Assembly (NCBI GenBank): GCA_022592445.1
Contig: JABYQR010000268.1
Span: 1-64,000, forward strand
Length of the DNA stretch: 64,000 nt
DNA from: Cytidiella melzeri
Lineage: Eukaryota > Basidiomycota > Agaricomycetes > Polyporales > Irpicaceae
Direction: 5' to 3'
In this document: positions 1 to 64,000 of the stretch, one piece after another
How positions within the stretch are numbered: the first letter of the stretch is position 1
Layout of the letters: each line of letters opens with the position of its first letter
The notes under the pieces: generated by a model
Databases searched by the model: none
What the model was told of the DNA's origin: nothing
What the model saw: only the letters and a program-made list of their open reading frames with translations
Translations under genes and position numbers: made by a program

Positions 1-423
1 GCCAACTGAACAGGAAATTGGCGACGTTTCAGCTTGAATGCAAAGTCAATGCTGCTATCGGATGGTGAGAGTGTGATGCGAGGAATGAATGCAATGTCAC
101 CGTCGTGATCTCCGCCCATCAACCGGACTTCAAGTACACGGTTAGACATGCAAAGAACTGTAGCGCGTGAGCCATTACAAAGTCCACTGTCTGATGCTAT
201 GTTCCGCAGGAGAATGAGAGGAGAACCGTGCTTCAGTCGGAGATGTGCAACTGGAAGACCAGATGCGTAAAGCAACTGGAGGTATTCAAGGGGAATATTA
301 AGAGAAGCTGCATCATTGGATTCAGCTTCTTGCACAAAGGAATCGGCGCTGGTATAGATGTGCTCATCTCCAGGGTGGCGGTCAAGAATTTGCGCATTCA
401 GGGCATGTACTTCATCATTCTGG
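1..423 (-). pseudogene. Helitron helicase, C-terminal fragment
   Basis: Conceptual translation of the minus strand reads, without a stop, the C-terminal half of a Pif1-family SF1B helicase as found in Helitron Rep-Hel proteins. Visible motifs are NDEVHALNAQIL, HIYTSADS, SGLPVAHLRLKHGSP, LILLRN, GLCNGSRATV and, near the window edge, the terminal FIPRI and RRQFP motifs. In rolling-circle (Helitron) transposition this helicase unwinds donor DNA. There is no start codon here because this is the downstream part of the gene at 8,901-12,579; the Cop-G copia element (424-8,895) sits between them. The real C-terminus and the Helitron 3' hairpin would lie beyond base 1. The two halves do not join in frame at the copia junction. 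Confidence 0.88.
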
Positions 424-927
424 TAGGGGATGACTAGGAGAGTCAACTAACTCTGGGAGTAAGTGTCTTATTATTTCTCTGCTCTCTAGGAGCGGTATAT
501 ATACATGTCTGTAACTAGATTACTAATGCTACAGTAATGTCATATGAGTAAGGATTGGTAAGGATTGGTAATCCTATGAGTAATGATTGGTAATGCACAG
601 TCCTGCTTGCTAATACTACTGAATAGAGAATGTAAGCGATGACTGAGCATCCTACATAACTGAATGGTGCTGACTGAGCCTTTAGTAAGCTCAATACATT
701 TGGTATATGAAATATGAGTCATGCAGAAGCCTCATGGTACTTCTGCTCTTCAGTCATGGAAACTACTGGAACACGATGCCATATGGTGCAAGTATCACAT
801 CGTGTGTGACCATAAGGATGGTGGAATCACATGCTATGTACTATCTGATCTTATCTATCTACATATCTAATCTACATTGTCCATAGATCTGATGTCCGGT
901 AATCAGCAATACAATCTCGCTTTGACA
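424..927 (-). repeat. Cop-G 3' LTR (left copy, tip missing)
   Basis: Near-identical to 8,392-8,895. On the minus strand it begins TGTCAAAGC and is preceded by a purine tract (AAGTGGGAG, about 928-945), the plus-strand primer of a copia element. The plus-strand left edge starts at GTAGGGGATGAC; the TGTTTGAAAGTTACGAG that begins the other copy is absent. Confidence 0.88.
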
Positions 928-984
928 CTCCCACTTGATGCCAACATCATTTTGCTTTGAGCTACTTTGAATGACAGCATCTCG

Positions 985-2514
985 TTAGGGTGCAGTGAAG
1001 TTCACTAGTCCAAGACTCCCACTGAATTTAGACTGTTTCTGAAATGCCAATGACTTGGTCATAATATCAGCAACTTGGTCTTCAGTTGGGATGGCATAGA
1101 GTTCTGCCTTTCTGTCTTCATTTATGAACTCGCGAACATAGTGGTAACGAATGTCAATGTGCTTTGAACGAGCTTCAATCTTTGGATTCTTTGTGAAGAA
1201 GATGGCACCGTGGTTGTCGCAATAGATTGTAGTGGGACCTCTTGGTGACATATCCAATTCCGTAAGCATAGTACGTATCCAAGCACACTGCCTCGCTGTG
1301 TCGCATAATGCCATGTACTCTGCTTCCATTGAGGAGAGTGCTACGGTCTTCTGTTTCCTCGAGACCCATGACACTGCGCCTTTGGCCAGAAGGAATGCAT
1401 AGCCAGTAGTGGAGTGTCTATCGTCTTTGTTCTCAGCCCAGTCTGCGTCTGAGTACCCAACTAGTCCAGATTGGCTGCGTCCATCATACTTGATAGCATA
1501 TGACTGAGTACCAAGTAGATAACGGAGTATGTACTTCGCAGCATTCATATGGATCTGAGTGGGATTTGACATATACTGAGAAAGACGTATGACAGCATAT
1601 GAAATGTCGGGACGAGTACCAATCATAACATATATGAGTGTACCAATCAAGGCTTGATACGAACTCCTAAGCTCATGTTCCGCTGTATAGTCAGAATCTG
1701 CTTTACGAAGTTCTAGTCCAGATGGTAAAGGTGTACGGGCAGGATTAGCATTGATCATTTGAAAACGTTTAAGAGCATCTTCAATGTACGACCCTTGAAA
1801 AAGGTAAAGTGTACGCTCTTTACGATTTCTATGCACTTGCATGCCTAGGATTAGCTTTGCTTCTCCTAAGTCACGCATCTCATATTGATTCATGAGATTT
1901 GTTTTGAGTGCTTTGATCCCAGCTTTATCGTTGCCAATAGGAAATATATCATCAACATAGAGGATAAGCATCAAAGTCCCCCCTTGTTGGTGATATATGT
2001 ATACACCAGCATCGGACTCAATACGTTCAAAGCCTAAAGCTACAAGCGTATTGTGTATTTTGATATTCCAAGTTCGTGAAGCTTGTTTAAGTCCATAAAT
2101 GGCTTTCTTAAGCAAACAAACATGGTTCTCTTTTCCCTTCTCTACGAAACCTTCTGGTTGTTCCATATAGATTTCCTCATCCAGTTCGCCGTACAGGAAT
2201 GCTGTTTTTACGTCCAGTGCCTCGATTTCCCAATTCTCGAGTGCAGCTATAGCTAGTAGCGTGCGGATGGACTCAAAACGTGCGACTGGTGAGAAGGTTT
2301 CTTGATAATCGATTCCTTCAACTTGCGTGAAGCCTTTTGCTACAAGACGTGCTTTGTAACGACCGTCAGATTTGACTGCAAAGACCCATTTGCATTTGAC
2401 TGTTTTTTGTGAAGGGTCTGGTCGTTTAACAAGCTTCCAAGTGCCATTCTTCATTTGAGAGGCAATTTCGTCTTGTGCAGCAGCATACCATAAATCTCTA
2501 TTGTCACTTTTCAT
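985..2514 (-). pseudogene. Cop-G Pol: reverse transcriptase and RNase H
   Basis: 509 codons of copia-type RT (RVT_2) followed by Ty1/copia RNase H. Visible are the N-terminal WKLVKRP and RLVAKGFTQVEGIDYQETFSPVAR blocks, the first catalytic Asp in EALDVKTAFLYGELDEEIYM, the YVDD box, and RNase H motifs VGYSDADWAENKDDR and LSSMEAEYMAL. These convert the element RNA into cDNA in virus-like particles. The domain itself is open and carries the catalytic residues. It is cut off from integrase by an in-frame TAA at 2,518-2,520 (context TWK-stop-AMKSDN), so the full polyprotein cannot be made conventionally. The first codon listed is only the first Met after that stop. Confidence 0.9.
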
Positions 2515-2520
2515 CGCTTA

Positions 2521-3912
2521 TTTCCAAGTCTGAGGAAATTCGCTCATTGCGAACACCGTGACATATGAAGACAATATATGTTCTAGAGATTCAGATTGAC
2601 CCTCCGATTGACTCGGTAGATCAGATGGGAGATCAATGTTCAATTCCTCCGGTGTCGAAGGTAATCTAGAAGATCCAGGTACTGGATTAGACACTGTACG
2701 TCTTACTGGTCCAGGTACTGCTGGCTTCGTTGATTCTCTCCATTTAGCCGTTTGCTCCTTTTGTTGCTTTTCAACACCCTTATCGCGTGCAACTGCCTGT
2801 TCATTACGCTTCACTTCGTCGACTGGGTTAAAGCCAAGCGAAGGATTCTTTCCAGCAGTTGATCTCTTTGGTCGAGACGGTGGTGGCTGCTGTACTGGTT
2901 GACGTGCGTTTGAACGTGAAGTCTGAGGCAGTGCTTGCTGCGGTCTACTGACTGGTGTGCCGCGGGTATTACGACTGGGTGCTCTCGGCTGAGGTACAGG
3001 CTGCTGAGGAGGATTCTGCGGTTCTTGTTGTCTTGGATGATTATCATCTCTATCATCAAGCTCATTGTGACCAGCATCATCTTCCTCATCAACAAAAGGT
3101 AAATCGATATCATGTAGAGGTTGTGAATTATTGTCGGATTGGGGTTGTTTGGAAAGAGAAGTATCAAGATCGGTACAAAATGGGAAAGTATTCTCATCAA
3201 ACTTTACGTCGGTCGCTAAGACTATCCGTTGTTTATCCCAGAACCGGTAACCCTTAAGACCAGGTTCATATCCAACAAATATCATAGGAGCTGCCTTGGC
3301 AGACAGCTTGTCCTGACGACGTTCCTTGTGTATAAAGACATATGCGCGACATCCAAATACACGAAGGCGAGAAATATCAGGTTTTTCACCCAAAAATTTC
3401 TCAATAGGTGTGTGCCAATTAAGACGCTGACTTGGTAGGCGGTTATAAACGTATACGGCAGCCTTGCATGACAACTTCCAAAAGCCGTTAGAAAGACCAG
3501 TGTGGTGACGCATGGCTTCTGCTTTATAAACAATTGTCTGCTGCCATTGTTCCGCTCTACCATTCTGCTGATGTGAATAAGGCGTGGATGTCTGACGTTC
3601 TATACCATACTGATGTAGGTATTTAGTGAACTCATCATTCAAGAACTCTGTACCCCTATCACTGTGAAACTTCTTCATCTTTCGACCAGTCTGGTTTTCC
3701 GCCCATGTTTTCCATCTCTTAAACTCGGATAATGCTTGGTTTTTATGCTTGAGGTAACATTGTTCCCCCATACCAGTAGCATCGTCTAAGAGAGTCATGG
3801 CGTACTTATAACCATCAATTGAAAGCAAAGGAAATTCAACTAAGTCCGAGTGAACCAGTTCTAGTGGCTCCTTGGCTCGTGATAAAGAGGGTGGTTTTGG
3901 AAGTTGCTTTCC
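2521..3912 (-). pseudogene. Cop-G Pol: integrase
   Basis: Open frame between two stop codons (TGA 3,913-3,915 upstream, TAA 2,518-2,520 downstream), both in frame with the flanking Pol segments. It holds the copia integrase core with its three acidic positions: LVHSDLVEF, FHSDRGTEF and NGRAEQ. These are followed by the usual FGCRAYVFI and FVGYEPGLKGYRFWD region and a proline/glutamine-rich linker to RT. The role is insertion of cDNA into the host genome. The upstream TGA (after CHGCELG) replaces a residue expected to be Arg, consistent with CGA-to-TGA decay. Confidence 0.85.
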
Positions 3913-4734
3913 TCAACCAAGTTCACATCCGTGGCATGGAGCAGTTGAGGACGGAACAGAGATACGCTCAGGTAATCCCTTAGTCCCTTTGTGAAGATTC
4001 TCAACAATGCGCATCCACGGATGTCCTAGCCTATTCTGCCACAACAGATAATTATCAGAGGTCTTTATGGCTGCTACTGTCTCTTGTCGTTTTACTATGC
4101 ACGCATTTATGTGGTACATTCCTGCGTCGTCACAGTTTCCATACAGGAAATCTTTGCCCTTGTGTTGTATAGTCCAGCCTTTCGCTGTGATTTGACTTGT
4201 ATAGCCATTGGCCAAAGCCTTACAAGGTGCAAAGAATCGAGTAACTGCGTCTGGGATATAAAGAAGAACGTTCTGAAGGGTGGCACGGCTTACTACACCA
4301 TTTTTGAGCGTTGAGTCAATAATCACAGTCCCCCTTCCCAATATCTGAAGTGACATTTTCCTTCCTGCAACCGAACAGAATCCGGGTTTTACTGCAGCGG
4401 AATATTGTACAAAGTCAGAATATTGGTTAGTGATATGGCTACTCGCGCCACTGTCAATAAGCCATTGGACAGTATCACGCTCGTGCAAGGAATAGAGTGA
4501 ACCAGTGATCATTTCGAAAGACTCAGTCTTGAATACAGGCATAGTTTCTACGTTAACACTTTGCTTTTCCTTTTCCCTTCTGATCCTTTTTCCCATTCTT
4601 GTTGTCCTGTTTCTTCTTGTTCTGCTGCTGATTGTTCTGCGCTCCAGACGACTTGTTCTTCCGAGTATTGTTATTGGACGGTTTAGTGTCCCAGTGTTCC
4701 TCGGTAGAGTGATTGGTCTTGCCACATCTGTCAC
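3913..4734 (-). pseudogene. Cop-G Pol: aspartic protease and GAG-pre-integrase
   Basis: Contains the retropepsin active site WLIDSGASSHIT followed by the GAG-pre-integrase zinc-binding region (LWQNRLGHPWMRIVENLH ... CHGC). This protease cleaves the element's own polyprotein. Its frame is +1 relative to gag (4,553-5,410), with about 180 nt of overlap, so a ribosomal +1 shift or a fused spliced product would be needed; I see no recognised +1 slippery site. The frame ends at a TGA after ELG. Confidence 0.82.
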
Positions 4735-5410
4735 ACCTCTTTGAACCTTTATTAAATCGCTTGACTTGAGTTATCCTTGAAGCAGAGGTGCCTACTTTGT
4801 TAGAAAGACGCCTAGTTTCCTCGGCTTCAATCTTAGGAATGATGTTACTCAAGGTCAAGTTCTTCAGGTCATCAATAGTGCTGATGTATGCGGATAAAGC
4901 GAGATCATATGAAGGAGGAAGTTTTCCCAGCAACAGAAAAGCCTTCATTTTGTCGTCAAGAGTGAGACCAGCAGTAGCGACATCTTTGATCATGGTCTGG
5001 TACTTTTCGATCTGAGGACGTATTTCTTGATTTTCATCAAAGACCAGGTTGTTCAATTTCTTGAACGCAACCATGCTCTCGAGTACGTTGGACTTTTCGT
5101 ACTCTTTCTTCATGGTGTCCCAGATGTACTTTGCATCAGTGATCTTGTCGTCGTCAAGTTTGGACTTGATAATATCGAAAGAAATCTTTGACAAGAGGTA
5201 TCCAGCCGCTCGTATATTCAACATTTTCCATTTAGCAATTACTGCTGCATCAGCAGGAGAGCGTGTTTCCGTGCTAGCTCCGGTGACAATGTCCCAACCA
5301 TCAATGAACATCAGAGTGGCCTGCATAGCCATCCTCCATTCTTGATAGTTATTGCCTTTAAGAACTGGTTTGTCATCCTTGACTAGCTTCTGGATTTCGT
5401 CGGAACTCAT
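4553..5410 (-). CDS. Cop-G Gag (285 aa)
   Basis: Uninterrupted 285-codon ORF starting at an ATG (MSSDEIQKLV), with the copia gag (UBN2/DUF4219-like) layout. An N-terminal LKGNNYQEWRMAMQATL block is followed by a central helical region and one zinc knuckle CDRCGKTNHSTEEH (CX2CX4HX4H, about residues 226-239). The tail is very basic and rich in Asn/Gln/Lys. It forms the virus-like particle and binds element RNA. The zinc knuckle ends in His rather than the usual Cys. It is the only intact ORF of this element. Confidence 0.88.
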   Translation of the reverse strand: MSSDEIQKLVKDDKPVLKGNNYQEWRMAMQATLMFIDGWDIVTGASTETRSPADAAVIAKWKMLNIRAAGYLLSKISFDIIKSKLDDDKITDAKYIWDTMKKEYEKSNVLESMVAFKKLNNLVFDENQEIRPQIEKYQTMIKDVATAGLTLDDKMKAFLLLGKLPPSYDLALSAYISTIDDLKNLTLSNIIPKIEAEETRRLSNKVGTSASRITQVKRFNKGSKRCDRCGKTNHSTEEHWDTKPSNNNTRKNKSSGAQNNQQQNKKKQDNKNGKKDQKGKGKAKC

Positions 5411-5484
5411 GGTAAGAAGAAGTATACGATATCAAACTCCTCTCCGTGAAATCTACTATAGTATTCGTTGACCAACAGGGGTAT

Positions 5485-5919
5485 TTATGGTAGAAGCGGT
5501 TCAAGAGCGTTGTCCTCGACGTCACTATCTTCGTCTAGAAGATGTTCTACTTCAGAATCAGATTCTGATGCAGATTCGATCGTATCTGGTATGTCTACCT
5601 TTGATCGACGTGGCGGAGATTCGATTAACGTAGACGCTGATGAAACTGCAACTGCTGTGATCGCGGATATAGATTCTTCTTCTCCGGTGTGAGGTTCCGG
5701 AGATGGTGAGGATGGAGTTGAAGTGTTGTCAACAATAAGATCCCAATCAAGATGCGGTTCTTCTCCGATATTCTCTGGATTGATTTCACCGAGCTGTTCG
5801 TCGTTAGGAGCAATGTATCCTCCTTCAGAGCATACAGCAACTAGATCGGTGTCTTCAAAGTAATCAGCTCTGTCTTGTCCAAATAGACGATATGGACAAG
5901 GTTGAGTGACACAAGACAA
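5485..5919 (-). other. Open frame in the Cop-G leader (144 codons)
   Basis: An acidic, Ser/Asp/Glu-rich open frame between the Cop-G primer site and gag; I recognise no domain. It may be part of the same unknown gene as 6,210-7,572 or part of the element leader. Whether it is translated cannot be judged from one copy. Confidence 0.3.
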
Positions 5920-6209
5920 GAGATATCTTTCAGAGAATACAAAGGATATATCGCACTTGTTTATGGTATCAAAGAAGTGATCTCATTGTTTACAACGCGG
6001 TGCCAGATTTTTACAAGTTTATCTACAGAAACATAAGACGCGTTACTAACGATTCGACAAGACGGCAGAGACAAAGGAAAGGTGGTACAAAAGTACTACA
6101 AGTACAACTACAGAAACTTGTTGAAAGTGACCGTGTACAAATGTACAAATACACATCGCGATATTTTATATGTTACATGTGCGGTATTGCTCAAGTTTCA
6201 GTCGCCCAT

Positions 6210-7396
6210 TTACTCGCTATTTCTAGCTACCATCCTGTCCAACATCTGGAGAAGCTCATTCTCCTCAGTCGGCTGCTCGATGATCTGTCCTTCCTCAGCT
6301 GGCTGTGACCAGTCTCGAATTTGGTCCTTGACCTCTTCGGACATTGTGGTCCAGTTGTCGTTCTGCTTGAGGCGCCAGGCGATGATTTGAACGAGCTTTT
6401 GCTCAATGAACTTGTCATTGCCTTGGACGACCTGCATAGCAGTGTGGAAGTCATCGTGTAGGAGCTGGAATGGCTCCCGTTCCCCATCCGTGCGATACCA
6501 GACAAAACCATGTCGCATCATTATTGCAACTCGAGCTGATGCTGCAATAAATTTGTACGACTCAATTTGGTCCTCTTCAAGCGCAAAGAACAGGCGACAG
6601 CCTCCTCCTTCGATGTTCAACTTGAGCACCACACCATTGTCCGTGATGAAAGACATGGCATCCATGATGTGTGGCTCAGCATCGGTGAACTTGCCATCCC
6701 AGATTTGTCGGCGACGTCCTGTGCGTTTTGCAACGCAGTCCCGGTCAATTTGTCCCACTCGAAGCAGTATGAGCTTGCATCATGAAGCTCAGTGGTTGGA
6801 GCGACAGGGCACTCTTCCCCAAAGAACTCCTCAATGGTTTCGACGGGCTCGTTGACGATGGTAGTGCTCGAGGTGACTGGTGACGGCGGAACCATAGGGA
6901 CATCTTGTTCAATGTTAACGGGTACGGCAGGAGTGCGTGGGCAAGGTGGTTGACGAGGAAGTGGAGACTGGCTCCGTTCGCTGCGACGGGCGGCACGGGC
7001 TTGCTCCAGTTCAAATTGAACTCGTCCGCGGTGGTTGGTGCGGAAACCTCGTCCACGAGGTGCAGTCGGCTGTCTTTGGGGCTGAGAGGTGGTGCGGCGG
7101 CGTTGCTGCTCGTCGTAGAGCTCGGCGAGTCGAGGAGTATTGTCCCCCCTTTGACGCATTTCTGCGTGAACGGAGGTGCGGATGTTGTTGATTATACGGT
7201 TCACCGCTTCCTGTGGACGCGGACGTGGGCGAAGGGATTCGCAGTCAAAGGTGGCAGGAGGGGCGCGACGATTGTTAGACCGTGCGCTTTGTGAATTTCC
7301 CCCCTCTCGATCGGTGCGGCGAGCTTCTCTAGCCTCGGTATTCCATTGATGGTTCGGGATAGTACTGAGAAAGAATGTGTGATGGTGATGATCCAT
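6210..7396 (-). other. Uncharacterised cargo-like ORFs in the Cop-G leader
   Basis: Two overlapping minus-strand frames (6,617-7,396 and 6,210-6,758) look like one protein broken by a frame change around 6,700-6,760. The upstream part is Arg/Gln/Pro-rich with an RGRGFRTNHRGRVQFELEQ block and an acidic patch. The downstream part is better structured (HIMDAMSFITDNGVVLKLN, RLFFALEEDQIESYKFI, MRHGFVWYRTDGE) and ends after about 180 codons. I do not recognise the family. Position between primer site and gag is unusual for copia elements, which normally have a short leader. It could be a captured host sequence, an extra retroelement gene, or a nested element whose ends I cannot find. Confidence 0.45.
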
Positions 7397-7425
7397 TGTA
7401 GATTCTACACGATCGTAATCGAACC

Positions 7426-7572
7426 TTAGCTGGTTCGGTTTGATTTGTTGAATTTGCAGAGTGTTCCTCCGGCCAGGCGAACTCGCTCAGTACGTCTTTC
7501 CAAAAACTGTTCCCAGTTCCTGGAACGCTGTTCAGCCCTTTCGAAGATAGCATTGGTACGGCGGGCGGGCAT
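7426..7572 (-). other. Small ORF upstream of the Cop-G leader ORFs (48 aa)
   Basis: An ATG-initiated ORF, basic and helical in character (MPARRTNAIFERAEQ ... LERRTERVRLAGG), lying directly upstream of and on the same strand as the frame at 6,617-7,396. It may be its first exon, with an intron before position 7,396, but I could not fix splice sites. Confidence 0.3.
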
Positions 7573-8359
7573 GTTTAAAATTTGTGGGTGAAACGGAATG
7601 CGGGTCGAAGTGCTCGTCGGTTATTGGTGTCGATCCAGAAAATAATTCTCGGAAGTGTGCGAGGAATTTCTGTGAAAGGAATAAACTGTGAGAAAAACTC
7701 TTGCACAAGAGATTCTTCACAAAAATTATCCCCAAATTCGACTTCAACCAAACGATAAGCAATGGTGAAACAAATAGAGCGCGCGTAACTAATATGCGAA
7801 TGTGCAGGAGACAAAATCTCCGTGAAACCAAAAGTAACAAAGTTCGACATAAGCCTCTACTAAATTCTACAAAAACCGACAATTGGGAATGCCAAGGGTG
7901 TTAACTGTGCGTCGTACACAGCTCCCTTTTAGTCCCCTGAGTCACGAGCTCAAGGTGACGCCTACTTTCCCTCCTTTCACCGCTTTTCACAGCCTCCCAA
8001 TTGTCTAAGACAAAAGACCCTTTCGATCACCTCTGGATGCCACCTTATTGGGCTTTGTCCGAGTAGGTGCGTGATTCTGATAGTGAATCACAAGCCAAGA
8101 ACACTTATGAGGTGTAGGCTACTGATGGATGTGACTGTGCGCGTGTTCCAGGGGTAAGAAAGCAGGGGCAATTCTGTAGAAAATAGTTATGGGAATAATG
8201 GGCGAGGAGAGGCGAGGCTTAGTCTACTACAACTGGGTCTTCTACTACAAAGTGGCCTACAATGTGTAGAAAGAAATGTTACTCACGAAGTAACAGTTGT
8301 GTAGTGTCGAGCTTGAGGATGGTTTCAGAGTAGAGGAGTGGTAAGAAGAGTTAGAAGCC
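7573..8359 (-). other. Cop-G 5' leader, non-coding
   Basis: About 790 bp without a convincing ORF between the PBS and the leader ORFs. Two alternative frames at 7,532-7,882 have no recognisable domain. A donor-like GTGAGTAAC occurs near 8,290 on the minus strand, so a leader intron is possible. Confidence 0.4.
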
Positions 8360-8372
8360 GGGGCTCATAACC
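8360..8372 (-). promoter_or_regulatory. Cop-G primer binding site (initiator tRNA-Met anticodon arm)
   Basis: Minus strand GGTTATGAGCCCC directly follows the 5' LTR. It is complementary to GGGCUCAUAACC, the anticodon stem-loop of eukaryotic initiator tRNA-Met. Use of an internal (half-tRNA) initiator-Met primer is known for Drosophila copia. The same sequence sits at the same place in both Cop-E elements. Confidence 0.8.
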
Positions 8373-8895
8373 TGTTTGAAAGTTACGAGTGTAGGGGATG
8401 ACTAGGAGAGTCAACTAACTCTGGGAGTAAGTGTCTTATTATTTCTCTGCTCTCTAGGAGCGGTATATATACATGTCTGTAACTAGATTACTAATGCTAC
8501 AGTAATGTCATATGAGTAAGGATTGGTAAGGATTGGTAATCCTATGAGTAATGATTGGTAATGCACAGTCCTGCTTGCTAATACTACTGAATAGAGAATG
8601 TAAGCGATGACTGAGCATCCTACATAACTGAATGGTGCTGACTGAGCCTTTAGTAAGCTCAATACATTTGGTATATTAAATATGAGTCATGCAGAAGCCT
8701 CATGGTACTTCTGCTATTCAGTCATGGAAACTACTGGAACACGATGCCATATGGTGCAAGTATCGCATCGTGTGTGACCATAAGGATGGTGGAATCACAT
8801 GCTATGTACTATCTGATCTTATCTATCTACATATCTAATCTACATTGTCCATAGATCTGATGTCCGATAATCAGCGATACAATCTTGCTTTGACA
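8373..8895 (-). repeat. Cop-G 5' LTR (right copy, complete)
   Basis: 523 bp, plus-strand ends TGTTTGAAAG ... GCTTTGACA (canonical TG...CA). It shares about 504 bp with the left LTR with only a few substitutions. It is flanked inside by the PBS and outside by Helitron helicase sequence. Confidence 0.9.
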
Positions 8896-8900
8896 GGGGA

Positions 8901-9747
8901 GACTTGTGAGCATTGGAACTGATGTTGCCATAAATGCTGTTGATGAGCTCTTGCTCTCCAGTGGTCAGCATGTGCTCTGGAAGTAGAACCACATTTAGTA
9001 AGCCATTGGCTGCATCTGGAGGAAGAAAACTGCGGCCATGTCCAACGTCAAGAAGCCATTGAGCAAACTGAGACGCTTCTGCGTCATGATCCAGGTGCAT
9101 GTTCTGCCGCAAATGAAGCACTTTGATATTTGTCCATAGCGCCGATCGCTGAAGAGTGGCAAGAACAATCTATTCGCGTGTACCATGTACAATGATGGGA
9201 AGAGTTTGCTGGTAGTCACCGCCAAAAACTACCATAATGCCACCAAATGGGCTGGTATTCTGAAGTATGTCCTGGAGAGTTCGGTCCACAGCTTCAAGGC
9301 CATACCTATACAAATATCAGATTGTGTTACAAAAGCTTTCCAACAGACTTACTGATGTTCCATGACTGCTTCGTCCCAGATAATGAGCCGAACATGCCAA
9401 AGCATCTCAGCACGAAGTGACCGGACATCTATGTTACACATAGAGTCATGTGAAAGGGGATCAATGGGAATTTGAAAGGTAGAGTGTGAAGTGCGTCCAC
9501 CTGGGAGCAGCAGTGCAGCTATACCGGATGATGCGACACAGAGAGCAATCCAGCCTTTTCTGCATACACGATGACAGAGTGTCTTGTATAGAAATGTTTT
9601 TCCTGTTCCACCGGATCCGTGAACAAAGAACATCTTTCCTGCTTGATCTGATACTGATTGAAATATTTCTTCAAAAGCATGTCGCTGCTCAGCGTTGAGT
9701 TGTGGTATTTGAGTGTCAGCCAATTCGCGCTCGTGCTGCCAAAGATA
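8901..9747 (-). pseudogene. Helitron Rep-Hel: helicase domain, N-terminal part
   Basis: Pif1-like SF1 helicase continuing the Rep part of the same gene. Visible are LNAEQRHAFEEIF, Walker A GSGGTGKTF (about 9,595-9,618), SSGIAALLLPGGRTSHSTFQIP, and Walker B IIWDEA. An intron (9,306-9,352) follows, then [26 protein letters not shown] and VLHLRQNMHL. The gene is broken by a TGA at 9,748-9,750 between Rep and helicase (context EQL-stop-YLWQHE), a TAG after HGTRE, and the Cop-G insertion. Both stops are explained by single C-to-T changes. The protein would continue in the fragment at 1-423. Confidence 0.9.
9306..9352 (-). other. Spliceosomal intron in the Helitron helicase (47 nt)
   Basis: Minus strand GTAAGT ... 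TATAG. Removing it joins DEAVMEHQ to [10 protein letters not shown] in frame, restoring a motif conserved in Helitron helicases (HRYxLEALDRTLRD). The length and boundaries are typical of fungal introns. Confidence 0.85.
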
Positions 9748-9750
9748 TCA

Positions 9751-11478
9751 GAGCTGCTCGGTAAGGTAGGGATTTTCTTCATATATATCCCAATCCTTCT
9801 GCGGAAGTGGCATGGATGGAAACAATGATAAGGATTTCCCGTGGTTGAGAAGGATACATTCAAGCAGAAATAGACCAAAGTCATATGTATCATCTGCGGA
9901 GACATCCTCAATTCCACATTGTTGGAGACGCCGTCGTAAATCATCACAGAGATGTTCACGGAACTCAAGCCATAGTTGATCAGGCTGAGATGGCTCGCAC
10001 TGTTCAAGAATAATAGCAAACAGGCAACATAAACTTTGGCCGGTACGCATTGCAGAGGCTTCATGAAGACATTGTCGCCACTTGTCATCACTTTTGAGAA
10101 GCCCACGTGCCAGGCATGCATCGTAGAATGTGGGATGGATAATGTTATTGAATGTTTGCAGGTCATCCCAGGAAGTAGGGCCTTTGACAACTGAGAGAAG
10201 GGTGCAAAGATAGAAGCGTTCGCCAGCTGTGGGAGGAACAAGGTACATGCGACCAAGAGCAAAGTTCTTTTGTCGAAGACTCCACTGCTTTGTAGTTGAC
10301 TTCCAGACGAAATGCTGAGGGAATTGCTGATAGGTGCATTGGCGTGCAGCAGCGCCTATGGGTCCAGATGCTCGGTTGGCAGCAAAGAACTTGGTCAACA
10401 TGGTACGTTCGTGAGAGGCACGTTCCATCACCACTTCGAGCGGGTCGTCGGGATTGAACACCACCATGTGTTGTCCAGGCAAGTGCACCTGCAAGTGCAC
10501 CACATTTGGAACCTGCTTGTGGATAGGAAACTTAAAAAGCCGCCATATAGCCTCAGAGGCAGCAATATAGCGTCCTTCTCGGAATTCGTTGATTTCATCC
10601 TGCCTAGTGATCTCCATGGTTGCACGATCCGGGCCTTTATGAGTGTACTTCGTGATATACTTGGCAGCAGCAAAAGAAACAACGCACTCAACATTGATGT
10701 GGCAGTTGTACGTAGAGGACAGATACGGATTGTAAGGAACAATCCAGCAGTTGTCAAGCTCAACACCGCGGACGTTATACACCCGGCCATCATTTGGACG
10801 TGCATATAATGGGTATCCCTCCTGTGTCATGATTGTTTCTTCCTGGAAGGCCTTAGGAAAACCCTTTGTGCACTTGCCGTGATCCATGCAAGGAGTGTTA
10901 GGGTTAGCAGGCCCGCACGGACCATGCACCATGCACCGCTTGACAATTTCAAACAGCACAGGCTTGGTATTGGGGTCAGGCCAGCGTGAGCGAACGATGG
11001 AGTCAACATGTCCAGGTCGTGTGATGCGAGATGACGCCTCTAGTATGAGAAGGAGATGCATATGGGGAAGGCCGCACTTCTGAAATTCAAGTGTGTAGAC
11101 ATAGGCAACCGCGCGACCAAAGGTACCATTTTTGTATGGGTCTTGGATTATTGCATTCTTTTATAGCATGAAGACACGCGCAACCAAGTCTGGACGATCG
11201 GCAGCTGTCTGGCCAGGAAGTAATTTGTTGACAATTTCGGGCCAATTTGGATTGCAGGTGACGGTGATGAAGAGATCGAACTTGTAGTAATAGCATGCCA
11301 GTGCCATTGTGTCCTGAAAAAGCTGATGCATATAACAGGGACCACCAATATATGAGGATGGAAGGATTGTTCGCCGGCCAACTTGATGCAAATCAAGGTT
11401 GTCATCTGAATGTGCAACGGCGTCCTCGAGGCCACTATAGAGAGCAGCGCGAAGATCAGCCTGGTTGTTTTCTAGCCA
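9751..11478 (-). pseudogene. Helitron Rep-Hel: HUH endonuclease (Rep) domain
   Basis: Carries the Helitron Rep signature. The two-histidine motif GLPHMHLLL lies at about 11,056-11,067, and the catalytic tyrosine motif KYITKYTHKG at about 10,640-10,662. FITVTCNPNWPEI and FGRAVAYVYTLEFQKCG lie upstream. Rep nicks and rejoins single strands in rolling-circle transposition. The frame is continuous from 12,516 to 9,748 apart from three stop codons: TGA 11,479-11,481, TAA 11,161-11,163 and TGA 9,748-9,750. All three are consistent with one C-to-T change each (CGA, CAA, CGA). The protein is therefore inactive in this copy. Confidence 0.92.
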
Positions 11479-11481
11479 TCA

Positions 11482-12579
11482 AAGCCGGTTCTGATCTGTT
11501 GAGACCCAAACATTGCAAATGTATTGCTGAAAGAGCCTTCCACCTCGGTGAAGCAGTGCAAAGCCATCATTGCGTATATGGAGTTGATAGGAGTAAAATT
11601 GAACCTGAGTCATCTGTGTATGTGTTCTCTCAGACCCTTCAGTTGAACACAGGCGACGAGTATATGTCCATTCACGTGAGCCCCAAGGAAAGAGCAAGAC
11701 ATAGTGGAGTGGTGCGTAAGTGGGATGTGTGTCGTTTATGCGTTGCATCAGCCCCGAACAACAACGTAGAATAATGTTGCGAGAGTCGACAACTTGGTTT
11801 TTGTCACCACAAACGATGACAGCCACCTCATCTGTTGTTGGCAGATTATACCAACGTTGATCATAGATGGGGTCAGCTATAAGCCAAACGGAAATGTCTT
11901 CCACATCATGATCTTCAAGGACCTGAAGAGCGTGCTGATAAACACGCGTGTAACGGTGAGACTCGAATAAAATGTTCTGAAGTAGCTCCATAGTATCCCG
12001 CCGGAGGTTACAATTCCGGCCCATGCGCTCGTCGAGAGCCTCTCGTGAATCGTAGAAGATAAGTTGAGCATACGTAGGCCGACGTCCTTCAAGTGAAAGA
12101 AGACTGCCTGTTTGATGATAGAGTTGATAGCCCATCTTCCAGATCCACGGTCCGCGTCCACCAGTATTGATGTTCTGCATATTGACGTTGAATGATGTAA
12201 ACACAAGCGCAGCATTGTATTGACAAATGTGCTCGCGGAAATCCATGGATTGGGGGTCGGTGCCAGTAAATAGTGCGCGAAGACAATGAGGAGGCTCTTC
12301 AATGGACGGCAGCTGGACCTGATTATGATGACAACATCGCCCAAACTCAGGATGAGTTTTACTGCTTGCCTGTATTCTTTTGTCCATCCAATGCTTTGCG
12401 CCACAGTGCAAACACAGAACATCCATACGCCCGAGGGAAAAGGATGTGACAGGCTCTGAGTATGGACGGCGACCTGCAGGTAGTGTAGCAGAGTGGCGGT
12501 GCCGTGATGCAGACAATTGTCGTTGAACGTTGTGTTCCGTGCAAACAATGAGTGCGCATATACACTATGATGCTGTCTG
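11482..12579 (-). pseudogene. Helitron Rep-Hel: N-terminal region (Helitron_like_N)
   Basis: About 345 codons in frame with Rep. Typical N-terminal Helitron features are LGRMDVLCLHCGAKHWMD (a zinc-binding CxxC), FGRCCHHNQVQLP, REHICQYNAALVFTS, EALDERMGRN-LRRDTM, YNLPTTDEVAVIVCGD and PLHYVLLFPWGSREWTY. The frame is open upstream to about 12,579, where a TAG occurs. The true start probably lies in an upstream exon. The segment ends at the TGA at 11,479, in front of WLENNQADLRAALYSGLEDA. Confidence 0.88.
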
Positions 12580-13332
12580 TTCCCTACCGTGTGGGATTCG
12601 ACGGACAGTGTTGGCTCTTAATGCAGGTGCAGGTGAGGAGCTGCCCCCAATACCAACGTCGGCTGACTCACCGCGCTGAGAAGCTAACTTGCTGGAGCGT
12701 ATCACTCTTCAACCATTGCCCTGGGGATCTTGCGTAGCCGGTGGTGTTAATGGTTGTTGTGCGTTCGCCCTGTGAGTAGACAATAGTTGGAGTGAGGTGG
12801 GTTGGTGAGATGCTGTGTCCCGCGAATCTGAAGCCTCAGCTGTTTGCTGTCTTTGCTCTCACTCTCAACGCCGCCGCTCTTGCTGAGCAATCTGTCGCCT
12901 CGGTAGAGGCTGCGACTGTGGAGATGTGGGAAGCAGCTGCTTGTCTGACTGAAGATGGTTGTTGTTCTCCTGAGCTTGTCGCCGTCTTTCATCCTGTCTC
13001 CGAAGGCGCTGAGCAACTTGTCGAGAATTTGGGGGGCGGTCATCAGCATCAACCTGGGAAGACACCCTGTGATGTGACACAGTAGCCACAAATGGATCTG
13101 AAAGCCGTAATTACAACGGCGAACTGTGTTTTACTCAAAATACAGATGTACCATTTGAATTGATCACTGTTCCGTGAGGTGCTAAGCAGGAAGGAGCCAG
13201 CATGAACGGTACCGGCAGATCAAGTCCGTGTGGACAGCAAGGAGTTCGCCGACGCTGAGGACTTGTCACTGACAAACGACGCCGAGCGCAAATAACACGT
13301 CGTTGAGATTCTGGAGATCCATAGGTGTAACT
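12580..13332 (-). other. Helitron 5' region, probable N-terminal exon(s)
   Basis: Minus strand 12,865-13,089 is open and encodes an Arg/Gln-rich stretch (RLRRQDERRRQAQENNN) like the low-complexity amino ends of Helitron proteins. A second open frame (13,135-13,338) is read up to the solo LTR. No domain is recognisable and I could not place exon borders. The Helitron 5' TC terminus was not identified. Confidence 0.35.
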
Positions 13333-13847
13333 TGACATGGATAGTCCAACAGAGACCGGATTTTTCCAACATTGTCACAAGTTTACAGCCTTAAGCGCCT
13401 ATCAAGAGCACCTATTTTCTGGCTAGGAGTGTTACCAGACCTAACCCTAACCCGGGTCACGTGACATCCTGCCTTATTTATCAATAGTCCAGACCCAAAC
13501 CCTAGACTCAGTCTGGAGCGGTTCCAGATCAACCTAGGCTATTGTTCTATTGTTTCTCTTCCATTGATAGGGATTCCCCAGGGATTCCCCCAGATCTATT
13601 GTCTTTTGACTATTGTCTTCTATCTATTGTTAGGGATTCCCCAGGGATTCCCCCAGTTTCTATTGTTCTATTGTTCCTATTCTATTGTTCTATTGTTCTA
13701 GCTCTATTGTTCTACGTACCCTGGTCCTTGACAGTTACTCAGGTCCTTGACAGTTACCCTGGTCCCTTATTGTTCTATTGTTACTCCAGCCCCACAGTTA
13801 CTCCAGTCCCTAGTGTGGGAACGTGTGCACAGACCACCCAGCCACAG

Positions 13848-13891
13848 TATATATAGTAGACCTTACCCTTCCTAGCTCTGCATCTTGACCT
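13848..13891 (+). promoter_or_regulatory. LTR-A core promoter and predicted mRNA 5' end
   Basis: TATATATA at 13,848-13,855; 34 nt from its first base begins ATCTTGACCT (13,882-13,891). The complement of that sequence is found just inside the Gyp-A1 5' LTR (62,803-62,812). By analogy with Tf1 the mRNA would start near 13,882. Confidence 0.6.
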
Positions 13892-13912
13892 CTCTGTCAT
13901 TTGCACTGCTAG

Positions 13913-13972
13913 GTGAGTTACTGCATGTAACTTAGTATCATACCATATTAACTCTGTCATTTGCACTGCTAG
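13913..13972 (+). other. Putative intron in LTR-A (60 nt)
   Basis: GTGAGT donor, a TTAAC branch-like box, and a TGCTAG acceptor. The 21-nt sequence just before the donor (13,892-13,912) is repeated exactly at the acceptor end (13,952-13,972). An ATG inside this segment would be removed by splicing. The same layout is present in all five LTR-A copies. Confidence 0.45.
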
Positions 13973-14115
13973 TATCCGGCCTCTGTGCCTGATTGCCTGC
14001 TTATCATTGACTTTGACCTTGTTGTCATCGTTGGAGATCCCTTTCCTTTTCCACCCCACATGTACTCCACCCCTTGTTTAGGGTTTATCAGTCTACCAGC
14101 AGTCGCTCCGCGACA

Positions 14116-15514
14116 TAACTCTGGCAAAATATGTAATTGCTCAGCCAAATGTGCGAGTTATTGAGCACCAATGTGTCATACGGCGTACCTCATTCAATAC
14201 GGCTGTGGTACGGCCGTGATGACTTGCACTTGGGTGATCATCGAGACCGTGCTCCTGATTGTTGCTACCTGGTGGGCTCGGAGGATGGCCAGTAATACCG
14301 GTGGCCATTTGGTATGTCTATGACAGTTGTGTAGTGAGCAGTAGACCTTGCACATACATAGCCTTTGCTTGCGCACCTGTAACTGTGAGAGTCCTACCCA
14401 CAAACTACAGTATGTCAACTCGGAGTTGTGCAACACAAGTGCTGTTCTATAATAATGAGTTTGAGAAGAAATAAGAACTTTGCGCACCATGTACACATTC
14501 CCTGAAGCGGCGGCGTATACAATGTACCAATCACCGGACACTCCATTAGGTTGCCAGCGGTGTAAACTGTGTAAGTCGCACCAACGATGCATAGCCAACG
14601 TCGAATCATGGAGAACACGGATAGTGAAACACTCTGAAGTGAACTGTGTATTCATGAGTACCAAAGTATATGTACAACATGCAGGCGGCAAAAGAAGAGC
14701 ACATTAAGCAGGGCGGTGAGCGGGAAGCTTTTAGGTAGTGAGAACATGGTCGTGGAAGAAGTTGGGGGTGCGCGGCCAACAGATTACGCATCAGCGCTGG
14801 TCTCCTTATTCAGATAGAGCGGCTGTTGCTGTGACGCAGGTAGCGTCCACAAACCGGTGAATCAGTAGTTTGTGCTTTTTTCCTACGTCATAGCGCTTGT
14901 CACTGTGTCACGTGGGCTGTGATGCAGCCAATCAGAACGCATTTTTATGGTGGCGCGTTTATGTGGCGGTGGGGCTCACGCGTTCGACCGTGTTTTGATT
15001 TATTAAAAGAGGATACCATGTTGTTATTTTAGGTTTTCCCGCTTTTTTGTTTGTATCCGCTTGTTCCCGCCGCCCGCCTTTCCGTCATTCCGCACGGATT
15101 ACTCACTTTGACATTCCCGTTTTGACCTATCCATTTCTCTAAAACATTATAAAAACCCTGTATTTTTGTAGCTGTCTAATAACATTGTGTTCATCCCTTC
15201 GAGCCCCCTTCCCGTGTGCGCATCAAAACCCTGCGAAAAACAACATACCATTACATACCAATAAATACCAATACTAACCAATACCAATACTATTAAATAC
15301 ATTATTATTCAATACAGATCACGTGATATTGGTATTCAATGGTAATCATTAAATACAGACCAGTTGGAATATTTAATGGTATTTGCTAAGCACTCATAAC
15401 ATCTGGTCTGTTTTGCCCTTCCAATGTCACATGTCGTAATCTATGGGTGTTTGCGATAAGATAACGGTGAGAACTTGAATCTGTCACCTTGATGCATTGG
15501 CATCTTCCTCTTAG
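14116..15514. other. 1.4-kb stretch with no supported gene
   Basis: Frames at 14,194-14,691 (minus) and 14,259-14,474 (plus) lack any recognisable domain and overlap each other antisense. The right part becomes AT-rich. It may be host intergenic DNA or part of the Helitron upstream of the solo LTR. Confidence 0.5.
15240..15385. repeat. AT-rich CCAATA-type repeat with ATCACGTGAT palindrome
   Basis: Repeated ATACCAATA-type units, then the perfect palindrome ATCACGTGAT, then inverted counterparts (ATATTGGTATT, AATGGTA). It can fold as an imperfect hairpin and might be a degraded MITE or terminal region; no duplication was found. Confidence 0.45.
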
Positions 15515-15579
15515 TGTAACAGTCATGCTACACTCACTAGATAAGTTGGTTAACTTGAGGGGGTTGTGGTGAGATAGAG
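15515..15579 (-). repeat. LTR-B copy 1, left part
   Basis: Plus strand starts TGTAACAG and reaches GAGATAGAG, where Cop-E1 is inserted (TAGAG duplicated). The LTR resumes at 29,934. Outer flanks (CTTAG and ATTCC) do not match, so the insertion site of this LTR has been altered. Confidence 0.8.
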
Positions 15580-15750
15580 TTTTAAGAAGGTATCAGTGGA
15601 GCTTAGAGCATTGAGAGAGAAGACTGAGGTGGTGGTCACAGAGAGAGTTGGGGATCAAAAACAATAGCTGTGCATTGATCAAAGTAAGTCTTCTATACAG
15701 TAACTACGGCGCTAAGCGCGCGCTAAGTACGAAGACAGAATAGTGAAACA
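15580..15750 (-). repeat. Cop-E1 3' LTR
   Basis: 171 bp, about 95% like 29,758-29,928 by eye. It is preceded on the minus strand by the purine tract TTGAAGGGGAG. Confidence 0.9.
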
Positions 15751-15757
15751 CTCCCCT

Positions 15758-17275
15758 TCAAGCCTGAACATGAAGTAGTTCATTGAAGTGCTTGAGTTTT
15801 TCCAGAGGTAGTGCTTTAGTAAGAGTATCAGCACATTGATTGGCAGAAGGTACGTGGTGCACAGTGATGTACCCGTTAGTTACACGATCGCTGATGAAGT
15901 TCTTGCGAATGTTGAAGTGTTTAGTATGTTGAGAGTGTTGTTCCTCGGGGGAACGAACAATTGCAAGAGTTGACGCACTGTCAGTGTATAGTTTGACAGG
16001 GTCCATAGTGCAGTTAAGTATTTCATCTATGAGGCTCTTCAAATAGATGGCCTCTGGACGCATGAGCAAGTGCGTACAGTTTGGCTTCGGTGACCAATAA
16101 AGTTACAAGTGGACCGCGCTTACTTGACCAAGAGATAAGCAAGTCGTTGTATGTGAAAGTGTAGCCCATTATTGGTTTATTGTCGTACGTAATCATACCA
16201 TCAGAGTCAGCATAACCCACGAGTGAAGTAGAAGTAGGGTTGGCTTGGTTTCCTAGGACAAGCCAGTAGTCGCACGTTCTCTTGAGGTAAAGGTAACACT
16301 GTTTAGCTGCAGTGTAGTGTTCCTTAGCAGGGTCAGATAAGTATCGTGCTAGTTGACCAGTGCAATAAGCAATGTCTGGCTGAGTACTGTCAGCAACGTA
16401 GCGTAAGCCCCCGACAAGAGACATGTAGTGTGTAATGGCTTCAGCGTCCTGACGTGGTTCGGTCACAGTACGTGGGGCTAAGTTGTGCTTGTGTACCATT
16501 GGTGTATGGCGTGAATGTTTGTGGTCAAAGTTGTATCGCTTAAGTATGTTCAGGATATAATCCCGTTGACGAAGCTTGATAATGCCTGCGGTTTTATCAT
16601 AAGCAACTTCCATGCCAAGCATCCAGTGGATAGTTCCACCGTTAGTAAGTTCGACATGTTGTCAGAGTGCAATCTCAAATTTTTCGGCAACAGTAGTAGT
16701 GATAGTGCTGAGAGTAATGTCATCGACATGGACAGCAAGTAGAAGTATAAGTTTATCACCTCAATAGAGGTAGAAGACTGCATTGTCAAATTCACAACGC
16801 TTCAGTCCAAGTGCAAAGAGTATGTCGCATAGTACTTTGTACCAACAATGTCTGGCTTGCTTAAGGCCGTGATGAGTCTTCCGAAGTTTTAGTACCCAGC
16901 CAGGTGGCAGGTTCGGAAGTAAGTCCCCAGGAGGAAGCCGAAGATAAAGGTCTTCATTGTCGTGGATGTTACCGTATGGGTATGCGGACTTGATATCGAG
17001 CTGAGTAACCTCGAAGTGTAGTGAAGCACGAGAGTAAGTACAAATCGTAATGAACTCATACGCGCAACGGATGCGAATAAGTTGTTTGAGTAGTAATCAA
17101 TACCCTCACGCTGGGAGTATCCTTGCGCGACAAGTCTTGACTTGAGTTTAGTGACTTTGCCATGTTTGTATTTTGTTTTGTAGACAAAGCGCGAACCAGT
17201 GATATTCGCATTTGGTGGCAGGATACAGTATTCCCAAGTGCCAAGTTGTTCGAGGGTATCAACCTCAGTTTTCAT
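15758..17275 (-). pseudogene. Cop-E1 Pol: RT and RNase H remnant
   Basis: Three frames together cover copia RT (SRFVYKTKYKHGKVTKLKSRLVAQGYSQ ... split around the first catalytic Asp) and RNase H (LVGYADSDGMITYDNKPIMGYTF). The DNA aligns along its length with Cop-E2 (43,592-45,110), which shows several substitutions, stops and indels here. It is non-functional. Confidence 0.85.
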
Positions 17276-18388
17276 TGACTTGAGCCAGTCGATCTTGACA
17301 GATGGTTAAGTACGTCTTTGTAAGTAACTGGATCACCGACGTCTTCAGCGTAGTATGCATTTGAATTCAGTCAAGTAGAAGGCAATGTTTGTATCGACTT
17401 CATCATAGTTTAAGCCTCGAGCTTTGCGCGAAGGCTTAGGCTCTCTAGTAGTACGCCTAGGACCAGAAGGGTCAGGCTTGTCAATGTGCATGGGTTCGAC
17501 ATGAGGATTCTCCTCAAGTTCTAGTTATTTTTTGAGAGTAGGTTTTCCAATATTTGGTTCTTTCTCCCCTTCAATTTGTGCCGTAGAGTCAACAAATTGC
17601 AAGTTTTGTTCGACGCCTACGCGTGTTCTGAAGTAAACGTAGTGGCCTTTGGAATATTCAGCAAAGCCTATCCAAACGGCGCGCTTGCCTTTTGGCACGT
17701 GTTTATTGGTTTGGTATTCGTCGTATACAATACACGGTTGACCAAACTTTTGAAGCACATCAAGGTTTGCTTCAGTACCATAGCATTTGAAGTAAGGAGT
17801 CTTATATTGAAGAGGAGCACAAGGAGTGCGATTATAGAGATAAACCGCATGAGGTGCAGCGTACCACCATAACCGGTTCGGTAAAGCAGCCGTATGCAGG
17901 TTTATACAAAACAAGTTCATAATAGTCTGGTGTGTGCGTTCAGCAACAACACTTTGTGCAGGAGTATCGTGCACAGTAAGCCGGTGTATAGTACCTTGTG
18001 ACTTCAAGTAGTTTGTCATATTTGCACCAGTGAATACGCCATTGTTGTCAGATTGAAGGATCTTAACGCAAATATTGTATTGCGTAAGAAGCTCAGTAGA
18101 GAAGATAACTCATTGAGTGAAGGCATCATCTTTTGGTTTTAATGGCGCAAGTGTTAACAATTGAGTTGAGTCGTCTACAATAGTCAACCAGTACAGATAA
18201 TGACCAGTAATCAACGCAGTGGGTAGTGGCCCAAAGATGTCGATATGAAAGTGATCACCGAAGGAAGTAGCCAACGGCAAAGTACGAGTTTTGGGGACAG
18301 GAGTACGATGAATATTATTCAAGATACAGTCCTCGCATGGAGTTTCTGTGCGGTCAGTGATATGAGTAGTAATGATAAGCTTAAACAT
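17276..18388 (-). pseudogene. Cop-E1 Pol: integrase remnant
   Basis: Fragments carry HIDIFGPLPTA (first catalytic Asp intact here, unlike Cop-E2), a degraded second Asp region, and AERTHQTIMN around the Glu. The frame at 17,525-18,019 is interrupted from its upstream neighbour by stops. The sequence is colinear with Cop-E2. Confidence 0.8.
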
Positions 18389-19107
18389 TTCAAGTAGTTT
18401 ATTTTCTGGAAATAACTGATGTGACCGAGTTTTTTATGAAGTTCAAGCATTGTTATACCAGACTTATGCACGCTTGCTAAAGAAGTCACGCGAGTAGAGT
18501 TAAGAGAATATAAATTGTTTGATTTTCGTATCACAGCTACACAAGACATGTTCGAGTCATATATAGTACAAGTATTTGAGAAGAAAGTGAAGCAATAGTC
18601 AGGGTCCAATTCTGAAACACTGATAAGTGTGAAGGGTAGTTGTGAGCTGTAGTAGACATTCTTTAGCATGAGTTGATTATGCATACCATTTTCCTGTTCA
18701 ACCTCGAGTACCATGTCGCCGGCAAGTCCAAGGCTTATTTGTTCTGAGTTGGCAACAGTAAGTAAAATAGTTGGTACAGAGTGAACGTTGAAAAGTAAGT
18801 CACGATATGGTGTACAGTGTATAGTAGCACCAGTATCGATGACATGAACGCACTTGTCAGACAACGAAGTCGCGAATATAGAAGAAATGGTACGAGTACT
18901 TACGTGCATTGTTACGTCCGAGTTGGACAGAGACTTAACCCACGCGCTAGGATGAGGGTGCTTGAGGACCTCATCGTCTGAGTCAGCAGCGGCAGTGACG
19001 TTGACCATGAGGCCAGTAGCAGTGGAAGAGCCTGCAGCGGCAGACTCTTTCTTCTTGCCTTGAGCGGCAACGGCAGCGGATTTGCGAGTGATGCCCTTCT
19101 TTCTCAT
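18319..19107 (-). pseudogene. Cop-E1 Pol: protease and pre-integrase remnant
   Basis: Contains the retropepsin motif VIDTGATIHCTPYRDL and LHKKLGHISY of the GAG-pre-integrase region. It is separated from gag by a TGA where Cop-E2 has a Trp codon, a G-to-A change. Confidence 0.82.
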
Positions 19108-19814
19108 TGCAGCTTTGGACTTTTCAGTTCAGAGCAGAGGGCAAGTCGGTGTCATGTGGCCAGACTGACCACAGTTGAAGCATTTGCCCTGACCAGAAGT
19201 GGAGGGCTTGCTCGACAAGTAGGGAGCTGCGGCCGCACAAGCAGTAGTGGTGATTTTGGTTGAGCGTTCAACCGCGGCCTTGCCCTTGGCGTGCGAAGCC
19301 AAAGGAGCATGAGCTTTGTCCTTTGGGACAAAAGTGGTAGGCCTCTTAGACTCGGAAGTCTTTGGGGGGTGCGTGAGTTGCCAGTTGGTGAACTTGCGAC
19401 GAAGCTCAGCGATGAGCGCGTTAGGCCTGTAGCGGAATTTCTCTCCAGCCGAAGCGGAAGAACGCATGCCAACCTCATAGTTCTGGCGCGTAGCAGCGTA
19501 GGCAGGAGGAATAATCCCGACAATGGCAGCGTAGAAGATGTGATTGGGAATGTCAACGCCAGCAGCGATAAGCTTGCTGCAGATGTTGGTGGCATCATCA
19601 AGCAGCTTGTCCATCTCATAGATTGGACAACAAAGGTGGAACAGCTGGTAAATCTTGTTTGTGTCAGACACAGTTGTCTTCGGATCGTAACGTTCACGCA
19701 GCTTATCCATGAGTACGTGGGGCTTGTACTTGTTTGGATAGTTGGCCATGACCGAGTCAGAGATATGACCAGTCAAGACATTGAAAACAACCCGCGTAAC
19801 CTCTTGAGGAACGG
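19108..19814 (-). pseudogene. Cop-E1 Gag, C-terminal part
   Basis: Copia gag (UBN2-type) from VPQEVTRVVFNVLTGH through LREKYD-like DKLRERYDPKTT to zinc knuckle CFNCGQSGHMTPTC (CX2CX4HX4C). The frame continues, once LTR-F is removed, into the gag part at 21,712 (HTLRGGLT joins VPQEVTR in frame). This shows what the same junction looks like without the 1-nt loss seen in Cop-E2. Confidence 0.85.
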
Positions 19815-19886
19815 TGAGACACTGAGTCACGCTTCAAACCCGCGTAACCTCTTGAGGAATGGTGAGACACTGAGTCACGCTTCAAA
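19791..19886. repeat. 48-bp tandem duplication at the Cop-E1 / LTR-F junction
   Basis: Two copies (19,791-19,838 and 19,839-19,886) of a unit made of Cop-E1 gag DNA plus the first bases of LTR-F, with one mismatch. The duplication therefore happened after LTR-F inserted. Confidence 0.9.
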
Positions 19887-21707
19887 CTAAGAACAACCTT
19901 AAAGACTACACAACCAACCACAAAGTGGCAATAGAAGTGTAAAGGTGTGGAAGCGCGGAAGTGTAAAAGTAATGCGAGGTGGTCTAAGAGTCCTAGTTTT
20001 ACCTGTGCTAAAAGAGCGAGAAGGTTTTTGTGATGTAGTTTATATGAAGAGAGCTAGACGGGCAACTACCACGCGTATCGCGGGTAAAAGGCAAGTCAGC
20101 GCGGTGAAAGCGAAAGAGTTATGGCGCGGCTTAAAGAGAACGCGCGGAAGATGTCGCGACTTGTAGGAAAGCGGCGCGTGGAGAGATGCAGAAGATAAAC
20201 GCAGGCGCAATATGAATCTCGAACACAAAACGCGGTCGCTGGTGAAGATGAAGTAGTCGCTGTAAAACGCGGGCGCAGTGAAAGTGAATGCAGTAAGCTC
20301 GACGCAGTGAAGATGAAACGCAACGCAGTAACACAGTAAAAGAACGCAGTTAAAAACAAACGCAGTATATCGAGGCCGAAAGGAAACGTCAGAGAAAGAC
20401 TAGCAAATGGCGCGCGAGTCGCAGCGGAAGGCTATGTGAGATCGCAGTCAATTGGACTCGACAGACTGCGCGCGGGGGCGGTAGTGTAGAACAACACCTC
20501 CCGAGCGGCGATGCGTATTACAGGCGAATGCGTGGCCAACGACGACGTTGGTAGAGCTGGTAAGATTGAACTGCACTAGTTTGCACTCGTGATCCTCGCC
20601 TTCAAAGTCTGGAGATAGCCAGCAATCTGGGTGCGGCGCGCGCGGGCGATCGCAGTCGAGCGGGACGAAAGGTCCTGTGCGTAGGGGAATTGGGTGGTCG
20701 CTCTGAGTGTTGCAATAGGAGCAGTTATCAAGCGAGTCCGCGACGGAGGCGACGGACAACGCTGGCGAGGGTGATTTAGGAGTTGATCTCTCAGGGGAGA
20801 CCGTAGGCGCTGCTGAGGGCTCTGGCGGCGGCATGGGCACGGGGATGATTGGATAACGGCGTAGAACCTCGCGCGGGCGCGGGCTGTAAGGGCAACGGCC
20901 GCTGGGTAAGTGGGGAACAGTGGGGCAGCAGTGGCAGACTCGAGGCGGGTTGTTGTTGTTAGATGCAGCGGACATAAATGTGGAAGAGATCGCAATGAGG
21001 CAACGCAGAAGAAGCTACAGCTATGGACGCGAAGAGACTCCCTCGACGCGAATGCAAAGTGTAAAGTGTACTCTGGAAACTGGGGTGTGGATTGATTGCC
21101 TTTTACACAGTACAAACAACACCTTAATATATACCCTAAAGACCCTCTCCTAAACCTTTCCTTCTATGTCCTAAACCCAAACGCGAGAGCGAGGAAACGG
21201 GGTGGCAGAATACCTCCGTCTGCGGAGGCAAAATGTCCAGCGAGTCGACGCCCGGCGGGACACAGCGTTGGTCGACTCGGAGTAGCGGCGCGCGCCCTTG
21301 CGCTGAAGAGGCGCCAACCGTCGCGAGCAGGTGATGAGGCGCTGTCCAAGAGTTGCACAGCGTGGCGTGATAGGAGTCTTCCTGAAACGGGGTTCGCGCG
21401 TCAAGTTTCTTCTACCGTTGGTCCGACCTGCGTCCGAAACTCTTGGTGGCTGTCCGACCCATGCTCCGATGCAAAAGGGGCGTGTCTGTGAGTCAGAGTT
21501 CGGTGCGATCCCTCGGCCCTGGATGTTTCCGGCGCATTGCTCCTTGTCAAGTCCTCGGATCCTCGGCGGACTCCTCGTGACCTTGGTGAACTCCTCGTGC
21601 CCGTGACACTGGGAAAGTTGAGGGACTTGCCACTCAGGATGACGCGGGCCGCGCAAATGGCGGGCTGCTGCCGGGTCTCCGCGCCTAGCCGATTTCCAGG
21701 CGTATCA
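19815..21707 (-). repeat. Solo LTR-F copy 1
   Basis: Plus-strand ends TGAGACACTG ... GTATCA (TG...CA), flanked by a 4-bp duplication ACGG (19,811-19,814 and 21,708-21,711). Without the 48-bp duplication it is 1,845 bp, exactly the length of copy 3 (60,659-62,503). On the minus strand it carries a TATA box and a 175-codon ORF. I found no LTR-F internal region in the window. Confidence 0.9.
20448..20975 (-). CDS. LTR-F ORF, 175-aa cysteine-containing protein (copy 1)
   Basis: 175 codons starting at an ATG. The N-terminal half is Pro/Ser-rich with PPRVCHCCPTVPH and a run of PPEPSAAPTVSPERSTPKSP. The C-terminal half is better conserved, with CSYCNTQSDHPIPL, DCDRPRAPHPDCWLSPDF and VVVGHAFACNTH. 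The paired Cys suggest metal binding, but I recognise no family. All three LTR-F copies keep this ORF at exactly 175 codons. There is no signal peptide or membrane segment. An overlapping frame of 179 codons (20,576-21,115) is also open in all copies but lacks an ATG start. Confidence 0.6.
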   Translation of the reverse strand: MSAASNNNNPPRVCHCCPTVPHLPSGRCPYSPRPREVLRRYPIIPVPMPPPEPSAAPTVSPERSTPKSPSPALSVASVADSLDNCSYCNTQSDHPIPLRTGPFVPLDCDRPRAPHPDCWLSPDFEGEDHECKLVQFNLTSSTNVVVGHAFACNTHRRSGGVVLHYRPRAQSVESN

Positions 21708-21711
21708 ACGG

Positions 21712-21919
21712 TCAGGCCACCTCGGAGTGTGTGGAACTCCAGTATAGTAGACATGGCAGTCTCAACGCGGAATTTCCACATCGGCCAAGTGTCTGCCCCA
21801 GTAAGTTTGCCAACATCAGAGAAGGCTTTGTTGATGTTGCTGAGCGACATAGTAAAGTTGTTGTCATGGCCAGGTGACACGGACAGAAGTTGCGACACTT
21901 CGCGTGTCAACCTAGTGCC
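21712..21919 (-). pseudogene. Cop-E1 Gag, middle fragment
   Basis: Encodes TREVSQLLSV ... MSLSNINKAFSDVGKLTG and WKFRVETAMSTILEFHTLRGG. It lies between the LTR-F insertion and the Gyp-D1 insertion and matches Cop-E2 gag at about 47,664-47,870. Confidence 0.85.
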
Positions 21920-22412
21920 TGTCACAAGCATGCACACTTTTTCCTTTCTTTTTCTTTTATTTTCCTTATCTTATCTTATTGATGGTACATGGCTACTGCA
22001 TGTGATCAAGTACATGTGACAGACTGGTCACATGATCATAGAAGGTGCTGGAACATTGTGGAACATTGTAGAACATCGCACCATAGCACACCATACGTTC
22101 CCACGGCAGTGTTAGGAGTACAGACCCGGTACCAGGGGTCCTTGTCTGAGATGTATATAAACCCACCCTGTAGCTCCCTAAAGACCTCAGATTCTACCTC
22201 CTGGTCTTTAGGTGACGTTCACCTTGTACTAGTCTCATCACTGTGCTAATATATCCTGGTCTTTAGCTCATCGTTAGCTGCTCCCTCGTTGTTGTCTCTC
22301 CCTCATCATCATCATATTCCTTGTCGTCATTGTCCACGCGAGTTCGCTAGTCATTCCTCCATCCCCGTCGTCACTTCGTTGCTCTTCATAGAGTTTGGTT
22401 GTGTTCTTGACA
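21920..22412 (+). repeat. Gyp-D1 5' LTR
   Basis: 493 bp, TGTCACAAG ... TTCTTGACA, differing from the 3' LTR (28,642-29,134) at only a handful of bases. U3 carries the imperfect palindrome ATGTGAC-N6-GTCACAT; the TATA box is at 22,154-22,161. Confidence 0.95.
22154..22199 (+). promoter_or_regulatory. Gyp-D1 core promoter and predicted mRNA 5' end
   Basis: TATATAAA (22,154-22,161); 35 nt from its first base is AGATTCTACCT (22,189-22,199), the exact reverse complement of 22,415-22,425 just inside the LTR. This fixes the likely mRNA start if priming is Tf1-like. Confidence 0.65.
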
Positions 22413-23237
22413 TTAGGTAGAATCTCCGTACGCTCGCCTGGACGTCGCGCAACCGCACATTTTCCTTTCCCCAAAGTTTTTAAAAGTTTAGTCCCCCCAG
22501 TTTACCAGTACATTGTATTGGCCTGGACCCTTGATCTTCATTCTCACGTCGTGGTGGTAGTGCCAAAAGACGTACGCATCCGTCGTAACGTACCCGAGTC
22601 TTTCTTTGAGGCTCGACAAGAACTGCGCAAACAAGGTCGTCCCCATCTCTACACAGAGAAGGACCTTGAAGCCATTGTCTCATACGTCTCACGCCGTCCT
22701 CACTACCATCCTCTTGGTACTAGACTCCCCCACTTCGACCACGAAAGGTTTGCTCGTGACAACGAGTCTATCAAGGAACGCACACGCATCGAACGTACGC
22801 AAACTCTTGCCGACCGTATTGAGAAACCGTCTCTCAAGGATCACATCTCCCGGGCACCCGCACCACCTCGACCGGACGCGCAGAAACCGGTGACACTCGA
22901 CTTCCATAAGTTCTCTATCAAGAACCAAGTTGGCATTCTCAAGCTGAAGATTGAGGCCACCAACAGACGCCTCAAGATCCTGATTGAGCTTACCCGTGAC
23001 CGCAACGACTCACAGGTCAAGTCAGTCCTGCTACTCAATGACAAGCTTCTGTACCTCACAGAGCATACGGAGGAAGTACTCTCCACCCGCACACTGGCAC
23101 AGCTCAAAGCACTGAATTGGGGCCTGCAGTCAGTAGGGCAGATCAACTTGACGCAATTACACAAGAGGTTGACAGAGGTCACGAGTCGAGTTGCATTTGT
23201 AGCAGACGGAGGATACTGTGAGAAACTCCCTTTGTAG
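22413..23237 (+). other. Gyp-D1 ORF1: conserved open frame without AUG
   Basis: Open from inside the LTR to TAG at 23,235-23,237, with no Met codon anywhere in frame. The protein is basic and helical (RQELRKQGRPHLYTEKDLEAIVSYVSRR, KPVTLDFHKFSIKNQVGILK, LKALNWGLQSVGQI). In 22,575-22,730 compared with Gyp-D2, 22 of 26 differing codons are synonymous, so the frame has been under protein-level selection. A related frame precedes gag in Gyp-A1 (YTEKELKAIASYVG). Function is unknown; an N-terminal Gag-like or accessory protein started at a non-AUG codon is an inference. The only ATG in any frame up to Gag (23,038) is a C-to-T change relative to D2. Confidence 0.7.
22415..22425 (+). promoter_or_regulatory. 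Gyp-D1 self-primer binding site
   Basis: AGGTAGAATCT, 2 nt inside the 5' LTR, complementary over 11 nt to the predicted mRNA 5' end. No tRNA-3'-end (TGG...) PBS is present. Tf1 of fission yeast is known to prime with the first 11 nt of its own mRNA. Confidence 0.7.
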
Positions 23238-23240
23238 TAG

Positions 23241-24683
23241 ATAGCAATCATTGAGTGCAATAATCTTTTCCACGTCTTTGATCCCGACAATCGTCAGAAC
23301 TGTCACGATAACAAAGAGGATCACGCATATATCGAAGTCTGCGAACAGCAGCCGTGTCCAAATTGAAGTCAAAAGTTTGTGGTATCTCGTCATTTCAGGC
23401 AAGGACAACAATACTCTGGTTACGTACCCTGTGATAACAGTCAAATCCCGTTGACTGTCGGAGTTCCTGAAGAAGTCGAAGTTGATACCAGGTTAGTTGT
23501 ACCGGAAATCCCACCGGTCTCACCAGACGTCACCCCCATTATTCCTGACCCCATCACTGCTCCTGTCACCCCCGAGGTTACATCAGAAACTCTACCCATT
23601 CAAACCGCTTCCTCCATCACAATGACAACACCCGCGGTTGATCCTGCCTTGATTGCAGCCATTGTAGCTGCAGTTACGCAAGCAATGTCGAGACCGCAAG
23701 TCACAGTCAACAATAACGATTCCAAGCCTAATAGATACAAGGGCAAACATAGCCGCGACTTAGAGCGATTCCTATCACAATGCAAGGCTTACTGGGTAAC
23801 CACCAGTATCGCCGATAAAAAAACCAAGGTCCTGACAGCAATCTACCGGTTGTCAGAGGAGGCTGCCCAATGGGCAACACCAGTCACAGACCATATGGCT
23901 GACCACCACGGTGATTTGCCGGCCAACCTCAATACATGGGCCAAGTTTAGAACCAAGCTCAAGAAGTACTTCGGTGATGCAACGCCCAAAGATACTGCTA
24001 TCCGCGAGTTGGAGAAGCTTTGTGGAGCTGAGAAGAAGGAGAAGAACGCGCGTGATGTAGGAACTTACGTCACCAATTTCCAATCCTATGTGGGACGTAT
24101 CAATGGGTTGAGCGACAAGGACAAGGAGATCCGATTCATCAAGGGTCTCCCTGAGTTCATCTATGGACAACTGGCAACAGCCAAAACACCTCCAGCCAAT
24201 TACCAAGGCTGGATTGATAGGTCCCTAAAGATGGCGGCGGCATATGCCCGCATCAGGGAAACAACGGAAAAGAAAGTTCTGTCCGTCCCCTCGTCAACTA
24301 CGTCCAGACCCACCCAGTCTCAACCCAGGTTTACTCTGGCTCCACGACCTTCCAATGGTCCGGTTCCCATGGAGGTTGACGCCTCCAAAATGCAACAAGG
24401 TCGGCGGTGTTACAACTGTCAAGAGATTACCACTGACCCCAGTCACATTGCACGCACGTGCACCAAACTGGCAGTTCCACACCCACCACCTCGAGGAACT
24501 CGTGTGGCTGCTACCACTGGAGAGGTATCTTCTTCTCGGGCCGAAGAAAAGAAGCCTGAGAGGGAAGAAGCGTCAAGCTTGTCGGGAGTGTTGGAAGTGA
24601 CACTCAATGCCGTGCTAGGAGAACTGGAGAAGTTGAGGGCGGAGAACGCCGACCTCAAGAAGAGACTTGAGGAGGGTTTTTAA
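23241..24683 (+). pseudogene. Gyp-D1 Gag
   Basis: Same frame as ORF1, downstream of the double UAG. First come Cys/His-rich residues (CHDNKEDHAYIEVCEQQPCPN) and then a TGA at 23,389-23,391 (Arg CGA in D2). After that there is an open frame whose first ATG is 23,622 (MTTPAVDPALIAAIVAAVTQ). Retrotransposon gag domain: LERFLSQCKAYW, AAQWATPVTDHM, LEKLCGAEKKEKNARDVGTY. The zinc knuckle CYNCQEITTDPSHIARTC has wide CX2CX8HX4C spacing. A C-terminal coiled-coil-like tail (LGELEKLRAENADLKKRLEE) leads into the frameshift site. Gag forms the particle. From the ATG on, this copy is intact. Confidence 0.85.
24674..24683 (+). promoter_or_regulatory. Gyp-D1 gag-pol -1 frameshift site
   Basis: Heptamer G GGT TTT (24,674-24,680) in the gag frame, immediately followed by the gag stop TAA. 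Slipping back 1 nt enters the pol frame (GFLIWAVIQAAQ). GGGUUUU is an established -1 slippery heptamer. Confidence 0.8.
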
Positions 24684-27213
24684 TTTGGGCCGTGATTCAA
24701 GCTGCACAAGCACGCGCCCCGCGTATACCATGTAACAATAGATTTTCCGTACTCGCGTCTGATGTATTAGAGACTGGTTCTGAATCGGAACATTTTCACG
24801 TACCTATCACAGTTTCAGGAGTGCGGAGATCTAAAGAAGTCGCAGCTATGATTGATAGTGGAGCCTCGACACTATTCATTCATAAACGGTTTGTTCGAGA
24901 GCATCGTATCAGGACCCGGAATTTGAAACAACCAATTCCGGTGTACAACATAGACAGAACCCCAAATTGAGATGGGGCTATTGATGAAGTCACCATTCTC
25001 AATATGAGGATAGGGGACCACAAGGAAAGGACTATCTTCATGGTTACCGACATCGGGCCGGAAGATATAATCATAGGAATCGATTGGTTGAGGTACCACA
25101 ACCCCACCATTGATTGGTACGAAGGCATCATCAGGATGGATGGATGTCCTGATGCGTGTAGACCTAGAGAACGGGTTGAGGAAGCGAAGGAGGTTGCAGC
25201 TAAGAGAACAGCTGAGCCTAAACGGAAGAAGAGGACCCCGGGATTACAAAAGGTTGTGAAACAACTTCCGTACTTGCCGGTGGATACGGAGGAAGCCGAA
25301 GAAGACCTCGAGGAGACCACGGAAGGTTCAGGAAGTTTGGATGGGGCCGAATCACCAAAGTTACAGGCACAGGCCACTACTCAGCTCGGTGGAAAAGGAA
25401 CTCCCCGACACATTGTACGCACACGTCCGACACCTATGGTACAAGAAGGCGAACGCTTGTTCACTCTAGCAGGATACACATACTCTAGTGAACTAGCTGA
25501 AGTTGAGAACCGGGTTAAACCAGTCAAAACCTTTGAGGAGATGATACCTGAACAATATCGTCAACATGCTCACATTTTCTCTGAAATGGAATCTCAACAA
25601 CTTCCAGAACACAAGTCGTACAACCATGCAATTGAGTTGATTCCAGAAGCAAAAGGATTCCATGCAAAAGTTTACCCGCTTTCACACCCTGAGCAAGAAG
25701 AGCTTGATATGTTTATCCGAGAAAACCTAGAAAAACGGTACATTTGACCGTCAAAGTCCCCAATGGTGTCACCCTTCTTCTTTGTCAAGAAAAAGGATGG
25801 AAAGTTACGCCCAGTGCAGGATTACCGGAAGTTGAACAAAGTCACTATCAAAAACAGGTATCCACTGCCGTTGATCTCCGAACTCATGGATAGATTGCGC
25901 GGTGCTAAGTTCTTCACTAAGCTGGACGTCAGATGGGGGTACAATAATGTCCGCATCAAAGAAGGCGATGAACACAAAGCTGCATTTGTCACCAACCGAG
26001 GACTGTTTGAACCTACAGTCATGTTCTTTGGTCTTACCAATTCCCCGGCCACATTCCAGAACATGATGAACAACATCTTTGCTGATCTTATTGCTGTAGG
26101 CAAGGTCACCGTCTACCTAGATGATATCCTCATCTATTCCAAGGAGATCTCCGAGCACCGCGAGGTGGTACATGAAGTTCTGAGATGGCTCAGACAACAT
26201 GATCTGTTTCTTAAACCGGAGAAATGCGAGTTTGAGCGTTCAGAGACAGAATATCTTGGTGTTATCATTGGCCACAATCAGTTACGCGTGGACCCTGTCA
26301 AAGTAAAGGCAGTGGCTGAGTGGTCTGTACCACAGAACGTCTCCGATATTTACCAATTCTGTGGGTTTGCAAACTTCTACCGGAGATTCATCAAAGACTT
26401 CGGAAAGATATGTAAGCCCTTAGACCGTCTCACGGGCAAGATTCCTTGGAAATGGGACCCTGAAGAACAGTCGGCCTTTGATGAACTCCGCTGACGATTT
26501 GTGGAAGTGCCGGTGCTGGCAATGTGGAGTTTCGATAGACCCACACGTTTGGAAACGGATGCATCCGGATATGCAATGGGAGGAGTATTAGAACAACAAG
26601 CCGAAGACGGCATGTAGCATCCAGTAGCCTATTGGTCCGAGGTATGACCGAGACCGAACAAAACTATGAGATTTACGATTGAGAACTCATGGCAATTGTA
26701 CGAGCCCTTGAGGACTGGCGTCATTACCTGGAAGGGCTACCAGAGAAATTCCCTATTTTCTCTGATCATAAGAATCTTGAGTACTGGAAGACAGCCTGTA
26801 ACTTGACACGTCGTCAAGCACGTTGGTCGCTATTTCTCTCACGTTTCAACTTTGAGATCATCCCAAAGCCCGGGAAATCTATGGGAAAGTCGGGTTCTAT
26901 GTCACGATTGGGTCAACACGAGGTCAAAGACGAAGAAGACAATCTGTCACGAGTAGTCTTAGCGCCTGAGGTTTTCCGAGCTGCTGCTTCTCAACGTGGG
27001 CAAGCTAGTGTACAGCCAGACAGAGACTTGTTGAAACGTATCCGTGAATGTTCTCTTCGAGAGACCGAGGTGGCAGAAGCACTTGCCAAAGTCAAGAAAC
27101 TCGGACCTCGTCTTCTTAGCCGCGGACTCGAAGAGTGGAACGTGGAGAATGGACTGTTGTTGTTCCGGGAAAAGTTTACGTCCCTAAAGATGACGAGATC
27201 CGAAAGGAACTAG
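24684..27213 (+). pseudogene. Gyp-D1 Pol: protease, RT, RNase H, start of integrase
   Basis: Entered by -1 shift from gag. Protease AMIDSGAST; RT with [20 protein letters not shown] and YLDDILIYS; RNase H LETDASGYAMGG; integrase zinc finger beginning. Stops interrupt it at 24,968-24,970, after EKRYI (about 25,745) and after FDELR (about 26,492). Each is TGA where Gyp-D2 has CGA. There are further G-to-A stops around 26,615-26,690 and a 1-nt deletion before 27,180. The order and the YLDD box are typical of chromoviruses. Confidence 0.9.
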
Positions 27214-28630
27214 TTCGGAGACACCATGATTTACCTGCTGCCGGACATCCGGGCAGATACAAAACACTGGAGTTGCTATCCCGGAACTACTGGTGGCCCA
27301 GCATGACACGGTTTGTCAATGATTACGTAGACACATGTGACACCTGTCAAAGAACAAAGACATACCCTGCTCCACCACGCGGTCTGCTCAATCCGCTAGA
27401 ACCACCCAATGCTCGTGGGAGAGCGTTACCACAGACTTTATTGTCAAACTGCCGCCATGTAAAGAATACGATTCCATCACGGTTGCAGTTGATCAAACAA
27501 CCGCGCAGGTACACTGTTACCCATCACGGGAAAACATGAAAACTCCCCAACACGTGCAGGATTATATTGCAAACGTGTTTCGACTCCATGGTGTACCTCG
27601 TCAGATGATCTCAGACCGCGGATCAGTGTTTGCATCCAAGTTCCTTCGTGCTATCTACGATGCACTTGGAGTAAAGTTGTCCATGTCCACCGCGTATCAC
27701 CCTCAAACAGACGGCAAAACAGAACGTATGAACCAAGAGATAGAACAGTATCTCCGAGTATTCTGTTCCTTCCGACAGGATGACTGGGTAGATTGGCTGC
27801 CAATTGCGGAGTTTGCGCTCAATAGCCAAGTACACTCGTCCACTGGAAAGGCTCCCTTTGAACTGATCTATGGTTATCTACCGGAGTTCCAGGTGCCTTT
27901 GAACCCAGTATCAAATGTTCCCGCAGCAGACAAACGTCTTCGAGCACTCCGAGAAGCCCAAGATGATGCCAAAGCTGCACTACAGCTCACAGCGGAGCGC
28001 ATGAAACAATTCTACGATCACGGGGTTACAAAGGCCCCACAGTTTAAAGTCGGTGATAAGGTTTACGTGGAACGTGAGAAGCATCCAAAGGAACAACCGG
28101 TGGCAAAACTAGCACCAAAACGAGATGGTCCTTATGAAGTCTTGGAAAAGATTGGGGATCTGAATTATCGGGTCAAACTCACCATTCGAGACAAACGTCA
28201 CCCAGTGTTCCACGTGGATAGGCTACGACCGGCCAAGACGGCAAGTTTGGTCCCTAATCGGGAATTTCCTGAACCAGAGCCGATTGTGGTTGACGAAGAA
28301 GAGGAGTACGAAGTAGAACAAATTCTTGACTCAAGGATCTTTGGGCGAAAGAAGGAGTTTCAGTACCGTGTCAAGTGGAAAGGATACCCAGAATCAGAAA
28401 ATTCTTGGGAACCAGCAACCAACATCACTCATGCCAATGAAGCTGTCAAAGAATTCCACAGACGACACCCAGGAGCTCCACAACCAATTGCTGCAGCTCT
28501 ATTCTTGGCAATGAATTTCCGACCAATTAACAAGAATTTTGAAAAGCTACCTTCAGAAACTCTACGACGCGTATCCTTGTGGGAAGATGGAAAAGACTCA
28601 ACTCCTGCCTTCCGGAGAAAAGGCCTTTAG
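27214..28630 (+). pseudogene. Gyp-D1 Pol: integrase and chromodomain
   Basis: Zinc finger HHDLPAAGHPGR ... CDTCQRTK in a frame ending near 27,539, then, after a 1-nt loss around 27,415, the catalytic core. ISDRGSVF and TDGKTERMNQE are visible; the first Asp region is disrupted by the shift. The C-terminal chromodomain (YEVEQILDSRIFGRKKEFQYRVKWKGYPESENSWEP) normally targets integration to chromatin. A ~45-residue tail after the chromodomain resembles the Gyp-A tail. 27,536-28,630 is open (364 codons). Confidence 0.9.
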
Positions 28631-28641
28631 GAGGGGGGTAA

Positions 28642-29134
28642 TGTCACGAGCATGCACACTTTTTCCTTTCTTTTTCTTTTATTTTCCTTATCTTATCTTA
28701 TTGATGGTACATGGCTACTGCATGTGATCAAGTACATGTGACAGACTGGTCACATGATCATAGAAGGTGCTGGAACATTGTGGAACATTGTAGAACATCG
28801 CACCATAGCACACCATACGTTCCCACGGCAGTGTTAGGAGTACAGACCCGGTACCAGGGGTCCTTGTCTGAGATGTATATAAACCCACCCTGTAGCTCCC
28901 TAAAGACCTCAGATTCTACCTCCTGGTCTTTAGGTGACGTTCACCTTGTACTAGTCTCATCACTGTGCTAATATATCCTGGTCTTTAGCTCATCGTTAGC
29001 TGCTCCCTCGTTGTTGTCTCTCCCTCATCATCATCATATTCCTTGTCGTCATTGTCCACACGAGTTCGCTAGTCATTCCTCCATCCCCGTCGTCACTTCC
29101 TTGCTCTTCATGAAGTTTGGTTGTGTTCTTGACA
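28642..29134 (+). repeat. Gyp-D1 3' LTR
   Basis: 493 bp, preceded by the purine tract AGGAGGGGGGTAA (about 28,629-28,641) that primes plus-strand synthesis. GTGCC follows. Confidence 0.95.
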
Positions 29135-29139
29135 GTGCC

Positions 29140-29694
29140 TATGGAGCTAGGCGGAGGCAGTGGCAGCAAGCCATCAGGAGGGCTACCCAGAGAAGGGGAA
29201 GTTGTTGGATGGCGAGCAGGACGCTTCTCGCATTGTTGTCTAGGCCTCTCATCCTCATCCATACGGTCGTCGTCACTCTCATTGTCTCCTCCATGAGGGT
29301 GACGACGGCAATCATCATCACAAAGAGTGTTGAAGGGGTGCGACAGCAATCAGCTGGAGGAGCGGAGACATGACGAGCACTAGGGATCGTTTCACGATCC
29401 TCAGAGCTAGCTGAGTGGTTGTCATTATTACTGGGTTAGGGTTCGATGTCAGGGACATTAGAGTTGGATGGTACAGCTGAGGGAGCATCAGTTTTCGTGA
29501 CAGTAGTGGAGGACATTGAGGGAGGAGGTGTAGTAGGAGCAGGAGAAGGAGTAGAAGTGAAGGTAGGAGTTGTCCTGCGAGTGGTTGTTCTTTGGCGGGG
29601 TTGAGCTCTGGTGCCCCTTAGGAAGTTGGTTTGGTGTTGCTCTCTAGTCAAACAACAAAGTTGAGCTTGATCAGGGAGATCAGAGCTCATCAAC
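29140..29694 (-). pseudogene. Cop-E1 Gag, N-terminal fragment
   Basis: Ser/Thr/Pro-rich N-terminus (SSDLPDQAQLC, RTTPTFTSTPSPAPTTPPP) matching Cop-E2 gag (47,870-48,426), with stops. It joins 21,919 when Gyp-D1 is removed. Confidence 0.85.
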
Positions 29695-29741
29695 AGGGAA
29701 AAGTAGATGTAGAAGTGAAGTAGAGTGAAGATATGAGCTTA

Positions 29742-29757
29742 GGTGGGGCTCATAACC
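29742..29757 (-). promoter_or_regulatory. Cop-E1 primer binding site
   Basis: Minus strand GGTTATGAGCCCCACC directly after the 5' LTR, complementary to the initiator tRNA-Met anticodon arm, as in Cop-G and Cop-E2. Confidence 0.8.
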
Positions 29758-29928
29758 TTTCAACAAGGTATAAGTGGAGCTTAGAGCGTTGAGAGAGAAG
29801 ACTGAGGTGGTGGTCACAGAGAGAGTTGGGGATCAAAAACAATAGCTGTGCATTGATCAAAGTAAGTCTTATGTACGGTACCTACGGCGCTAAGTGCGCG
29901 CTAAGTACGAAGACAGAATAGTGAAACA
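29758..29928 (-). repeat. Cop-E1 5' LTR
   Basis: 171 bp; the outer end GTGAAACA is followed by the TAGAG duplication. Confidence 0.9.
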
Positions 29929-29933
29929 TAGAG

Positions 29934-30570
29934 GGTAAGAGTGGTGGTGAGCAAAGTACTGGTGGGTAGTGAGTAGTCCTGGTTCAACAGAGTGGATAAG
30001 ACTGAGGGGATATGCCCTCAGGAGTGCCTCTATATATACATGAAGGGGAGGACCCCAGGTACTACCCTAAGACCCCTAATACCTACATGAGTAAGCAAAG
30101 TAATCTACCTTACTAAGCATGCCCTATGCCCTGGTGGTGCCACTTCAATAATTGACCAATAACAATTGTCCCCATGACCTGACCCCATGACCCAGTCCCA
30201 AGGCTAGACTTGTTCTAGCTTGTTCTAAGACAAGGCTAGACTTTTCCAGAAGGTTCTAAGAACTATGACATCATCTAATGGAATGATCTATACCATGACA
30301 TCATAGTTCCAGCATGTTCCACAAGGTTCCAGAGAGTTCTATCATGTGATACACACATAAGGAAAGGAGCACATCAGCACATCAGAGACAGAGGGTGCAT
30401 CAACGCATCAATTGATGAGCGCTGAAATAAACGCCGGAATAAGTGCTGAATAAGTGCCAGATAAGCACCCAAATAGACGTCGGATAAGCGCTGGATAAGC
30501 ACCTAAATATTCCCAATCATACCATTGCCTGGTAAGGCAAGTCTTGTAGAAACATTGAAAATCTGTGACA
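29934..30570 (-). repeat. LTR-B copy 1, right part
   Basis: Continues 15,515-15,579. Read on the minus strand it begins TGTCACAGATTTTC and contains the TATATATA promoter. It matches LTR-B copy 3 (31,739-32,427) along its length. Confidence 0.85.
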
Positions 30571-31148
30571 ATTCCTGGGTTTACAACCTCATGGAGAAGC
30601 TTTCCGAGGATGCGCAAAAGGCATTATCCACTGACATCTCCCTCTGGGCATTGTTTACTTCTCAAGACCACCTAAACCTTGCCTTCCAGGTCTACAAGCG
30701 ATGTCGGAACAAGCGATCTCACTTTAATAGCAGTACAGCCGGGACCATGTCTGTGATCAAGGACCCTGCCGTGGTTTGGCCAGATTATGTGCAGTACCAG
30801 CAGCAACACGCAGCTGTCGCAAAATCCCACAATCTCATTATTGCAATGGACGTTCCCAAGCTTGAACACGCGGCAAGTCCCTGTCTCAAAGCACAGTCCA
30901 TCTCCCGTGTCATCCAATTCCTTATCAATACTCCTTTGGTTGACTTTGACACCTATGAGTACAAGCACAATCCCATCTTTTCCCCCCTCCCCCCTCGTCA
31001 GCAGCTTCCCACCGGCAAAGACCATGCCATCTGCCAATACCTCCTAGACAATGTTCACCTCGAGTCTGCGTCCCAAGAGGGCATACGGATGTGTATGGAC
31101 GAATGGATGCGCCAGTTGAAATTTGACAGTCCCCTCGAAACACTTTGA
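30571..31148 (+). pseudogene. Orphan ORF cut by LTR-B insertions
   Basis: About 190 codons starting directly at the LTR-B edge without a native start (SWVYNLMEKLSEDAQKAL, SLWALFTSQDHLNLAFQVYKR, LIIAMDVPKLEHAAS, FLINTPLVDFDTYEY). After the stop TGA the same frame continues with PTFKHLLVWIGNQLTTIHI up to the next LTR-B (31,212). The combination resembles, from memory, fungal DUF6589-type proteins (VWxGDQLT motif), a weak assignment. It is not similar to any other part of the window, so it may be a host or transposon gene whose ends were removed. Confidence 0.4.
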
Positions 31149-31211
31149 AACCACCCAACCTTCAAGCACCTGTTGGTCTGGATTGGCAACCAACTCACAA
31201 CCATCCACATC

Positions 31212-31738
31212 TGTAACAGTTAAGGTTACACTCACCAGATAGTTGTTAAACTTGAAGGGGAGATAGTGAGATAGAGAGTAGAGTGTTGGTGAGAGTGTGT
31301 ACTGGGCAGTACGAAGTAGTCCTTGATCAACAGAGTGGATAAGACTGAGGGGGTATGCCCTCAGCAGTGCCTCTATATATACATGAAGGGGAGGACCCCA
31401 GGTACTACCCTAAGGCCCCTAATACCTACATGAGTAAGCGAAGTAATCTACCTTACTAAGCATGCCCTATGCCCTAGTGGTGCCACTTCAATAATCAACC
31501 AATAACAATTGTCCCCATGACCTGACCCCATGACCCAGTCCCAAGGCTAGACTTGTTCTACCTTGTTCTAAGACAAGGCTAGACTTTTCCAGAAGGTTCC
31601 AAGAACTATGACATCATCTAATGGAATGTTCTATACTATGACATCATAGTTCCAGCATGTTCCACAAGGTTCCATAGAGTTCTATCATGTGATACACAGA
31701 TAAGGAAAGGAGCACATCAACACATCAGAGACAGAGGG
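31212..31738 (-). repeat. LTR-B copy 2 (truncated)
   Basis: Starts TGTAACAG on the plus strand as copy 1 does, and ends at ACAGAGGG without the last ~160 bp. It abuts copy 3, which has the opposite orientation. Confidence 0.85.
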
Positions 31739-32427
31739 TCACAGATGTTCAATGTTTCTACAAGACTTGCCTTACCAGGCAACGGTATTATTGGGAATAT
31801 TCAAGCGCTTGTCAAGCGTTTATCCAGCGCTTATTTGGTGCTTATCAGGCCCTTATTCCGGCGCTTATTCTCAGTACCTATCAATTGATGCGCTGATGCG
31901 CCTCCTGTCTCTGATGCGCTGATGTGCTCCTTTCTTTATCTGTGTATCACATGATAGAACTCTCTGGAACCTTGTGGAACATGCTAAAACTATGATGTCA
32001 TAGTATAGAACATTCCATTAGATGATGTCATAATTCTTAGAACCTTCTGGAAAAGTCTAGCCTTGTCTTAGAACAAGCTAAAACAAGTCTAGCCTTGGGA
32101 CTGGGTCATGGGGTCAGGTCATGGGGACAATTGTTATTGGTTGATTATTGAAGTGGCACCACTAGGGCATAGGGCATGCTTAGTAAGGTAGATTACTTTG
32201 CTTACTCATGTAGGTATTAGGGGTCTTAGGGTAGTACCTGGGGTCCTCCCCTTCATGTATATATAGAGGCACTCCTGAGGGCATATCCCCTCAGTCTTAT
32301 CCACTCTGTTGAACCAGGACTACTCACTACCCACCAGTACTTTGCTCACCACCACTCTTACCCTCTATCTCACCACATCCCCCTCAAGTTAACAAACTTA
32401 TCTGGTGAGTGTAGCATTACTGTTACA
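31739..32427 (+). repeat. LTR-B copy 3: 5' LTR of a Gyp-B element
   Basis: TCACAGATGTTC ... ACTGTTACA; TATATATA at 32,258-32,265. It is followed by a primer site and a leader shared with 52,590-53,140, so it is a 5' LTR, not a solo LTR. A donor-like GTGAGT lies near its 3' end. The element is cut at 32,968 by Gyp-D2. Confidence 0.8.
32292..32302 (+). promoter_or_regulatory. Gyp-B predicted mRNA 5' end
   Basis: CAGTCTTATCC, 34 nt from the first base of the TATA box and the exact reverse complement of the primer site at 32,431-32,441. Confidence 0.6.
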
Positions 32428-32430
32428 TTT

Positions 32431-32441
32431 GGATAAGACTG
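32431..32441 (+). promoter_or_regulatory. Gyp-B self-primer binding site
   Basis: GGATAAGACTG, 3 nt after the LTR end, complementary over 11 nt to 32,292-32,302. The second copy (52,593-52,603) is identical, but its LTR partner has one mismatch. Confidence 0.65.
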
Positions 32442-32968
32442 CCCCTACTCCCTCACATCTCTGGACGTGCTGGAGGTTTTCTTCCCCTTTCTTCTAGGTC
32501 TTGTGCCTGTGCGTGGGCCCCTTTACAAATCCTCTAGAAATAGAGGTAGCCGGACCATAGGCTTTTAGTGGTAGTCATGTCTAGGATTTGCCTTGATGTG
32601 CACAACTTGAATCACCCTCTTGCCCAATGCTCCTAGAGCTGATCAGAGCAGGGGTTGGCATTATGCCAACATGATGAAAGTGTGCCTCCCCACAGGCGAT
32701 AGTGGAGTCTGGTGTCAGATGCTTGTTATAAGAGCTAGACAACAGGACTACAAGCCCATGAGTGCCTAGGCACGTAGACGGGTAACTTGTTCTGGCTGGA
32801 CTTAGAGTCAGTGAAATACTGATCCGCCAACCATTTGCTGCACTGGTGGAACCGTGACAGAGATCCTATTCACCACCGGACCTGGAGAGAGAGTCCAGGC
32901 TGATGCCGGCACTACCCACGCACACACAGGACCTCTTCTTGATGGAGATTTGTTTTGCACACCACTGA
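32442..32968 (+). other. Gyp-B leader, non-coding
   Basis: Matches 52,604-53,140. There is no ORF of note. The acceptor-like TTTCTTCTAG at about 32,480-32,489 could pair with the GTGAGT in the LTR as a leader intron that spans the primer site. Confidence 0.5.
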
Positions 32969-33478
32969 TGTCACGACCATGCACACTTTTTCCTTTCTTT
33001 TCCTTTTATTTTCGTTATCCTACCTTCTCAATTTCCTTATCTTATCTTATCGATGGTACATGGCTACTGCATGTGATCAAGTGCATGTGACAGACTGGTC
33101 ACATGATCATAGAAGGTGCTGGAACATTGTAGAACATCGCACCATAGCACACCATACATTCCCACGGCAGTGTTAGGAGTACAGACCCGGTACCAGGGGT
33201 CCTTGTTTGAGATGTATATAAACCCACCCTGTAGCTCCCTAAAGACCTCAGATTCTACCTCCTGGTCTTTAGGTGACGTCCACCTTGTACCTAGTCCTTC
33301 ACATTACTAATATAACCTGGTCTTTAGCTCATTGTCAGCTGATCCCTCGTCGTCGTGTCTCCACTCCTCCTCATCACCTATACTCCTGTCGTCATCGTCC
33401 ACGCGAGTTTGCTCGTCGTTCCTCTCCCCCTTGTCGTCACTCCCTCGCTCTTCATAGAGTTGGGTTGTGTTCCTGACA
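32969..33478 (+). repeat. Gyp-D2 5' LTR
   Basis: TGTCACGACC ... TTCCTGACA; TATATAAA at 33,215-33,222. It is 17 bp longer than the D1 LTR. Confidence 0.95.
33250..33260 (+). promoter_or_regulatory. Gyp-D2 predicted mRNA 5' end
   Basis: AGATTCTACCT, 35 nt from the first base of the TATA box, complementary to 33,481-33,491. Confidence 0.65.
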
Positions 33479-34303
33479 TTAGGTAGAATCTCTGTACGCT
33501 CGCCTGGACGTCGCGCAATCGCACACATCCTTTTCCCCAAAGTTTTAAAAAGTTTAGTCCCCCCGGTTTACCAGTACGTTGTATTGGCCCGGACCTTTGA
33601 TCTTACGTCTCACTTCGTGGTTGTAGTGCCTAAGGACATACGCATTCGTCGCCGTGTACCCGAGTCCTTCTTTGAAGCTCGCCGAGAACTACGTGAGCAA
33701 GGTCGTCCTCGTCTCTACACAGAAAAAGACCTTGAAGCTATCGTCTCCTACGTCTCACGTCGTCCCCACTATCACCCTCTCGGCACCCGACTCCCAGCCT
33801 TTGACCACGAAAAGTTTGCTCGTGACAACGAGTCTATTAAGGAACGTGTACGCACGGAGCGCGCACAAACACTCTCCGACCGCATTGAGAAACCATCTCT
33901 CAAGGATCGTATCGCTCGGGCACCTGCACCCCCTCGACCGGACGCGCAAAAACCTGTGACGCTTGACTTCCACAAATTCTCAATCAAGGATCAAGTCGGT
34001 ATCCTCAAGCCGAAGATTGAAGCCACTACTAAACGCCTCAAGATCCTCATCGAACTTACTCGCGACCGCAACGACTCACAGGTAAAGTCAGTTTTGCTAC
34101 TCAACGACAAGCTTCTGTACCTCACAGAGCATACGGAGGAAGTACTCTCCACCCGCACGCCGGCCCAGCTCAAAGCATTGAACTGGGGTCTGCAGTCAGT
34201 AGGACAGATCAACTTCACGCAATTACGCAAGAGGTTGACAGAAGTCACGAGTCGAGTTGCATTCGTAGCAGACGGAGGATATTTTGAGAAACTCCCTTTG
34301 TAG
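33479..34303 (+). other. Gyp-D2 ORF1: conserved open frame in an AUG-free region
   Basis: About 275 codons open to TAG (34,301-34,303) followed at once by a second TAG. No ATG occurs in any frame between the predicted mRNA start (33,250) and the Gag ATG (34,721). The sequence is colinear with D1 ORF1 (RRELREQGRPRLYTEKDLEAIVSYV, KPVTLDFHKFSIKDQVGILKPKI). The protein is lysine/arginine-rich with helical segments and no transmembrane region. It is not a domain I can name. See the D1 entry for the evidence of protein-level selection. Confidence 0.7.
33481..33491 (+). promoter_or_regulatory. Gyp-D2 self-primer binding site
   Basis: AGGTAGAATCT, 2 nt inside the 5' LTR, the same sequence and position as in D1. 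Confidence 0.7.
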
Positions 34304-34306
34304 TAG

Positions 34307-35781
34307 ATAGCAATCATTGAGTGCGATAATCATTTCCACGTCTTTGATCCCGACGATCTTCAGGACTGTTACGATAACGAAGAGGACCACGCATATATTG
34401 AAATCTGCGAACAACAGCCGTGTCCAAATCGAAATCAAAAGTTTGTAGTATCCCGTCATTTCAGAGAAGGACAACGATACCGTGGATACGTAGCTTGCGA
34501 TAACAGTCAAATACCGTTGATTGTCGGAGTTCCTGAAGAAGTCGAGATCAATACCAGTTTAGTTGTACCGGAAAACCCACCGGCTCCACCAGACGATACC
34601 CTCATTATTCCTGATCCCACTGCTACCCCTGTTCCCATCATTCCCGAAACCATACCGGAAATCCCACCGGTAACTCCTGAAACGCCCACCGTCGTCCCCA
34701 TCAATTCCGCACCTGTCACGATGACAACACCCGCAGTCGATCCTGCCTTGATTGCAGCCATTGTAGCTGCAGTTACACAAGCAATGCCAAGACCGCAAGT
34801 CACGGTCAACAATAACGACACCAAGCCCGATAGATACAAGGGCGAACATGGCCGTGACTTAGAACGGTTCTTGTCACAATGCGAGGCTTACTGGGTGACC
34901 GCCAGTATTGCCGATGAAAGAACCAAGGTCCTGACAGCAATCTACCGGTTGTCAGAAAAGGCCGCCCAATGGGCAATACCGGTCACAGATCATATGGCTG
35001 ACCATAACGGTAACTTACCGGCCAACCTCGATACCTGGGCCAAGTTTAAAACTGAGCTCAAGAAGTACTTCGGCGATGCAACGCCCGAAGATACTGCTAT
35101 CCGTGAGTTGGAGAAGCTCTGTGGAGCTGAGAAGAAGGAGAAGAACGCGCGTGACGTAGGAACATATGTCACAGACTTCCAATCCTACGTGGGTCGCATC
35201 TCCGGATTAAGCGACAAGGACAAGGAGATCCGCTTCATCAAGGGCCTCCCAGAGTACATCTATGGTAGATTGGCAACTGCCGAGGCTCCGCCAACGAACT
35301 ATCAGGGGTGGATTGATAGGTCTCTGAAAATGGCGGCTGCGTATGCCCGCATCAGAGAAACAACGGAGAAGAAAATTCCGTCTGTTCCCTCGTCGACCAC
35401 GTCGAGACCTACTCAGTCCCAGCCCCGGTTTACTCCGGTCCTCGCGCTTCCAACGGTCCGGTTCCTATGGAGGTTGACGCCTCCAAGATGCAACAAGGTC
35501 GGCGGTGTTATAACTGCCAGGAACTTACAACGGATCCCAGTCACATTGCACGCACGTGCACCAAGCCTGCAGTTCCTCGTCCACCTCCTCGTGGACCACG
35601 TGTAGCTGCTACCAATGGGGAGGCATCTTCTTCTCGGGCCGAAGAAAAGAAGCCTGAGAAGGAAGAAGCGTCGAACTCGTCGGGAGTATCGGAAGTGACA
35701 CTCAAGGCCGTACTAGGAGAACTGGAGAAGTTGAGGGCGGAGAACGCCGACCTCAAAAAGAGATTGGAGGAGGGTTTTTGA
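34307..35781 (+). pseudogene. Gyp-D2 Gag
   Basis: In frame with ORF1 beyond the UAG pair, and open without a stop from 34,307. CYDNEEDHAYIEICEQQPCPN comes first, then the first ATG of the transcript at 34,721 (MTTPAVDPALIA). The gag domain is as in D1. A 1-nt deletion near 35,443 (where D1 reads LAPRPSNGP) moves the zinc knuckle CYNCQELTTDPSHIARTC and the tail into another frame (35,467-35,781). The tail contains the coiled-coil-like ELEKLRAENADLKKRLEE and ends at the frameshift site. Confidence 0.85.
35772..35781 (+). promoter_or_regulatory. Gyp-D2 gag-pol -1 frameshift site
   Basis: G GGT TTT (35,772-35,778) then stop TGA. The -1 frame reads GFLIRAVIRAAQ into protease. The stop differs from D1 (TAA) but the heptamer is unchanged. 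Confidence 0.8.
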
Positions 35782-38402
35782 TTCGGGCCGTGATTCGAGC
35801 TGCGCAAGCACGCGCCCCACGTTTACCATGTACTAATAGATTTTCCATACTCGCATCTGATGTACTAGAGACTGGTTCTGAATCCGAACATTTTCACGTA
35901 CCTATCACAGTCTCAGGAGTGCGGAGATCTAAAGAAGTCGCAGCTATGATTGATAGTGGAGCCTCGACACTATTCATTCATAAACGGTTTGTTCGAGAGC
36001 ATCGTATTAGGACCCGGAAGTTGAAACAACCCATTCCGGTGTACAACATAGACGGAACCCCAAATCGAGATGGGGCTATTGATGAGGTTGCCATTCTCAA
36101 TATGAGGATAGGAGACCACGAGGAAAGGACCATTTCACGGTCACTGATATTGGGCCAGAAGACGTGATCATAGGAATTGATTGGTTGCGGTATCACAACC
36201 CCACCATTGATTGGTACGAAGGTATCATCAGGATGGATGGATGTCCTGATGCATGTAAACCCAGAGAAAGGGTTGAGGAAGCGAAGGAGGTTGCAGCTAA
36301 GAGAACAGCTGAACCTAAACGGAAGAAGAGGACCCCGGGATTACGGAAAGTTGTGGAACAACTTCCGTATTTGCCGGTGGATACGGAGGAAACCGAAGAA
36401 GACCTCGAAGAGACCACGGAAGGTTCAGGAAGTTTGGATGGGGCCGAATCGCCGAAGTTACAGGCACAGGCCACTACTCAGCTCGGTGGAAAAGGAACTC
36501 CCGACGCATTGTACGCACACGTCCGACACCCATGGTACAAGAAGGCGAACGTTTGTTCACTCTGGCAGGGTATACGTATTCTAGTGAACTAGCGGAGGTT
36601 GAGAACCGGGTGAAACCGGTGAAAACCTTTGAGGAGATGGTACCTGAACAATATCGTCAACATGCTCACATCTTCTCTGAAACGGAATCTCAACGACTTC
36701 CAGAACACAAGTCGTACGACCATGCAATTGAGTTGATTCCAGAAGCAAAAGGATTCCACGCAAAAGTCTACCCGCTTTCACACCCTGAGCAAGAAGAGCT
36801 TGACAAGTTTATCCGAGAAAACCTAGAAAAGGGGTATATTCGACCGTCGAAGTCCCCAATGGCGTCACCCTTCTTCTTTGTAAAGAAAAAGGATGGAAAG
36901 TTACGCCCAGTACAGGATTACCGGAAGTTGAACGAAGTCACTATCAAGAACAGGTATCCATTGCCGTTGATCTCCAAACTTATGGATAGACTGCGAGGCG
37001 CTAGGTTCTTTACCAAGCTAGATGTCAGATGGGGATATAACAATGTCCGTATCAAAGAAGGTGATGAACACAAGGCAGCGTTTGTAACCAACCGTGGACT
37101 TTTCGAACCAACCGTCATGTTCTTCGGACTGACAAACTCTCCGGCTACGTTCCAGAACATGATGAATGATATTTTTGCCGACCTCATTGCCGAAGGCAAA
37201 GTCACGGTCTATTTAGACGATATCCTTATCTATTCCAAGGAAATATCCGAGCACCGCGAGGTGGTACATGAAGTTCTGAGACGGCTCAGGCAACACGACC
37301 TATTCTTGAAACCTGAGAAATGCGAGTTTGAGAGGTCAGAAACGGAGTACCTTGGCGTCATCATTGGCCACAATCAGTTACGTATGGATCCTGTCAAGGT
37401 AAAGGCAGTGGCTGAATGGCCCGTACCGCAGAACGTCTCCGACATCCGCCGATTCCGTGGGTTTGCAAACTTCTACCGAAGGTTCATCAGGGACTTCGGG
37501 AAGATATGTAAACCCCTAGACCGTCTCACAGGTAAGGTCCCTTGGAAATGGGGTCCTGAAGAACAGTCAGCGTTCGATGAACTCCGCCGACGATTTGTGG
37601 AAGCACCAGTATTGGCAATGTGGAGTTTTGATAGACCCACACGTTTGGAAACGGATGCATCCGGATATGCAATGGGAGGAGTGTTGGAACAACAAGCCGA
37701 AGACGGCACGTGGCACCCAGTAGCCTATCGGTCTGAAGGCATGACTGAACCGAACGAAACTATGAGATCTACGACCGAGAACTTATGGCAATTGTGCGAG
37801 CTCTTGAAGACTGGCGTCATTATTTGGAAGGGCTACCAGAGAAATTCCCTATTTTCTCTGACCACAAGAATCTCGAGTATTGGAAGACCGCTCGCAATTT
37901 GACACGTCGTCAAGCGCGTTGGTCATTGTTCCTCTCACGTTTCAACTTTGAGATCATTCCAAAGCCCGGGAAATCTATGGGAAAGTCGGATTCCATGTCA
38001 CGATTGGGCCAACATGAGGTCAAAGACGAAGAAGACAATCTGTCACAAGTAGTCTTAGCGCCTGAGGTTTTCCGAGCTGCCGCTTCTCAACGTGGGCAAG
38101 CTAGTGTACAGCCAGACAGAGACCTGTTGAAACGTATCCGTGACTGTTCTCTTCGAGAAACCGAGGTGGCAGAAGCACTTGCCAAAGTCAAGAAACTCGG
38201 ACCTCGTCTTCTTAGCCGGGGACTCGAAGAGTGGAACAACGAGAATGGACTGTTATTGTTCCGGGGAAAAGTTTATGTTCCTAAAGATGACGAAATCCGA
38301 AAAGAACTAGTTCGGAGACATCACGACTTACCCGCCGCTGGACATCCGGGCAGGTACAAAACGCTGGAACTACTTTCTCGGAACTACTGGTGGCCAGCAT
38401 GA
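35782..38402 (+). pseudogene. Gyp-D2 Pol: protease, RT, RNase H, integrase zinc finger
   Basis: Protease AMIDSGAST (35,778-36,167 frame) is followed by a 1-nt deletion near 36,133. A linker frame (to ~36,592) is followed by another 1-nt loss near 36,500. RT-RH is open 36,532-37,740 with [21 protein letters not shown] and LETDASGYAMGG. A 2-nt loss near 37,750 precedes ELMAIVRALEDWRHYLEG (37,785-38,402). The zinc finger begins with RRHHDLPAAGHPGRYK. A 1-nt loss at ~38,397 (GGTGGCCAGC against GGTGGCCCAGC in D1) ends the frame. Active-site residues are all present. Confidence 0.9.
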
Positions 38403-39727
38403 CACGCTTTGTCAATGACTATGTAGACACGTGTGATACTTGTCAAAGAACCAAGACATACCCCGCCCCACCACGTGGTCCACTCAATCCACTAGATCCG
38501 CCCAATGCTCCATGGGAAAGCGTTACCACGGACTTCATTGTCAAGTTACCGCCATGTAAAGGATACGATTCTATCACGGTTGTAGTTGATCGGACAACAG
38601 CGCAGGTGCATTGTTATCCATCACGAGAAAGCATGAAAACTCCCGAACACGTGCAGGACTATATTGCAAACGTGTTTCGACTCCATGGTGTACCTCGTCA
38701 GATGATCTCAGACCGTGGATCGGTATTCGCGTCCAAGTTTCTCCGTGCTATCTACGATGCACTCGGAGTAAAGTCGTCTATGTCCACTGCGTACCACCCT
38801 CAGACAGACGGTAAAACAGAACGTATGAACCAAGAGATAGAACAATATCTCCGAGTATTCTGTTCCTTCCGACAGGATGACTGGGTAGACTGGTTGCCAA
38901 TTGCGGAGTTTGCGCTCAATAGCCGAGTACACTCGTCCACCGGGAAGGCCCCCTTTGAACTGATCTATGGGTATCTACCAGAGTTCCAGGTGCCTTTGAA
39001 TCCGGTATCAAACGTTCCTGCAGCAGACGAGCATCTTCGAGCACTTCGAGAAGCCCAAGAAGATGCCAAAGCTGCGCTACAACTCACGGCAGAACGCATG
39101 AAGCGATTCTATGATCACGGAGTTACAAAGGCGCCGCAGTTTAAAGTTGGCGATAAGGTTTACGTGGAGCGCGAGAAGCATCCAAAGGAACAGCCGGTGG
39201 CAAAACTAGCACCGAAACGAGATGGTCCTTATGAAGTCTTGGAAAAGATTGGGGACCTGAATTATCGGGTCAAACTCACCATTCGAGACAAGCGACACCC
39301 CGTGTTCCATGTAGATAGGCTACGACCGGCCAAAACGGCAAGTTTGGTTCCCAACCGGGAATTTCCTGAACCGGATCCGATCGTGGTTGACGAAGAAGAG
39401 GAGTACGAAGTAGAACAGATCCTTGATTCTAGAATCTTTGGACGGAAGAAAGAGTTTCAGTACCGCGTCAAGTGGAAAGGATACCCAGATTCAGAAAACT
39501 CCTGGAAACCCGCAACCAACGTTACTCATGCTGATGAAGCAGTTAAAGATTTCCACAGACGGCACCCAGGAGCTCCACGACCAATCGCTACATCTCTATT
39601 CTTGGCGATGAATTTCCGACCAATCAACGAGAATTTTGAGAAACTACCTTCAGAAACTCTACGACGCGTATCCTTGTGGGAAGACGGAAAAGACTCAACT
39701 CCTGCCTTCCGGAGAAAAGGCCTTTAG
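38390..39727 (+). pseudogene. Gyp-D2 Pol: integrase core and chromodomain
   Basis: 445 open codons. CDTCQRTK completes the zinc finger; the core has TTDFIVKLPP, ISDRGSVF and TDGKTERMNQE. A GPY/F-like region (KLAPKRDGPYEVLEKI) and a chromodomain (EVEQILDSRIFGRKKEFQYR ... VKWKGYPDSENSW) follow, then a conserved tail to RRKGL. All three catalytic acidic residues are intact. It is called a pseudogene only because it is out of frame with the rest of Pol. Confidence 0.9.
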
Positions 39728-39738
39728 GAGGGGGGTAA

Positions 39739-40248
39739 TGTCACGACCATGCACACTTTTTCCTTTCTTTTCCTTTTATTTTCGTTATCCTACCTTCTCA
39801 ATTTCCTTATCTTATCTTATCAATGGTACATGGCTACTGCATGTGATCAAGTGCATGTGACAGACTGGTCACATGATCATAGAAGATGCTGGAACATTGT
39901 AGAACATCGCACCATAGCACACCATACATTCCCACGGCAGTGTTAGGAGTACAGACCCGGTACCAGGGGTCCTTGTTTGAGATGTATATAAACCCACCCT
40001 GTAGCTCCCTAAAGACCTCAGATTCTACCTCCTGGTCTTTAGGTGACGTCCACCTTGTACCTAGTCCTTCACATTACTAATATAACCTGGTCTTTAGCTC
40101 ATTGTCAGCTGATCCCTCGTCGTCGTGTCTCCACTCCTCCTCATCACCTATACTCCTGTCGTCATCGTCCACGCGAGTTCGCTCGTCGTTCCTTCCCCCC
40201 TTGTCGTCACTCCCTCGCTCTTCATAGAGTTGGGTTGTGTTCCTGACA
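39739..40248 (+). repeat. Gyp-D2 3' LTR
   Basis: 510 bp after the purine tract AGGAGGGGGGTAA. It is followed directly by truncated LTR-F. Confidence 0.95.
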
Positions 40249-40379
40249 TGTGTCCCGCCGGGCGTCGACTCGCTGGACATTTTGCCTCCGCAGACGGAAG
40301 TATTCTGCCACCCCGTTTCCTCGCTCTCGCGTTTGGGTTTAGGACATAGAAGGAAAGGTTTAGGAGAGGGTCTTTAGGG

Positions 40380-40388
40380 TATATAAAA
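40380..40388 (+). promoter_or_regulatory. LTR-F TATA box
   Basis: TATATAAAA, conserved in copy 2; the first ATG downstream (40,541) opens the 175-codon ORF. Confidence 0.6.
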
Positions 40389-40540
40389 AGGTGCTGTTTG
40401 TACTGCGTAGAAAAAAAAAATCAATCCACACACCAGTTCCCAGAGTATACTTTACACTTTGCGTTCGCGTCGAGGGAGTCTCTTTGCGTCCCTAGCTGTA
40501 GCCTCTCCTGCGTTGCCTCATTGCGATCTCTTCCACGTTT

Positions 40541-41068
40541 ATGCCCGCGGCGTCCAACAACGACAACCCGCCTCGAGTCTGCTGCTGCTGTCCCACTGTT
40601 CCCCATTCACCCACCGGCCGTTGCCCTTTCAGCCCGCGCCCGCACGAGATTCAACGCCGTTATCCCACTATCCCCGCACCCACGCCGCCGCCCGAGCCCT
40701 CAGCAGCGCCTACGGTCTCCCCTGAGAGACCTACTCCTAAATCACCCTTGCCAGCGTCGTCCGTCGCCTCTGTCGCGGACTCGCTCGATAACTGCTCCTA
40801 TTGCGACACTCAGAGCGACCATCCAATTCCCCTACGTACAGGACCTTTCGTCCCGCTCGACTGCGATCGCCCGCGCGCGCCGCACCCAGATTGCTGGCTA
40901 TCTCCAGACTTTGAAGGCGAGGGTCACGAGTGCGAACTAGTACAGTTCAATCTTACCAGCTCTACCAACGTCGTCGTTGGCCACGCGTTCGCTTGTAACA
41001 CGCATTGCCGCTCGGGAGGTGTTGTTCTACACTACCGCCCCCGCGCGCAGTCTGCCGAGTCCAATTAA
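40541..41068 (+). CDS. LTR-F ORF, 175-aa cysteine-containing protein (copy 2)
   Basis: Starts at the first ATG after the TATA box and runs 175 codons to SAESN. It shares the whole layout of copy 1 with about 20 substitutions and no indel. Cysteines in CSYCDTQSDH, DCDRPRAPHPDCW and FACNTHC are kept, and the N-terminal PPRVCCCCPTVPH has four Cys in a row. There is no recognised domain, and I can give it no cellular role. Lack of frame damage contrasts with every pol gene nearby. Confidence 0.6.
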   Translation: MPAASNNDNPPRVCCCCPTVPHSPTGRCPFSPRPHEIQRRYPTIPAPTPPPEPSAAPTVSPERPTPKSPLPASSVASVADSLDNCSYCDTQSDHPIPLRTGPFVPLDCDRPRAPHPDCWLSPDFEGEGHECELVQFNLTSSTNVVVGHAFACNTHCRSGGVVLHYRPRAQSAESN

Positions 41069-41655
41069 CGGCGGTTTCACATAGCCTTCCGCTGCGACCC
41101 GCGCGCTATTAGTTTAACCTTCTCTCACGTTTCCTTTCGGCTTTGTTATACTGCGTTTGCTTTTTAACTGCGTTATTTTACTGCGTTACTGCGTTGCGTT
41201 TCATCTTCACTGCGTCGAGCTTACTGCGTTCACTTTCACTGCACCCGCGTTTTACAGCGACTATTTCACCTTCACCAGCGACCGCGTTTTGTGTTCGAGA
41301 TTCATATTGCGCCTGCGTTTATCTTCTGCGTCCCTCCGCTCGCCGTTTTCCTACAAGCCGCGACATCTCCCGCGCACTCTCTTGGAGCCGCGCTATAACT
41401 CTTTCTCTTTCACCGCGCCGACTTGCCCTTTTTACCCGCGATACGTGTGGTAGTTGCCCGTCTAGCTCCCCTCATATAAACTTTATCACAAAAACCTTGT
41501 CGCTCTTTTAGCACAGGTAAACTAGGACTCTTGGACCACCTCGCATTACTTTAACACTTCCGCGCTTCCACACCTTTACACTTCTATTGCCACTTTGTGG
41601 TTGGTTGTGTTGTCTTTAAGGTTGTTCTTAGTTTGAAGCGTGATCCAGTGTCTCA
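41069..41655 (+). other. LTR-F 3' part, non-coding
   Basis: Contains repeated TACTGCGTT-type motifs (41,150-41,240) and no supported gene. Open frames here shift between copies. Confidence 0.5.
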
Positions 41656-41712
41656 CCGGTCTCTACCTCGTCCCCGTCTCCCTTTGTCCAACCATCTCGT
41701 GACTCCAATGCT

Positions 41713-42123
41713 ATGGAGATTGACGCAACCAAAGTTGGACCAAATGGAAAGACACGTGCCGACTTCATGAAGGCCATGAATGGTAGATGTTACGGATGCG
41801 GATCAAAGGAACACCAAAAGAAGGACGGTAAACATGATTGCGAACTGTGCGGACATTGTGGGGGCAACCATCAGACACAAGTTTGCCAAAGCCGGTTCCT
41901 TGGGTACCCACCGAGGCAACAAAAAGTGGCTGCTAATACCTTGTTCGATCCATCAACTCCGGCTCCTTCGTTGTCCTCGTCCGCGAGGCCCTTACCTACC
42001 CCGCCCGCCGCAACCGTTGCCAGCTCTTTGTCTTCAACTCCGTTTGACTACGATGCCATCATGAAGCAGATGTCATCGCTCACGGACCAAGTCAAGCAGC
42101 TGGGAAATCAAAGGGATTTTTAG
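41713..42123 (+). pseudogene. Gyp-A2 Gag, C-terminal part
   Basis: 136 codons: MEIDATKVGPNGKTRADF, then two Cys/His clusters CYGCGSKEHQKKDGKHDC and CGHCGGNHQTQVC (CX2CX3HX4C). A Pro/Ser linker and [20 protein letters not shown] follow. It binds element RNA. It ends at TAG inside a -1 shift site. The upstream capsid region is lost in this copy but present in Gyp-A1. Confidence 0.82.
42114..42123 (+). promoter_or_regulatory. Gyp-A2 gag-pol -1 frameshift site
   Basis: Heptamer G GAT TTT (42,114-42,120), next codon TAG. The same GGAUUUU-UAG arrangement is known from Red clover necrotic mosaic virus. The -1 frame continues as [12 protein letters not shown] into protease. It is identical in Gyp-A1 (57,764-57,773). 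Confidence 0.82.
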
Positions 42124-43410
42124 AAAGGACTCCAGGTGAAACCGCACCCTCGAATCCCTCTAGAAAAACATACGTAGAAGAAGTGGAGGACAATGATGAT
42201 TCCCCCACAGACGCAGTTTTTAGCTCCCCTGTAGTAAATACCCGCCCCGCGCAGCAGCCTGATTTGCAGTCTTCAGTTTTATTTAACAACATGTATGACT
42301 ACTTTGAAACCTTGTCGTCCTGCATAGTACCCGAAATAGACCCACTTAGCATGCACTTCCGAGTTCCTATCACGCTCAAAGAAGTGTTTAGAGAACAAGG
42401 CATCAAAGCCATGATTGACTCAGGAGCCACCGTTTTATTCCTGAGTCAAGACTTTGTCAATCGGCACCGAGTACGTACAGTCCCCTTAGAAAGACAGATC
42501 CCACTCCATAACATCGATGGGACTCTAAATCAAGGAGGACGTATCACACACAGAGCAGAGCTCGAACTACAAGTTGGGGCTATCAAAGAAAATGCAACCT
42601 TTTTGGTCACAGACATTGGACCAGAAGACTGCATTCTAGGTCTACCATGGCTTCGCAAAGCAAACCCCAAGATCAATTGGGCTACCGGAGAAATGGAACT
42701 GGAAGCCGAAGAAGATTTCGAACCCTTCCAGTCTATCACAGCTAATCAGAAGCAGAGACGAGCCTGGCTCAGAGCCGGTATCATTCAGGACACCAAAGAA
42801 GAGCTTTGGTCCTGTGCTAGCTATACGTACTCAACAGACATTGCGGCTAAGGCCCATCAATCCAAAGAGCAACAGACGTTCGAACAGATGGTTCCAGAAG
42901 AATACCGTAGACACCAGAAAGTCTTTTCCGAAGAAGCATCACAGCGCCTCCCAGAGCACCAACCCTGGGATCACACAATTGATCTAACAGAGAACCCGGA
43001 GATGTTCAGATCCAAGGTCTACCCCATGTCTCCTAATGAACAAGCGGAGTTAGACAAGTTTATTGAGGAAAACCTAGTGAAAGGATATATTGTTCCCTCC
43101 AAATTGCCTATGGCCTCACCGGTATTCTTCGTCAAGAGGAAGGACGGCAAGCTCCGGCTTGTTCAGGATTATCGACGGTTAAATGACATCACAATTAAAA
43201 ACCGCTACCCACTCCCTTGGTATCGGATATTACCAATAGGCTTCGTCAAGCCAAAATCTTCACTAAGCTTGACGTACGATGGGGTTATCATAACATTCGG
43301 ATCAAGGAAAATGACAAATGGAAGGGTGCATTTGTGACAAACCGAGGGCTGTTTGAGCCTAAGGTGATGTTGTTTGGCATGACCAATTCTCCGGCCACGT
43401 TTCAAGCAAT
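42124..43410 (+). pseudogene. Gyp-A2 Pol: protease and first half of RT
   Basis: Protease [20 protein letters not shown], then [16 protein letters not shown] and the RT palm [24 protein letters not shown] 1-nt loss near 43,216 (CCCTTGG against CCCTTTGG in Gyp-A1) shifts the frame to 43,217-43,410. That frame holds [20 protein letters not shown] and GMTNSPATFQA, where Cop-E2 is inserted. Confidence 0.88.
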
Positions 43411-43584
43411 TTTTAACAAGATATCAGGAGAGTTGAGAGCGTTGAGAGAGAAGACTGAGGTGGTGGTCACACAGAGAGTTGGGGATCAAAAGCGATAGCA
43501 GTGCATTGATCAAAGTAAGTCTTATATACGGTAACTACGGCGCTAAGCGCGCGCTAAGTAGTACGAAGTCAGAATAGTTAAACA
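43411..43584 (-). repeat. Cop-E2 3' LTR
   Basis: Minus strand TGTTTAAC ... GTTAAAA, 174 bp, identical to 48,495-48,668. The terminal bases are TG...AA rather than TG...CA. Confidence 0.95.
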
Positions 43585-43591
43585 CTCCCCT

Positions 43592-46500
43592 TCAAGCCTG
43601 AACATGAAGGAGTTCATTGAAGTGCTTGAGTTTTTCGAGAGGTAGTGCTTTAGTAAGAGTATCAGCACGTTGATCGGCAGAAGGTACGTGGTGCACAGTG
43701 ATGTACCCTTTAGTTACACGATCGCTGATAAAGTTCTTGCGAATGTTAAAGTGTTTAGTACGTTGAGAGTGTTGTTCCTCGGGGGAACGAACAATCGCAA
43801 GAGTTGACGCACTGTCGGTATATAGTTTGACAGGGTCCATAGTGCAGTTAAGTATTTCATCTATGAGGCTCTTCAAATAGATGGCCTCTGTAGACGCATG
43901 AGCAAGTGCGTACAGTTCGGCTTCGGTGACCGATAAAGTTACAAGTGAACCGCGCTTACTTGACCAAGAGATAAGCGAGTCGTTGTATGTGAAAGTATAG
44001 CCCATTATTGGTTTATTGCCGTACGTAGTCATACCATCAGAGTCGGCATAACCTACGAGTGAAGTAGAAGTAGGGTTGGCTTGGTTTCCTAGGACAAGCC
44101 AGTAGTCGCATGTTCCCTTGAGGTAAAGGTAACACTGTTTAGCTGCAGCGTAGTGTTCCTTAGCAGGGTCAGATAAGTATCGTGCTAGTTGACCAGTGCA
44201 ATAAGCAATGTCTGGTCGAGTACTGTCGGCGACGTAGCGTAAGCCACCAACAAGAGACATGTAGTGTGTAATGGCGTCAGCGTCCTGACGTGGTTCGGTC
44301 ACAGCACGGGGGGCTAAGTTGTGCTCGTGTACCATTGGTGTACGGCGTGAATGTTCGTGGTCAAAGTTGTATCGCTTAAGTATGTTCAGGATATAATCCC
44401 TTTGACGAAGCTTGATAATGCCTGCGGCTTTATCATAAGCAACTTCCATGCCAAGCATCCAGTGGATAGTTCCACCATTAGTAAGTTCGACATGTTGTCT
44501 GAGTGCGATCTCAAATTTTTCGGCAACAGTAGTAGTGATAGTGCCAAGAGTAATGTCATCGACATGGACAGCAAGTAGAAGTATAAGTTTATCACCTCGA
44601 TAGAGGTAGAAGACTGCATTGTCGAATTCACAACGCTTCAGTCCAAGTGCGAAGAGTATGTCGCATAGTACTTTGTACCAACGACGTCCGGCTTGCTTAA
44701 GGCCGTAGATAGTCTTCCGAAGTTTAAGTACCCAACCAGGTGGCAGGTTTGGAAGTAAGTCACCAGGAGGTGGACGAAGATAAAGGTCTTCATCGTCGTG
44801 GATGTTACCGTATAAGTATGCGGACTTGATATCGAGCTGAGTAATCTCGAAGTGTAGTGAAGCCGCGAGAGTAAGTACGAATCGTAGTGAACTCATACGC
44901 GCAACAGGTGCGAATAAGTCATTTGAGTAGTAATCAATGCCGTCACGCTGGGAGTATCCTTGCGCAACAAGTCTTGACTTGAGTTTAGTGACTTTGCCGT
45001 GTTCGTATTTTGTTTTGTAGACAAAGCGCGAACCAGTGATGTTCGCATTTGGCGGCGGGATACAGTATTCCCAAGTGCCAAGTTGTTCGAGGGTATCAAC
45101 CTCAGTTTTCATCGACTTGAGCCAGTCAATTTTGAGTGGGTGGTTAAGTACGTCTTTGTAAGTAACTGGATCACCGACGTCTTCAGCGTAGTATGCGTTG
45201 AATTCAGTCAAGTAGAAGGCAATGTTTGTATCGACTTCATCATAGTTTAAGCCTCGAGCTTTGCGCGAAGGCTTAGGCTCTCTAGTAGTACGCCTAGGAC
45301 CAGAAGGGTCAGGCTCGTCGATGTCCATGGGTTCAACATGAGGATTCTCCTCGAGTTGAAGTTGTTTCTCAAGAGTAGGTTTTTCGATATTTGGTTCTTT
45401 CTCCCCTTCAATTTGTGCCGTAGAGTCAACAAATTGCAAGTTTCGTTCGACGCCTACGCGTGTTCCGAAGTAAACGTAGTGGCCTTTGGAATATTCAGCA
45501 AAGCCTATCCAAACGGCGCGCTTGCCTTTTGGCGCGAGTTTATTGGTTCGGTATTCGTCGTATACGATACACGGTTGACCAAACTTTTGAAGTGCATCAA
45601 GGTTCGCTTCAGTACCATAGCGTTTAAAGTAAGGAGTTTTGTATTGAAGAGGAGCACGAGGAGTGCGATTATAGAGATAAACCGCATGAAGCGCAGCGTA
45701 CCACCATAACCGGTTTGGTAAGGCAGCCGTATGCAAGTTTACACGAACCAAGTTCATAATAGTCTGGTGTGTGCGCTCAGCAACACCATTTTGTGCAGGA
45801 GTATCGTGCACAGTAAGCCGGGGTATAGTACCTTGTGACTTCAAGTAGTTTGTCATATTTGCACCAGTGAATACGCCATCGTTGTCAGATTGAAGAATCT
45901 TGACGCGAATATTGTATTGCGTAAGAAGCTCAGTAGAGAAGATAACCCATTGAGTGAAGGCATCATCTTTTGTTTTTAATGGCGCAAGTGTTAACCATCG
46001 AGTTGAGTCGTCGACGATAGTCAACCAGTACAGATAATGACCAGTAATCGACGCAGTGGGTAGTGGCCCAAAGATGTTGATATGAAAGTGATCACCGAAG
46101 GAAGTAGCCAACGGCGAAGTACGAGCTTTGGGGACTGGAGTACGATGAATATTATTCAAGATACAGTCCTCGCACGGAGTTTCTGTGCGATCAGTGATAT
46201 GAGTAGTAATGATAAGTTTGGACGTTTCAAGTAGTTTGTTTATCTGGAAATAACTGATGTGACCGAGTTTTTTATGAAGTTCAAGCATTGTTATACCAGA
46301 CTTATGCACGCTTGCTAAAGAAGTCACGCGAGTAGAGTTGAGTGAATACAAATCATGTATTTTTCGTATCACAGCTACACAAGACGCGTTCGAGTCATAT
46401 ATAGTACAAGTATTTGAAAAGAAAGTGAAGCGATAGTCAGCGTCCAATTTTGAAACACTGATAAGCGTGAAGGGTAGTTGTGAGTTGTAGTAGACATTCT

Positions 46501-47740
46501 TTAGCATAAGTTGATTATGCGTACCATTTTCCTGTTCAACCTCCAGTACCATGTCGCCAGCGAGTTTGAGACTTATTTGCTCTGAGTTGGCGACAGTAAG
46601 TAAAATAGTTGGTACAGAGTGAACGTTGAAAAGTAAGTCACGATATGGTGTACAGTGTATAGTAGCACCAGTATCGATGACATGAACGCACTTGTCAGAT
46701 GACGAAGTTGCGAACAGTGGAAGTAAAGTAGAAGAAATGGTACGAGTACTTACGTGCATCGTCACGTCCGAGTTAGAAAGAGACTTCACCCACGCGCTTG
46801 GGTGAGGGTTCTCGAGGACTTCTTCGTCCGAGTCAGCAGCGGCAGTGACGTTGGCCATGAAGCCAGTAGCAGTGGAAGAGCCGGCAGCGGCGGACTCTTT
46901 CTTCTTGCCTTGAGCGGCGGCGGCAGTGGATTTGCGAGTGATGCCCTTCTTTTTCATCGCAGCTTTGGACTTCTCAGTCCAGGGCAGAGGGCAAGTCGGC
47001 GTCATGTGGCCAGGCTGACCACAGTTGAAGCAGTTGCCCTGACCAGAAGTGGAGGGCTTGCTCGACGAGTAGGGGGCTGCAGCCGCGCGAGCAGTAGTGG
47101 TGGTTTTGGTCGAGCGTTCGACCGCGGCCTTGCCCTTGGCGTGCGAAGCCGAAGGAGCGTGAGCTTTGTCCTTAGGGACGAAAGTGGTAGGCCCCTTGGA
47201 CTCGGAAGTCTTTGGGGGGTGCGTGAGTCGCCAGTTGGTGAACTCGCGACGAAGCTCAGCGATGAGCGCGTTAGGCCTGTACCGGAACTTCTCTCCAGCC
47301 GGAGTAGAAGAACGCACGCCGACCTCGTAGTTCTGACGTGTGGCGGCGTAGGCAGGAGGGATAATCCCGACGATGGCAGCGTAGAAGATATGGTCGGGGA
47401 TGTCGACACCAGCAGCGATAAGCTTGCTGCGGATATTGGTGGCGTCATCGAGCAGCTTGTCCATCTCGTAGATAGGACGACGAAGGTGGAACAACTGGTA
47501 AATTTCGTTTGCGTCAGACACAGTGGTCTTCGGATCGTAACGTTCACGCAGCTTGTCCATGAGTACGTGGGGCTTGTACTCATTGAGGTAGTTGGCCATG
47601 ACCGAGTCAGAAATATGACCGGTCAGGACGTTGAAGACAGCCCGCGTAACCTCTTGAGGAACGTCAGGCCACCTCGGAGTGTGTGAAACTCCAGTATAGT
47701 GGACATAGCGGTCTCGACGCGGAACTTCCACATCGGCCAA
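43592..47740 (-). CDS. Cop-E2 Gag(C-term)-Pol polyprotein, 1,382 open codons
   Basis: One frame covers: gag C-terminal part from VPQEVTRAVF (about 28); zinc knuckle CFNCGQPGHMTPTC (237-250); protease VIDTGAT (354-360); pre-integrase HKKLGHISY (489-497); integrase with FHINIFGP (N555 where Asp is expected), SDND (D619) and NGVAERTHQ (E655, a DX35E spacing). RT follows with LDIKSAYLYG (969-978) and HVDD (1,059-1,062), then RNase H YADSDG (1,231-1,236) and TEAELYALAHAS (1,272-1,283). Cop-E1 keeps the Asp (HIDIFGP), so N555 is a GAC-to-AAC change at 46,076-46,078. The gag N-terminus lies in another frame (47,623-48,426). The listed start is only the first codon after a stop. Confidence 0.92.
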   Translation of the reverse strand: MADVEVPRRDRYVHYTGVSHTPRWPDVPQEVTRAVFNVLTGHISDSVMANYLNEYKPHVLMDKLRERYDPKTTVSDANEIYQLFHLRRPIYEMDKLLDDATNIRSKLIAAGVDIPDHIFYAAIVGIIPPAYAATRQNYEVGVRSSTPAGEKFRYRPNALIAELRREFTNWRLTHPPKTSESKGPTTFVPKDKAHAPSASHAKGKAAVERSTKTTTTARAAAAPYSSSKPSTSGQGNCFNCGQPGHMTPTCPLPWTEKSKAAMKKKGITRKSTAAAAQGKKKESAAAGSSTATGFMANVTAAADSDEEVLENPHPSAWVKSLSNSDVTMHVSTRTISSTLLPLFATSSSDKCVHVIDTGATIHCTPYRDLLFNVHSVPTILLTVANSEQISLKLAGDMVLEVEQENGTHNQLMLKNVYYNSQLPFTLISVSKLDADYRFTFFSNTCTIYDSNASCVAVIRKIHDLYSLNSTRVTSLASVHKSGITMLELHKKLGHISYFQINKLLETSKLIITTHITDRTETPCEDCILNNIHRTPVPKARTSPLATSFGDHFHINIFGPLPTASITGHYLYWLTIVDDSTRWLTLAPLKTKDDAFTQWVIFSTELLTQYNIRVKILQSDNDGVFTGANMTNYLKSQGTIPRLTVHDTPAQNGVAERTHQTIMNLVRVNLHTAALPNRLWWYAALHAVYLYNRTPRAPLQYKTPYFKRYGTEANLDALQKFGQPCIVYDEYRTNKLAPKGKRAVWIGFAEYSKGHYVYFGTRVGVERNLQFVDSTAQIEGEKEPNIEKPTLEKQLQLEENPHVEPMDIDEPDPSGPRRTTREPKPSRKARGLNYDEVDTNIAFYLTEFNAYYAEDVGDPVTYKDVLNHPLKIDWLKSMKTEVDTLEQLGTWEYCIPPPNANITGSRFVYKTKYEHGKVTKLKSRLVAQGYSQRDGIDYYSNDLFAPVARMSSLRFVLTLAASLHFEITQLDIKSAYLYGNIHDDEDLYLRPPPGDLLPNLPPGWVLKLRKTIYGLKQAGRRWYKVLCDILFALGLKRCEFDNAVFYLYRGDKLILLLAVHVDDITLGTITTTVAEKFEIALRQHVELTNGGTIHWMLGMEVAYDKAAGIIKLRQRDYILNILKRYNFDHEHSRRTPMVHEHNLAPRAVTEPRQDADAITHYMSLVGGLRYVADSTRPDIAYCTGQLARYLSDPAKEHYAAAKQCYLYLKGTCDYWLVLGNQANPTSTSLVGYADSDGMTTYGNKPIMGYTFTYNDSLISWSSKRGSLVTLSVTEAELYALAHASTEAIYLKSLIDEILNCTMDPVKLYTDSASTLAIVRSPEEQHSQRTKHFNIRKNFISDRVTKGYITVHHVPSADQRADTLTKALPLEKLKHFNELLHVQA

Positions 47741-48426
47741 GTCTCAGCCCCAGTAAGTTTGCCAACATCAGAGAAGGCTTTGTTAATGTCGCTGAGCGAC
47801 ATAGTGAAGTTGTTGTCGTGGCCCGGTGGCACAGACAGAAGTTGTGACACTTCGCGTGTCGACCTAGTGCCTATGGAGCTAGGCGGAGGAGGAGGCGGCG
47901 AGCCACCAGGAGAGCTACCCGGAGGAGGGGGAGTCGTCGGACGGCGAGCAGGACGTTTCTCACGTCGTCGACGAGGCCTCTCATCCTCATCCATACGGTC
48001 GTCATCACTGTCATCGTCTCCTCCATGAGGGTGACGACGACAATCATCATCGCGAAGAGTATCGAAGGGGGTGCGACGGCGATCAGCTGGGGGAGCAGAG
48101 ACATGGCGAGCACCTGGGATCGCCTCACGATCCTCAGAGCTGGAAGAGTGGTTGTCGTTGTGACTGGGTTGGGGTTCGACGTCAGGGACGTTAGAGTTGG
48201 ATGGTCCAGCTGAGGGAGCATCGGTTTTTGTGATAGTTGTGGCAGACATTGAGGGAGGAGGTGTAGTAGGAGCAGGAGAAGGAGTAGGAGTGAAGATGGG
48301 AGTTGTCCTGCGAGTGGTGGTTGTTCTTTGGCGGGGTTGAGCTCTAGTACCCCTGAGGAAGTTGGTTTGGTGACGCTCTCTAGTGGAGCGACAAAGTTGA
48401 GCTTGATCAGCAAGATCAGAGCTCAT
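47664..48426 (-). pseudogene. Cop-E2 Gag, N-terminal part (frameshifted)
   Basis: Starts MSSDLADQAQLC. The region is Ser/Thr/Pro-rich, with acidic (DDDSDDDRMDEDE) and basic (RPRRRREKRPARR) patches, followed by MSLSDINKAFSDVGKLTGAE and WKFRVETAMSTILEFHTLRGG. At about 47,662 one G is missing (GAACGTCAGG; the Cop-E1 empty site reads GAACGGTCAGG). The frame therefore runs off into about a dozen foreign residues instead of VPQEVTR. Gag is the particle protein, so this break should be fatal unless it is a sequencing error. Confidence 0.85.
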
Positions 48427-48481
48427 AAACAGATAGGAGTAGGTGTAGAAGTGAAGTAAAGTGAGGAAAATGAGCTTAGGC

Positions 48482-48494
48482 GGGGCTCATAACC
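48482..48494 (-). promoter_or_regulatory. Cop-E2 primer binding site
   Basis: Minus strand GGTTATGAGCCCC immediately after the 5' LTR, matching the initiator tRNA-Met anticodon arm. Confidence 0.82.
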
Positions 48495-48668
48495 TTTTAA
48501 CAAGATATCAGGAGAGTTGAGAGCGTTGAGAGAGAAGACTGAGGTGGTGGTCACACAGAGAGTTGGGGATCAAAAGCGATAGCAGTGCATTGATCAAAGT
48601 AAGTCTTATATACGGTAACTACGGCGCTAAGCGCGCGCTAAGTAGTACGAAGTCAGAATAGTTAAACA
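48495..48668 (-). repeat. Cop-E2 5' LTR
   Basis: 174 bp, identical to the 3' LTR; followed by the GCAAT duplication. Confidence 0.95.
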
Positions 48669-48673
48669 GCAAT

Positions 48674-51200
48674 GATGAATTCCATCTTTGCTGATCTCAT
48701 CGCGGAAGGAAAGGTCTCGGTCTACTTAGATGACATCCTTGTCTTCAGTTCAGACATTGCAGAACACTGGAAAATTGTTCATGAGGTACTATCTCGACTT
48801 GAAGCCAACGACTTGTATCTTTGCCCCGAAAAATGCGAATTTGAACAGTCACAAGTCGAGTACTTAGGTCTAATCATCGGTAACGGAAAGATCAGTATGG
48901 ACTTGGGTAAAATAGAAGCTATCACCAATTGGCCGGTACCACAGAACCTCCGTGATGTACGCGGTTTCATTGGATTTTCCAACTTCTACCGACATTTCAT
49001 CAAGGACTTTGCACGGCATACTCGTCCTCTTCACGATCTCACCAAGAAAGACCAACCTTGGAAGTGGGGAGAAGCACAGCAGAACGCCTTTCAAATGCTC
49101 AAAGATGCGTTCACTCAGGAACCAATTCTAGTCACATGGGAACCCGATCGCCCCACACGTATTGAAGTTGATGCGTCTGGCTTTGCAACTGGAGGGGTTC
49201 TATTGCAGAACCTAGAGGATGGACAATGGCACCCAGTAGCGTTTCGGTCTCAGTCTATGGCCGAAGCGGAACGGAACTATGAGATCTATGGTTGAGAAAT
49301 GCTTGCTATCATCAGAGCTCTCGAAGATTGGCGTCACTATCTAGAAGGATTACCCGCGCCCTTCGAAATCATCACAGATCATCAGAATCTGCAGTACTGG
49401 CGAACCGCCCAGGACCTGTCTAGACAACAAGCTTGGTGGTCTTTGTACCTTAGCCGGTTTGACTTTGTGTTAACACACAAACCCGGAAAGACCCTTACTC
49501 AAGGTGACCCGCTGTCCAGAGTCAGAACCTTGGAAGTTTTAGATGCATCAGACAACAAGGAACAAGTTGTACTGAAACCCGAATACTTCCAGACAATAGC
49601 CGCCTCAAGTACCCCAGAACCTGATCCGTTAGAGTCACGGATTAAGGACATCAGCATTCGAGAAGCAGAGGTAGTCTAGGGACCAGCCAAGCTTAGGAAG
49701 GATGGACCCCGGAAGTTGACCGATGGTGGACTTGAGTGGGAGGAAGACAACGGACTGGTGTACTACAAAGGGAAGCTGTACATTCCAAAGGATTGCGAAG
49801 TTCGCAGGGGGATTGTACGACGATGCCATGATGCATTACCAGCAGGACATCCCGGCAAACACGCAACCCTGAAACTAGTCACACGGCATTATTGGTGGCC
49901 TTGCATGGCATCATTTGTAGAACAATACGTCCTCAGATGTGACAAGTGTCAGCAAACCAAACCAGCACAGCACCCTGTGGCCCCAATACAGCCCATCGAA
50001 GTACCAGACGGACCTTGGCAGGTGGTTGGTGTAGACTTGGTCGGACCTCTTCCGCGAAGCAACGGATTTGACATGATTGCAGTATACACAGATTTGTATA
50101 GCAAACAGAGTCATGTAATTCCGACCCAGTCTACCGTTACAGCTGACGGCATAGCCAACCTCCACATCAAAGAAGTCTTTAGGCTCCATGGTATTCCCCG
50201 ACAGTTCATATCTGATAGAGGACCTCAGTTTGCGGCCCGAGTAATGCAAGCGTTGTATAAACGACTAGGCATCACTGGCGCTATGACTACAGCCTGTCAT
50301 CCTCAGGCTAACGGTCAAACGGAAAGAGTCAACCAAGAAGTAGAAAAGATTCTACGACTCTTTGTTGATCAACGACAAGATGATTGGGCAGAATACATCC
50401 CAGTGGCTGAATTCGCCATCAACTCTCGTGTCAACTCATCTACGCAGCACTCTCCCTTTGAAGTCATGTACGGGTACCTACCAGATTTCACCATACCAGT
50501 CGGACGTCACAGCCAAATGCCGAATCTAGATGCACGTCTAGAAAAAATTAGACAGGTTCGGGCAGAAGCCGAAGCTGCCTCGCGTCTATCTAAGGAAAAG
50601 ATGGCCGAAGCTTCTGCATACACCCGCAGAACTACTCCAGTCTTCAAGGAAGGGGACCTCGTGTGGTTGTCTTCCAAGAACGTCAAAATACATCAGCAGT
50701 CTGACAAGCTAGGGCCTAGACAGCTCGGTTCATTCACAGTTCTTCAGGAAACCGGTGAACATACATATTGGATCAAACTCAAATCCGGATATTGTATTCA
50801 CAACAACATCAACGTTGAACGGCTATCTCCGTATCGAGGAAACGAAGTAAACGGCCTCATACCAGAACCACCAGCACCGATCATAGTAGATGATCAACAA
50901 GTCTATGAAGTTGAGAAGATCCTAGACAGTCGGATCTATCGGAAGCAGATGCAGTACCTAGTCAAATGGAAAGGCTATGGAGAAGGCAATGTAACGTGGG
51001 AACCTGCAGTAAATCTGACCAATGCGAAAGAGAGCATTGCAGAGTTCCATGCCAGACATACCAACGCACCTCAGAAATTGCCCAAAGCACTCTTCGACTC
51101 CATTCCTTGGAAACCGTTGGAGAACATCACAGAAGCTATTGCATCTGACCTGGAGTGGGCAGATGGTAGAGTCCCTGGTCTTAGTTCATCGAGGCGATGA
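48674..51200 (+). pseudogene. Gyp-A2 Pol: rest of RT, RNase H, integrase, chromodomain
   Basis: Continues 43,410: MMNSIFADLIAEGKVSVYLDD, RNase H IEVDASGFATGG, then TGA at 49,293-49,295 (Arg in Gyp-A1) and TAG at 49,677-49,679 (Gln in Gyp-A1). 49,716-51,200 is open for 494 codons. This covers the zinc finger CHDALPAGHPGKHATL ... CDKCQQTK, the integrase core VGVDLVGPLP / ISDRGPQFAA / NGQTERVNQEVE, the GPY-like region, the chromodomain YEVEKILDSRIYRKQMQYLV and tail to SSSRR. The integrase core is complete, and the two stops are C-to-T type. Confidence 0.9.
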
Positions 51201-51218
51201 ATTTTAGGAGGGGGGTAA

Positions 51219-52005
51219 TGACATGGATAGTCCAGCAGAGACCGGATTTTTCCAATAATGTCACAAGTTTACAGCCTTAGGCGCCTATCTAGAGCGCTTA
51301 TTTTCCGGCTAGGAGTGTTACCAGACCTAACCCTAACCCGGTTCACGTGACATCCTGCCTTATTTATCAATAGTCCAGACCCAAACCCTAGACTCAATCT
51401 GGAGCGGTTCCAGATCAACCTAGGCTATTGTTCTATTGTTCAACTTCCATTGATAGGGATTCCCCAGGGATTCCCCCATTTCCTATTGTCCTATTGTCTT
51501 CCGTCTATTGTCTTTTGTCTATTGTTAGGGATTCCCCCAGTTTCTATTGTTCTATTGTTCCTGATGCTATTGTTCTATTGTCTATTGTTCTAGTCCTATT
51601 GTTCTATGTACCCTGGTTCTTGACAGTTACTCAGGTCCTTGACAGTTACCCTGGTCCCTTATTGTTCTATTGTTACTCCAGCCCCACAGTTACTCCAGTC
51701 CCTAGTGTGGGAACTGGTGCACAGACCACCCAGACACAGTATATATAGTACCCCTTACCCTCCCTGGTTCTGCATCTTGACCTCTTCGTCATTTGCACTG
51801 CCAGGTGAGTTACTCAATGTAACCTAGTATAAGCATGATATTAACTTCGTCATTTGCACTGCCAGTATCCGGCCTCTGTGCCTGCTTGCCTGCTCATCAT
51901 CGACTCTGACCTTGTTGTCGTCGTTGGAGATCCCTTTCCTTTTCCACCATCATCCATTCCACCCTTGTTTAGGGTTTAGCAGTATAGCAGCAGTCGCTCC
52001 GCGAC
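51219..52005 (+). repeat. Gyp-A2 3' LTR (LTR-A)
   Basis: Follows the purine tract AGGAGGGGGGTAA. It ends GCGAC at 52,005, one base short of the family end, directly against truncated LTR-B copy 4. Confidence 0.92.
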
Positions 52006-52006
52006 G

Positions 52007-52589
52007 AAGACTTGCCTTACCAGGCAACAGTATTATTGGGAATATTTAGGTGCTTATCCAGCGTCTATTTAGGCACTTAGCCAGCGCTTATCTGGTGCTT
52101 ATTTCAGCGCTGATCAATTGATGCACTGATGTGCCCTCTGTCTCTGATGCGCTCCTTTCCCTATCTGTGTATCACATGATAGAACTCTCTGGAACCTTGT
52201 GGAACATGCTGGAACTATGATGTCATAGTTCTTAGAACCTTCTGGAAAAGTCTAGCCTTGGGACTGGGTCATGGGGTCAGGTCATGGGGACAATTGCTAT
52301 TGGCTGATTATCGAAGTGGCACCACTTGGGCATAGGGCATGCTTAGTAAGGTAGATTACTTTGGTTACTCATGTAGGTATTAGGGGTCTTAGAGTAGTAC
52401 CTGGGATCCTCCCCTTCATGTATATATAGAGGCACTCCTGAGGGCATATCCCCTCAGCCTTATCCACTCTGTTGATGAAGGACTACTCTGTACTCCCCAG
52501 TACTCACTCTCACCAACACTCTACTCTCTATCTCATTATCCCCCCTCCAGTTTAACAACTATCTGGTGAGTGTAACTTTAAATGTTACA
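52007..52589 (+). repeat. LTR-B copy 4 (5' truncated), 5' LTR of a Gyp-B element
   Basis: Lacks the first ~30 bp of copy 3. It has the same TATA region and ends AATGTTACA, followed by the self-primer site at 52,593-52,603. Confidence 0.82.
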
Positions 52590-53202
52590 TTTGGATAAGA
52601 CTGCCCCTACTCCCTCACATGTCTGGATGTGCTGGACGTTTTCTTCCCTTTTCTTCTAGGTCTTGTGCCTGTGCATGAGCCCCTTTACAAATCCTCTAGA
52701 AATAGAAATAGAGGCAGCCGGACCATAGGCTCTAAGTGGTAGTCATGTCTAGGCTTTGCCTTGATATTCACAACTTGAATCACCCTCTCGCCCGACGCTC
52801 CTAGAGCTGATCAGAGCAGGGGTTGGCACTATGCCAACATGATGAAAGTGTGCCTCCCCACAGGCAATAGTGGAGTTGGTGTCAGACGCTCGTTATAAGA
52901 GCTAGACAACAGGACTAGAAGCCCATGAGTGCCTAGACACAAAGATGGGTAACTTGTTCTGGCCGGACTTAGGGTCAGTGTAATACTGATCTTCCAACCA
53001 TTTGCCACACGGGTGGAACTGTGACGGAGATCCTTTTCACCACCAGACCTGGAGAGAGAGTCCAGGCCGACACTGGCACTACCCCACGCATACACAGGAC
53101 CTCTCCTTTATGTAGATTTGTTTTGCACACCACTGAGCTGACAAGCTCATTACAGTGTGTCACACAGTCACCATGCCACTCTCCCACTATGTCGCTGCTA
53201 AG
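52590..53202 (+). other. Gyp-B leader and possible gag start
   Basis: Colinear with 32,428-32,968, then continues beyond it. The last 30 nt read ATG-CCA-CTC-TCC-CAC... (53,173), a possible Gag start (MPLSHYVAAK), interrupted by the Gyp-A1 insertion at 53,203. Confidence 0.4.
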
Positions 53203-53931
53203 TGTCGCGGAGCGACTGCTGCTATACTGCTAAACCCTAAACAAGGGCGGAGAAGAGGGGGAGTGGAAGTGGAAGTGGATCTCCAACGACGACAACGAGG
53301 TCAAAGTCGATGATAAGCAGGCAAGCAGGCTCAGAGGCCGGATACTGGCAGTGCAAATGACTCCTGTTTATACTAGGTTACATTGAGTAACTCACCTGGC
53401 AGTGCAAATGACGAAGAGGTCAAGATGCAGAACCAGGGAGGGTAAGGAGTACTATATATACTGTGTCTGGGTGGTCTGTGCACCAGTTCCCACACTAGGG
53501 ACTGGAGTAACTGTGGGGCTGGAGTAACAATAGAACAATAAGGAACCAGGGTAGCGGTCAAGGACCTGAGTAACTGTCAAGGAACAGAGTATGTAGAACA
53601 ATAGAGCTAGAACAATAGAACAATAGAACAATAGGATAAGAACAATACAACAATGAGAACTGGGGGAATCCCTGGGGAATCCCTGGGGAATCCCTATCAA
53701 TGGAAGTTGAACAATAGAACAATAGCCTAGGTTGATCTGGAACCGCTCCAGATTGAGTCTAGGGTTTGGGTCTGGACTATTGATAAATAAGGCAGGATGT
53801 CACGTGACCCGGGTTAGGGTTAGGTCCAATAACGCTCCTAGCCGGAAAATAAGCGCTCTAGATAGGCGCCTAAGGCTGTAAACTTGTGACATTATTGGAA
53901 AAATCCGGTCTCTGTTGGACTATCCATGTCA
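53203..53931 (-). repeat. Gyp-A1 3' LTR (LTR-A)
   Basis: Plus-strand edges TGTCGCGG ... CCATGTCA; the purine tract (plus TTACCCCCCTCCT) abuts at 53,932. Confidence 0.93.
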
Positions 53932-53949
53932 TTACCCCCCTCCTAAAAT

Positions 53950-56900
53950 TCATCGCCTCGATGAACTAAGACCAGGGACTCTACCATCTGCCCACTCCAG
54001 GTCAGATGCAATAGCTTCGGTGATGTTCTCCAACGGTTTCCAAGGAATGGAGTTGAAGAGTGCTTTGGGCAATTTCTGAGGTGCGTTGGTATGTCTGGCG
54101 TGGAACTCTGCAATGCTCTCTTTCGCATTGGTCAGATTTACTGCAGGTTCCCACGTTACATTGCCTTCTCCATAGCCTTTCCATTTGACTAGGTACTGCA
54201 TCTGCTTCCGATAGATCCGACTGTCTAGGATCTTCTCACTTCATAGACTTGTTGATCATCTACTATGATCGGTGCTGGTGGTTCTGGTATGAGGCCGTTT
54301 ACTTCGTTTCCTCGATACGGAGATAGCCGTTCAACGTTGATGTTGTTGTGAATACAATATCCGGATTTGAGTTTGATCCAATATGTATGTTCACCGGTTT
54401 CCTGAAGAACTGTGAATGAACCGAGCTGTCTAGGCCCTAGCTTGTCAGACTGCTGATGTATTTTGACGTTCTTGGAAGACAACCACACGAGGTCCCCTTC
54501 CTTGAAGACTGGAGTAGTTCTGCGGGTGTATGCAGAAGCTTCGGCCATCTTTTCCTTAGATAGACGCGAGGCAGCTTCGGCTTCTGCCCGAACCTGTCTA
54601 ATTTTTTCTAGACGTGCATCTAGATTCGGCATTTGGCTGTGACGTCCGACTGGTATGGTGAAATCTGGTAGGTACCCGTACATGACTTCAAAGGGAGAGT
54701 GCTGCGTAGATGAGTTGACACGAGAGTTGATGGCGAATTCAGCCACTGGGATGTATTCTGCCCAATCATCTTGTTGTTGGTCAACAAAGAGTCGTAGAAT
54801 CTTTTCTACCTCTTGATTTGTTCTTTCCGTTTGACCATTGGCCTGAGGGTGGTAGGCGGTAGTCATGGCGCCAGTGATGCCTAGCCGTTTGTACAACGCT
54901 TGCATGACACGAGCTGCAAACTGGGGTCCTCTATCGGATATAAACTGTCGGGGAATGCCGTGGAGCCTGAACACCTCTCTGATGTGAAGGTCGGCTATAC
55001 CGTCTGCTGTGACAGTAGACTGAGTTGGAATTACATGTGTTTGCTTGCTGTACAAGTCTGTGTACACGGCAATCATGTCAAAACCTTTACTGCGTGGGAG
55101 TGGTCCGACTAAGTCTACACCAACCACCTGCCAAGGTCCGTCTGGTACTTCGATAGGCTGTATTGGGGCAACCAGGTGCTGTGCTGATTTGGTTTGCTGA
55201 CATTTGTCACATCCGAGGACGTATTGTTCTACAAATGATGCCATACGAGGCCACCAATAGTGCCGTGTTACTAGTTCCAGGGTTGCGTGTTTGCCAGGAT
55301 GTCCTGCTGGTAGTGCATCGTGGCATCGACGTACAATCTCCTTTCGGACTTCTCGATCTTTAAGAATGTACAGCTTTCCTTTGTAGTACACCAGTCCGCT
55401 GTCTTCTTCCCACTCTAGTCCACCATCTGTCAACTTCCGGGGTCCGTCCTTCTTTAGCTTGGCTAATCCCTGAACCACCTCAGCTTCTCGAAGGCTGATG
55501 TCTCTGATTCGAGCTTCCAATGGGTCTGTTTCTAGAGTACTTGAGGCAGCTATGGTTTGGAAGTATTCGGGTTTCAGCACAACTTGTTCTTTGTTGTCTG
55601 ATGCATCTAGCACTTCCAAGGTTCTAACTCTGGACAGCGGGTCACCTTGAGTAAGGGTCTTTCCGGGTTTGTGGGTCAACACGAAATCAAACCGGCTAAG
55701 GTATAAGGACCACCGAGCTTGTCGTCTAGCCAGGTCCTGAGCGGTACGCCAGTACTGCAGATTCTGATGATCTGTGATGATCTCGAAGGGCGCGGGTAAT
55801 CCTTCTAGATAGTGACGCCAATCTTCAAGAGCTCTGATGATAGCGAGCATTTCTCGATCATAGATCTCGTAGTTCCGTTCGGCTTCGGCCATAGACTGAG
55901 ACCGAAACGCTACAGGGTGCCATTGTCCATCCTCTAGTTTCTGCAATAGAACTCCTCCAGTTTCAAAGCCAGACACATCAACTTCAATACGTGTGGGACG
56001 ATCAGGTTCCCATGTGACTAGAATAGGTTCCTGAGTGAACGCATCTTTGAGCATCTGAAAGGCGTTCTGTTGTGCTTCTCCCCACTTCCAAGGTTGGTCT
56101 TTCTTGGTGAGATCATGCAGGGGACGAGTATGCCGTGCAAAGTCCTTGATGAAACGTCGGTAGAAGTTGGCAAATCCAATGAAACCGCGTACATCACGGA
56201 GGTTCTGTGGTACCGGCCAGTTGGTGATAGCTTCTATTTTACCCGAGTCCATACTGATCTTTCCGTTACCGATGATTAGACCTAAGTACTCGACTTGTGA
56301 CTGTTCAAATTCGCATTTCTCGGGGCGAAGGTACAGATCATTGGCTTCAAGTCTTGCTAGTACTTCATGGACGAGTTTACAATGTTCCGTGATGTCTGAG
56401 CTGAAGATGAGGATATCATCCAGGTACACAGAGACCTTTCCGTCCGCAATGAGATCAGCAAAGATGGAGTTCATCATTGCTTGAAACGTGGCTGGAGAAT
56501 TGGTCATGCCAAACAACATCACCTTGGGCTCGAACAGCCCTCGGTTTGTCACAAATGCAACCTTCCATTCGTCATTTTCTTTGATCCGAATGTTATGGTA
56601 ACCCCATCGTACATCAAACTTAGTGAAGATTTTGGCTTGACGAAGTCGATTGGTAATGTCTGATACCAAAGGGAGTGGGTAGCGGTTTTTGATTGTGATG
56701 TCATTCAACCGTCGATAATCCTGAACAAGCCAAAGCTTGTCATCCTTCTTCTTTACGAAGAATATCGGTGAGGCCATGGGCAACTTGGATGGGACAATAT
56801 ATCCTTTCGCTAGGTTTTCCTCAATAAACTTGTCTAACTCCGCTTGTTCATTCGGAGACATGGGGTAGACTTTGGATATGAACATCTTCGGGGTCTCTGT

Positions 56901-57704
56901 TAGATCAATCGTGTGATCCCAGGGTTGGTGCTCTGGGAGGCGCTGTGATGCTTCTTCGGAAAAGACTTTCTGGTGTCTACGGTATTCTTCTGGAACCATC
57001 TGTTCGAACGTCTGTTGGTCTTTGGATTGATGGGCCTTAGCCGCAATGTCTGTTGAGTACGTATAGCTAGCACAGGACCAAAGCTCTTCTTTGGTGTCCT
57101 GAATGATACCGGCTCTGAGCCAGGCTCGTCTCTGCTTCCGATTAGCTGTGATAGACTGGAAGGGTTTGAAATTTTCTTCGGCTTCCAGTTCCATTTCTCT
57201 GGTAGCCCAATTGATCTTGGGGTTTGCTTTGCGAAGCCAGGGTAGGCCTAGAATGCAATCTTCTGGTCCGATGTCTGTGACCAAAAATGTTGCGTTTTCT
57301 TTGATAGCCCCAACTTGTAGTTCAAGCTCTGCTCTGTGTGTGATACGTCCTCCTTGATTTAGAGTCCCATCGATGTTATGGAGTGGGATCTGTCTTTCTA
57401 AGGGGACCGAACGTACTCAGTGCCGATTGACAAAGTCTTGACTCAGGAATAAAGCGGTGGCTCCTGAGTCAATCATGGCTTTGATGCCTTGTTCTCTAAA
57501 CACTCCTTTAAGCGTGATAGGAACTCGGAAGTGCATGGTAAGCGGGTCTATTTCGGGTACTATGCAAGACGACAAGGTTTCAAAGTAGTTATACATGTCG
57601 TTAAATAAAACTGAAGACTGCAAATCAGGCTGCTGCGCGGGGCGGGTATTTACTACAGGGGAGCTAAAAACTGTGTCCGTGGGGGAATCATCATTGTCCT
57701 CCAC
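53950..57704 (-). pseudogene. Gyp-A1 Pol polyprotein
   Basis: 57,417-57,704 holds protease [20 protein letters not shown], then TGA (CGA in Gyp-A2). 54,225-57,284 is 1,019 open codons: [36 protein letters not shown] and YLDDILIFS; RNase H IEVDVSGFETGG; zinc finger GHPGKHATLELVTRHYWWPR ... CDKCQQTK; integrase VGVDLVGPLP, ISDRGPQFAA and NGQTERTNQEVE. A 1-nt loss near 54,240 (GAAGTGAG against GAAGTTGAG in Gyp-A2) puts the chromodomain (MQYLVKWKGYGEGNVTWEP) in the frame 53,950-54,201. Apart from these two lesions Pol is complete, the best preserved gypsy Pol in the window. Confidence 0.92.
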
Positions 57705-57763
57705 TTCTTCTATGTAGGTCTTTTCAGAGGGACTCGAGGGTGCGGTTTCACCTGGAGTCCGTT

Positions 57764-57773
57764 CTAAAAATCC
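57764..57773 (-). promoter_or_regulatory. Gyp-A1 gag-pol -1 frameshift site
   Basis: Minus strand GGATTTT then TAG, identical to Gyp-A2. Confidence 0.82.
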
Positions 57774-57973
57774 CTTTGATTTCCCAGCTGCTTGACTTGA
57801 TCCGCGAGCGATGACATCTGCTTCATGATGGTATCGTAGTCAAACGGAGACGAAGAGCTGGCGACGGTTGCAGCGGGCGGGGTAGGTAAGGACCTCGCGG
57901 ACAAGGACGACGAGGGGGCCGAAGTGGACGGATTGAAGAGAGTGCTGGCAGCCACCTCCTGTTGCCTCGGTGG
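57774..57973 (-). pseudogene. Gyp-A1 Gag, C-terminal end
   Basis: The Pro/Ser linker and [20 protein letters not shown]; separated from the zinc knuckles by the solo LTR-A. Confidence 0.8.
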
Positions 57974-57978
57974 GTACC

Positions 57979-58675
57979 TGACATGGATAGTCCAACAGAG
58001 ACCGGATTTTTCCAACAATGTCACAAGTTTACAGCCTTAGGCGCCCATCTAGAGCGCTTATTTTCCGGCTAGGAGTGTTACCGGACCTAACCCTAACCCG
58101 GGTCACGTGACATCCTGCCTTATTTATCAATAGTCCAGACCCAAACCCTAGACTCAATCTGGAGCGGTTCCAGATCAACCTAGGCTATTGTTCTATTGTT
58201 CTCCTTCCATTGTTAGGGATTCCCCAGGGATTCCCCCAGTTTCTATTGTTCTATTGTCTTATTGTTCTAGCTCTATTGTTCTACGTACCCTGGTCTTTGA
58301 CAGCTACCTTGGTCCTTGACAGTTACCCTGGTCCCTTATTGTTCTATTGTTACTCCAGCCCCACAGTTACTCCAGTCCCTAGTGTGGGAACTTGTGCACA
58401 GACCACCCAGCCACAGTATATATAGTAGCCCTTACCCTCCCTAGCTCTGCATCTTGACCTCTCTGTCATTTGCACTGCTAGGTGAGTTACTGCATGTAAC
58501 TTAGTATCATACCTTATTAACTCTGTCATTTGCACTGCTAGTATCCGGCGTCAGTGCCTGCTTGCCTGCTCATCATCGACTTGGACCTCGTTGTCGTTGT
58601 TGGAGATCCACCCCCTTCCTCTCTACTTCACTCCCTTTTTAGGGTTATCAGCATAGCAGCAGTCGCTCCGCGACA
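57979..58675 (+). repeat. Solo LTR-A inside Gyp-A1 gag
   Basis: 697 bp, TGACATGG ... CGCGACA, with a perfect 5-bp duplication GTACC (57,974-57,978 / 58,676-58,680). It has the opposite orientation to its host, which belongs to the same family. Confidence 0.95.
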
Positions 58676-60031
58676 GTACCCAAGGAACCGGCTTTGACAA
58701 ACTTGCGTCTGGTGGTTGCCACCACAATGTCTGCACAGTTCACAATCGTGTTTTCCATCCTTCTTTTGGTGATCCTTTGATCCGCATCCGTAACATCTAC
58801 CGTTCATGGCTTTCATAAAATTGGCGCGTGTTTTTCCGTTGGGCCCCACTTTGGTAGCATTGATTTCCATGGCATTGAAGTCACGAGGTGCTTGGACGAA
58901 GGGAGCTGGGGACGAGGTGGAGACCGGTGTGGTTTTGAACAGATTGGGGACCGTTCAACCTTGTTCACGAGCTTTTTCTTGAGCTCGAACACAAAGACAA
59001 TTGTCAATGTTGGTAGCAACATTGATTAGATCTACAAGAGTGACGTGTGGCCTTGCGGTGTGAACCAGTTCATCCTTGATGGTAGTACTCAGGTGTTCGT
59101 AGTACCAATCACGAAGGTTTTGTGTCAAGTAGCCGGTCCTGTCCATAATCTCCCTGAATTGAGCCATGTACTCCGGAACCGTTTTCTTGCCTTGTCATAG
59201 CTCCCTGAGCTTGGCTTTAGCGTCTACCATTTCATCGACCGGCTCAAATCGTGCTTTAAACACGGTTTTGAAGTCGTCCCAGTCACCGTTGAAGGCTGCC
59301 TGATGACTAGCAATCAGGTCCATGTGGGGCGTAGCCCAAACTGCTGCGTCTTCTGTCATTAATGACAGGGCTGACAAAATCCAGAGGTGGTCCAACCGGG
59401 TCTGACCGCCTTGAGCATTGTACGGAGACAGCTTCTCGTTAAACTGTGCGTACATGGAAAAGGCGGCTAAAAAGCAACGTGCATTGCTGCTAGCATTGCC
59501 TTTGAAACTGGCAGGTTTTTCCACAACCCTTTCCCTTGATCGGTTGTTGACCGGTTGCTGATTCTGAATCAGCACTGTAATGGCTTGTGTCAGCTGTTGC
59601 TGACCAAGGAGCAGTGCTTGCAGCAATTGTTCTGCAGAAGGAGGAGACGATGGTTCTTGTACAGGGGCTGGGGTAGTTACCCTGGACGCATGCTGTGAGA
59701 CGTTGGTGAAGTCCATCTGATATTGTTCCTGCGTGAAGGTTCGATCAAAGTCTTCTTCAGGTTCGGGCAGAGGCGGGAGAGATTCAAGAATACGATTTTC
59801 TTTCCAGTGATGGATGGGTTGGTACTGGTTGGCGTAACAACCAGGATATTCTACTCTGTTGTACCAATTGGGACACAGTTGTACTTCACAAACTTGATGT
59901 CCTTCTTCTGAGTCGTAACACTTGTCTCTGAAGGTTTGTTGGTTGAAGGTGTGTGGATAATTTTTGCAGGGAAGGTGATCTCTAGACCAAATGCTACTCT
60001 CGGGACTTTGGGAAGCCACTCTGTATTCTAC
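58676..60031 (-). pseudogene. Gyp-A1 Gag, main part
   Basis: In frame with ORF1 across the UAG at 60,032-60,034. It begins with a Cys/His region (CYDSEEGHQVCEVQLCPN) comparable to that of Gyp-D. The first ATG in any frame (59,716) starts MDFTNVSQHASRVTTPAP. Gag capsid region: FLAAFSMYAQF, LTEDAAVWATPHMD-like MTEDAAVWATPHMD, FKTVFKARFEPVDE. TGA stops are at 59,195-59,197 and 58,955-58,957. The knuckle CYGCGSKDHQKKDGKHDC and CRHCGGNHQTQVC lie just before the solo LTR. Confidence 0.85.
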
Positions 60032-60658
60032 CTAGAACGAGATGAAGTACTCGTCTGCCCAAACGTTGTCTAGAGCTTTGAACACCTGTTCGTAATTTCT
60101 CCTTAGACCCGTAAAACTAATTCTCCCAATTGCCTTCAATCCCCAATCCAGCAGCTGCCACTCACGATGAGTGATGACAGAGGCTCGGGTTGGTAGCTCT
60201 TCCAGAAGCTTTTCTAACTTCTGTTTCACCTGCTCGAAATGAAGCTTTGTGTCTCTGTGAAGCTGGTGGTATTTGTTGATGGTGGGGAGGATCGACAGAC
60301 GTTGGAGGGTGGCGGTGAGCTTGGGAGTGAAGATACCTTGAAGGTCTTCCACAGTGTGCTTGCGGAAATTGATGAGAGTTGGCTTTGCTGCTATGAGGGC
60401 TGCGCTAGGGTTGGTAGCGGGCCGGGCTGGGAAGCGTTCTGCTAATGAAGGCTTCTTAGGGAGACTTGCTAATGCCTCAGCTCGTTCGCGTGCGGTGCGG
60501 GCGGCGAACTCTTTGGACTCGGCGCGGAGTTTTTCCAATTTCCTCTGCTGTGGGGAATGTGTGTGTGAGGGAAGAACTCTTTGGTTTACGGCAACCAACG
60601 TAGGAGGCAATAGCCTTGAGCTCTTTCTCCGTGTACTTGTGACTTTTGCCACGTGCGT
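60032..60658 (-). other. Gyp-A1 ORF1, main part (AUG-free)
   Basis: Ends at TAG directly upstream of gag, in the same frame. RKLEKLRAESKEFAARTARERAEALA, KPTLINFRKHTVEDLQGIF and LLDWGLKAIGRISFTGLRRNYE align in order with Gyp-D ORF1. A frame change near 60,590 separates this from ARGKSHKYTEKELKAIASYVG (in the frame 60,477-60,658). No ATG exists in any frame from 60,658 down to 59,717. The upstream end continues beyond LTR-F at 62,504. Confidence 0.65.
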
Positions 60659-62503
60659 TGAGACACTGAGTCACGCTTCAAACTAAGAACAACCTTAAAG
60701 ACAACACAACCACCCACGAAGTGGCAATAGAAATGTAAAGGTGTGGAAGTGCGGAAGTGTTAAAGTATGCGAGGTGGTCTTAGAGTCCTAGTTTTACCTG
60801 TGCTAAAAGAGTGACAAGGTTTGTGATAAAGTGTATGCGCGGGGAGCTAGGCAGGCAACTACCACGCGTATCGCGGATAAAAGGCAAGTCGGCGCGGTGA
60901 AAGCAAAAGGGTTATAGCGCGGCTCCAAGAGAACACGCGGGAGATGTCGCGACTTGTAGGAAAACGGCTTGCGGAGGGACGCAGAAGATAAACGCAGGCG
61001 CAATATGAATCTCGAACACAAACGCGGTTGCTGGTGAAGATGAAGTAGGCGCTGTAAAACGCGGGCGCAGTGAAAGTGAACGCAGTAAGCTCGACGCAGT
61101 GAAGGTGAAACGCAACGCAGTAACACAGTAAAATAACGCAGTTAAAAAGCAAACACAGTATAACGAAGCCAAAAGGAAACATAAGAGAAAGATAAACTAA
61201 TGGCGCGCGGGTCGCAGCAGAAGGCTATGTGAGATCGCCGTCAATTGGACTCGACAGACTGCGCGCGGGGGCGGTAGTGTAGAACAACACCTCCCAAGCG
61301 GCGATGTGTATTACAGGTGAATGCGTGGCCAACGACAACGTTGGTAGAGCTGGTAAGATTGAACTGCACTAGTTCGCACTGGTGATCCTCGCCTGCAAAG
61401 TCTGGAGATAGCCAGCAATCTGGGTGCGGCGCGCGCGGGCGATCGCAGTCAAGTGGGACGAAAGGTTCTGAACGTAGGGGAATTGGGTGGTTGCTCTGAG
61501 TGTCGGAATAGGAGCAGTTATCAAGCGAGTCCGCGACGGAGGCGACGGACAACGCTGGCGAGGGTGATTTAGGAGTTGATCTCTCAGGGGAGACCGTAGG
61601 CGCTGCTGAGGGTTCTGGCGGCGGCGTGGGCGCGGGGATGATGGGATAACGGCGTAGAACCTCGCGCGGGCGCGGGCGGTAAGGGCAGCGACCGTTGGGT
61701 AAGTGGGGAACAGTGGGACAGTAACGGCAGACTCGAGGCGGGTTGTCGTTGTTAGACGCAGCGGACATAAACGTGGAAGAGGTCGCAATGAGACAACGCA
61801 GAAGAAGCTACAGCTATGGGCGCGAAGAGACTCCCTCGACGCGAATGCAAAGCGTAAAGTGAACTCTGGAAACTGGGGTGGGGATTGATTGATTTTTACG
61901 CAGTACAAACAACACCTTTATATTTATCCTAAGGACCCTCCCCTAAAGCTTTCCTTCTATGTCCTAAACCCAAACACGAGAGCGAGGAAACGGGGTGGCA
62001 GAATACTTCCGTCTGCGGAGGCAAAATGCCCAGCGAGTCGACGCCCGGCAGGACACAGCGTTGGTCGACGCGGAGTCGCGGCGCGCGCCCTTGCGCTGAA
62101 GAGGCACCAACCGTTGCGAGCAGGTGATGAGGCGCCGTCCAAGAGTTGCACAGCGTGGCGTGATAGGAGTCTTCCTGAAACGGGGTTTGCGCGTCAAGTT
62201 TCTTCTACCGTTGGTCCGACCCGCGTCCGAAACTTTTGGTGGCTGGCCGGCCCATGCTCCGATGCAAAAGGGGCATGTCTGTGAGTCAGAGTTCGGTGCG
62301 ATTCCTCGGCCTCGGATGTTTCCGGCGCGTTGCTGCTCCTTGTCAAGTCCTCGGATCCTCGGCGGGCTCCTCGTGACCTCGGTGAACTCCTCGTGCCCGT
62401 GACGCTGGGAAAGTGGAGGGACTTGCCGCTCAGGATGACGCGGGCCGCGCAAATGGCGGGCTGCTGCCGGGTCTCCGCGCCTAGCCAATTTCCTGGCATA
62501 TCA
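60659..62503 (-). repeat. Solo LTR-F copy 3
   Basis: 1,845 bp, TGAGACACTG ... ATATCA, 4-bp duplication GCGT (60,655-60,658 / 62,504-62,507). Removing it with one GCGT joins FDQLDAEHA to RGKSHKYTEK in frame, confirming that it interrupts ORF1. Confidence 0.93.
61241..61768 (-). CDS. LTR-F ORF, 175-aa cysteine-containing protein (copy 3)
   Basis: 175 codons, ATG to stop, no indel relative to copies 1 and 2. PPRVCRYCPTVPH, DCDRPRAPHPDCWLSPDF, VVVGHAFTCNTH and HYRPRAQSVESN are conserved; one cysteine of CSYC is Ser here (CSYSD). Three independent insertions keep the full frame. The function is unknown to me. Confidence 0.6.
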   Translation of the reverse strand: MSAASNNDNPPRVCRYCPTVPHLPNGRCPYRPRPREVLRRYPIIPAPTPPPEPSAAPTVSPERSTPKSPSPALSVASVADSLDNCSYSDTQSNHPIPLRSEPFVPLDCDRPRAPHPDCWLSPDFAGEDHQCELVQFNLTSSTNVVVGHAFTCNTHRRLGGVVLHYRPRAQSVESN

Positions 62504-62561
62504 GCGTGCTCTGCGTCGAGTTGATCAAACACAGCCTTAGGTAAGGCGCGATGGATGTGGA
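62504..62561 (-). other. Gyp-A1 ORF1, N-terminal part
   Basis: HRALPKAVFDQLDAEHA in frame with ORF1 beyond LTR-F. A TGA lies just upstream (about 62,566-62,568), so initiation, if any, is at a non-AUG codon in this short stretch. A separate 11-codon ATG-initiated ORF starts at 62,572 and overlaps it in another frame. Confidence 0.55.
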
Positions 62562-62802
62562 CTTCTCAACATGCTTAATTCAGATCCTTATGCAAAGGAT
62601 CTGGGCGAGCAGTAAAACGGGAGTGGGATTCTTTTGGCACTAAGAATCAACCACGGAAAGTGAACGAGTCAGCGATCAAGCACGTCAAGACGGACGGCAA
62701 TGGCTTACTCTCAAACGTAGGGGGGAAAAAACTTTTTCTAAAACTGGGGGGACAGGAGGGCTTGATCCAAGCTAAGGGCAGTCGTGCCGGTAGCTGTGTG
62801 GT
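62562..62802 (-). other. Gyp-A1 leader
   Basis: Non-coding leader between primer site and ORF1, with pyrimidine/purine runs (CCCCCC, AAAAAG). It has a single ATG in the leader proper (62,570-62,572). Confidence 0.5.
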
Positions 62803-62812
62803 ATCTTGACCT
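62803..62812 (-). promoter_or_regulatory. Gyp-A1 self-primer binding site
   Basis: Minus strand AGGTCAAGAT, 2 nt inside the 5' LTR. It is complementary over 10 nt to ATCTTGACCT in the LTR (63,030-63,039), at the predicted mRNA start. Confidence 0.65.
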
Positions 62813-62814
62813 AA

Positions 62815-63528
62815 TGTCGCTGAGCGACTGCTGCTATGCTGATAACCTTAAAAAGGGGATGAAGTAGAGAGGAAGGGGGTGGATCTCCAAAGACGACAAC
62901 GAGGTAAAAGTTGATGATGAGCAAGCAAGCAGGCACTGAGGCCGGATACTAGCAGTGCAAATGACAGAGTTAATATGGTATAATGCTAAGTTACATGCAG
63001 TAACTCACCTAGCAGTGCAAATGACAGAGAGGTCAAGATGCAGAGCTAGGGAGGGTAAGGTCTACTATACATACTGTGGCTGGATGGTCTGTGCACAAGT
63101 TCCCACACTAGGAACTGGAGTAACTGTGGGGCTGGAGTAACAATAGAACAATAAGGGACCAGGGTAACTGTCAAGGACCTGAGTAACTGTCAAGGACCAG
63201 GGTACGGAGAACAATAGAGCTAGAACACTAGAACAATAGAGCAATAGAACAATAGAATAGGAACAATAGAACAATAGAAACTGGGGGAATCCCTGTCAAT
63301 GGAAGAGGAACAATAGGACAATAGCCTAGGTTGATCTGGAACCGCTCCAGACTGAGTCTAGGGTTTGGGTCTGGAATATTGATAAATAAGGCAGGATGTC
63401 ACGTGACCCGGGTTAGGGTTAGGTCTGGTAACACTCCTAGCCGGAAAATAAGCGCTCTAGATAGGCGCTTAAGGCTATAAACTTGTGACAATGTTGGAAA
63501 AATCCGGTCTGTTGGACTCTCCATGTCA
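62815..63528 (-). repeat. Gyp-A1 5' LTR (LTR-A)
   Basis: 714 bp, plus-strand edges TGTCGCTG ... CCATGTCA. The TATA box is degraded here (CTATACATAC) compared with other copies. Confidence 0.93.
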
Positions 63529-64000
63529 AACCCCCGGAGTTCAACGGTACCAATGGCAAGGTCAAGTTCAATGAGTGGTTGAACAAGATCTCTCTGTGGC
63601 TTGTCCACAAGAATGTTGCTACAGACAGGCAACGTATTGCCGCCACGATGAACTGGCTCTCAGGCGCGGCGGCTCAATACATGGAGCCATGGATCAAGAA
63701 GCTCACAAAGGGTCAGATGATCGGAACGTGGGAGGAGTTTGAAAATGAGCTCAAGGTACAATACAGTCAACGGGACAACAAGGAGGGCGCTTGAAAGGAG
63801 CTCAACACCTTGTTTGACAATACGGATCTGGCGCACAAGAACTTCGTCAAGTATGCAGAACGTTTCCGTACGCTTGGCAGGCTTTCTGGATACGAGGACG
63901 ACTTGCTTATCCATAAGCTCAGGCACGTCATCGAGAAGGACATGAGGCTTGTCATGATTGGGAAAGATGAAAATCAAATCCCTACCACATGGCCTCAATT
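63529..64000 (+). pseudogene. Gypsy Gag fragment (possibly Gyp-B)
   Basis: Retrotransposon gag domain: PPEFNGTNGKVKFNEWLNKI, TMNWLSGAAAQYMEPWIKKL and WEEFENELKVQYSQ. A TGA follows at 63,792-63,794, then KELNTLFDNTDLAHKNFVKY and LGRLSGYEDDLLIHKLR to the window end. It is distinct from Gyp-A and Gyp-D Gag. Its position after the Gyp-A1 insertion makes it a candidate continuation of the Gyp-B leader at 52,590-53,202. Confidence 0.75.

Follow-up and report, generated by a model that had tools for sequence, protein, structure and literature searches.

Gyp-D2, a retrotransposon copy in the stretch of Cytidiella melzeri DNA analysed here (64,000 nt of contig JABYQR010000268.1, hereafter the window), raises the question of how a conserved reading frame upstream of Gag is translated when the predicted RNA offers it no AUG, and why the 1.47 kb before Gag is free of this triplet. 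An earlier note had proposed that this frame, ORF1, starts at a non-AUG codon, and that leaky scanning then delivers ribosomes to Gag. Comparison of 81 copies of the family, and of a second family in the same genome, points to another answer, and it is very probable from these sequences that Gyp-D is a Ty3/Gypsy chromovirus in which splicing controls the choice of the first AUG.

Layout of Gyp-D2 and Sampling of Copies

The features of Gyp-D2, and the corresponding intron of Gyp-D1, are as follows (a slash marks a splice boundary):

32966..33478, + strand: 5' LTR (TG...CA); blastn pairs 32,968-33,479 with 39,738-40,249 at 99.0% identity
33250..33260, + strand: predicted mRNA 5' end AGATTCTACCT, the putative self-priming strand, complementary to 33,481-33,491
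33250..33573, + strand: exon 1 in the splicing model, ending ...GTTTACCA; ATG-free in 65/81 copies
33481..33491, + strand: primer-binding site AGGTAGAATCT, directly 3' of the LTR, recognised by its complementarity to AGATTCTACCT
33574..33626, + strand: putative 53-nt intron, GTACGT...TGTAG, with conserved splice signals and a branch-like CTNAY motif
33627..34306, + strand: ORF1, 225 codons; proposed start A33573 + TG33627-33628; tandem stops at 34,301-34,306
34313..34720, + strand: pre-Gag, AUG-free but conserved in the Gag frame and containing cysteines; AUU at 34,316 is a candidate start
34721..35605, + strand: Gag, starting at the first AUG of the unspliced RNA
36319..37902, + strand: reverse transcriptase and RNase H (Pfam RVT_1, RT_RNaseH_2)
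38291..39727, + strand: integrase with chromodomain (Pfam rve, Chromo, SH3_Tf2-1)
39738..40249, + strand: 3' LTR, paired with the 5' LTR by blastn
22508..22560, + strand: homologous 53-nt intron of Gyp-D1 (ACCA/GTACAT...GTAG/TGCC)

Pfam matches to RVT_1, rve and Chromo at 36,319-39,724 of the window place the element among the Ty3/Gypsy chromoviruses, and the complementarity of its RNA 5' end to the site directly 3' of the 5' LTR (11 nt, kept in 76/81 copies) is that of the Tf1/sushi type, as is the combination of reverse transcriptase, integrase, Tf2-1-like SH3 domain and chromodomain. Tf1-type self-priming uses the RNA's own cleaved 5' end. The second family has a 10-nt pair of another sequence, ATCTCGACCT / AGGTCGAGAT, and of its six pieces all five that extend to the start keep it complementary. 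Because this pairing is kept, and because the Tf1-type layout uses the very 5' end of the RNA, the predicted mRNA start at 33,250 is well founded. Tf1 has a single ORF, whereas Gyp-D has an extra, intron-bearing ORF upstream of Gag. The Gag frame of Gyp-D2 is 432 codons from stop to stop and that of many other copies 484-485. Elsewhere in the window there are Copia-type elements at 985-3912 and 43592-47743, and another Gypsy element with reverse transcriptase and integrase at 54225-57416, all on the minus strand.

The family D alignment comprises D2 and 80 further copies (D1 included) taken from 151 ORF1 matches; full-length matches were favoured and several with stops were left out, so that the sample leans to better copies.

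Avoidance of ATG Upstream of Gag

Between the predicted RNA start and the Gag ATG of D2 (33,250-34,720), ATG is indeed absent from all 1,471 nt, while CAT occurs 24 times. The earlier estimate that about 20 ATG should be expected was fair, since composition alone gives about 18, and 2,000 dinucleotide shuffles of the D2 leader gave a mean of 12.6 (s.d. 2.9, minimum 4); the Gag-Pol part of D2 carries 17 ATG/kb. The single ATG reported for D1 was likewise found at 23,038 (CAATGAC, against CAACGAC in D2), upstream of the D1 Gag ATG at 23,622. Across the 81 copies the count over this interval is zero in 37, with a median of 1 and a maximum of 8, while CAT is present 17-33 times per copy, and the Gag AUG is strictly the first on the unspliced RNA in 36/81. 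The 44 copies with at least one ATG are mostly those without a near relative. When distance to the nearest sampled relative is taken as a proxy for age, the ATG count rises with it: the 34 copies with a relative of at least 98.5% identity average 0.21 (28 are ATG-free), intermediate classes of relatedness average 1.39 (18 copies) and 2.12 (17 copies), and the 12 copies without a 90% relative average 3.92, with none ATG-free. More than half of the ATGs in the copies (64/115) occupy positions where the majority reads ACG, and these are CpG decay. Young copies are therefore mostly ATG-free, and decay introduces the triplet. No ACG flanked by a -3 purine and a +4 G occurs in the leader of D2; in Gag-Pol the frequency is 3.8 per kb, and strong near-cognate codons may be avoided in the leader as well.

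The purge operates through codon choice and does not extend past the Gag AUG. Among the NAY codons of ORF1 (those for Asp, Asn, His and Tyr), 25/586 (4.3%) end in T when the next letter is G, but 431/1,800 (23.9%) before other letters; the difference is larger still in pre-Gag (14/432, 3.2%, against 933/1,326, 70.4%), while in Gag T-ending codons are frequent before G (424/768, 55.2%) as well as before other letters (477/1,305, 36.6%). That AUGs are purged, as the earlier note held, is thus borne out both by the youngest copies and by a codon choice that avoids out-of-frame ATG. Whether the missing ATGs could be a side effect of composition or mutation bias was considered, and this is highly improbable. 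Chance is not rejected when the synonymous codons of ORF1 itself are shuffled (mean 0.91 ATG; 34% of shuffles have none), and ACG, which decays to ATG, is common; but the own-codon shuffle is a weaker test than the NAY-before-G comparison, and recoding ORF1 with pol codon usage gives a mean of 2.69 ATG and none in only 3%. A bias of this kind would also have to spare CAT, which is not depleted, and to end its junction-specific effect at the Gag AUG, and decay creates ATG rather than removing it.

ORF1 as a Conserved Protein

The earlier reading of ORF1 as constrained at the protein level holds, with pN/pS of 0.08, far from 1. Pooling the copies against D2, pN/pS over 33,641-34,300 is 0.084 in the ORF1 frame and 1.66 and 4.07 in the other two, compared with 0.16 in Gag (other frames 1.27 and 1.93); all these comparisons share D2 and so are not independent. 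As had been stated, 22 of the 26 codons that differ between 22,575-22,730 of D1 and 33,641-33,796 of D2 do so synonymously, and variation is mainly synonymous from the codon at 33,629 onward. The frame is intact in 73/81 copies. The claim that one open frame fills most of the span held only in part: ORF1 is conserved, but it ends in the tandem stops at 34,301-34,306, after which a separate conserved stretch follows in the Gag frame. ORF1 and Gag do share a frame in D2, with two TAG between them, which would allow a single protein to be made by stop readthrough or frameshifting; this is scarcely credible, however, given that the tandem stops are kept in 79/81 copies and that, in some, a +1 insertion after the stops alters the relative frame of ORF1 and Gag.

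Eight protein relatives of ORF1 were found (42-58% identical), none of which contains a Met beyond residue 1, and DNA for these relatives was not confirmed in the viral or genome contig collections searched. A Pfam search returned no family at E <= 1 and the best match among PDB sequences was only E 0.46. The predicted model is helical (mean pLDDT 63), and a fold search with it against PDB and viral models yielded nothing at E <= 0.001.

A Putative Intron That Splits the ORF1 Start Codon

Exactly at the onset of ORF1 conservation lies a stretch reading ACCA/GTACGT...TAG/TGCC (33,574-33,626), which appears to be a 53-nt intron of fungal type whose removal would create the ORF1 start codon. The donor ACCAGTACGT is present in 76/81 copies, the acceptor TAG/TGC in 81/81 and a CTNAY motif in all 81 D introns; divergence is 1.3% over the first 18 nt, 17.9% over the next 16 and 7.3% over the last 19. 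A GT..AG pair that would yield A/TG is kept in 80/81 copies, and the predicted product reads CC-AUG-CC in 77/81. A genome-wide pattern search for donor plus acceptor found 305 places, against none for the backward control. The pattern TAGTGCCNAARGAY gave 354 matches (control 7), compared with 8 (control 5) when its codon has other first letters and 4 (control 11) with other third letters.

Only two GT sites of the D2 leader fit GTRNGY in at least 60 of the 81 copies, namely 33,574 (78 copies) and 33,494 (66 copies), the latter being a second donor-like site, GTACGC, directly 3' of the primer-binding site. The end of exon 1 and the first 18 intron bases (33540-33591) are the least divergent leader blocks measured (3.9% and 1.3%), and AAAAGTTTA.TCC is found again in the second family; the segment is possibly an element for packaging or splicing control.

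When the genome was searched by exact match for the spliced junction, no family D copy without the intron turned up. Among twelve protein matches to Gag are two Irpex rosettiformis gene models. In both, the Val that aligns, by eye, to the start region of D2 is preceded by a Met at a distance of seven residues, and in these models the start may thus be at another place; from there to the Gag Met, model P0022 runs for 336 residues with no Met, and P0021 has one.

The Second Family and Its Intron-less Copies

A second family in the genome, whose ORF1 and Gag are 33% and 22% identical to those of D2 (one copy compared, L090), shows the same arrangement. In five copies an intron of 73-74 nt splits the same codon, again A/TG before Pro-Lys, although in one of the family's copies (L092) the codons after the split start are damaged. 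ATG counts in L089-L094 are 1, 1, 0, 0, 1 and 0 over 1.12-1.21 kb, with CAT at 14-17, and the one leader ATG of L089 is the fused start codon itself: this copy reads GACGATGCC, from which the intron is gone exactly. The junction GTTTGAC[GA]ATGCC occurs at 7 places (8 matches, of which one has no exon-1 motif; the control gave 0). Five of the seven were read (L089 and L095-L098), and all lack exactly the GT..AG stretch, with differing flanks. The deletion has only one placement, because the bases at its two edges differ. Such exact loss is as expected of reverse-transcribed spliced RNA, copies of this kind being found in the second family only. Several independent losses are likely, though the intron-less copies could also descend from one loss spread by recombination. 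By eye, the upstream part of intron-less L096 is like L093 and its downstream part like L089/L090, a mosaic that suggests template switching.

These data also bear on the non-AUG start envisaged in the earlier note, for which GUG at 33,626 is the best candidate on the unspliced RNA, with leaky scanning onward to Gag. This codon was favoured at first, and its conservation is striking: GTG is present with a purine at -3 in 81/81 D copies, and the 354 genome matches retain it. The same letters, however, are a 3' splice site followed by the TG of a split AUG. Initiation at GUG predicts neither a conserved donor nor a variable intron middle, nor the exact loss of the intron, and second-family copies L090 and L091 have a pyrimidine at -3. 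The candidate was dropped on account of the upstream GTACGT donor and the intron-less copies, and is now considered improbable. The start of ORF1 is better explained by splicing: removal of the intron would join A to TG at this point, and the evidence points to what had been named as the refutation of the earlier proposal, a spliced upstream exon supplying the AUG. An invariant near-cognate codon can therefore be a splice junction and not a start, which calls for caution.

A Proposed Splicing-Controlled Choice of First AUG

According to the splicing model, the full-length RNA would start at 33,250 and carry no AUG before Gag, so that 40S subunits would scan 1.47 kb and initiate there. A fraction of the RNA would lose the 53-nt intron, joining A to UG in good context (ACCAUGCC); on this spliced RNA, ORF1, whatever its role might be, would be the first cistron, closed by its tandem stops. 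The purge of AUGs from all frames of the leader, of ORF1 and of pre-Gag would follow from their cost, since any one of them would reduce Gag output from the unspliced RNA. If the ORF1 AUG is supplied only by splicing, the first AUG of the unspliced RNA is that of Gag, and the purge protects its translation; the part of the earlier proposal in which scanning reaches Gag as the first AUG thus fits the purge. Retention of the intron in most DNA copies fits the unspliced RNA as genome. The weak points of the model are the length of the scan, 1.47 kb, and the conservation of pre-Gag, for which it does not account. It is just conceivable that a large intron instead skips ORF1 to reach Gag, and some YAG sites in 34,464-34,562 are conserved.

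Unspliced retroviral RNA is both genome and Gag message, while spliced env and accessory mRNAs make other proteins, and the proposed division of labour in Gyp-D is alike; the 53-nt intron, however, lies upstream of Gag and would merely close a gap within a start codon. Plant Ogre elements, like Gyp-D, have an additional ORF1 before Gag as well as an intron, which in Ogre lies elsewhere. A comparable arrangement is that of the polycistronic RNA of rice tungro bacilliform virus (RTBV), in which, according to published accounts (PMC5902531, PMC3542737), scanning ribosomes reach a downstream ORF across ORFs devoid of internal AUG over about 900 nt, and a separate mRNA is made by splicing. Gyp-D likewise has an AUG-free ORF upstream of its main AUG and, in the model, an mRNA made by splicing. 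In RTBV, AUU is the start of ORF I, and the splice links a uORF in the leader with a distal ORF; from its sequence, Gyp-D does not appear to use a non-AUG codon to open its first ORF on that same RNA, and the start codon itself is apparently made by the splice.

The switch proposed here would be a simple one, in which a tiny start-codon intron decides which of two proteins is made and the unspliced form is the genome. Selection against AUGs across 1.5 kb that is also protein-coding offers a powerful natural experiment on whether the scanning model holds at long range, and the second family with its intron-less copies makes the switch testable inside one genome.

Pre-Gag and Its Candidate Start

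Between ORF1 and Gag, constraint is seen in the Gag frame, with pN/pS of 0.28 over 34,310-34,540 (other frames 0.85 and 0.91) and 0.60 over 34,541-34,720 (other frames 0.78 and 0.76). The stretch contains five cysteines, each retained in at least 79/81 copies, and no AUG. One inserted base puts it out of the ORF1 frame in some copies while it stays in that of Gag, and pre-Gag is therefore independent of ORF1. A splice-made AUG was rejected for it, since the only AGTG of D2 after 34,290 (at 34,320) would give Met-Arg-stop, and no other route came to light. An intron over the tandem stops (34,300-34,363) was likewise rejected, its acceptor CAG being lost in many copies (YAG in 63/81).

An N-terminally extended Gag of murine leukaemia virus that starts at CUG is described in PMC3542737, and the stretch upstream, coding, conserved and in frame with the Gag AUG, invites comparison with pre-Gag. 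ORF1 differs in that it is a distinct protein, closed by stops of its own and apparently opened by a splice-made AUG. The glyco-Gag-like start that the earlier note had suggested is not supported for ORF1 but is possible for pre-Gag. The best candidate for such a start is the AUU at 34,316, and that Gag also initiates there, giving an extended product positioned like glyco-Gag, is a tentative reading with somewhat less than an even chance. It would account for constraint in the Gag frame only over 34,310-34,540, and for the finding that 33 of 36 pre-Gag deletions of at least 25 nt relative to D2, many shared by descent, are multiples of three. The ATT, preceded by A at -3 and followed by G at +4, is present in 80/81 copies, whereas several Ile codons further on are variable, and it is in the Gag frame in 71/78 copies, including those with the +1 insertion. 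The preceding ATC at 34,313 is invariant too (81/81), however, and so ATT is not singled out; the frame from ATT to the Gag ATG is open in only 57/78 copies (31/36 of the ATG-free ones), with a TGA at 34,430 in 12, and pre-Gag is, by eye, largely absent from second-family copies. A three-way switch, combining a spliced A/UG for ORF1, 1.1-1.5 kb of AUG-free unspliced RNA leading to Gag, and AUU for a minor Cys-extended Gag, is less likely again, though if true, splicing efficiency would set both the ORF1:Gag ratio and the proportion of RNA serving as mRNA relative to genome.
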